A stretch of DNA of 26,850 bases from a virus: positions 1 to 26,850 of the IMG/VR virus record IMGVR_UViG_3300047548_000961. One strand, written 5' to 3'. The translations under genes were made by a program, and so were the position numbers. The notes beneath the pieces are model-generated. The model was not told the DNA's origin, searched no databases, and was given only the letters and a program-made list of their open reading frames with translations. This document shows, piece after piece, positions 1 through 26,850 of this stretch (its first letter is position 1; the number at the start of each line of letters is the position of its first letter).

Positions 1-161
1 ACCTTCACCGTGCCGTCCATGCAGGCATATACCGCCGTGCCGGGCATGATGCCGTAGTCAATGCCCTTATGGCGCTGGTCACCGCCATAGAGAGCTGGAT
101 TGAGATTGTTGAAGACCTGCGTCACTGGCGCGGTCGGGATGGTTGGAAAAACTACATTCAT
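1..161 (-). CDS. M23-family (LytM-like) endopeptidase, N-terminal part, truncated by the window edge
   Basis: The first 53 codons of a gene run off the left edge. The start is ATG at 161 with GGAGG five bases upstream. The segment HKGIDYGIMPGTAVYACMDG (residues 31-50) matches the start of zinc peptidase family M23: His31 and Asp35 fit the first two metal ligands (HxxxD), followed by the usual G-T-x-V-Y-A and D-G-x-V. M23 enzymes cut peptide cross-links in peptidoglycan, so this is a likely endolysin or tail-associated lysin. The ATG overlaps the upstream stop codon (ATGA), indicating coupled translation. The final catalytic HxH would lie outside the window and cannot be checked. Confidence 0.8.
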   Translation of the reverse strand, partial: MNVVFPTIPTAPVTQVFNNLNPALYGGDQRHKGIDYGIMPGTAVYACMDGTVK

Positions 162-373
162 GCCTGCCTCCGAGATAGAGCACGTTCGAAAACGTGCGCA
201 ATTTGTTCTTTGATGTTGGGGTCTCTGCGAAGCGTTGAGATTGCCAGCGTGATAAAAAACTTTGCCTCAATCATGTCCGCCGCCTCATCGCTTATTGGCG
301 GGGTTTCTGCAAGCAGGGTGTCTAAAAAGCTAAGAGCCGTTGCCAGAAGGGAGATTGCCGCCGTTTTCAGCAT
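158..373 (-). CDS. Small protein with N-terminal hydrophobic helix, upstream of the M23 peptidase
   Basis: This encodes 71 residues. Residues about 2-22 are hydrophobic (a possible membrane anchor or signal peptide); the rest is a charged helical tail rich in Arg and Glu. The start ATG at 373 has a weak purine stretch (GAGAG) ten bases upstream and lies 44 bases inside the end of the preceding gene. Its stop overlaps the start of the M23 peptidase by four bases (ATGA), which supports a real coupled gene. Position before a lysin suggests a lysis accessory role such as a holin-like protein, but there is only one hydrophobic segment and I recognise no family. Confidence 0.55.
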   Translation of the reverse strand: MLKTAAISLLATALSFLDTLLAETPPISDEAADMIEAKFFITLAISTLRRDPNIKEQIAHVFERALSRRQA

Positions 374-968
374 TTGAAATAACTCTCAGGTTGGGATCAA
401 TGATGGTGAGGACCTCTTGCAAGGTAATCGGTAATCGTGGGGCATGGCTTCCGACCTCGGTTGCCATTTGCAGGATAGCTGCAAGATTGCCTCCGTGATC
501 ACGCTGACCAAGATAGAACTGTGCCGGCAAGCGGACAGACCAATAATGCGACTGCGCTGCCTCGAACTCAGCCCGACTGACTTTGGGGAGTTTATCAAGT
601 GCGGCGAGTAGGTGCTCAACTTCCTTGATGCGCCCTTCAATCATGATTTCGAGTGCAAGTGCCTTGCGCTTTGCCTTTGCTGCCAAAACCTTTAGTCGTT
701 CAGCCTGGATGCCGGTTGCTTTTTCTAATGACCCCTCGTACTCCTGTGCTTCTAGCTCTGCAAGGCGCATGTCGTCGTGACTGTCTCCGATGCTGAACAT
801 AAGTGCGTACAATTCGTCGAGTACCTGCTTGCGTTGGGTCTCTGGCGTCGAGTGCTGACCGATAACGAAATGGTCTAATACATAATTGGAGCGAGGTTGC
901 CCCATCTCACGCATCTCGTCCATGAGCGCCTGGATGGAATTGAGGGGTTTTGAAATTTCTTCTTTCAT
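330..968 (-). CDS. Hypothetical protein with central coiled coil, tail-fibre region
   Basis: This encodes 212 residues with no family I recognise. The start ATG at 968 follows GGAG with a spacing of about nine bases. The middle third is strongly helical and charged (Ala, Lys, Glu, Leu rich, about residues 75-130), consistent with a coiled coil. The C-terminal 25 residues are Gly/Asn/Ser rich. It lies 19 bases after the kelch-like fibre gene and before the lysis genes, so a tail-fibre accessory or oligomerisation role is possible, but this is only context. Confidence 0.75.
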   Translation of the reverse strand: MKEEISKPLNSIQALMDEMREMGQPRSNYVLDHFVIGQHSTPETQRKQVLDELYALMFSIGDSHDDMRLAELEAQEYEGSLEKATGIQAERLKVLAAKAKRKALALEIMIEGRIKEVEHLLAALDKLPKVSRAEFEAAQSHYWSVRLPAQFYLGQRDHGGNLAAILQMATEVGSHAPRLPITLQEVLTIIDPNLRVISNAENGGNLPSGNGS

Positions 969-987
969 GTTGTTGTTCTCCTGTTTA

Positions 988-2601
988 TTATGAAAATGTT
1001 CCGTTTGAGCCTTGCGCTCCGTCAGTCAATCCGACTACTAATTGAGCCGATGTTGAAAACGTCTCGGTTGGGGCATCGAGTTTGTATCCCTGCGATCTTG
1101 GTGCAGTAGCCGATCCTGCGATATAAGCTGTGGTCAACCCGTCTGTTGCTGACATCGACATCGAGCTTGCCCCTGACGGGAACGATGCGACGGTTGCTTG
1201 TGCTCCTGTTGCGTAAACGATTTTGTTGCATGCCGCATCATTAGCGTTGTAGCCGGCTGATGCAGCGAATGAAGTTGACGAGTAAGTGTTTACTGCTGCG
1301 GGCAAAGCCCCAGCGCCATTAGCAGACACCGCCCCTGTTGCAATAACGATTTTGTCGCAAGTAGCAGCAGTCCCGCCTCTGACATAAGAGTTTGTGCCGT
1401 CTGACAGTTGCGTTTGGTATGACCTTGCACTTGTAAGCGGAGTGCTGGCGATAGTGGTCATTGTCGCGTAAGTACACATATCTACTGTTGTAGATACCGA
1501 TCCACCGGCAACGTATCCTTTTGTCGCCCCTGATCCAGACGGAGAAAGGTGCTGACGAACTGAGGTTATGTTTGCCGTTGAAACCAAAGATGTAGTCTCT
1601 GACGCAAAAGGCATATAAAATGCCGTTGCCACAACCGACACAGACAAGCCGCCTATCGCAAAAGCCCCGTAAGTAGAATACGTCAGACCTGCGCTCTGAT
1701 AATTCGGAGTTGGCAGGTTAGCAGTACCCACCGTTGACCATGCTGCGACGGTCATGTTCATTTTTTGGACAACCGCCGACGCTGATCCCGTATCGCCGCC
1801 TAATGCGTAACCATTTGATCCGGTCACGACTTGGTTGAAATTTTGGACAAGCATAGCGTACACCTGCCCTTCTGATCCTCCTGCCTTAGCGGACAGAGCA
1901 ACCGCAAACGCGCCAGATTCGAAGAAGTATCCGACGCCCTTTGCCTTGCCTACCGTTGTCGATGAGGCTAGGAATTGACCACGAGCCACCGCAGCCGATG
2001 TGCAGTTTACGCTCACAATAGTGCCAGGTCGGAGATAGACGATACCCGCTCCGTTATTCGGGATTGCTTGGGCAGCAATGCCGGCGACACGCAGGTCGGA
2101 TGGAATGGTTGATGTTTTGAATGACAGATCGTTCGCGTCGTCAAAAACGACAATATCGCCAGCGTTCACGCCTGCGCCTGATTTGTTGGTCATAACCGCC
2201 TCGGACGACGATGAGACCACGAGCCAATAAGTGCCGTTGTATCTCAACGTCAGCTCTCCAACGGTATCGAGTGCCGTGTGTTGACCGTTTGGCGTCTGGA
2301 TGTTTCCCGCCGCATGCCGAACGCGAACAATGCGACCAGCGTTGACCCCTTGAAGGGTAATCACGTCGCCGTCTGCGCCTCCGTTGATGGTGTCGAGGTC
2401 GTCGTAGGCTGCGGACGCCTCGGTGTCAACCTTGTAATGTCCCTCGCCGGAAGCGGGAGAGACCGTGATTGCTCCACTGGAAATGGATTTATCAGAGCCG
2501 GCTACCTGCACGATGCGGATAGCGTCCTTGACTACATTGTTATACAGTTGAGGCGTCGCTTGCGTTGAGCCTACTGCCGGGATGGTGGAAGAATTGGGCA
2601 T
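988..2601 (-). CDS. Tail fibre protein with kelch-like C-terminal repeats
   Basis: This encodes 537 residues of low-charge, Ser/Thr/Ala/Gly-rich beta sequence typical of phage fibres. About residues 140-250 resemble the small barrel seen in phage decoration-type proteins (GDIVVF, then GIAAQ, then GYFF). From residue 264 a motif of the form G-Y-x-x-G-G recurs: GYALGG 264, GAFAIGG 312, GYVAGG 362, SYVRGG 405, a degenerate GYNAND 450, and AYIAGS 492. The spacing is 42-49 residues, suggesting a six-bladed kelch-like propeller. Such a domain could bind a surface glycan or protein on the host. The start at 2601 follows AAGGAT. The neighbours are other fibre genes. Confidence 0.85.
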   Translation of the reverse strand: MPNSSTIPAVGSTQATPQLYNNVVKDAIRIVQVAGSDKSISSGAITVSPASGEGHYKVDTEASAAYDDLDTINGGADGDVITLQGVNAGRIVRVRHAAGNIQTPNGQHTALDTVGELTLRYNGTYWLVVSSSSEAVMTNKSGAGVNAGDIVVFDDANDLSFKTSTIPSDLRVAGIAAQAIPNNGAGIVYLRPGTIVSVNCTSAAVARGQFLASSTTVGKAKGVGYFFESGAFAVALSAKAGGSEGQVYAMLVQNFNQVVTGSNGYALGGDTGSASAVVQKMNMTVAAWSTVGTANLPTPNYQSAGLTYSTYGAFAIGGLSVSVVATAFYMPFASETTSLVSTANITSVRQHLSPSGSGATKGYVAGGSVSTTVDMCTYATMTTIASTPLTSARSYQTQLSDGTNSYVRGGTAATCDKIVIATGAVSANGAGALPAAVNTYSSTSFAASAGYNANDAACNKIVYATGAQATVASFPSGASSMSMSATDGLTTAYIAGSATAPRSQGYKLDAPTETFSTSAQLVVGLTDGAQGSNGTFS

Positions 2602-2610
2602 ATAAAATCC

Positions 2611-3129
2611 TTATCCTATGGTGAGTTCGTACTCAAAAGTCAGATCGACCGCGCCGCCGCTGTTGTCGTAGGATTGCAGATAGTGAGAAAACAGAGCGCC
2701 GGTATTGAGGGTGGCAGTTGCCAGCGAGCCGCCGAAAACTCCACACTCTGTAATGGCGAAGCTGCTTTCGGACGCTAGGTAAAACGCTCCAAATGAGATT
2801 ACATTTCCAAGCCGGGTTTTAGACGTCCATAGTTTTCGGGACGCCTCCGTGTTCAAGGCGGTGTCGCTGACAGTTGGTGTCGTGTTATCGGTCCCGATTG
2901 CATGGTAGGTGAGACCCACCGCTTCGACGTCAATCAGTACGTCTCCTACTAGCTCTTTGCCGGATGTGACAATCAGATTTTTTTTGGTGTCTGTGAAAAC
3001 CGCAAGGTCTCCGTAGAGACTGTGAATTTCAAAGATTGACAAGCCGCGGGATAAATGAAGTTCAAGGACCCCGCGAGGAAAAGCTCGCATTGTAGATTGA
3101 CCCGAAAGGCGAAAAATGTCATTTGACAT
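2611..3129 (-). CDS. Tail fibre-associated beta-structured protein
   Basis: This encodes 172 residues. The segment AIGTDNTTPTVSDTALNTE followed by an Arg, then a stretch ending ITECGVFGG, follows a pattern common in phage tail-tip and fibre proteins (a GTGxxxPxxxDTALxxE beginning and an xxExGLFG end). The C-terminus FEYELTIG forms a terminal beta strand. The start at 3129 has GGAG six bases upstream. The gene lies between a 66-residue protein, whose end overlaps this start by 11 bases, and the kelch-like fibre gene. A structural role at the tail tip is inferred from pattern and position; the exact function is unknown. Confidence 0.75.
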   Translation of the reverse strand: MSNDIFRLSGQSTMRAFPRGVLELHLSRGLSIFEIHSLYGDLAVFTDTKKNLIVTSGKELVGDVLIDVEAVGLTYHAIGTDNTTPTVSDTALNTEASRKLWTSKTRLGNVISFGAFYLASESSFAITECGVFGGSLATATLNTGALFSHYLQSYDNSGGAVDLTFEYELTIG

Positions 3130-3319
3130 GAATTACTCCGTTCTTGTCTGCCATTCCCGCAAGCTGAAGCAGAACAAGCAGCAGCTCGTCTTTTTGCTGG
3201 GCGTTCAGTTGAGAAAAGGTTTTGCCATTGTGCTTTTTAAGTTTGTTTCTGCCGTCAGCGATTTTTTCGCTAGAGACTTTGTAGCGATTAGGATTTTTTT
3301 TATCTTTCGTTACGCTCAT
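3119..3319 (-). CDS. Small basic hypothetical protein in the fibre cluster
   Basis: This encodes 66 residues, Lys-rich at the N-terminus and with a Gln/Leu-rich helix (about residues 38-56) toward the end. A good GGAGG site lies four bases upstream of the ATG. The start overlaps the previous stop (ATGA) and the end overlaps the next gene by 11 bases, so the three genes are translationally coupled. I recognise no family. A small chaperone or assembly factor for the fibres would fit the position but is not shown by the sequence. Confidence 0.7.
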   Translation of the reverse strand: MSVTKDKKNPNRYKVSSEKIADGRNKLKKHNGKTFSQLNAQQKDELLLVLLQLAGMADKNGVIHVK

Positions 3320-3708
3320 GGTGCCTCCACGGAGTAAATAACCGCTTGCGCCGTTCCCACTTCAACAACAATCGTCACGCCGGGAGTGTCGCAAGTCAGT
3401 TCAATTTGGTTTTTGCCGTCGCTGTCAAGGGTTAGGGTGTCAGCCGCCGCGTTGACAGCGAACGTAATTTCAGCAAGCGGAGTGCCGGTGAATTCAATGC
3501 GTGCCGCGTTTTCGCCATTTGCCAATAGAAGCTGTTCGGAGGGTGTGAGAATTACGGGCACGTTTGGAATATCTGCCAGAGCCGGAACATTTCCGGCATT
3601 GATCCATGAAAGCACGTCCTGATAATCTCGGTTGTTCGGGTCGGCTGGGATGATTGCGCCGTCCGAGATCCGTTTGATTGCGTCTGATAAGTGAATTAAT
3701 TGATACAT
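3316..3708 (-). CDS. Tail fibre assembly/accessory protein
   Basis: This encodes 130 residues. The N-terminal 45 residues (DAIKRISDGAIIPADPNN, then DYQDVLSWINAGN) follow a pattern very common in small phage tail accessory proteins, where an I-P-x-D-x-x-N-x-D-Y-x-x-x-L-x-W motif precedes a fibre-binding region. The C-terminal half is beta-rich and could form a small immunoglobulin-like or barrel domain. The ATG overlaps the stop of the receptor-binding fibre by one base (TAATG), so the two are probably made in fixed ratio. A role in folding or decorating the fibre is inferred. Confidence 0.75.
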   Translation of the reverse strand: MYQLIHLSDAIKRISDGAIIPADPNNRDYQDVLSWINAGNVPALADIPNVPVILTPSEQLLLANGENAARIEFTGTPLAEITFAVNAAADTLTLDSDGKNQIELTCDTPGVTIVVEVGTAQAVIYSVEAP

Positions 3709-5036
3709 TAGAGCCTCGCGTCTGCGATTAGGTGGATGTCAAGCGGGTTGCCGACTGCGGTCGATGCGTTGCCAGTAGCCACGATAGCGATTGTGTCGGA
3801 GTTTGTGACGCCAGCAGTTACACCAGTGGAGGAACAGTCTGCCGCGGCTACACTGTCACGAGCCTGCGCATTTGTGTTCGATGGGTTGTAGAAAGTGACC
3901 GTCGGCGTTGCCCTCATTGACACTGGAAGCCGGAGGGTTGCGTACTCCAATAAAGCGCCAGCTTTCCCGGCTATGAAGCGGAACGCGCCTGTAAGACCCG
4001 CGTTTTGCGCCGGAGCTGTCGTGAGCGGGAATGTCTTGTAAAAGTAGCGCCAGCAGCGCAATAACTGGATGCCAAGAGGGACGAATTCGAAGTCGGTCGC
4101 CGTTGTTCCGAGTTCTACTTGCAAGCCGGTGATTGTTATGTAGTTATTGATTGTGCCGGCAAGGTTTGTCTGTCCGGCTGCCCGGTTTGCGTCAGCGAAA
4201 GCCGCCCACGCAGCCGGCAAGGTGCCGACCGTGTAAGTCGAGCCGGCGCCAAAGTAGATAGTGAGCTGCATGGAGTAATTTGCGTCATTGTCAAATGCGC
4301 CGGTGGTATCCGCTGCAAAAGTGATTGTTTTCTTTTCCCATGTCTCCGCCGAGTTGACTGAAAAAGATTTGCATGTGTGCCGGCTGTTGTCGTTATCGAA
4401 AAGCTCTACCGCAAACGTGCCGGTAATTTTCGCCTTGACCCAAAAAGATACCGTCAGTTGTTGCGCCGAAGATGTGCCTTTACGAATACGCTGAAGGTCC
4501 TGCCCTTCGAAACGCATGGATACAGACGCAATATCCGAGGACGACGGAGCAGCGTCAGGAGTTGTGCATAGGAATTTCATCGAGTTACGGAAGCCGTAAC
4601 CGGTCGGCACGTCGGTATCTTGGGTGACTGTCCACGTGCCAAGAGAGGATAGATTGAAACGGAATTGATCAACCGGGCAAAATGTATCCGCCGAAACAGA
4701 TCCAGAAGATGTCCCATTTTGGGAAATTCGCATGTCGCCGTTTATGGCTAGGTTTTTGAAAAAGCCCGATGCAGCCACAAGGGCGCTGATAGATGTCGTG
4801 TGACCGCCGACGGTGGATGTCAAAGATGCGAGATCCGCGAGAATGTCGTCGATGTCACCCTCAATATTCGTGATGAATGACTGCGTCGCCAGCCAGTCAC
4901 GTAATACGGAGACCGGGATTTGTTCGACCGATGGTGTGGTAGTCGGATTGACAACACCATAAATCCTCTCGTCGCCAGTGAGCGTAGCCGAGACAGGTTG
5001 ATCGGTGAGTTTTTGGAACGTGGAAGGTGTGGTCAT
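3708..5036 (-). CDS. Tail fibre / receptor-binding protein
   Basis: This encodes 442 residues. The N-terminal 90 residues are a tail-attachment region with a short coiled coil (about 55-90). From residue 96 comes the block NLAINGDMRISQNG, then a predicted jelly-roll region containing LTVSFWVKAK and ITITGLQVELG, and a segment FVPLGIQLLRCWRYF. This arrangement (NGDMxISQ, then GLQxELG, then a Cys-Arg-Tyr-type segment) is widespread in phage tail fibres and matches carbohydrate-binding-like jelly rolls. The C-terminal 80 residues are a separate beta domain. The start follows AAGGAT nine bases upstream. Recognition of the host cell surface is the likely role. Confidence 0.85.
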   Translation of the reverse strand: MTTPSTFQKLTDQPVSATLTGDERIYGVVNPTTTPSVEQIPVSVLRDWLATQSFITNIEGDIDDILADLASLTSTVGGHTTSISALVAASGFFKNLAINGDMRISQNGTSSGSVSADTFCPVDQFRFNLSSLGTWTVTQDTDVPTGYGFRNSMKFLCTTPDAAPSSSDIASVSMRFEGQDLQRIRKGTSSAQQLTVSFWVKAKITGTFAVELFDNDNSRHTCKSFSVNSAETWEKKTITFAADTTGAFDNDANYSMQLTIYFGAGSTYTVGTLPAAWAAFADANRAAGQTNLAGTINNYITITGLQVELGTTATDFEFVPLGIQLLRCWRYFYKTFPLTTAPAQNAGLTGAFRFIAGKAGALLEYATLRLPVSMRATPTVTFYNPSNTNAQARDSVAAADCSSTGVTAGVTNSDTIAIVATGNASTAVGNPLDIHLIADARL

Positions 5037-5049
5037 TTGCAGAAAATCC

Positions 5050-6630
5050 TTATGGTTGGAACGCTCCGAAGCCCCAAACGAAGGCTACTTCGGGATCGTC
5101 CGAAAAATAATACGGTCCAGTGGATGTTGATTGGTCACTTGTCTCGGAAAGCGAGAGACTGTCTGACCATTGGTACACCTCGTCTAATACCTCGTCGTCA
5201 CGCCATCCGACACGAGGCTTTGCATTACGATTTACAGTCAAAATGAAGTCAATCAAGTCGGCGTTGTAAGTTCCGAGATCGATTGTGTGTGTAGTTTTGC
5301 CGTCAATAAATATTTTTGTCGTCACCTTCTGGATCAAGTATTCCGCGTTCAATGCGTGGATGGTATTTGTGAACGGGATTACCATGCCGGCGCGGAGACC
5401 TGGCTGCAATGTTTTGAGCGAGATAGCGGTCTTTTGTTCTGCGCTTTCCAGCAGCCTTGACGTCCCGGCTACTTTGGCAATGTTCTTGTCTGTTATCGTG
5501 TCGTCCGTCAGGACATCATCGAAAATCATGCCAAAATGTTCTTGGCTTGCAGCGTCAACAACACGGGTCCTAAGAGGCACCTCATATTTAGCAATGATTT
5601 TGAGTGCGTTTGGCAGGTTAGGCAAGTTGTTCCTCGCCTCCAACACCTTCTCGGCGTAGTAATAAAGAATTTCATTGTCGTCGGAAAGCGCGTCGATGTA
5701 ACCTACCTTGACTGAAAGCTGCGTCCAAGATGGTTCGTCAAACGTCCCGTCATTGCGATAAACAAGGATGCCGGTCTCCCCGTCGGGTGCGTGTAGCTTG
5801 AACGGCAGAAGGGCACGCTTCTCGGTACCGGTTCCGGGCAAATAAAAAGTGGCATCGAGTGATCGGTAGTTTCCGCCTATGACTTCCACACGGTTGACAA
5901 CATCGGACCCGTCCCGGTTGACTTCAAGGTCGTAGTAAGAGATCAGTGTCGAGCCGTTCGGGTTGTCCGAAAAAGCGAATGGCGCACTTGTTTCGCCAGT
6001 TGACTTCTCAAAAAAATGCAATCGCTTGTTGTAGTCAATGTAAAATTCAGCGTTCGCAAAGTTCGCCAGTTGCTTTAGAACATCGAGCAGGGATTTGCGG
6101 TTAAACCGGATGCGTGAATGAGTTTTGATTTCTGTTACATACGTCACGCTGTCGAAGTTTTCGTCGGGTAAGTAACTCTCAAACAGGTCGGCGATTATTT
6201 CTTTGTCGGTCCAGCCATCGTATTCTTCTTTGACAACCACTTTTTCGAGACGTATTGAGTAATCAGATGCCCGGACGCTGAAGTCAATGTCTAAGTCTGC
6301 GCTTTCTTCTTCGTCAATCTCCGTGACGTAGCCGGCAAACAAGCGCTCTCCATAATCAAAAATGACCCCATTCCCATTTTCGAAAATGAGACCGTCTCCA
6401 TTTTCTAGCAAGCCGCCCACTTCCGCGTTTGTACGGTATCCCTTTGTTACGACAAGCTCCTTCCACGTGGAAAGAGTAATAGCCGACGCCCGCTCTAAAA
6501 TCAGTTTGCAGGTATCGGCGCGACGAGACAACATGTTATTGATAGCGATGCCGGCTTTGGGGTCAACATAGTTCGTAACGTCAATGCCATCCAGCCAAAC
6601 AGTGACCGCCAGCTTTTCAGGAAACGTCAT
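5050..6630 (-). CDS. Tail tip hub / baseplate protein
   Basis: This encodes 526 residues. It begins with a beta domain (WLDGIDVTNYVDPKAGI) and continues through GYVTEIDEEE, SLLDVLKQLANFANAEFYID and a long beta-rich region, the general layout of gp27/gpD-like tail hub proteins that close the tube tip and carry fibres. It comes directly after the tape measure, where distal-tail/Tal proteins are encoded in siphoviruses. The ATG overlaps the tape-measure stop by four bases (ATGA), with GGAG upstream. The C-terminal 45 residues are Asp/Ser-rich and probably surface exposed. No separate Dit gene is visible, so this protein may combine both roles. Confidence 0.8.
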   Translation of the reverse strand: MTFPEKLAVTVWLDGIDVTNYVDPKAGIAINNMLSRRADTCKLILERASAITLSTWKELVVTKGYRTNAEVGGLLENGDGLIFENGNGVIFDYGERLFAGYVTEIDEEESADLDIDFSVRASDYSIRLEKVVVKEEYDGWTDKEIIADLFESYLPDENFDSVTYVTEIKTHSRIRFNRKSLLDVLKQLANFANAEFYIDYNKRLHFFEKSTGETSAPFAFSDNPNGSTLISYYDLEVNRDGSDVVNRVEVIGGNYRSLDATFYLPGTGTEKRALLPFKLHAPDGETGILVYRNDGTFDEPSWTQLSVKVGYIDALSDDNEILYYYAEKVLEARNNLPNLPNALKIIAKYEVPLRTRVVDAASQEHFGMIFDDVLTDDTITDKNIAKVAGTSRLLESAEQKTAISLKTLQPGLRAGMVIPFTNTIHALNAEYLIQKVTTKIFIDGKTTHTIDLGTYNADLIDFILTVNRNAKPRVGWRDDEVLDEVYQWSDSLSLSETSDQSTSTGPYYFSDDPEVAFVWGFGAFQP

Positions 6631-8780
6631 GCGACCGCTCCCTGCTGTTTCAGGATTTTATAAATTTCACGAGCCACGGCTTCCGGGTCTTTTGTGCCAT
6701 CTACATTGATGGTGACGGGTGACATTCCGCCTGAAGCTGGGGAGACGGACTGCGAGAAAGCAGAAGACACGCCGGCTGAAGTCCCTTCGATTGCTTTGAC
6801 CGCCGAGCTAGTTGCTTTGATGCCGTTTGCGAGACCCTGGACGATATTTTCGCCGAAGCCAAAAAACACCTGTGACGGAGACTTGATTTTCGCCGTGGTA
6901 GCGAAAGCCTTTGCGATTTCTTCGGCTACCTTTTTCGCCAAACCGACGACCGCGCCAATCATTGAAGAAATTCCGTCGTAGAGACCTTGCATGAGCTGTT
7001 TACCCATATTGCGCATGGTGCCTACTAACCCTTGCAAGTAACTGACAATTTGCTGCATGCCGGAAATGAAGCTGTCGTAAATATTCGTGACGAACGTGCT
7101 GACAGTTGTCACGATAATTGCTCCGATTTGCTGCAAGATACTAAGGAACATTCTCCAATTATTGCCCCACACCTGCCCGATTTGGGCTAGGCTGGTACCC
7201 ATAAAACCGGCAATCATATTCAAGAAGGCAACGACCACGTTATAGATTGTATTGAAAGTGGTGACAAGAATTGCAAGCAACGTCTGAAATGCGCCTTGAA
7301 TATCTCCGGTGAAAATTTGCATCCAGTACGTGGCGAATTGCAGCAGCAGGTCCAGCAGTCCGGTTAGTAGGGGCTGGATAACCGACCACAATGCGACAAC
7401 AATCTGTCCAAAAGCAGAAAACACTTCGCCGATTGACGCCATGTATTGCTGGATCAATGGTCCATTTGCTACGAACCATTCAGATATTTTGTTGAATTGC
7501 TCCGCCACCCACGGGATAACCGTGCCTCCGAGATCGCCCATAGCCGTCAGCATTGTTCCGAAGATAGACTGTACATTTGCAATAATGCCGGGTCCGTTGG
7601 TGACGAAGAAGTCAGCGAAATTCTGAAGACCGGGCTGGATTTTCTCAAATGCGCCAGCCAAAGACCAACCAAGTTTTTCACTGAGGGCGAGTAACGGGTC
7701 AATAAAGCCGGATGCGATATTTTGCACGTAATCAAACATACTAAAAAGCTGCTCTTGGACATCCTGCGAGAACATGGACAAAAGCGCCTCCCTGAATTCA
7801 GAGGATGCAGGTCCAGCGTCTTTCAGAGCATCGTATAAATTTTGAAGATAATCAACCGCCACGCCGACACGGTCGCCGATACGTGTTCCAAGTTCTTCCA
7901 GAGCGCCGCTGTCCGAAAATGCAATAAAGTCGTTGAGGATGTTATTGAAAAAGCCAGTAACCCTCTCCGCTGCCGGTCCGAGGATTTTCGGCATAGTCAG
8001 GACGAATAAGTCTTTGAACGTGGATCCCAAGCCCATTAGCGTCCGGCTCATGCGCTCCGCCGCTCCGCCAAAGTTTTCGTCTGCGTATTTCTCAAAACCT
8101 TCGGCGAATTGCTGCCAAGTCAGCTTTCCGCTTGCGATTGCTTTGTTGAAGTCTTCATGGTTCTTGATTTCTAATCCGTAGGCGTCACCAATACCACGAA
8201 GAGCGCCGACCAAGTCGAAGCCGGCGAGCGCGAGTTGGCGGATGTCAACCCCGGTCACCTTGCCTTGCAAGCGGATCTGCGCAAAGTTGTAGCTCATGCG
8301 CGAAAGCATTTCATTTGTCGCCCCGACGCCGGACGCCATATTGAGGATGCCTTTGGTTAAATAAGTTGCTTCCTTTGAAGTAAATCCGAACGCCATGCCG
8401 AGGCGGAATGTTTCTTGAACGGTTCCCAGCTCGTACGGACTGGTAATAGCAATCTTGCGGAGCTGATCTGCGAGATTGCCGGCAATCGGCGCGGCTTTGT
8501 TGAGCGCTGTGTTGAGGTCTAGGGTTTTATCTGTTGCGCGAAGCTCACGAGCTACCAAAGTCGAAAGACCCATGTTGAACGCTTGCATCTGAGCGGTCGC
8601 TTCAATGGACGATTTTCCAAAATTCCAAATACCCTGCGCTACATTCTGAATAAGCCCTGCGGTTAGGATGCCGCCGGCGATTTGCCCAATCGAGGAAATC
8701 GCGGACGCCACGGCTGAGAGTGGACCGCTTGCATTATCTTTGCCTTCTGCAACGATTGATAAAACGTAAGTGCTGCTCAT
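6627..8780 (-). CDS. Tail tape measure protein
   Basis: This is the longest gene in the window, 717 residues from ATG at 8780. That start has AAGGA nine bases upstream and overlaps the end of the frameshifted chaperone; an upstream extension to 8840 lies in the chaperone coding region and is rejected. The N-terminal 280 residues match the conserved tape-measure region (SPYELGTVQETFRLGMAFGF, then LQGKVTGVDIRQLALAGFDL). The middle contains long hydrophobic helices, and the C-terminus ends with a domain holding IKSPSQVFFGFGENIVQGL. Tape measures set tail length; at 1.5 angstrom per residue the length predicts a tail of roughly 100 nm. Confidence 0.95.
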   Translation of the reverse strand: MSSTYVLSIVAEGKDNASGPLSAVASAISSIGQIAGGILTAGLIQNVAQGIWNFGKSSIEATAQMQAFNMGLSTLVARELRATDKTLDLNTALNKAAPIAGNLADQLRKIAITSPYELGTVQETFRLGMAFGFTSKEATYLTKGILNMASGVGATNEMLSRMSYNFAQIRLQGKVTGVDIRQLALAGFDLVGALRGIGDAYGLEIKNHEDFNKAIASGKLTWQQFAEGFEKYADENFGGAAERMSRTLMGLGSTFKDLFVLTMPKILGPAAERVTGFFNNILNDFIAFSDSGALEELGTRIGDRVGVAVDYLQNLYDALKDAGPASSEFREALLSMFSQDVQEQLFSMFDYVQNIASGFIDPLLALSEKLGWSLAGAFEKIQPGLQNFADFFVTNGPGIIANVQSIFGTMLTAMGDLGGTVIPWVAEQFNKISEWFVANGPLIQQYMASIGEVFSAFGQIVVALWSVIQPLLTGLLDLLLQFATYWMQIFTGDIQGAFQTLLAILVTTFNTIYNVVVAFLNMIAGFMGTSLAQIGQVWGNNWRMFLSILQQIGAIIVTTVSTFVTNIYDSFISGMQQIVSYLQGLVGTMRNMGKQLMQGLYDGISSMIGAVVGLAKKVAEEIAKAFATTAKIKSPSQVFFGFGENIVQGLANGIKATSSAVKAIEGTSAGVSSAFSQSVSPASGGMSPVTINVDGTKDPEAVAREIYKILKQQGAVA

Positions 8781-9264
8781 TTTGGTGTTTCCTTCGGCTT
8801 TGGCTGCTCTTCGACCCATGCACGCCAGCGCCACAACCATTCAAGGGTGATGCCGGCTTCGATTTCCCACGGCGGGGAGTGGAAAGCGAGTGCCATGTCC
8901 ATAATTTCTACCCAATCGGGAGGGGGTTCAGACGAGACGTTCGATTTCCCGGTGAATTTCCTTAGTCCCCGCCGCTCGGAGGGTTTACTGTGTTCTTGCC
9001 CATGACTTCGTCGAAAATTTTCATCAGGTCTTCAACGGAAAGCATGTCGAGTACCTTCCGTTTCTGCGCCGGGTTTGCCGGCTCAATAACGTGCTCGGTC
9101 AAAAGCGCATAGACCTGATCGACGTCCTCCGGCTGCGCCTTGTCGAAGTCACCGAGGGCGCGGCGAGCGGAAAGCAGTTGACGGTAACGCGGCAAAAAAC
9201 CCGGTGCACCTGGGTCCAGCCGACTGATTTTCACTTCTACGTTCTGGATTTTGATGTCAGACAT
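8777..9264 (-). CDS. Tail assembly chaperone GT fusion, made by -1 ribosomal frameshift
   Basis: In the -1 frame an open reading frame continues past the stop of the shorter chaperone and ends at TGA 8779-8777, overlapping the tape-measure ATG. A canonical slippery heptamer, A AAC CCT in the zero frame, lies at 8986-8980, so slippage gives 95 zero-frame residues plus 67 more, a 162-residue product. The extension is Trp- and Glu-rich (EWLWRWRAWVEEQPK). The G/GT pair upstream of the tape measure is a hallmark of long-tailed phages; the GT form coats the tape measure and recruits tube protein. Coding sequence is the join of 9264-8980 and 8980-8777. Confidence 0.85.
8962..9264 (-). CDS. Tail assembly chaperone (G-like), zero-frame product
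   Basis: This encodes 100 residues and ends at TAA 8964-8962. It lies between the tail tube and tape-measure genes, the standard place for the G chaperone. It has an N-terminal beta segment (IKIQNVEVKISRLDPG) followed by helices (PRYRQLLSARRALGDF, then VYALLTEHVI and VLDMLSVEDLMKIFDEVM), typical of this all-helical chaperone family. The start follows AAGG five bases upstream. The last six codons overlap the frameshift signal and the -1 frame extension, so this is the abundant short form of the pair. Confidence 0.9.
   Translation of the reverse strand: MSDIKIQNVEVKISRLDPGAPGFLPRYRQLLSARRALGDFDKAQPEDVDQVYALLTEHVIEPANPAQKRKVLDMLSVEDLMKIFDEVMGKNTVNPPSGGD
8980..8986 (-). other. Programmed -1 frameshift slippery site
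   Basis: On the minus strand the heptamer reads AAACCCT, an exact X XXY YYZ pattern in phase with the zero frame (GTA AAC CCT). After slippage the -1 frame is open for 67 codons up to the tape-measure start. I did not find an obvious long downstream stem-loop, although the following 20 bases are G-rich. Confidence 0.75.
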
Positions 9265-9271
9265 TGCTACC

Positions 9272-10255
9272 TTACGCTAGGCTTGAAACAGTGTTGACGA
9301 GGCTGGTTTTGAACCAGTTGCCGAAAGTGGTGTGATACATCGGCGAGAATGTGAATTCGAGCGAGGCAATGCCGTCAGCGTCTTCGTAAATCTTTGGCGC
9401 TTCCGCGGCATAGCCGGCATACTGAAGCGTCAAAACCTTTGAGCCGGAAGTAAAGACGGCTGCAATCTGAGCGCGGAATGGGGTCGTTGTCGCTGTGAGG
9501 ATCGATGTCAACCATGAAATACTGTCAGAGTGCACTTCTACGCCGAGTTTGAGCTGGTTGCTGTCCGGTTCGCCCTTCTTGATTTTGTAATCGCGTGGAG
9601 TGATAGAGCCGAGACCCATCTGGACCATGTTGTTCATGTTGAGACCTAACTCGTATTTCATGGCAATCGGGTTAAGTGCGGTAGCGCCCATCGTGCCGCC
9701 CCATACGTCGAGATACAATGCGACTTGGTTTGAGTGGATGAATTCGACCGCTACGTCACTGAGGGACCCCGGTTCGTCAGCTTCAACCGAGTGACCGATA
9801 AATTTCGCCTCGTACATAAGGCGGGTATTGGTTTCAGCCGTCAGGGTGACTTCGTTTGCGATTGCACCCTTCAGGCTTCGACCGTCAAGGGAGTTTCCAC
9901 GAAAGAGGGTCAGGATGCGAGGATCTGGCTTTGATGCGATAGGGGCAGCGTAAGCTCTTGTATATGGGTTTGCTCCAGACGGCGTCGCTTGCCCTAACAG
10001 ACTATCGAGCATGTAGCCAAGCTGCTCAAAGTTTGCGGCTCCTGAGAGTGAGGCTTCGCCTGTCGCAAAGTCAACGCTGGCATTGTAGGCGGGCACCAGT
10101 GTTCCGCGCTGTTCAGGCACCGCCGAGATTTCCATTGTGGGCTGGATTTCGCCTTCTTCTACGCCCATAAGTTTTGCGGTTGGGGTTACTGCCGTGTCAA
10201 ATTGGCTTTGAGTTCCGATTTGCCATTGCATGAGGTCTAGTTCATTGTCAGCCAT
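9272..10255 (-). CDS. Major tail tube protein
   Basis: This encodes 327 residues, predominantly beta, with a conserved opening ELDLMQWQIGTQSQFDTAVT and an early segment PEQRGTLVPAYNASVDF typical of the phage tail tube family in which each subunit mentions an E/Q-R-G loop. It lies between the tail terminator pair and the G/GT chaperones, exactly where the tube gene is expected. The polypeptide stacks in rings to form the conduit for DNA. The start ATG overlaps the previous stop (ATGGCTGA) and AGGAG sits 12 bases upstream. The length is longer than minimal tube proteins, leaving room for an extra surface domain. Confidence 0.9.
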   Translation of the reverse strand: MADNELDLMQWQIGTQSQFDTAVTPTAKLMGVEEGEIQPTMEISAVPEQRGTLVPAYNASVDFATGEASLSGAANFEQLGYMLDSLLGQATPSGANPYTRAYAAPIASKPDPRILTLFRGNSLDGRSLKGAIANEVTLTAETNTRLMYEAKFIGHSVEADEPGSLSDVAVEFIHSNQVALYLDVWGGTMGATALNPIAMKYELGLNMNNMVQMGLGSITPRDYKIKKGEPDSNQLKLGVEVHSDSISWLTSILTATTTPFRAQIAAVFTSGSKVLTLQYAGYAAEAPKIYEDADGIASLEFTFSPMYHTTFGNWFKTSLVNTVSSLA

Positions 10256-10436
10256 TGTTGATGGTCTCCTTTACGTCGTTTTTCTTATTAGGGGTGGCGG
10301 GCGCAACATATAGCCCGCTTTCAAGGCATTGCTTTTGCAATTTGACATCGAGCGCCTTGAATTCGCTGTCTGTCAGGTCACGAGCCGGCACGCCAGCGAT
10401 AAACTGCGAGCCGTCTCCGGTGTATTTGTACGTCAT
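10248..10436 (-). CDS. Small tail-region protein
   Basis: This encodes 62 residues, with the segment FIAGVPARDLTDSEF followed by a helix and a Lys/Asn-rich end. Both ends overlap neighbours: the ATG overlaps the tail terminator stop (ATGA) and its stop lies inside the tail tube start. The pattern G-V-P-A-R-D-L-T resembles short phage proteins placed next to tail genes (a beta hairpin followed by D-L-T-x-x-E), but I cannot assign a family securely. Function unknown; it is probably produced together with the tail proteins. Confidence 0.75.
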   Translation of the reverse strand: MTYKYTGDGSQFIAGVPARDLTDSEFKALDVKLQKQCLESGLYVAPATPNKKNDVKETINNG

Positions 10437-10891
10437 AGGTCAGGTGCCTCCAAAGAGATTTTTACTATTTCCAGACGGTAAGGATTGCCGTCCAAGTAGG
10501 TGACAGTCGTTATTTGGGTCGGGACCGTGGTGTAGCGGAGAGCGCGGTAATTGGTGCCGCTTTGGTTGTTGGCGAACCATTCAGCAGCGAGGGCTTCGAT
10601 TTCGTCCACCTTGTCTTCTCTCTGTTTTTCGGTCAAGGGTTGGTTATCCTTGCCGTCGTACACCATGAAATGCAGCTCAAACTCAAAACGGTTGTCGTAT
10701 TTCTTTGCTCCCAAGCCGGCGATTTGGCGTTCGCTGCCTGCCGAGAGTATCAATACGACGGGACTTTCTCCGTTGAGCTGTCCGGGCTGGTAGCCAAAAA
10801 CGCTGGATACCGGCTTTCCGCTGCCGGCGATGGCAGTTGAGAGAGCTGCGGCGATTTCGTCGCGTACGGTTTTGCGTGAGATTACGGTCAT
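10433..10891 (-). CDS. Tail terminator / tail completion protein
   Basis: This encodes 152 residues. An N-terminal helix (SRKTVRDEIAAALSTAIA) is followed by alternating strands (SPVVLILSAGSERQ, then NRFEFELHFMVYDG) and a helix before a final strand, ITTVTYLDGNPYRLEIVKISLE. This alpha-beta layout and the place between a gp10-like neck protein and the tail tube fit the gpU/terminator family, whose hexamer caps the tube and joins it to the head. Translation is coupled on both sides by ATGA overlaps. The family assignment rests on fold pattern and order rather than on a unique motif. Confidence 0.75.
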   Translation of the reverse strand: MTVISRKTVRDEIAAALSTAIAGSGKPVSSVFGYQPGQLNGESPVVLILSAGSERQIAGLGAKKYDNRFEFELHFMVYDGKDNQPLTEKQREDKVDEIEALAAEWFANNQSGTNYRALRYTTVPTQITTVTYLDGNPYRLEIVKISLEAPDL

Positions 10892-11268
10892 GGTAGTAAG
10901 GACCTCAAATAAGAAAGTGCGCGTGATGCGAGTTGATCGCCGTTCCGCCAGGTTCGCTCATAGAAAGCGTGGCTTGAACCTCGTTCGTGTTCGTACGGTC
11001 CATAGACCGATGTCCTTTGCCCTGTGCGTGGATTTCTGGCGCTTTCGCTTAGATGAATAACGTAGCGAGCCGGTCCGGTGTAATCAATGACATGCGATGC
11101 ACGCATAGCGCCGGTGTCAACGTGGGAAAAAGAGATAGCCATGCGGTGTGCTTCAATCGCCATATACTGAACGGCACGACCAAGACCGTTGGAGGGCTTG
11201 ACCGCGGCTATCGTTTGCAAGGTCGCCCGTTGAGCTTCCTGAAGACCTTTGATTGTTATGCGGATCAT
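10888..11268 (-). CDS. HK97 gp10-like neck / head-tail joining protein
   Basis: This encodes 126 residues. The segments GRAVQYMAIEAHRMAISFSHVDTGAMR and YEHERGSSHAFYERTW match the HK97 gp10 pattern: an early helix, then H/P-V-D-T-G-A-(L/M)-R, then the Y-A/E-x-x-x-x-E-x-G-T/S loop and a trailing helix. These proteins sit at the head-tail interface or act in tail completion. The start overlaps the previous stop (ATGA), and GAGG lies ten bases upstream. It directly precedes the tail terminator gene, which agrees with the usual order. Confidence 0.85.
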   Translation of the reverse strand: MIRITIKGLQEAQRATLQTIAAVKPSNGLGRAVQYMAIEAHRMAISFSHVDTGAMRASHVIDYTGPARYVIHLSESARNPRTGQRTSVYGPYEHERGSSHAFYERTWRNGDQLASRALSYLRSLLP

Positions 11269-11600
11269 CGTTTCAGGTCCTCAATAACCACATGCACAAA
11301 ACCGCTTGTATCGCCGAGGAAGCATTGCTTCAGCTCGTGCGGAGTATCAAGTCCCATGCTGCTCGCCAGCTCTGCCGAAACAGGATCCAGCGGAGTACAG
11401 GTCAGATTTGACAGGTGGGTTGTGGCTGCGGTGCGTTTACCGGTGGCGTCGTCCTTCGTCGAGCGCTTGGTAGCGGCGGACAGGGAGGCGAGCCGGCGGA
11501 AGGTGGGCGTCACTTTCTGCCCGCTCCACTCTGCAACCGATTTGATGGGGTAATCCCGACCAGAGACAGTCAGGAGGTCGCCTTCGATAACGTCAAGCAT
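11265..11600 (-). CDS. Head closure / head-tail connector protein (second connector)
   Basis: This encodes 111 residues, beginning MLDVIEGDLLTVSGRDYPIKSVAEW, a small beta barrel opening typical of stopper or head-closure proteins whose first strand pair reads G-D-x-L-x-x-x-G-x-x-Y-x-I-x-S. It overlaps the first connector gene by eight bases and the gp10-like gene by four. Position between the adaptor and gp10-like genes supports the stopper role of closing the portal channel after packaging. The middle is unusually rich in Thr, Arg and Ala. Assigned by order and general pattern. Confidence 0.65.
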   Translation of the reverse strand: MLDVIEGDLLTVSGRDYPIKSVAEWSGQKVTPTFRRLASLSAATKRSTKDDATGKRTAATTHLSNLTCTPLDPVSAELASSMGLDTPHELKQCFLGDTSGFVHVVIEDLKR

Positions 11601-12048
11601 AGTAGGGATCGTCGTCGCCCTTCGTCTGGAAATTCAAGTTGATCTTGCCGGTGCTCAAACTGCCGAGCGAGACGCCGTACTCGCGCTGAATAAAGTCGCG
11701 CTTCTCGGCGATGGTTTTTTCCAGCTTGCCGGTGAAGTCGCTCAAATTCTCCGAGCGCGGACCGGTGGAGAAAGAGACCATGTCCATATTGCCGAGCACG
11801 GTTTCCAGCACGCGAAGCTCGCAGCGGTCGAGGAATTGATTGACCGCCGTTACGCCGGCGAGTTCTGCGTCGGTCGGGTTGGTGATGTCGGCGACGGTGT
11901 ACCCCATTGCTTGCAAAGTCGAGGCGATGGGATCGGCGAGGTCTTCATTTGTGCCGTCGTTGGTCGTGCCGTCCAGAGAGACGAACGCAAGCGATTTGCC
12001 GGCGCGGCGGATCATAACCTTTTCGACTTGGGTGCGGGTCAATGCCAT
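11593..12048 (-). CDS. Head-tail connector / adaptor protein (first connector)
   Basis: This encodes 151 residues, mostly helical, with the segments PTDAELAGVTAVNQFLDRCELRVLETVLGNM and GKLEKTIAEKRDFIQREYG. It comes just after the major capsid and its small companion gene and before the stopper-like gene, the normal place of the gp6/gp15-type adaptor that binds below the portal ring. The start at 12048 has GGAG about seven bases upstream. A stable hairpin (12068-12093) lies between it and the upstream gene. Assigned by helical content and gene order. Confidence 0.7.
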   Translation of the reverse strand: MALTRTQVEKVMIRRAGKSLAFVSLDGTTNDGTNEDLADPIASTLQAMGYTVADITNPTDAELAGVTAVNQFLDRCELRVLETVLGNMDMVSFSTGPRSENLSDFTGKLEKTIAEKRDFIQREYGVSLGSLSTGKINLNFQTKGDDDPYYA

Positions 12049-12067
12049 GAGCAGGCTCCATTGAGAA

Positions 12068-12093
12068 CGGGGCGGGATTGTTGTCCCGCCCCG
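12068..12093 (-). other. Intercistronic GC-rich hairpin
   Basis: A 10-bp perfect stem (CGGGGCGGGA pairing with TCCCGCCCCG) with a six-base loop lies between the capsid companion gene and the first connector gene. There is no T-run after it on either strand, so it is more likely an mRNA processing or stability element, or a weak attenuator between head and connector genes, than a full terminator. Confidence 0.6.
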
Positions 12094-12099
12094 CGTTGC

Positions 12100-12336
12100 T
12101 TACTTGTTCTTGCGGTTGCGCGGCTTGGCGTCTTCCGCCTCGCCGGCTTCGGGCTGCTCGCCTTCGGGATCGCCGGCTTCGGGGTTAGCGTCTTTGCCTT
12201 CGCCGGTAGGTTCTTCTTGCACAGGCTCGGTTTCCTCAAGGGACATACCGGAGGCTTTCAGCAAGAGATCGAGCTTGCGTTCGATGCGATCGAGCTGGGC
12301 TGCCTTGCGCTTTTCGAGGTGTTTCAGGGATGCCAT
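12100..12336 (-). CDS. Small coiled-coil/acidic protein after the major capsid gene
   Basis: This encodes 78 residues. Residues 1-32 form a charged helix with heptad-like leucines (LKHLEKRKAAQLDRIERKL), residues 33-70 are a disordered acidic Pro/Glu/Gly tract, and the last seven residues are basic (RNRKNK). An AGGTGGT sequence precedes the ATG by about five bases. It follows the major capsid gene by 13 bases. Similar small proteins next to capsid genes exist in many phages, but I cannot name a family. A head-associated role is only suggested by its place. Confidence 0.7.
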   Translation of the reverse strand: MASLKHLEKRKAAQLDRIERKLDLLLKASGMSLEETEPVQEEPTGEGKDANPEAGDPEGEQPEAGEAEDAKPRNRKNK

Positions 12337-12349
12337 GTGTCACCACCTA

Positions 12350-13402
12350 TTAGCGGGAGAAGCCGGTCGGGATGGAATAGGAACCACCCGTACCGAATTC
12401 GAGCACCACACCGTTCAAGCGGTTGGCAGCACCGAAACCGAAGCGGTGGGTGTAGTAGGAGGCGTTGAAGGGATACTTCTCGTCCTCTGCCACGAGCTGC
12501 AAACCACCAGCCAAACCGGTGTCAGCGGGATCTTCACGCATGAAGAGAGGCTTGGGGGCGTCGGCGTGGATGGCGATGGCGTAGTTCGTGGGCATGGAGC
12601 GCCATTCGACGATCCACACGCTATTCGCCACGCCGCGGATGCGTCCGGGCATGCCGGCGGGGAGACCAGTTACCTGGTCGGTGTTCGCGCCGGGGATAAC
12701 ATAGCGTTCATTGACCGGGTCGAAGTCAGCAAGGGCTTCGAGGTAATCGCAGATGGTGGGGGCGCCGAAGTGCTCTTCCAACTCATCGCGGACGGTCTTG
12801 GTCGGGTCGTTGGTATCGGAGATACCGGACGCGGCATAGTTCGTCTCGATGTAGTGGTTATCCGTGGCTTCGCTGTCAGAGCCGAGCACGGGCGGATAAA
12901 GCACGCTGTCACCATTGGCGAGCGGTTCGACCAAGAGGTCGCCGTAGATCTCGTCCTTGAAGGTCCATTGCGTGTTGTTGAAGAGCGCCTTCATGATCTG
13001 GCGGCGGACGGTGTTCAAGTCCGCGATCATGATGGTGTCGAGGTGCTTATTGAGCTGGGCGACAGTCATATAAGCGCGAGCCACGCGGTTGGCATTGAGA
13101 GCCGCGCCCCATTCTTGCAGGGGGAACGCAACGTCCCATTTCCCGTACGCCTTCATGGCACCGGGAGCGCCGCCCTGCGTGCTCATGGGTTCGAGGAAGC
13201 CGCCGCCGGGCAGTTCATAGCGGCGCTTGATGTCGGTCGTGACCTGTTCCACGAACAAGCCCATCGCCGACTGAAGTTCTGCATTGTGGCGGGCGAGTTC
13301 CGCCTGAACAGCCTCATAAACGAGTTGCTGTCCCATCGTGCGGATGTAGGTGCGTTCCGCTGCCGCTTCGGTGATACCGAGAGTTCCGAGAATACCGGAC
13401 AT
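12350..13402 (-). CDS. Major capsid protein
   Basis: This encodes 350 residues, starting at ATG 13402 behind AAGGAG. The order scaffold, decoration, this gene, connectors identifies it as the major capsid protein, probably with the HK97 fold. Features consistent with this are an N-terminal helix (residues about 12-60), a segment KWDVAFPLQEWGAALNANRVARAYMTVAQLN that could form the start of the P-domain, a long helix DLNTVRRQIMKALFNNTQW, and a beta-rich C-terminal half ending in VVLEFGTGG. There is no obvious prohead protease gene in the window, and assembly probably depends on the separate scaffold protein upstream. Confidence 0.88.
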   Translation of the reverse strand: MSGILGTLGITEAAAERTYIRTMGQQLVYEAVQAELARHNAELQSAMGLFVEQVTTDIKRRYELPGGGFLEPMSTQGGAPGAMKAYGKWDVAFPLQEWGAALNANRVARAYMTVAQLNKHLDTIMIADLNTVRRQIMKALFNNTQWTFKDEIYGDLLVEPLANGDSVLYPPVLGSDSEATDNHYIETNYAASGISDTNDPTKTVRDELEEHFGAPTICDYLEALADFDPVNERYVIPGANTDQVTGLPAGMPGRIRGVANSVWIVEWRSMPTNYAIAIHADAPKPLFMREDPADTGLAGGLQLVAEDEKYPFNASYYTHRFGFGAANRLNGVVLEFGTGGSYSIPTGFSR

Positions 13403-13429
13403 GATGTTGTCTCCTTATGGGGTCACCGA

Positions 13430-13846
13430 TTAGCCGGTGTACCCTTCGACTTTGAGGATTTTGGTAGCGGTGCCGTCTTCGCCGAAGCGGGCGGTAACAC
13501 GACCCACGACGAGGGAGGTGCCACCGGCGGCGTCGGCAAGCTCGCCGACGGTGTTCGACACATACACGAGACCGTCGAACGCCACACCGGAAAGGGTGTA
13601 GCCGTAGAGGTAGCCTTCTTCGAGAACGGAGACAGGCTGACCGGAGGCGACCGTATTCAGGGCAATGCCGCGGAACTGGTCTTTGGCGCTGTCATTAGCG
13701 TCAGCAGGGGCATACTTGCCGTTGCTGTCGATGTAAACCGGCTGACCGGCTTCGATGGCAGCGGACGCGATGCCGCTGACGATCTTGTTGGGGTAGTGCG
13801 GGTAAACAATGCTTACCTGCGCTGCGGTGCGAGTGATGTCGCTCAT
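13430..13846 (-). CDS. Capsid decoration protein (DUF2190-like)
   Basis: This encodes 138 residues of mostly beta sequence: AGQPVYIDSNGKYAPAD, FRGIALNTVASGQPVSVLEEG, then VVGRVTARFGEDG. The alternation of A-G-x-x-V-Y/V, then G-I-A-x-x-x-x-x-x-G-x-x-V is that of DUF2190/decoration-type barrels, which trimerise on the capsid surface and stabilise it. AAGGAG precedes the ATG by seven bases. It lies between scaffold and capsid genes, the usual place for this family. Confidence is high for the family and moderate for the actual role. Confidence 0.85.
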   Translation of the reverse strand: MSDITRTAAQVSIVYPHYPNKIVSGIASAAIEAGQPVYIDSNGKYAPADANDSAKDQFRGIALNTVASGQPVSVLEEGYLYGYTLSGVAFDGLVYVSNTVGELADAAGGTSLVVGRVTARFGEDGTATKILKVEGYTG

Positions 13847-13867
13847 GGATTTCTCCTTATTGGTTTG

Positions 13868-14578
13868 TTAGAGCCGGAGCGGAGGGCGTTTCACTTCTTC
13901 GCTCGGCGGGGTCTTCGGCAGCTTCGGGGGATTGCCGCCGCCGGGAGGGGTTCCCGGTCCTTTGGTGGTGCTGGTGGTTTGTTCCGCCAGCAAGTAGGGC
14001 TTGGCTTTCGCCAGAGCTTCCAGCGCCTTGTCAATGCCGGTGATCTTTCCGTCTTCGTCCTTGATTTCCGCACGCTCGATCAGGAGCGTCACATCTTCAA
14101 GGGCTTCGGGGCGGAAGGCGGCGCGGGTGACCTTGCCGTCCTTATCAAGCACTGGCTGGGATGCCAGCAACTTGATCTCGCCGTCCACGATGCGATTTTG
14201 CAGGGCTTCGGCTTCGGTCTTCTTTTCGGTTTCGAGGCGGTCGGCGCGTTGCTTCTCCGTTTCGGCTTTATCAGCCAACTTTTGGAGTTCGCTTTTGTTC
14301 GCGTCTTCCTGTTCCTTCTTCGCCTTCAAGTAGGCGTCCCATTCTTCTTGGGACTTGATACCGAGCGCTTCCCACAATTGCTTGCGGGTGCTTTCCTCTG
14401 CGCGTTTGGCGCGTTCGCCGGCGATCCGGTTGACTTCTTCTTGCGTGAGACCAGCATTACCCGTGCTGTTCGGTGGTGTCTGTCCGGTTCCCGGCGCTGG
14501 GTCGCCAGCCGGCGGGTCGCCGCCTTCGGTTCCTTTGAGAGCATCGAACAAGACAAAATTTTTACGAAACTTGAACAT
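13868..14578 (-). CDS. Capsid scaffolding protein
   Basis: This encodes 236 residues from ATG 14578, preceded by GGA in the usual window. A longer reading to 14683 would run through the terminator hairpin and is rejected. The protein has a Pro/Gly-rich N-terminal linker (about 18-42), a long Lys/Glu/Ala-rich coiled coil (about 43-125, with LQKLADKAETEKQRADRLE), then a helical part and a Pro/Lys/Thr-rich C-terminus. This is the typical profile of phage scaffolds (compare the GP20/DUF4355 type) that guide procapsid assembly and are then released. Its position before decoration and capsid genes agrees. Confidence 0.88.
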   Translation of the reverse strand: MFKFRKNFVLFDALKGTEGGDPPAGDPAPGTGQTPPNSTGNAGLTQEEVNRIAGERAKRAEESTRKQLWEALGIKSQEEWDAYLKAKKEQEDANKSELQKLADKAETEKQRADRLETEKKTEAEALQNRIVDGEIKLLASQPVLDKDGKVTRAAFRPEALEDVTLLIERAEIKDEDGKITGIDKALEALAKAKPYLLAEQTTSTTKGPGTPPGGGNPPKLPKTPPSEEVKRPPLRL

Positions 14579-14628
14579 GGGGTTTCCTTCCCGCCGTTTC
14601 CGCCGGCGTTGCGTGGGTTTCCCGCCTG

Positions 14629-14678
14629 AAAAACAAAAAAACCCGGAGGGCACAAAGAAAACTTTGTGCGCTCCGGGT
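14629..14678 (-). terminator. Rho-independent terminator between MuF and scaffold genes
   Basis: On the minus strand a 17-position stem with one C-C mismatch (ACCCGGAG/CTCCGGGT plus GCACAAAG/CTTTGTGC) closes a TTTT loop and is followed by a T-run broken by one G. This is a strong intrinsic terminator that would stop transcripts coming from the portal/MuF genes before scaffold and capsid. Readthrough or antitermination, or a promoter downstream, would be needed for the head genes. Confidence 0.85.
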
Positions 14679-14698
14679 ATCAATGCCTCGTCAAGCGG
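14675..14698 (-). repeat. Conserved leader block, copy A
   Basis: The block begins with GGGTATCAATGCCTC (plus-strand reading) and continues RTCARGCGG. It lies between a TATAAT box and a terminator stem. The second copy is at 18190-18213; only two of the 24 positions differ. Confidence 0.8.
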
Positions 14699-14724
14699 GT
14701 GGAATATTTGGTTGTCTGCGCGGC

Positions 14725-14737
14725 ATTATAGCGCGGT
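14725..14737 (-). promoter_or_regulatory. Candidate minus-strand promoter box ACCGCGCTATAAT
   Basis: This box begins one base after the MuF stop codon. It holds a perfect -10 hexamer, TATAAT, with the upstream ACCGCGC shared by two other intergenic boxes. No good -35 hexamer is found 16-18 bases upstream, so recognition would have to rely on the extended -10 or on an activator. A terminator follows about 50 bases downstream. Confidence 0.45.
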
Positions 14738-14738
14738 T

Positions 14739-15599
14739 TTATCCATAAGCATCTGCGGGGTGTCGGTCGGGGTAACGACCAGCAGCCCGCTCCGCAAGGA
14801 AGAAATCCGCGCCAGCTCGCATTTTTTCAGTCAGACCGTCATCGAAACCCGCAAGATAAAGAGCAACCGATGAACGGCAGTAGTAATGGAACGGTGTCCA
14901 GTCCATGAAATTAGAAAAACGGGGTGTTCCTGTAAGTTTGAACGGCTTGTCTAATGGCTGGATTTGGGCATGAGCTTCAAGACAGCAGTTCGTTGTCCGC
15001 TTATCGAGTGCGGCAATTACCTGTTTCGAAAATACAGTGTTGTTGGAGTTGTGACCAACCCAAGAATTGAACGAATTCCAAACCAATGTTGCGGCAAGGG
15101 AAGCGACCATCGGGGCGACATCTGAAGGTTTCAAGATGCCGGCTCGCTCATCGTCCCCGACAATCTGCACATCCTCCATGTCAGCGTACAACATAGCACG
15201 GACAGTCATGTCCTGAGCATCCACCCGAGCAAGCACCGCGTCCAGCATCGCCACAGAGGTCACTCGCTCATTGAGCAGGGTGCTTGTGCTTGGCTTGCTT
15301 TCGATGCCATAAAAACGGAGTTGTCGGGCAGCTTCATCGGCTCCGAGAAGTTGCGCGTCCAAAAAGAGAGACTGACTGCCGGCTTTGATGGTGTCGCGCA
15401 ATCCCTGAAATACATCGTGCGCGGCGATGATCCGGTTTTCCTCCTTGAGCGCGGCTTTCAAGGCTCGCCGGGCATTGCGGTAGGCAGTCAACACAAACCC
15501 GCGGGGGTGGTCAGAGGTGCCGGCTTGCGCGAACAGAGCACCGATGTCGTCGTTCATCCGCAGAGCGGATTTCTGAGCTTGTACAAGTGGGTTCGGCAT
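14739..15599 (-). CDS. MuF-type minor head protein
   Basis: This encodes 286 residues. The C-terminal half carries the Mu gpF signature: LDKRTTNCCLEAH (Cys205/Cys206, His210), then TPFHYYCRSSV (His238, Cys241), a pattern of paired Cys and His seen in SPP1 gp7/Mu gpF minor head proteins that bind the portal and enter the procapsid. The ATG overlaps the portal stop by one base (TAATG), giving coupled synthesis. It follows portal and precedes scaffold as in many siphoviruses. The classic spacing Cys-x-x-Cys is altered here to adjacent cysteines. Confidence 0.9.
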   Translation of the reverse strand: MPNPLVQAQKSALRMNDDIGALFAQAGTSDHPRGFVLTAYRNARRALKAALKEENRIIAAHDVFQGLRDTIKAGSQSLFLDAQLLGADEAARQLRFYGIESKPSTSTLLNERVTSVAMLDAVLARVDAQDMTVRAMLYADMEDVQIVGDDERAGILKPSDVAPMVASLAATLVWNSFNSWVGHNSNNTVFSKQVIAALDKRTTNCCLEAHAQIQPLDKPFKLTGTPRFSNFMDWTPFHYYCRSSVALYLAGFDDGLTEKMRAGADFFLAERAAGRYPDRHPADAYG

Positions 15600-17194
15600 T
15601 ATTCGATCTTGCGCGGATTGGTCATGGAGCCTTCGCCGGCGTTGAGTTTCTTCTGCGCGTCAATCGCCATGCGCTGGCTTTCGAGTTTCATCAGGTTTTC
15701 TTCCGAGTTCATGAATTCGTTGATCTGCTGTTCCGACCAACCCTGCTTTTGGAAGAACATTTTCATACCCGTCAAGCCGCCGGCGGTCTTGGCAGCGTTG
15801 GCGGCGGTCCAGAAGGCTTCCTCCACTTCGAGGTCATCGAGCGGGTCTTTGGCGAATACCGGGCGGTCGCCGATGGAGTGATCCAGCATGCCGGCGGCGT
15901 AGCTTTCGAGGTTATAGCCTTCAAAGGCGGAGTCGTAATTCCTCCACCCGGCGATGGCGATAGCCATTTGATGAGCACGAACAAGGGCTTTATCATAGTT
16001 CGGGCGGCGGTTCAACACGCGGTCGATGACTGGCTGGCGGTTGAGACGCAGAGCACGCGCCGACACATCGCCGGATGCGTTTTCAAGGTCTTCGGAGAGT
16101 TCCGGGTAATCACGCTCAATCTTGGCGACCAGCTTCTCGATGTTCTCGCCCGTGGCGGTGATGTCCAGCGTCGAGACCAGCGGGTTCGCAGTTGCGCCAA
16201 GCGGTCCGTAGATTGCCGGCATGTCTTCGCGTCCCGCTTCCGGGTTGTCTTCGGTAGGCGTGCTGACCGGTACCGTCGTCCCTGTGGACGAGCCGGAGAC
16301 GCCGGCGAAGAACCACACCGAATTGACCATCTTGCGGATTTGGTCGTTCAAGAGCGAGGCTTGGTCGTCCACTTCGCGGAAGTTCGACAAGCCGGCATGC
16401 AGTTCCGACCAGCCCCATGGCAATCCCATGTTACGGTGACGGATAAAGACCATCGGGATGAACGTGTAGTTGATGGAATATTCTGCGAGGTCATTCGCCC
16501 ACGGATAAAGTGAGCCGTTGAGGTAGGTTCGGTACACCACGGCGTCGCCGGCGCGGGTCACTTCCTCTCGGTAGGTGACCGGTCTGCCGTTTACGGGATC
16601 GGGTCGGCTTTCTTCGAGGACATATTCCTTCACGTTGCCCCAGGTGTCGATCTCCAATTCCTTGATTTTTCCCGGGTGTAGCGGCATCATGTACACGCGC
16701 TTTTTCTCGCTGTCGTCCATGATCTTGATGAATGTATCACCCAGCACAGAACCGCGCAGGGTAACCACGTCCTTCTCGCTTTGCCAGTTCGACCATTCCC
16801 AAACTTTCGAAATGGCGGTGCGAAGTTTCGGGTCTTCGGTCTTGGTGATGATCGGGAGCGCCGACGGCACGGATTTCCCGTCGCCGGCAGCCGGGTCCAG
16901 CAAGCCGCCCCAAAGATGCGCCTGCCAGAAATCACCCAGCCGGAAGGCGGGCGATTGCACGGCGCGGATGAAGCGGTACAGCCCGAAGGTGGTCTTATAG
17001 GATTGCGCCCATGTGTGAACGTCGCGGTAGGCGGTGTTTTCATACATCGCCCACAAAATGGCGTAGCGAAGGGAGCGCCCATCGAACGTGTTGAAATCCT
17101 CGTTCCAGTTGAACGATTTGGTGGAGGTGTAGGTCTCCCGAAATGCTTTACTTGCCGCCATAAGCGATCTCCATGTGCGTTGCAAAAGGTTCAT
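15599..17194 (-). CDS. Portal protein
   Basis: This encodes 531 residues from ATG 17194, which has AGGA six bases upstream; an ATG at 17200 would leave no spacing. The place between terminase and MuF genes, the size, and segments such as GDAVVYRTYLNGSLYPW and PLVSTLDITATGENIEKLVAKIERDYPELSEDL fit the phage portal family, including a C-terminal helical region beginning DVSARALRLNRQPVIDRV that is characteristic of the SPP1-like type. Twelve copies would form the DNA channel and dock the terminase. The C-terminus is rich in Glu, Gln and Met. Confidence 0.92.
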   Translation of the reverse strand: MNLLQRTWRSLMAASKAFRETYTSTKSFNWNEDFNTFDGRSLRYAILWAMYENTAYRDVHTWAQSYKTTFGLYRFIRAVQSPAFRLGDFWQAHLWGGLLDPAAGDGKSVPSALPIITKTEDPKLRTAISKVWEWSNWQSEKDVVTLRGSVLGDTFIKIMDDSEKKRVYMMPLHPGKIKELEIDTWGNVKEYVLEESRPDPVNGRPVTYREEVTRAGDAVVYRTYLNGSLYPWANDLAEYSINYTFIPMVFIRHRNMGLPWGWSELHAGLSNFREVDDQASLLNDQIRKMVNSVWFFAGVSGSSTGTTVPVSTPTEDNPEAGREDMPAIYGPLGATANPLVSTLDITATGENIEKLVAKIERDYPELSEDLENASGDVSARALRLNRQPVIDRVLNRRPNYDKALVRAHQMAIAIAGWRNYDSAFEGYNLESYAAGMLDHSIGDRPVFAKDPLDDLEVEEAFWTAANAAKTAGGLTGMKMFFQKQGWSEQQINEFMNSEENLMKLESQRMAIDAQKKLNAGEGSMTNPRKIE

Positions 17195-17210
17195 AGCCAT
17201 TCCTGTGGCT

Positions 17211-17555
17211 TTATAGTCTCTTTAGTTGGTCGAGTTCAGCCCGCAGCCGGCGGATCTCCGACTCCTGCTTGTGCGTGAGGTCTTCGAGTTCCTTGATGCG
17301 CGTGTCCTTCTGTTCGATGGTTTCGCGCAATTCAACGATCTGCTGCTTTTGTTCCTTGACTTCGCTTTCGAGGTTGAGAATGTCGGCTTTTAGAGTTTTC
17401 TCACGCGCCGCCGAAGCCGCAGCCATTTCAGCGTACAGCTTGGCTGTCTCCGCTTCGAGTTTGTCTTTTTCGGAGGCTGATTTTTTCCTGTTATCGTAGG
17501 AATAAATAATGTTGATGATTAGCCCAATAAATAGGGCGATAATTTCCCAATTCAT
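17211..17555 (-). CDS. Membrane-anchored coiled-coil protein (spanin-like or structural)
   Basis: This encodes 114 residues. Residues 3-20 (WEIIALFIGLIINIIYSY) form one membrane segment with the N-terminus outside, and residues about 28-113 are a continuous coiled coil rich in Glu, Lys, Leu, Ala. That topology is shared with the inner-membrane spanins (Rz-like) and with some small holin-associated proteins. The Shine-Dalgarno is weak (GAG six bases upstream). It lies between portal and a three-helix membrane protein. Spanin is only one possibility: no partner lipoprotein is visible. Confidence 0.75.
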   Translation of the reverse strand: MNWEIIALFIGLIINIIYSYDNRKKSASEKDKLEAETAKLYAEMAAASAAREKTLKADILNLESEVKEQKQQIVELRETIEQKDTRIKELEDLTHKQESEIRRLRAELDQLKRL

Positions 17556-17575
17556 GATGTGCTCGTGGATGCCAT

Positions 17576-17603
17576 AAAGCCGGAGCGGTCAGGCTCCGGC
17601 TTT
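17576..17603 (-). terminator. Intergenic hairpin, possible weak terminator
   Basis: An 11-bp perfect stem (AAAGCCGGAGC with GCTCCGGCTTT) and six-base loop lies in the 61-base gap between two membrane-protein genes. Only three or four T residues follow on either strand, so termination would be partial in either direction. Confidence 0.55.
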
Positions 17604-17616
17604 TGTTGACATTGGG

Positions 17617-18093
17617 TTATCTGTCGTATTGGACACTGATGTTCTCGGTAGGGCTAGGTCCCTCGAACACGGAGATCATCGTGCCGGCAAGACGACCGGA
17701 GTACGACTGCCCGATGACGGGGATGCCGGCGAGCACTTCCTCGTGACCCTTGCGGGATGCCCACAAGCCGTAAGCGAGGGCAAGCAGCGAGCCGATGGCG
17801 TTGGCGATCAAGCCGGCAGACTGGTCAAAGACGGGAACAAGGTCAGAGCGTCCGGTGACTTGCAAGGTAACGAGGGTGATCAGGGTCAGGACTTGGAAAA
17901 TGAGGTTGTATTTCGGGGCGGAGTTGTCGGGGAACCATTCGGGCTTCAGGAGCTTGCCGGCGTTGATGACTGCGGCGAACAGGAGTGCGAAGCCGGTCAG
18001 CGTGGCTCCGGTTTTGGCGAGTTCCTGCAACCATGCGATGATTGCGAAGAGCGGGCGCCGGCGCGGCGTGAACGGCAGCGAAGGGCAGGACAA
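17617..18093 (-). CDS. Holin-like membrane protein, reading frame disrupted near its start
   Basis: This frame, open from a TTG at 18093, gives up to 158 residues with three hydrophobic segments: LTGFALLFAAVINAGKLL, YNLIFQVLTLITLVTLQV and GLIANAIGSLLALAYGLW. No ribosome binding site precedes the TTG and no ATG is available at the front of this frame. Thirty-seven bases upstream, an ATG at 18130 with GGAG encodes a textbook signal peptide in another frame (MKKYFLLVLLFVFVLPFA, then VHA). The natural product is probably that signal peptide joined to this frame by a +1 shift or by correcting an indel. The topology is holin-like; the exact role is not established. Confidence 0.6.
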   Translation of the reverse strand: MSCPSLPFTPRRRPLFAIIAWLQELAKTGATLTGFALLFAAVINAGKLLKPEWFPDNSAPKYNLIFQVLTLITLVTLQVTGRSDLVPVFDQSAGLIANAIGSLLALAYGLWASRKGHEEVLAGIPVIGQSYSGRLAGTMISVFEGPSPTENISVQYDR

Positions 18094-18130
18094 ACACGAA
18101 AAGCAGAACGAGCAGGAAGTACTTTTTCAT
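18045..18130 (-). pseudogene. Signal-peptide exon-like start of the disrupted membrane gene (other frame)
   Basis: ATG 18130 follows GGAG eight bases upstream. It encodes Lys-Lys, a 15-residue Leu/Val/Phe core and an A-V-H-A type cleavage site, then A-P-A-P. After this point the frame turns Arg/His-rich and ends at 17843, typical of a shadow frame, while the neighbouring frame becomes a sensible membrane protein. One base out of phase somewhere between about 18045 and 18090 explains both. The CCC-G-CTC sequence near 18055 would restore the frame if one G were skipped. Confidence 0.55.
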
Positions 18131-18148
18131 TTGGGGTCTCCGTTTCGG

Positions 18149-18189
18149 AAAAAATAAAGGGCAGCCGAGACGGTTGTCTCGACTGCCCT
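18149..18189 (-). terminator. Rho-independent terminator downstream of the terminase genes
   Basis: On the minus strand a 14-bp stem (AGGGCAGTCGAGAC with GTCTCGGCTGCCCT, one G-U pair) with a four-base loop is followed by TTTATTTTTT. It would stop transcripts from the terminase operon before the membrane-protein and portal genes. Confidence 0.85.
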
Positions 18190-18213
18190 GGGTATCAATG
18201 CCTCATCAGGCGG
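18190..18213 (-). repeat. Conserved leader block, copy B
   Basis: This is the second copy of the block at 14675-14698 (plus-strand start GGGTATCAATGCCTC, then RTCARGCGG). Here too it sits between a TATAAT box and a terminator stem. Confidence 0.8.
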
Positions 18214-18222
18214 TCGCTGTAA

Positions 18223-18235
18223 ATTATAGCGTGGT
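18223..18235 (-). promoter_or_regulatory. Candidate minus-strand promoter box ACCACGCTATAAT
   Basis: The box overlaps the stop codon of the 69-residue gene by one base. It has a perfect TATAAT and differs at one position from the boxes at 14725 and 20871. No convincing -35 hexamer is visible at the usual distance. A terminator begins about 35 bases downstream. Confidence 0.45.
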
Positions 18236-18444
18236 TACTCTTGCAATTTCAGGTATTTCGGGCGGATGATGTGCTCCGCCTTCATGTCGGCAGCCCTGCC
18301 CTCTTTCACTTCGATGATGATGGTCCCGTGTCCCGTCCCCTCCTGCCGGATGATCTCCAATGCGAACAGGAACGCGACGATCTCCCTGCGGGTCTCTTCG
18401 TCCACGCCATCGAACTTGATTTTTGGAAGTACCACATTCGTCAT
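18235..18444 (-). CDS. Small hypothetical protein following the large terminase
   Basis: This encodes 69 residues, mixed alpha/beta: VVLPKIKFDGVDEETRREIV, a helix FLFALEIIRQE, then a beta strand TIIIEVKEGR. GAGG lies eight bases before the ATG, inside the terminase stop region; the two genes are separated by four bases. I recognise no family. Being the last gene before a strong terminator, it belongs to the terminase transcription unit. A packaging accessory role is possible but unproven. Confidence 0.7.
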   Translation of the reverse strand: MTNVVLPKIKFDGVDEETRREIVAFLFALEIIRQEGTGHGTIIIEVKEGRAADMKAEHIIRPKYLKLQE

Positions 18445-18448
18445 AATA

Positions 18449-20140
18449 CTAGCCTCGGTATCCTGAAAGCGGCGAGCGGGCTACCTGCAAGCCGGTTCCG
18501 GTTTGCGTGTTGGCGAACGTCAAACACAGGCTGTCCGCCTTATCCGGTGAGCGTCCGAGCATTTCCCGCATGGTGTCTTTGTCGGTGACCCTGATTTTAC
18601 CGCCTCTGACAGAATATAGGGGCGTTGTCAACTCTTCGATCAGGTCGTCGTCCGGCGGGATCATTGCATAGCTGGGATGGTTCGGCTCGTCTCTCAGCCA
18701 TTCCCGACACGACCACCACAACTCATCCCGAAGCTGGAAGAACTGCCCCATTTCGGTTTCGTACGTCGGCGAGCTGGCGACCTTCACGCTCTCGGCGATT
18801 GTCGTCCGGTCGTGCCGGCTCTTTTCTCCTGCAATGCGATTGATGCGGGTTGCAATACCGGAGCCGATACCAGTAGCGTCTACTCGCAATGTGACAACCC
18901 ACCCGCTACGCCCGATGTAATCATAGGCTTTGAGTGCGGTACTGTCTGTGTCCAAGCCTTGCCAGCGTTCCATTTTTGGTACCCAGCCCCCGAAGCGGAA
19001 GGTTAGGACGTTCCAGTCCTTCCCGTACTCCGAGACATCCAAGCCGGCGAGCGCGTTATCCGTCGGCGGCTTCTCGCCGTGCATGGCAACGTAGGTCAGC
19101 CAGCGCGAGACCGCGGCGTCCACCCATGCGCGGGAGATGAGCTGTGTCTCTGCCTGCGGAGGATACACCCCGAGCACCATGTAGAAAAACGCCGGGTTCA
19201 GCACCTTGCGCCAGCCGGGCGGGAGAGGCGTGTACTCGGTGCCGGCGTGCGAGCGGGCGGTCGTGCCGACCAAGTAGTCGGGAAGCTCGAAGCACTCCTG
19301 ATCGGGCTTCTCGTCAGGAGCCAGCGGGCGCGTCCACTCGTTGATGCGGCGCACGGTCGTCTCCCGATCCACAGCGCCGGAGAAGATTTCTTTGCCTGTT
19401 ACGACATTGGGATGCACCAATGCCGACAGGGTGACGACGTTACCGAGCTTCTTCTTCTCCATCTGCGCCACGGGACCGTATTCACCGCGTGGGTTGAACA
19501 TGACCAGAAGCCGGGCATTACCGCCGGACATACAGCTTTCGATGCCCTTGTACACCTCGACCGGCACGGCGTCGCCTTCGTCCACGATGAACAGCAGGTT
19601 CGGCGCGTGCTTGCCGGCAAACTTCGCCTGCCGGTGTTCCGGCGTCCCGGTCGTCGGGATGGTGACGCCGGTCAGAAATTCGAGGGAGCTGCGCTTGATG
19701 TTGAGGTCGCGGGTGATCCGGTCGTCTCTGAAGACGTCCGGGTGCTTTTCGATAATGGAGCCGATCTCGCCCCACAGGATTTTTTCAAGGTGGCTTTCCG
19801 TCGGCGCGGTCGTGTAGACCTGGCTGTTCGGGTAGCTTTTGTAGAACCATGCCGCGATGCGGGCGGCGGCGTGCGACTTGCCGACGGCGTTGGCGCTCTT
19901 GGCGATGGTGACCGGGTTGTCGCGCACACTTTCCATAACGCGAACAATGTCCTCGGTGTAGCTTTCACCGAAGACTTCGATACCGAAGGCGTGGGGGTCA
20001 CGCTGGTATTTCTCGTATTTATTTGCCGGATGCTGGGGGTTGGTTCCCTGCTGGCGCATCTTCAGGAGCAGAGCTTGTGCCTGCAATTGGTAAGACTGAA
20101 GCTGGGCTTTCTCCGGCGTTAAGCCTGAAGATCTGCTCAT
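18449..20140 (-). CDS. terL: Terminase large subunit
   Basis: This encodes 563 residues. The ATPase half has a Walker A variant SANAVGKS (82-89), with Thr/Ser pattern typical of TerL, and Walker B LLFIVDE (182-188). The nuclease half has RNase H-fold acidic residues: GLDVSEYGKD (Asp368), VDATGIGSG (Asp421) and SPDKADSL (Asp536). The protein pumps DNA into the prohead and cuts it. The ATG at 20140 has no clear Shine-Dalgarno and lies 122 bases inside the small terminase gene, pointing to coupled translation; Met28 (20059) is an alternative start, also within the overlap. Confidence 0.95.
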   Translation of the reverse strand: MSRSSGLTPEKAQLQSYQLQAQALLLKMRQQGTNPQHPANKYEKYQRDPHAFGIEVFGESYTEDIVRVMESVRDNPVTIAKSANAVGKSHAAARIAAWFYKSYPNSQVYTTAPTESHLEKILWGEIGSIIEKHPDVFRDDRITRDLNIKRSSLEFLTGVTIPTTGTPEHRQAKFAGKHAPNLLFIVDEGDAVPVEVYKGIESCMSGGNARLLVMFNPRGEYGPVAQMEKKKLGNVVTLSALVHPNVVTGKEIFSGAVDRETTVRRINEWTRPLAPDEKPDQECFELPDYLVGTTARSHAGTEYTPLPPGWRKVLNPAFFYMVLGVYPPQAETQLISRAWVDAAVSRWLTYVAMHGEKPPTDNALAGLDVSEYGKDWNVLTFRFGGWVPKMERWQGLDTDSTALKAYDYIGRSGWVVTLRVDATGIGSGIATRINRIAGEKSRHDRTTIAESVKVASSPTYETEMGQFFQLRDELWWSCREWLRDEPNHPSYAMIPPDDDLIEELTTPLYSVRGGKIRVTDKDTMREMLGRSPDKADSLCLTFANTQTGTGLQVARSPLSGYRG

Positions 20141-20636
20141 TGGTTAGACCATATTGGATAATATATGAGAGTTGCTCCGGGGTCCATGTAAATCGTGATA
20201 GATCAATATTCGCAGTAAGCTGAACTGGGGAGCGGGCTGAATATCCGTCGAAACGGCGTTGCAGCATACCAAGCGCGTCATCTGCGTTTGTGCGTGCGGC
20301 GCGGTTGACAACCTGCTGCCAACTGATGCCTACCGTGGCTTCAGCCTCCTCAACACGTCTTAAAAAAGTTAAAAATTCAATTTCGATGGGGGTTAGCGCA
20401 CTTTCACCCTCTGCCTCAGCTTTTGTTTTAGCTCCACGGGCGATCCTCATCCAGTTCTGAAACGTAGGGTAACTAATTCCAGCCCATCGGGAAGCAAGAT
20501 CATAGGAGGAACCTATTGCTAAAGCCTGCACGATTTTCGTGACAACTTCCTCGGTAAGCAGGGACGGACGTCCATGCGGTTTTTTGCCAGTTTTGCCTTT
20601 TTTCTCGGCGGGTTTTGTGTCTTTTTTATTGACCAT
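20019..20636 (-). CDS. terS: Terminase small subunit
   Basis: This encodes 205 residues. After a Lys-rich N-terminus with a GRPS element, residues about 25-60 hold a helix-turn-helix (ALAIGSSYDLASRWAGIS, then TFQNWMRIARGAK) that resembles TerS DNA-recognition domains. A central helical region (about 80-125) would form the oligomer. The C-terminal 35 residues are Pro/Ala/Ser-rich and overlap the terL start by 122 bases. TerS selects viral DNA for packaging. The ATG at 20636 lacks a good Shine-Dalgarno. The upstream gap contains a hairpin. Confidence 0.85.
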   Translation of the reverse strand: MVNKKDTKPAEKKGKTGKKPHGRPSLLTEEVVTKIVQALAIGSSYDLASRWAGISYPTFQNWMRIARGAKTKAEAEGESALTPIEIEFLTFLRRVEEAEATVGISWQQVVNRAARTNADDALGMLQRRFDGYSARSPVQLTANIDLSRFTWTPEQLSYIIQYGLTNEQIFRLNAGESPASVLPIAGTSSAPEDAPAGNQPPASGK

Positions 20637-20659
20637 AGGGGTATGCTACACGAAGAAAG

Positions 20660-20685
20660 CAAGGAGCGTCAGGTGGCGCTCCTTG
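20660..20685 (-). terminator. Hairpin before terS, possible weak terminator
   Basis: A 9-bp perfect stem (CAAGGAGCG with CGCTCCTTG) is followed on the minus strand by a T-rich stretch (CTTTCTT). It lies between the 35-residue peptide gene and terS and could reduce readthrough into packaging genes. Confidence 0.5.
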
Positions 20686-20704
20686 TGTCCTGCTCATTTG
20701 GTAC

Positions 20705-20812
20705 TTAAGTTCCGCTGGAACAACCACCGCGGGCGGAAGCCGCCCGGCGTCCGGTGATGCGGTTGATGATGTTCGCAGCGCCGGCGCGGAGGCGGGAAAT
20801 TAGGTTGCCCAT
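20705..20812 (-). CDS. 35-residue cationic peptide
   Basis: This short gene encodes MGNLISRLRAGAANIINRI followed by TGRRAASARGGCSSGT. A strong AAAGGAG sits six bases before the ATG, which separates it from chance ORFs. The first 23 residues can form an amphipathic helix with basic and hydrophobic faces (six Arg overall, no acidic residue); the end is Gly/Ser-rich with one Cys. Upstream is a promoter nested in a terminator, so it may be the first gene of its own transcript. I recognise no family; membrane or nucleic-acid binding are both possible. Confidence 0.65.
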   Translation of the reverse strand: MGNLISRLRAGAANIINRITGRRAASARGGCSSGT

Positions 20813-20837
20813 AGCTTTGCTCCTTTCCGTTTGGGAA

Positions 20838-20873
20838 ACAAAAAAAATCCCGAACTGTGTGTTGTTCGGGATT
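20838..20873 (-). terminator. Rho-independent terminator after the ASCH gene
   Basis: A 10-bp perfect stem (AATCCCGAAC with GTTCGGGATT) with an eight-base loop is followed on the minus strand by eight T residues. Its upstream arm shares three bases with a TATAAT box at 20876-20871. Confidence 0.85.
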
Positions 20874-20883
20874 ATAGCGCGGT
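20871..20883 (-). promoter_or_regulatory. Candidate promoter box ACCGCGCTATAAT nested in a terminator
   Basis: The box is identical to the one at 14725. Its -10 overlaps the base of the terminator stem, so a transcript starting about seven bases downstream would begin inside the hairpin and lack half of the stem. It could thus start the 35-residue peptide/terminase unit while incoming transcripts are stopped. No clear -35 is visible. Confidence 0.45.
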
Positions 20884-20890
20884 CAATTGC

Positions 20891-21160
20891 TCATAGCCGA
20901 ATGGCGAAGACCTCGACCGGGTCGGGTCCAAAGTGCTCGTGAGTGATGATTTTGCGGGTGTATCCCCTCCACGGTCTCACGATGCGCTTGCTTTCATCGC
21001 CTCGCGCCGGGTATCCAAGCAGTAAAACAACCCGGTCATACGTTCTGCGCTCGATGCGTTTGATCCAATGCTCGGTCACCTTGCGGTATTCTTCGGTCTT
21101 GGTGCCGGCTTTGATCTCTTCAAAGTAGACCCGCTTCAGGTGTAGGACAAGGTCGGTCAT
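20891..21160 (-). CDS. ASCH-domain protein
   Basis: This encodes 89 residues. The opening LHLKRVYFEEIKAGTKTEEYR is the signature of the ASCH fold (a PUA-like beta barrel that binds RNA or modified nucleotides), with the conserved Lys-x-x-x-x-x-x-(G/A)-x-K-x-x-E-x-R pattern; a later G-Y-P segment and the C-terminal strand PVEVFAIRL complete it. It is the last gene of a three-gene unit, overlapping the acidic protein by four bases (ATGA). ASCH proteins often process or sense nucleic acid modifications, which fits a PAPS-reductase-like neighbour. Confidence 0.85.
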   Translation of the reverse strand: MTDLVLHLKRVYFEEIKAGTKTEEYRKVTEHWIKRIERRTYDRVVLLLGYPARGDESKRIVRPWRGYTRKIITHEHFGPDPVEVFAIRL

Positions 21161-21585
21161 TTCGTGTCCAGTGCAATGTCCACGTATTCGCGGTCAAAAG
21201 GTCGGTGCTTCGGCATTTCGGGGATGCGGCTGGTCAGTTTCACGCCCATCACCTTTGCCGCTTCCATGCCGTCTATGTACTTGTCACCGAGGTCAAGCAG
21301 CTTCAACTTGGCGAGGAATTCCTCTTTCTGCTCGCGGGTCTGAAAGCACAACGCGACCCAATATTCGCTGTCAGTGGCATCCAAAAACCGCTGATTTTCA
21401 CGCTTCGAGCGCTCTTTGAAGCCATCCAGAACAGCCGAAAGGTCTTCCTTCGGAGCTTCCTGCATGGCGTCGGCTCCCATTGGCTCTTCCTGATCACCGT
21501 CATCGAAGCCGGCAATGTCGGGAAGTTGGATCTCCGGTATTTCGATCTCTGGAATTTCTGCAACGGGTTTGTTTTTCTTAGCCAT
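21157..21585 (-). CDS. Acidic phage protein between PAPS-reductase-like and ASCH genes
   Basis: This encodes 142 residues from ATG 21585, chosen because AGGAG lies seven bases upstream; the longer reading to 21636 lies within the PAPS-reductase gene. Residues about 9-22 hold a short repeat (EIPEIEIPEI), followed by an acidic linker. The folded part, about 55-142, contains DSEYWVALCFQTREQKEEFL and GVKLTSRIP, a pattern found in small proteins that travel with phage PAPS-reductase-like genes, but with no known function. It overlaps both neighbours by a few bases (ATGGCTAA and ATGA). Confidence 0.8.
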   Translation of the reverse strand: MAKKNKPVAEIPEIEIPEIQLPDIAGFDDGDQEEPMGADAMQEAPKEDLSAVLDGFKERSKRENQRFLDATDSEYWVALCFQTREQKEEFLAKLKLLDLGDKYIDGMEAAKVMGVKLTSRIPEMPKHRPFDREYVDIALDTK

Positions 21586-22300
21586 GGTTCTGCTCCTGAT
21601 AATATCTCTCGCGGTACTCGATGCGTTTGAGTTCAAGTTCTGCGAGGGGGAAAAATTCGAGAATTTTCTTATAGTCGGCGGGGAATTTCTCTTTGAGAGG
21701 CTTCAAAAAGCGATAGTCCACCCCATCGAACGAACGCCCGAACATGCGGTAATCGACCGGCAGGCGCACTTTTGCGGCGCGGAGTTCCTGCACCATCATC
21801 GCCTTTGTGTAGTCAAAGACGGGGAAGAAGCTCTTCTTGCTCTCGTTGAGCGGTCCGTGCGTCTTGATCGAAACCCAGCGGGCGATGCTGTCACGAGCGC
21901 GGACGCCGGTGCCGGCATACGTGTTCTCCGGCAGCCCCAGCTCCTGCCGAACGACCGCGAAGATGTCCTCGTATTCGAAATTCGGCAGCATGGCATTTTC
22001 GATCACCGCGCAATTCTCCGGCGCTTGAAACGTCAGGTTGTTGAGCTGGCGGTAAAGCGACGGGTGCGGCATGCGCAAGATTTTTGTCTTGAAAAACTTC
22101 TCGTAATAGCGCAATCCCATTTCCACGAATTCGAGGTCGGGGATGAGGTACATATAGACCGGGGTGATTTTTTTGAAATGCCGGCGCATTTGCAACCAAG
22201 CGACCACGCTGTCCTTACCGGTGGAAAATGCCAAAAGGGCTTGACCATCGGAGATTTTGGCTACATGCCTGTTTAATTGGGTGGATGTCTCAAATTGCAT
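21578..22300 (-). CDS. PAPS-reductase-like adenine nucleotide alpha hydrolase
   Basis: This encodes 240 residues. The PP-loop FSTGKDSV (25-32) is the ATP-pyrophosphatase motif of the PAPS reductase/DndC family, with GVRARDS (132-138) as a later conserved loop and FPVFDYTKAMM (159-169) beyond it. These enzymes adenylate a substrate or handle sulfate/sulfur; phage versions are often linked to DNA or tRNA thio-modification. There is no Cys-rich iron-sulfur site, so full DndC function is not indicated. GGTGAGG lies a few bases before the ATG. It is the first gene of the minus-strand unit divergent from the amidoligase operon. Confidence 0.88.
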   Translation of the reverse strand: MQFETSTQLNRHVAKISDGQALLAFSTGKDSVVAWLQMRRHFKKITPVYMYLIPDLEFVEMGLRYYEKFFKTKILRMPHPSLYRQLNNLTFQAPENCAVIENAMLPNFEYEDIFAVVRQELGLPENTYAGTGVRARDSIARWVSIKTHGPLNESKKSFFPVFDYTKAMMVQELRAAKVRLPVDYRMFGRSFDGVDYRFLKPLKEKFPADYKKILEFFPLAELELKRIEYRERYYQEQNHG

Positions 22301-22357
22301 GGTTACCTCACCTAATCAACAACCGAGGGGTGAAATTGAAAGAATTTTCATGCCGGC

Positions 22358-22363
22358 ATTATA
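22358..22363 (-). promoter_or_regulatory. Candidate -10 box for the PAPS-reductase unit
   Basis: A perfect TATAAT on the minus strand lies 57 bases upstream of the PAPS-reductase-like ATG, in the 171-base divergent gap. The -35 region 17 bases upstream (GGGATG) is poor, so this is a weak or activated promoter. Confidence 0.5.
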
Positions 22364-22395
22364 GGCAAATATCGAAAATTCATCCCCTTTTTTAC

Positions 22396-22424
22396 TTGAC
22401 ATATTACAGCGCACGCGCTATAAT
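22396..22424 (+). promoter_or_regulatory. Consensus sigma70-type promoter of the amidoligase operon
   Basis: TTGACA (22396-22401) and TATAAT (22419-22424) are separated by exactly 17 bases, matching both consensus hexamers. It is the strongest promoter signal in the window and reads into the amidoligase gene, whose ATG is at 22472. A dyad occupies the spacer (22408-22419). Confidence 0.9.
22408..22419 (+). promoter_or_regulatory. Operator-like dyad AGCGCACGCGCT inside the promoter spacer
   Basis: Five-base arms AGCGC and GCGCT flank AC. The dyad fills the spacer between -35 and -10, where a bound repressor would block polymerase. A near copy, AGCGTACACGCT, lies at 23908 in the same operon. 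Confidence 0.55.
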
Positions 22425-22471
22425 ATTTTTACGCTCATATGAAGCGAACACAAATTTTTAGGAGAAAACGA

Positions 22472-23239
22472 ATGACCACCACCACACGCAAGGCATCAGA
22501 AATCAAGTTCGGAATTGAAATCGAAGCAAGCATCCCGAATGAATACCGCGAAATGTTCCAAACTGGTCGCTATCACGGCGGTTTGGCTGTCAACCATGAG
22601 CACTTCGGCAATGACTGGACTGTTCAGTCAGATAGCTCTGTCCGCTCTGGACGCGGTTATTTTGCGGCTGAAATTGTGAGCAATCCGCTTCAAGGCGAAG
22701 CCGGCTTAATCAAAGTGGTCGAAATGTTGGACTTCCTGAAGTCCATCGGCGCGAAAGTCAATGCTTCCTGCGGTTTGCATGTCTATGTGGACAGCGCGGG
22801 AGTATCCCTCACCCGCTTGGTCAAACTCTTCAAGTCTTATGAAATGGCTTTCTACGATATGAACGGCAAGAACAGCAACAAGCGCTTAAACAGCCGATTT
22901 TGCAAGCCTTCCTCCCGCTGGACTGGCGACCGCTATGCCAGCCTCAACCTCGCCCATGCCCACGATGTAAACCCTCACATCGAAATCCGCGTATGGCAGG
23001 GAGCGATGAAACCCGAAACCGTGGTCGCCGCTATCTACATGGCAGTCGCCCTTGTCGCCCGCGCCAGCATGGAAGAGAAGGTCAAGGTCTCCGATGTGAA
23101 CGCCAGCAAGCCGACCCAAATCATGGCGCAATTCATTCGCCGAATGATGGACGAAAACACCATGATTGTGCCCGACCTGAAACCCGCTGACATCTGGCAG
23201 GAAATGATGAAAGCGGCTCTGAGTAGCGACCGCCGATAA
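22472..23239 (+). CDS. Amidoligase-family enzyme (Amidoligase_2-like)
   Basis: This encodes 255 residues from ATG 22472, which has AGGAG eight bases upstream; the in-frame ATG at 22439 has none. The motifs are those of the glutamine-synthetase-like amidoligase family: FGIEIE (13-18), WTVQSDSSV (49-57), EIVSNP (67-72), CGLHVYVD (100-107) and HIEIRVWQGA (169-178). The Glu and His residues of these motifs would bind Mg-ATP. Family members join carboxyl and amino groups, forming peptide or isopeptide bonds. It heads the only plus-strand operon, before a class I glutamine amidotransferase. The substrate is unknown: protein, small metabolite or modified base are all possible. Confidence 0.9.
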   Translation: MTTTTRKASEIKFGIEIEASIPNEYREMFQTGRYHGGLAVNHEHFGNDWTVQSDSSVRSGRGYFAAEIVSNPLQGEAGLIKVVEMLDFLKSIGAKVNASCGLHVYVDSAGVSLTRLVKLFKSYEMAFYDMNGKNSNKRLNSRFCKPSSRWTGDRYASLNLAHAHDVNPHIEIRVWQGAMKPETVVAAIYMAVALVARASMEEKVKVSDVNASKPTQIMAQFIRRMMDENTMIVPDLKPADIWQEMMKAALSSDRR

Positions 23240-23250
23240 ACGAAAAATGA

Positions 23251-23272
23251 GGGGGCTGGGAAACCAGCCCCC
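23251..23272 (+). other. Intercistronic hairpin with GAAA tetraloop
   Basis: A 9-bp perfect stem (GGGGGCTGG with CCAGCCCCC) is closed by GAAA, a stable GNRA loop. No T-run follows; a Shine-Dalgarno (AAGGA) begins three bases later for the GATase gene. It probably tunes mRNA stability or translation between the two enzymes. Confidence 0.65.
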
Positions 23273-23284
23273 AAAGGATAAACG

Positions 23285-23902
23285 ATGAGCACAGTAACGA
23301 AAATAGCATTATGCCCCGGCACTGAGACCGAAACCGCGAAAAGTATTATGAAGCGTCTCGGCGTGCGGGTTGAAATCGCAACACCCAAGAATATCCATTC
23401 TGTGAAGTATGACGGGCTTCTCCTGCTCGGCGGGCGTGACGTCAACCCGTGGTTCTACGGCGAGAGCATCAAGTGGGCGCAGCGCCCAGACCGTGACCGC
23501 GACATTATCGAGTGGCAGTTGATCCGCCGCGCCATGACCCGCCAAATTCCGATTTTTGGTATCTGTCGAGGGCATCAGATGATCACCGTAGCGCATGGCG
23601 GTTCTTTGTATCAGGACATCCACCACGACGGCGTGACCTTTGACCATCCAGACCGCCACCGCGTCACGCTGTCAGGCAATCTTGCGAAGCATACCGCCAG
23701 CGATAATGTCAACAGTTACCACCATCAGGCAGTCCGCAGAGTACCCGACGGCTTCAAGGTGCTTGCGAAATCCACCGACGGCGTCGTCGAGGCAATATAC
23801 AAGCCGGGGGTTCTCGGTGTGCAATGGCATCCCGAAATGATGTACAAGACTGATAGCCGATGGATTGAGTTGTTCCGCTGGTTTGTGGATGGGTTGGAGT
23901 AA
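23285..23902 (+). CDS. Class I glutamine amidotransferase / gamma-glutamyl hydrolase (C26)
   Basis: This encodes 205 residues. The nucleophile elbow GICRGHQM (Cys94), the LLLGGRDVNP loop (46-55) and GVQWHPEM (His182, Glu184) give the Cys-His-Glu triad and oxyanion parts of peptidase family C26, as in gamma-glutamyl-GABA hydrolase PuuD. The D-V-N-P after GG is typical for the PuuD type rather than for amidotransferase domains of synthetases. Such an enzyme could cleave a gamma-glutamyl bond made by the upstream amidoligase or supply ammonia. AAGGA precedes the ATG by six bases. The gap to the amidoligase is 45 bases. Confidence 0.92.
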   Translation: MSTVTKIALCPGTETETAKSIMKRLGVRVEIATPKNIHSVKYDGLLLLGGRDVNPWFYGESIKWAQRPDRDRDIIEWQLIRRAMTRQIPIFGICRGHQMITVAHGGSLYQDIHHDGVTFDHPDRHRVTLSGNLAKHTASDNVNSYHHQAVRRVPDGFKVLAKSTDGVVEAIYKPGVLGVQWHPEMMYKTDSRWIELFRWFVDGLE

Positions 23903-23907
23903 AATCC

Positions 23908-23919
23908 AGCGTACACGCT
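23908..23919 (+). promoter_or_regulatory. Second operator-like dyad AGCGTACACGCT
   Basis: Arms AGCGT and ACGCT flank AC. It shares C-AGCG-Y-AC-R-CGCT-A with the promoter dyad at 22408 and lies five bases after the GATase stop, before the HTH gene. Confidence 0.5.
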
Positions 23920-23927
23920 AAAACAAA

Positions 23928-23950
23928 GCCCCAGCCGTTACGGCTGGGGC
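23928..23950 (+). other. Intercistronic hairpin before the HTH gene
   Basis: A 10-bp perfect stem (GCCCCAGCCG with CGGCTGGGGC) with a three-base loop is directly followed by AAGGAG, the Shine-Dalgarno of the next gene. There is no T-run. The layout repeats that of the hairpin at 23251. Confidence 0.65.
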
Positions 23951-23962
23951 AAGGAGACTGCA

Positions 23963-24169
23963 ATGACTGAAAATTTCTACAACACGACCGAAGCCGGCAG
24001 GCTGACAGGCAAGAAGCCTGTCACCGTCCGCCAATTGGCGAAGACCCACAACATCGGCACCCGCGTCGGCAGGGATTGGGTCTTCACCGAAGCCGACATC
24101 GAACGCCTGAAAGCCATCCCGAAACCGGGACGCCCAGCCGGCAAGACTACGAAGGCTTCCCGCGGGTAG
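23963..24169 (+). CDS. Small MerR/excisionase-like HTH DNA-binding protein
   Basis: This encodes 68 residues. YNTTEAGRLTGKKPVTVRQL (about 6-25) and GRDWVFTEADIERLKAI (36-52) follow the winged helix-turn-helix of the HTH_17/excisionase type, where a helix-turn-helix is followed by R-x-W-x-F/I-x-x-x-D-I-x-x-(Y/L). The C-terminal tail PKPGRPAGK contains a GRP core like an AT-hook minor-groove binder. AAGGAG lies six bases before the ATG. As third gene of the amidoligase operon it may regulate that operon through the dyads at 22408 and 23908. It overlaps the end of a convergent gene by 23 bases. Confidence 0.85.
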   Translation: MTENFYNTTEAGRLTGKKPVTVRQLAKTHNIGTRVGRDWVFTEADIERLKAIPKPGRPAGKTTKASRG

Positions 24170-24350
24170 CGGTTCCAGCAAGCGCCAGAGCTTCCAGCCT
24201 GGCGCGTTCTTTTTTGGGCATGTCGTTATGTTGCCTCAAGAGGGTATTGGCTTCGTCACTCACTTCTTCGGCACTGTAAATGCCGACCTCGTACCCTTTT
24301 TCAAGAGCTGTGATTTTCCCGCGAAGCACCGTCAATAATGTATCGTCCAC
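24147..24350 (-). CDS. Small hypothetical protein, GTG start
   Basis: This encodes 67 residues. The start GTG at 24350 has GGAG six bases upstream and a TATAAT box 38 bases upstream, so it probably begins a transcript. The protein is helical: ALEKGYEVGIYSAEEVSDEA and NDMPKKERARLEALALAG, with mixed charge and no membrane segment. I recognise no family. Its end is convergent with and overlaps the HTH gene by 23 bases, so the two mRNAs could pair there. Confidence 0.65.
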   Translation of the reverse strand: MDDTLLTVLRGKITALEKGYEVGIYSAEEVSDEANTLLRQHNDMPKKERARLEALALAGTATRGKPS

Positions 24351-24387
24351 GTTCTACTCCAATGATCTACTTGGTTCAGCTTATGGC

Positions 24388-24393
24388 ATTATA
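24388..24393 (-). promoter_or_regulatory. Candidate -10 box before the 67-residue gene
   Basis: TATAAT on the minus strand follows five bases after the stop region of the CxxC protein gene and lies 38 bases before the GTG start at 24350. The hexamer AAGACA lies 15 bases upstream, a weak -35 with short spacing. Confidence 0.5.
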
Positions 24394-24397
24394 GCCT

Positions 24398-24736
24398 TTA
24401 TTTGTAAATGTCTTTTTGTTCTTCGGTAGGGTCGGGGATTTCAGCCGAAAATCTTCCCATAACATCTTCTGTGTTGCCATATTGGATAAGCAAGACCGTG
24501 TCGCCGGCTTCGATGTTCCGCTTTGCCACACCCAAAGGGATACCTTGCATCGGACGCACCACTTTCACTTTATCTTCCACGATGGAGACCACGCTACCCG
24601 CCGGGATGTTTTCAGCCGCCCGGCGTTTGATGATTTCCCTGTGGTTATAGCCACAATAGAGACACTTGTCAGTCAACTTCGACGTGAGCGGTTTATTGAT
24701 CACGCAAAACAGCCAGAGGATGAATTTCTTGAACAT
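24398..24736 (-). CDS. CxxC and beta-barrel protein with N-terminal hydrophobic segment
   Basis: This encodes 112 residues from ATG 24736, where AAGGA stands ten bases upstream; the longer reading to 24865 overlaps the HNH gene and is rejected. It starts with a short hydrophobic stretch (FKKFILWLFCVIN), then KCLYCGY, a single CxxC, and then a barrel-like part: IPAGSVVSIVEDKVKVV, followed by GVAKRNIEAGDTVLLIQYG. The second part has the spacing of decoration-protein barrels (A-G-x-V-V, then G-x-A-x-x-x-x-x-A-G-D-x-V). Function unknown. Confidence 0.75.
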   Translation of the reverse strand: MFKKFILWLFCVINKPLTSKLTDKCLYCGYNHREIIKRRAAENIPAGSVVSIVEDKVKVVRPMQGIPLGVAKRNIEAGDTVLLIQYGNTEDVMGRFSAEIPDPTEEQKDIYK

Positions 24737-24759
24737 ACTTCTTTTTCCTTGTAAAGTAC

Positions 24760-25050
24760 CTAACGGTATGTTTTGGTTAGTTGTTTGGTCAGATATTCCA
24801 CCAACCACCGCCACCACCGGCGTAGCCGGATCGCCCACGTCGCCCAAAGATGGCAGTACCAGCACAACACGGTCAGGTCTTCATTCGGCTCATTGCCGAG
24901 ATTGTCATATCGGACGTGATGCACTTGCAGCCGGCGGGCTTCCCCGCAGACCTGGCACCGGTGACCGGCTCGCCGGAGGGCACGCTGCCGGCGTTCGCGC
25001 CATGCCTCCGAGCGGATATAGGTCAGGTAATGGAGGGAGAAGCGGGTCAT
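24760..25050 (-). CDS. HNH endonuclease
   Basis: This encodes 96 residues from ATG 25050. The fold is marked by CQVC (Cys32, Cys35), VHHVRY (His44, His45), NEDL (about 56-59) and CWYCH (Cys63, Cys66, His67): a beta-beta-alpha metal nuclease held by a zinc of four Cys. Small HNH proteins of this type often assist terminase in cutting concatemers; here it lies about 4 kb upstream of terS. Another role such as free-standing homing nuclease is possible. The C-terminus is unusually rich in Trp, Leu and Arg. The weak GGA sits seven bases before the ATG. Confidence 0.88.
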   Translation of the reverse strand: MTRFSLHYLTYIRSEAWRERRQRALRRAGHRCQVCGEARRLQVHHVRYDNLGNEPNEDLTVLCWYCHLWATWAIRLRRWWRWLVEYLTKQLTKTYR

Positions 25051-25054
25051 GTGG

Positions 25055-25312
25055 CTAATCCAGCTTAACTCCGGGCTTGTAGACGATGCCTTCCTGTGCG
25101 TTTGCCTGTCCTTCGTAAATCTTCGCAGCCCTTCCGTGCTCTTTATACTGTTCGTGAAGGTACAGCGCCATTTCACAAAAGATAAAAGCTACGCCTCCAC
25201 GAACAAGAGAATCAGTCAGCACCGAAAAAAGACCGATGAGAAAGAGCCAATACAACAACATATTCGCGCCGGCAAGAAGCCATGCCCGCTTCGCTTCCTT
25301 GCGCCAGTTCAT
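25055..25312 (-). CDS. Small membrane protein (two predicted helices)
   Basis: This encodes 85 residues from ATG 25312, which has a strong GAGGAGG six bases upstream. Residues about 9-32 (AWLLAGANMLLYWLFLIGLF) and about 36-54 (SLVRGGVAFIFCEMALYLHE) are hydrophobic, followed by a charged tail. The start overlaps the stop of a 42-residue membrane gene (ATGA). Two small membrane proteins in tandem may form a pair, but no known holin family is evident. Confidence 0.75.
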   Translation of the reverse strand: MNWRKEAKRAWLLAGANMLLYWLFLIGLFSVLTDSLVRGGVAFIFCEMALYLHEQYKEHGRAAKIYEGQANAQEGIVYKPGVKLD

Positions 25313-25437
25313 GGCTGCCCTCCTCTGAGGATGAACACCGTCAGCCAGCAGGCGAACGCCGGAACCGTGCAGGCGACGAACGCTAGGAAGTAGAGCCAGC
25401 GGAGCCATTTCATAAGTAGTTTCCAGTTGAATTCCAT
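25309..25437 (-). CDS. 42-residue membrane protein, very short gene
   Basis: This short gene starts MEFNWKLLMKWLRWLYFL and goes on with AFVACTVPAFACWLTVFIL, then RGGQP. Residues about 11-37 make one long hydrophobic segment with basic ends. Its ATG shares one base with the previous stop (TAATG) and its stop overlaps the next start (ATGA), so it sits in an unbroken chain of coupled genes. That exact fit on both sides supports a real gene despite the length. No family is recognised. Confidence 0.7.
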   Translation of the reverse strand: MEFNWKLLMKWLRWLYFLAFVACTVPAFACWLTVFILRGGQP

Positions 25438-25679
25438 TATTTTTTCATCCTTTCACCCCGCCGGCGGTACCGGCGGAGATACATTTCACGGCGTCTGTGC
25501 TTTGTGAGCACCCGCCTAAAGTGGTATTCCGCTCGCGTTGGGTTATTCCCAAATTTGAGAAAGGCTTCAACCATGGCGGCGCCTGCCTTTGTAAACCGCT
25601 CTATGATTTTTCCCATGCGTTTGTTATAGACCGTCATTGCCTTTTCAATCCCGGTCACGTTGATCGTTACCTTTGCCAT
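25437..25679 (-). CDS. Small basic protein between VRR-NUC and membrane genes
   Basis: This encodes 80 residues from ATG 25679 (GAGG eight bases upstream; the stop of VRR-NUC overlaps as TGATG). The longer reading to 25739 lies inside the nuclease gene. The protein has a short strand-like start (AKVTINVTG), an amphipathic helix (AMTVYNKRMGKIIERFTKAGAAMVEAF), and a strongly basic C-terminus with many Arg and Lys (HRRREMYLRRYRRRGERMKK). Nucleic-acid binding is plausible. I recognise no family. Confidence 0.75.
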   Translation of the reverse strand: MAKVTINVTGIEKAMTVYNKRMGKIIERFTKAGAAMVEAFLKFGNNPTRAEYHFRRVLTKHRRREMYLRRYRRRGERMKK

Positions 25680-26104
25680 CACTTCACCCTCACTGGCAGG
25701 CTCATATACCGCGTAAATATAGTCAACGCCTCGTCGCAACCGAAGCAGACCGCGCCCATGCCGCCGGCTTGCTTGACCGCTTCCAGAAATTCGACTTGCT
25801 CCGGCTTGACCGCGTCGGCGGCGTTGCGTTTGTCTTGGGCTTTCATTTCGATAGCCAGATAGGCGAAGCCGCCGCGAGGTTGCAGGTACAGGATGTCCGA
25901 GACGCCCGGCTTCATGCCCTCCTTTTTGAATTTAGCAATCAGGGCGTAAGGGTTTTTGCCGCCTGCCCAAATGCCGTTGGGGATGGAGAACAGCACGTCT
26001 TCGATGAAGTCGTCCCGGTGCTGGAAGATGTAACGGACGCCGTCAAAGAAATTGACCTGCTCTTCGTGCTCGGAGATCCGCGGGAGTTTGATTTTTGGGG
26101 TCAT
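25679..26104 (-). CDS. VRR-NUC domain nuclease
   Basis: This encodes 141 residues. SEHEEQ (11-16), GVSDILYL (67-74, Asp70), LAIEMKA (83-89, Glu86 and Lys88) and KPEQVEFLEAV (100-110) give the VRR-NUC version of the PD-(D/E)XK nuclease fold. These are stand-alone in many phages and are thought to act on DNA branched or unusual structures. The length is typical of the single-domain form. The ATG overlaps the DUF5662 stop by four bases (ATGA). Confidence 0.92.
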   Translation of the reverse strand: MTPKIKLPRISEHEEQVNFFDGVRYIFQHRDDFIEDVLFSIPNGIWAGGKNPYALIAKFKKEGMKPGVSDILYLQPRGGFAYLAIEMKAQDKRNAADAVKPEQVEFLEAVKQAGGMGAVCFGCDEALTIFTRYMSLPVRVK

Positions 26105-26691
26105 GCTTTCCTCGCTTTGCCATCCTCACCAATGTAGACGGGGTTACCGGCACTCAATTTCTCCCCGGCTGTCATCCTGACGGTTCCGGGCTTCCAATCG
26201 TAGTGAAATTCAAGAATGGCTTCGACAAGCTCACGGGTTTCAGGGTGCAAAATCATCTTATGTCCCGTTTTCTCGTACCAGCCGGCGGGGTCAGACTTGC
26301 CGGTGATCGCCCGCCCGGCTCCGTCCCAATCTGCAATCATTTCAAGAACATAATTAAACGGAACTTCCAGCGGCACGGTCCCGTCTTCATCGTTCACCAA
26401 GAGCCAATATTGCCAATGGTGTGGGTTGTGCTTCTGATGGTGAAGCCATGCCTGATTGAAGGCTACGTCCAGATTGCGGGTGTGCAGCCCGCCGTCGGCG
26501 CGGTTGACCTGGCGCTTCGAGCCGTCCGGGTTGTAGAACTGGTGGACATAGGGCGACCATTCCGCCGGCGTGAACTTCGTCCAGTCGTGGATGATGGAAC
26601 GCCAGAGAGGGACGCCCAGCCGCCGACAGGCGAGGAACACAAACCATTTATGGCGGAGGACGTAACGTAGATAGGCAATGTGAGCTTTCAA
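26101..26691 (-). CDS. DUF5662-family protein, TTG start
   Basis: This encodes 196 residues beginning KAHIAYLRYVLRHKWFVF, then CRRLGVPLWRSIIHDWTKF, the pattern of DUF5662, which is common in phages and has an His/Asp-rich helical core (HDWTK, and H-H/Q-K-H-N-P-H-H-W near residue 83-95). The repeated His residues hint at a metal site as in HD-like proteins, but the activity is unknown. The start codon is TTG at 26691, backed by AGGAG seven bases upstream; no better ATG is near. It lies three bases after the preceding gene. Confidence 0.88.
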   Translation of the reverse strand: MKAHIAYLRYVLRHKWFVFLACRRLGVPLWRSIIHDWTKFTPAEWSPYVHQFYNPDGSKRQVNRADGGLHTRNLDVAFNQAWLHHQKHNPHHWQYWLLVNDEDGTVPLEVPFNYVLEMIADWDGAGRAITGKSDPAGWYEKTGHKMILHPETRELVEAILEFHYDWKPGTVRMTAGEKLSAGNPVYIGEDGKARKA

Positions 26692-26694
26692 AAT

Positions 26695-26850
26695 CTATCT
26701 CCTTTTCATAACAAATCGTTGACCAGCGGGGCGATCCGGGTCATAAGCATGTGGACCCTGCCGGGCTTGCTTCAAAACCTCAGTGGAATTTGCCAGCCGG
26801 TGCAGAGAAAACTCAATGGTTTCCACTAAAATTGAAATTACTTCCTTTTT
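26695..26850 (-). CDS. Partial gene at the right edge, C-terminal 51 residues
   Basis: An open frame enters from the right edge and stops at TAG 26697-26695. The visible part has a helical piece (LHRLANSTEVLKQARQGPH) followed by DPDRPAGQRFVMKRR. The stop lies next to the Shine-Dalgarno of the DUF5662 gene, which fits an operon. It could instead be a short gene starting inside the window at GTG 26826 or nearby. No family can be named from this fragment. Confidence 0.6.
   Translation of the reverse strand, partial: KKEVISILVETIEFSLHRLANSTEVLKQARQGPHAYDPDRPAGQRFVMKRR

Follow-up and report, generated by a model that had tools for sequence, protein, structure and literature searches.

Amidoligase genes of phages have been described in clusters that also encode class-II GATases, COOH-NH2 ligases, ATP-grasp enzymes and GGCT (PMC3890496, PMC10580990), and amidoligase and GGCT genes have been annotated in prophages of Clostridium clostridioforme (PMC11318856). 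In the Puu system of E. coli, the repressor PuuR acts on both the puuAP and the puuDRCBE operons (PMC9397018). The LUZ24-like, Zobellviridae (PA11, CW02), OM43-phage and phiEco32 clusters resemble the locus studied here in combining an Amidoligase_2 enzyme with a glutamine-amidotransferase partner, and GGCT is often present in them. PafA and Dop form a ligate/cleave pair acting on a Glu side chain, and the structure model suggests that they have a glutamine synthetase (GS)-like superfamily fold in common with the amidoligase described below, at a sequence identity of only about 10%.

The DNA analysed here (the window) comprises 26,850 bases and makes up a complete IMG/VR record. A sequence-only reading had proposed that a promoter-driven set of amidoligase, GATase-fold and helix-turn-helix (HTH) genes lies within it, and this set is present at 22396-24169, with a perfect promoter and profile scores above the cut-offs. 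The sigma-70 consensus promoter (TTGACA-17-TATAAT, 22396-22424, + strand) matches at 12/12 positions, and 300 shuffles gave none equally good. It is followed on the + strand by genes for an Amidoligase_2 enzyme (22472-23239), a class-I GATase-fold Peptidase C26 protein (23285-23902) and a 68-aa HTH_17/MerR-like DNA-binding protein that is probably an autoregulator (23963-24169). The amidoligase ORF can be read from 22439, but the start at 22472 is the most likely, since AGGAG lies just 5′ of that ATG and the relatives align from there. Past the HTH gene, the + strand has an intrinsic-terminator-like hairpin and T run (about 24182-24215, with a fold z of only −1.8), which fall within the 3′ part of a convergent gene; an analogous terminator-like hairpin lies 3′ of the HTH gene in the related contig L007. 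Two further GC-rich hairpins were observed inside the cassette, a stable one between the amidoligase and C26 genes (23251-23272; −22.5 kcal/mol, z −6.3) and another 5′ of the HTH ribosome-binding site (23928-23950). Both are terminator-like on the minus strand, where alone they have T runs, and so could stop antisense transcription from the right-hand genes.

This gene content sets the cassette apart from the described systems. Published phage amidoligase-GATase pairs had been invoked as precedent, and the families do recur, but those pairs mainly involve a class-II (Ntn) GATase with a COOH-NH2 ligase and ATP-grasp enzymes; neither the class-II GATase nor the COOH-NH2 ligase was found in this clade. 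The class-II GATase (PF13522) was found in 5/5 Zobellviridae-like records against 0/9 from the window clade, and the COOH-NH2 ligase (PF14395) in 5/5 against 0/10. A search for an ATP-grasp partner with the R2K_3 family alone returned nothing in the window clade. Furthermore, the amidoligase lies 1.5-5 kb from the C26-type gene in the Zobellviridae-like clusters, whereas in the window cassette the two are neighbours or nearly so. In the phage and prophage pairs of amidoligase with gamma-glutamyl cyclotransferase the cleaving enzyme is GGACT rather than C26, and one relative of the window, L096, has both. Compared with PafA and Dop, no Pup-like protein was seen and the cutter is an unrelated C26 enzyme. 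By analogy, the cassette may share the logic of PuuA, PuuD and PuuR, namely an ATP-dependent gamma-glutamylating ligase, a gamma-glutamyl hydrolase and a repressor; however, the Puu ligase belongs to PF00120 and that of the cassette to PF12224, and PuuB, PuuC, PuuE and PuuP have no counterpart in it. The 68-aa HTH_17 regulator is also unlike PuuR, which has a separate effector domain. With the class-II GATase, the COOH-NH2 ligase, PF00120 and the oxidation steps all missing, the cassette appears to be a new, minimal variant of the known phage amidoligase clusters.

The enzyme-family assignments made from the sequence held up against both profiles and folds. The amidoligase scores 57.2 bits against PF12224 (cut-off 22 bits), while PF00120 (Gln-synt_C) matched neither the window nor its relatives. 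A sequence search of the PDB with the amidoligase profile gave nothing convincing, and a structure model was therefore built (AF2 pLDDT 94.7), for which the best PDB fold matches by Foldseek were glutamine synthetase, PafA, Dop and YbdK (TM about 0.5). All 16 positions that are invariant across 42 homologues (window included), E16, E18, E67, H103, E171 and R173 among them, are present, and the protein carries the GS-like motifs FGxExE, D-x-S, E-x-x-S, G-x-H and E-x-R. Loss of the ATP-binding Glu/His residues, which would have spoken against the proposal, was not seen by alignment; the core is intact save for position 105, the second His of GxHxH, which is His in 40/42 homologues and Tyr in the window. 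Activity of the amidoligase could be lowered or changed by this substitution of a near-invariant residue.

The C26 protein scores 151 bits against PF07722 (cut-off 20.5) and 75 bits against PF00117, its model is of high confidence (AF2 pLDDT 97.2), and the triad Cys94-His182-Glu184 is intact and invariant. An NCBIfam scan passed no cut-off. By both sequence and fold, the nearest PDB entries were lin1909, SpuA and PuuD, ahead of the GMP synthase GATase. The protein is thus closer to the PuuD/SpuA gamma-glutamyl hydrolases than to ammonia-donating GATases, and is a predicted gamma-glutamyl hydrolase.

The third gene scores 29.4 bits against HTH_17 (PF12728, cut-off 27), with weak resemblance to excisionase and MerR proteins. 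The inverted repeat AGCGCACGCGCT takes up the promoter spacer as far as the −10 box (22408-22419; palindrome score P = 0.01 against shuffles), forming a putative operator, and a second putative operator, AGCGTACACGCT, lies ahead of the HTH gene (23908-23919). The motif AGCGYRCRCGCT has only these two sites in the entire window, even when one mismatch is tolerated. In four relatives (L012, L095, L096 and L190) the sequences differ, yet each genome's own motif precedes both its amidoligase and its HTH gene, and the amidoligase-side motif matches the HTH-side motif of the same genome (p = 0.0006 over all permutations of genomes); the shared-motif signal was absent from L092 and L013. This pattern supports one regulator that would act at two putative sites, most simply the HTH protein itself. 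It also qualifies the earlier proposal of a single promoter for the operon: the consensus promoter is there, but a separate putative operator copy precedes the HTH gene, which in several relatives also has an apparent promoter of its own, so that “one promoter” may be too simple.

An exact-peptide search with the window amidoligase alone returned nothing, an alignment of two sequences being required to find relatives, and a scan of genome contigs with the amidoligase gave no relative. A terminase search yielded a 52-kb contig (L007, identical to L012), whose amidoligase, C26 and HTH proteins are 47%, 56% and 57% identical to those of the window and whose cassette occupies the same place, divergent from the same PAPS-reductase-like gene. 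Alignment-based scans then added L011, L013, L092, L093, L094, L095, L096 and L190. Altogether, the three-gene set was found in seven other viral contigs at about 30-57% identity (31-57% for the HTH partner), in most cases with a PAPS-reductase-like gene diverging from it. In the window, L012, L013, L092, L094, L095, L096 and L190, the amidoligase and C26 genes are both intact and adjoin or are one or two small genes apart, with an HTH-coding stretch nearby in every case. Failure of the three genes to co-occur in related phages, which would also have spoken against the proposal, was thus not seen, and the recurrence of the set in several other phages marks the cassette as a genuine unit. That it is a self-contained module with its own regulator is likewise supported, and the joint conservation of the three genes far exceeds chance.

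The order within the unit is not rigid. A zinc-ribbon-like gene is inserted in the L007 cassette, and GGACT plus one gene in that of L096; the HTH gene of L094 is upstream and divergent; and in L092 the HTH-coding stretch is about 1 kb farther downstream, with an N6-methylase-like gene (PF02384, 23.6 bits; L092:6679-7566) between it and C26. L011 ends before the C26 position. L093 keeps C26 and HTH with an amidoligase reduced to its C-terminal third; having lost most of that gene, it indicates that the amidoligase/C26 pair is not strictly inseparable. Dense, interspersed short repeats were observed on both sides of the amidoligase gene in L190 (5340-5620 and 6496-6870, TTCCTGGGGCCATT-like) and in L011 (2897-2985 and 4160-4306, CTGGATGGGTCAAGATGCCC-like).

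The association between the two enzymes was also quantified. Their pairwise identities show the correlation (Mantel p 0.006) that co-inheritance would produce. All of the viral C26 genes at least about 46% identical to that of the window or its relatives (9/9) lie beside an amidoligase or its remnant. An amidoligase lies within about 7 kb of 20/37 viral C26 loci against 1/80 cellular ones, the sole cellular case being the viral contig L093 inside a MAG; the Fisher p of about 2e-11, and that of about 2e-8 with the window clade excluded, are optimistic because the loci are related to one another.

Outside the cassette, the window genes recognised by similarity are all on the minus strand, and to that extent the earlier description of the cassette as running against the rest of the phage stands. 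However, an overlapping contig (G010), 99.6-100% identical over window 1-19853, adds 16.7 kb of the phage leftwards, and this extension is a + strand replication block with helicase-like (from its sequence), sigma-70-family and actin-like (ParM/ALP) genes, so that the cassette opposes the late genes and not the whole phage. The cassette has the layout of a moron, with its own promoter and putative terminator, inversion relative to the flanking late genes, and accessory status among relatives, the last based on four TerL relatives (L006 and L008-L010) that are fragments and were without the cassette in the parts examined. The divergent PAPS-reductase-like (PP-loop) gene (21578-22300, minus strand, phrog_2302) is beside the cassette in most relatives and is also found in L006, L008 and L009, where no cassette was seen; it is probably outside the cassette proper. 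Together with a linked 159-aa gene (phrog_9353), it makes up a stretch at 21157-22300 that accompanies the cassette in most relatives and occurs without it too; in L094 the two genes lie 3′ of C26 on the same strand.

A tyrosine integrase was found in three relatives only, and none in the 43.5 kb available for the window phage. The actin-like ParM/ALP gene (L221:5076-6062; PF17989, 44 bits) lies near its replication genes, and together with the lack of a tyrosine integrase in 43.5 kb this hints at plasmid-like maintenance. The window and G010, otherwise near-identical, differ in the major capsid gene, where 36 bp are missing in the window between 8-bp direct repeats (GGTGGGGG; window 12755-12762, about 9440-9480 in L222, i.e., G010), giving a protein of 350 aa rather than 362 aa; either the gene underwent an in-frame deletion in nature or the difference arose in assembly. 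A Chloroflexota host, suspected from neighbouring proteins, was rejected after 400 genomes gave distant amidoligases only and no TerL match. Among relatives of MAG SURF_36 there was nothing close.

We consider the chances about even that the two enzymes of the cassette form a gamma-glutamyl amide module under feedback control. In this reading, the amidoligase would use ATP to couple a carboxylate (the gamma-carboxyl of glutamate is the likeliest) to an amine on an acceptor that may be a wall peptide, polyamine, protein or other molecule; the C26 enzyme would hydrolyse gamma-glutamyl amides, so that the adduct is removed or trimmed in a protecting-group or reversible-adduct logic like that of PuuA/PuuD; and the HTH protein would probably repress the unit via the inverted repeat between −35 and −10 and the other copy, which precedes the HTH gene itself. 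Of this, the substrate (gamma-glutamyl), the flux direction and the repression by the HTH protein are what we infer from the locus. GGACT provides a further line of evidence: it was present in 13/40 records searched (39 of them with an intact or remnant amidoligase or in the window clade) and lay within 3 kb of the amidoligase in 11/13 (1.9 expected, p about 1e-8), and in L096 it is placed between amidoligase and C26 in one operon (86 bits). Since two unrelated gamma-glutamyl-cleaving families, C26 and GGACT, recur beside phage amidoligases, the likely product is a gamma-glutamyl amide, which would be the simplest common denominator if genome linkage is a guide to substrate. The make-and-trim or make-and-reverse cycle put forward from the sequence consequently survives as the likeliest reading of the chemistry, on the strength of the PuuD/SpuA-like C26 and the GGACT linkage.

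The likelihoods that we attach to chemistries and to physiological roles concern separate questions, and there is no reason for them to add up to one. For the role, it is possible, though we would not favour it, that modification of the host wall or surface blocks superinfection, with an envelope peptide altered so that competing phages cannot adsorb; this would fit either the gamma-glutamyl chemistry or the ammonia transfer considered next. Iyer et al. 2009, as cited in PMC10580990 and PMC11318856, put forward such a function for amidoligases of the phiEco32 type. The three relatives with a tyrosine integrase look temperate, which makes a prophage-expressed moron plausible for them, and the cassette is moron-like in layout. 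Against this, the window phage has no such integrase in its 43.5 kb, the cassette shows no gene specific to the wall, and PADLOC returned no match for either enzyme. Nor did PADLOC support identity as a defence system, its only match being a weak mad1-like one for the HTH protein.

The main challenge to the gamma-glutamyl reading on chemical grounds is that a C26-like protein could have been taken on as a glutaminase subunit. The C26/GATase protein would then pass ammonia from glutamine to the amidoligase, which would amidate a carboxylate, e.g., in peptidoglycan precursors as in MurT/GatD. The class-I GATase fold with its intact triad, the immediate pairing of the genes and the class-II glutamine amidotransferases of published phage amidoligase clusters (PMC10580990, PMC3890496) are in keeping with this. 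However, the C26 protein matches the PuuD/SpuA branch and not the synthetase-coupled GATases, and GGACT, the other frequent partner of phage amidoligases, has no glutaminase role; we consider ammonia transfer unlikely.

Somewhat less probable still is an auxiliary nitrogen metabolism in which the pair shifts nitrogen among glutamate, glutamine and amines and thereby feeds phage production. This has been proposed for phage ZRK32, with amidoligase, glutamine amidotransferase, glutathione synthase and GGCT (PMC10945688), and the PuuA/PuuD-like logic is catabolic (PMC9397018), but the cassette is without the PuuB and PuuC oxidation steps needed for amine use and its ligase is not of PF00120. We also doubt, slightly more strongly, that the module serves reversible tagging, in which the amidoligase would add gamma-glutamyl to a macromolecule of the host, whether protein or wall peptide, and the dedicated C26 would take it off again; C26 and GGACT would be erasers that can stand in for one another in different phages, and the repressor would set the dose. 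A chance neighbourhood of three unrelated accessory genes, to which the near-loss of the amidoligase in L093 and the rearranged HTH gene in L094 might point, is very improbable given conservation of the set in the window and seven contigs at about 30-57% identity with correlated divergence (Mantel p 0.006).

Returning to the gamma-glutamyl module, phage amidoligases are widespread, and among those met in this analysis no natural unit was smaller than this pair of enzymes with a promoter and regulator of its own. The repeated pairing of these ligases with gamma-glutamyl-cleaving C26 or GGACT enzymes narrows their likely product to a gamma-glutamyl amide.
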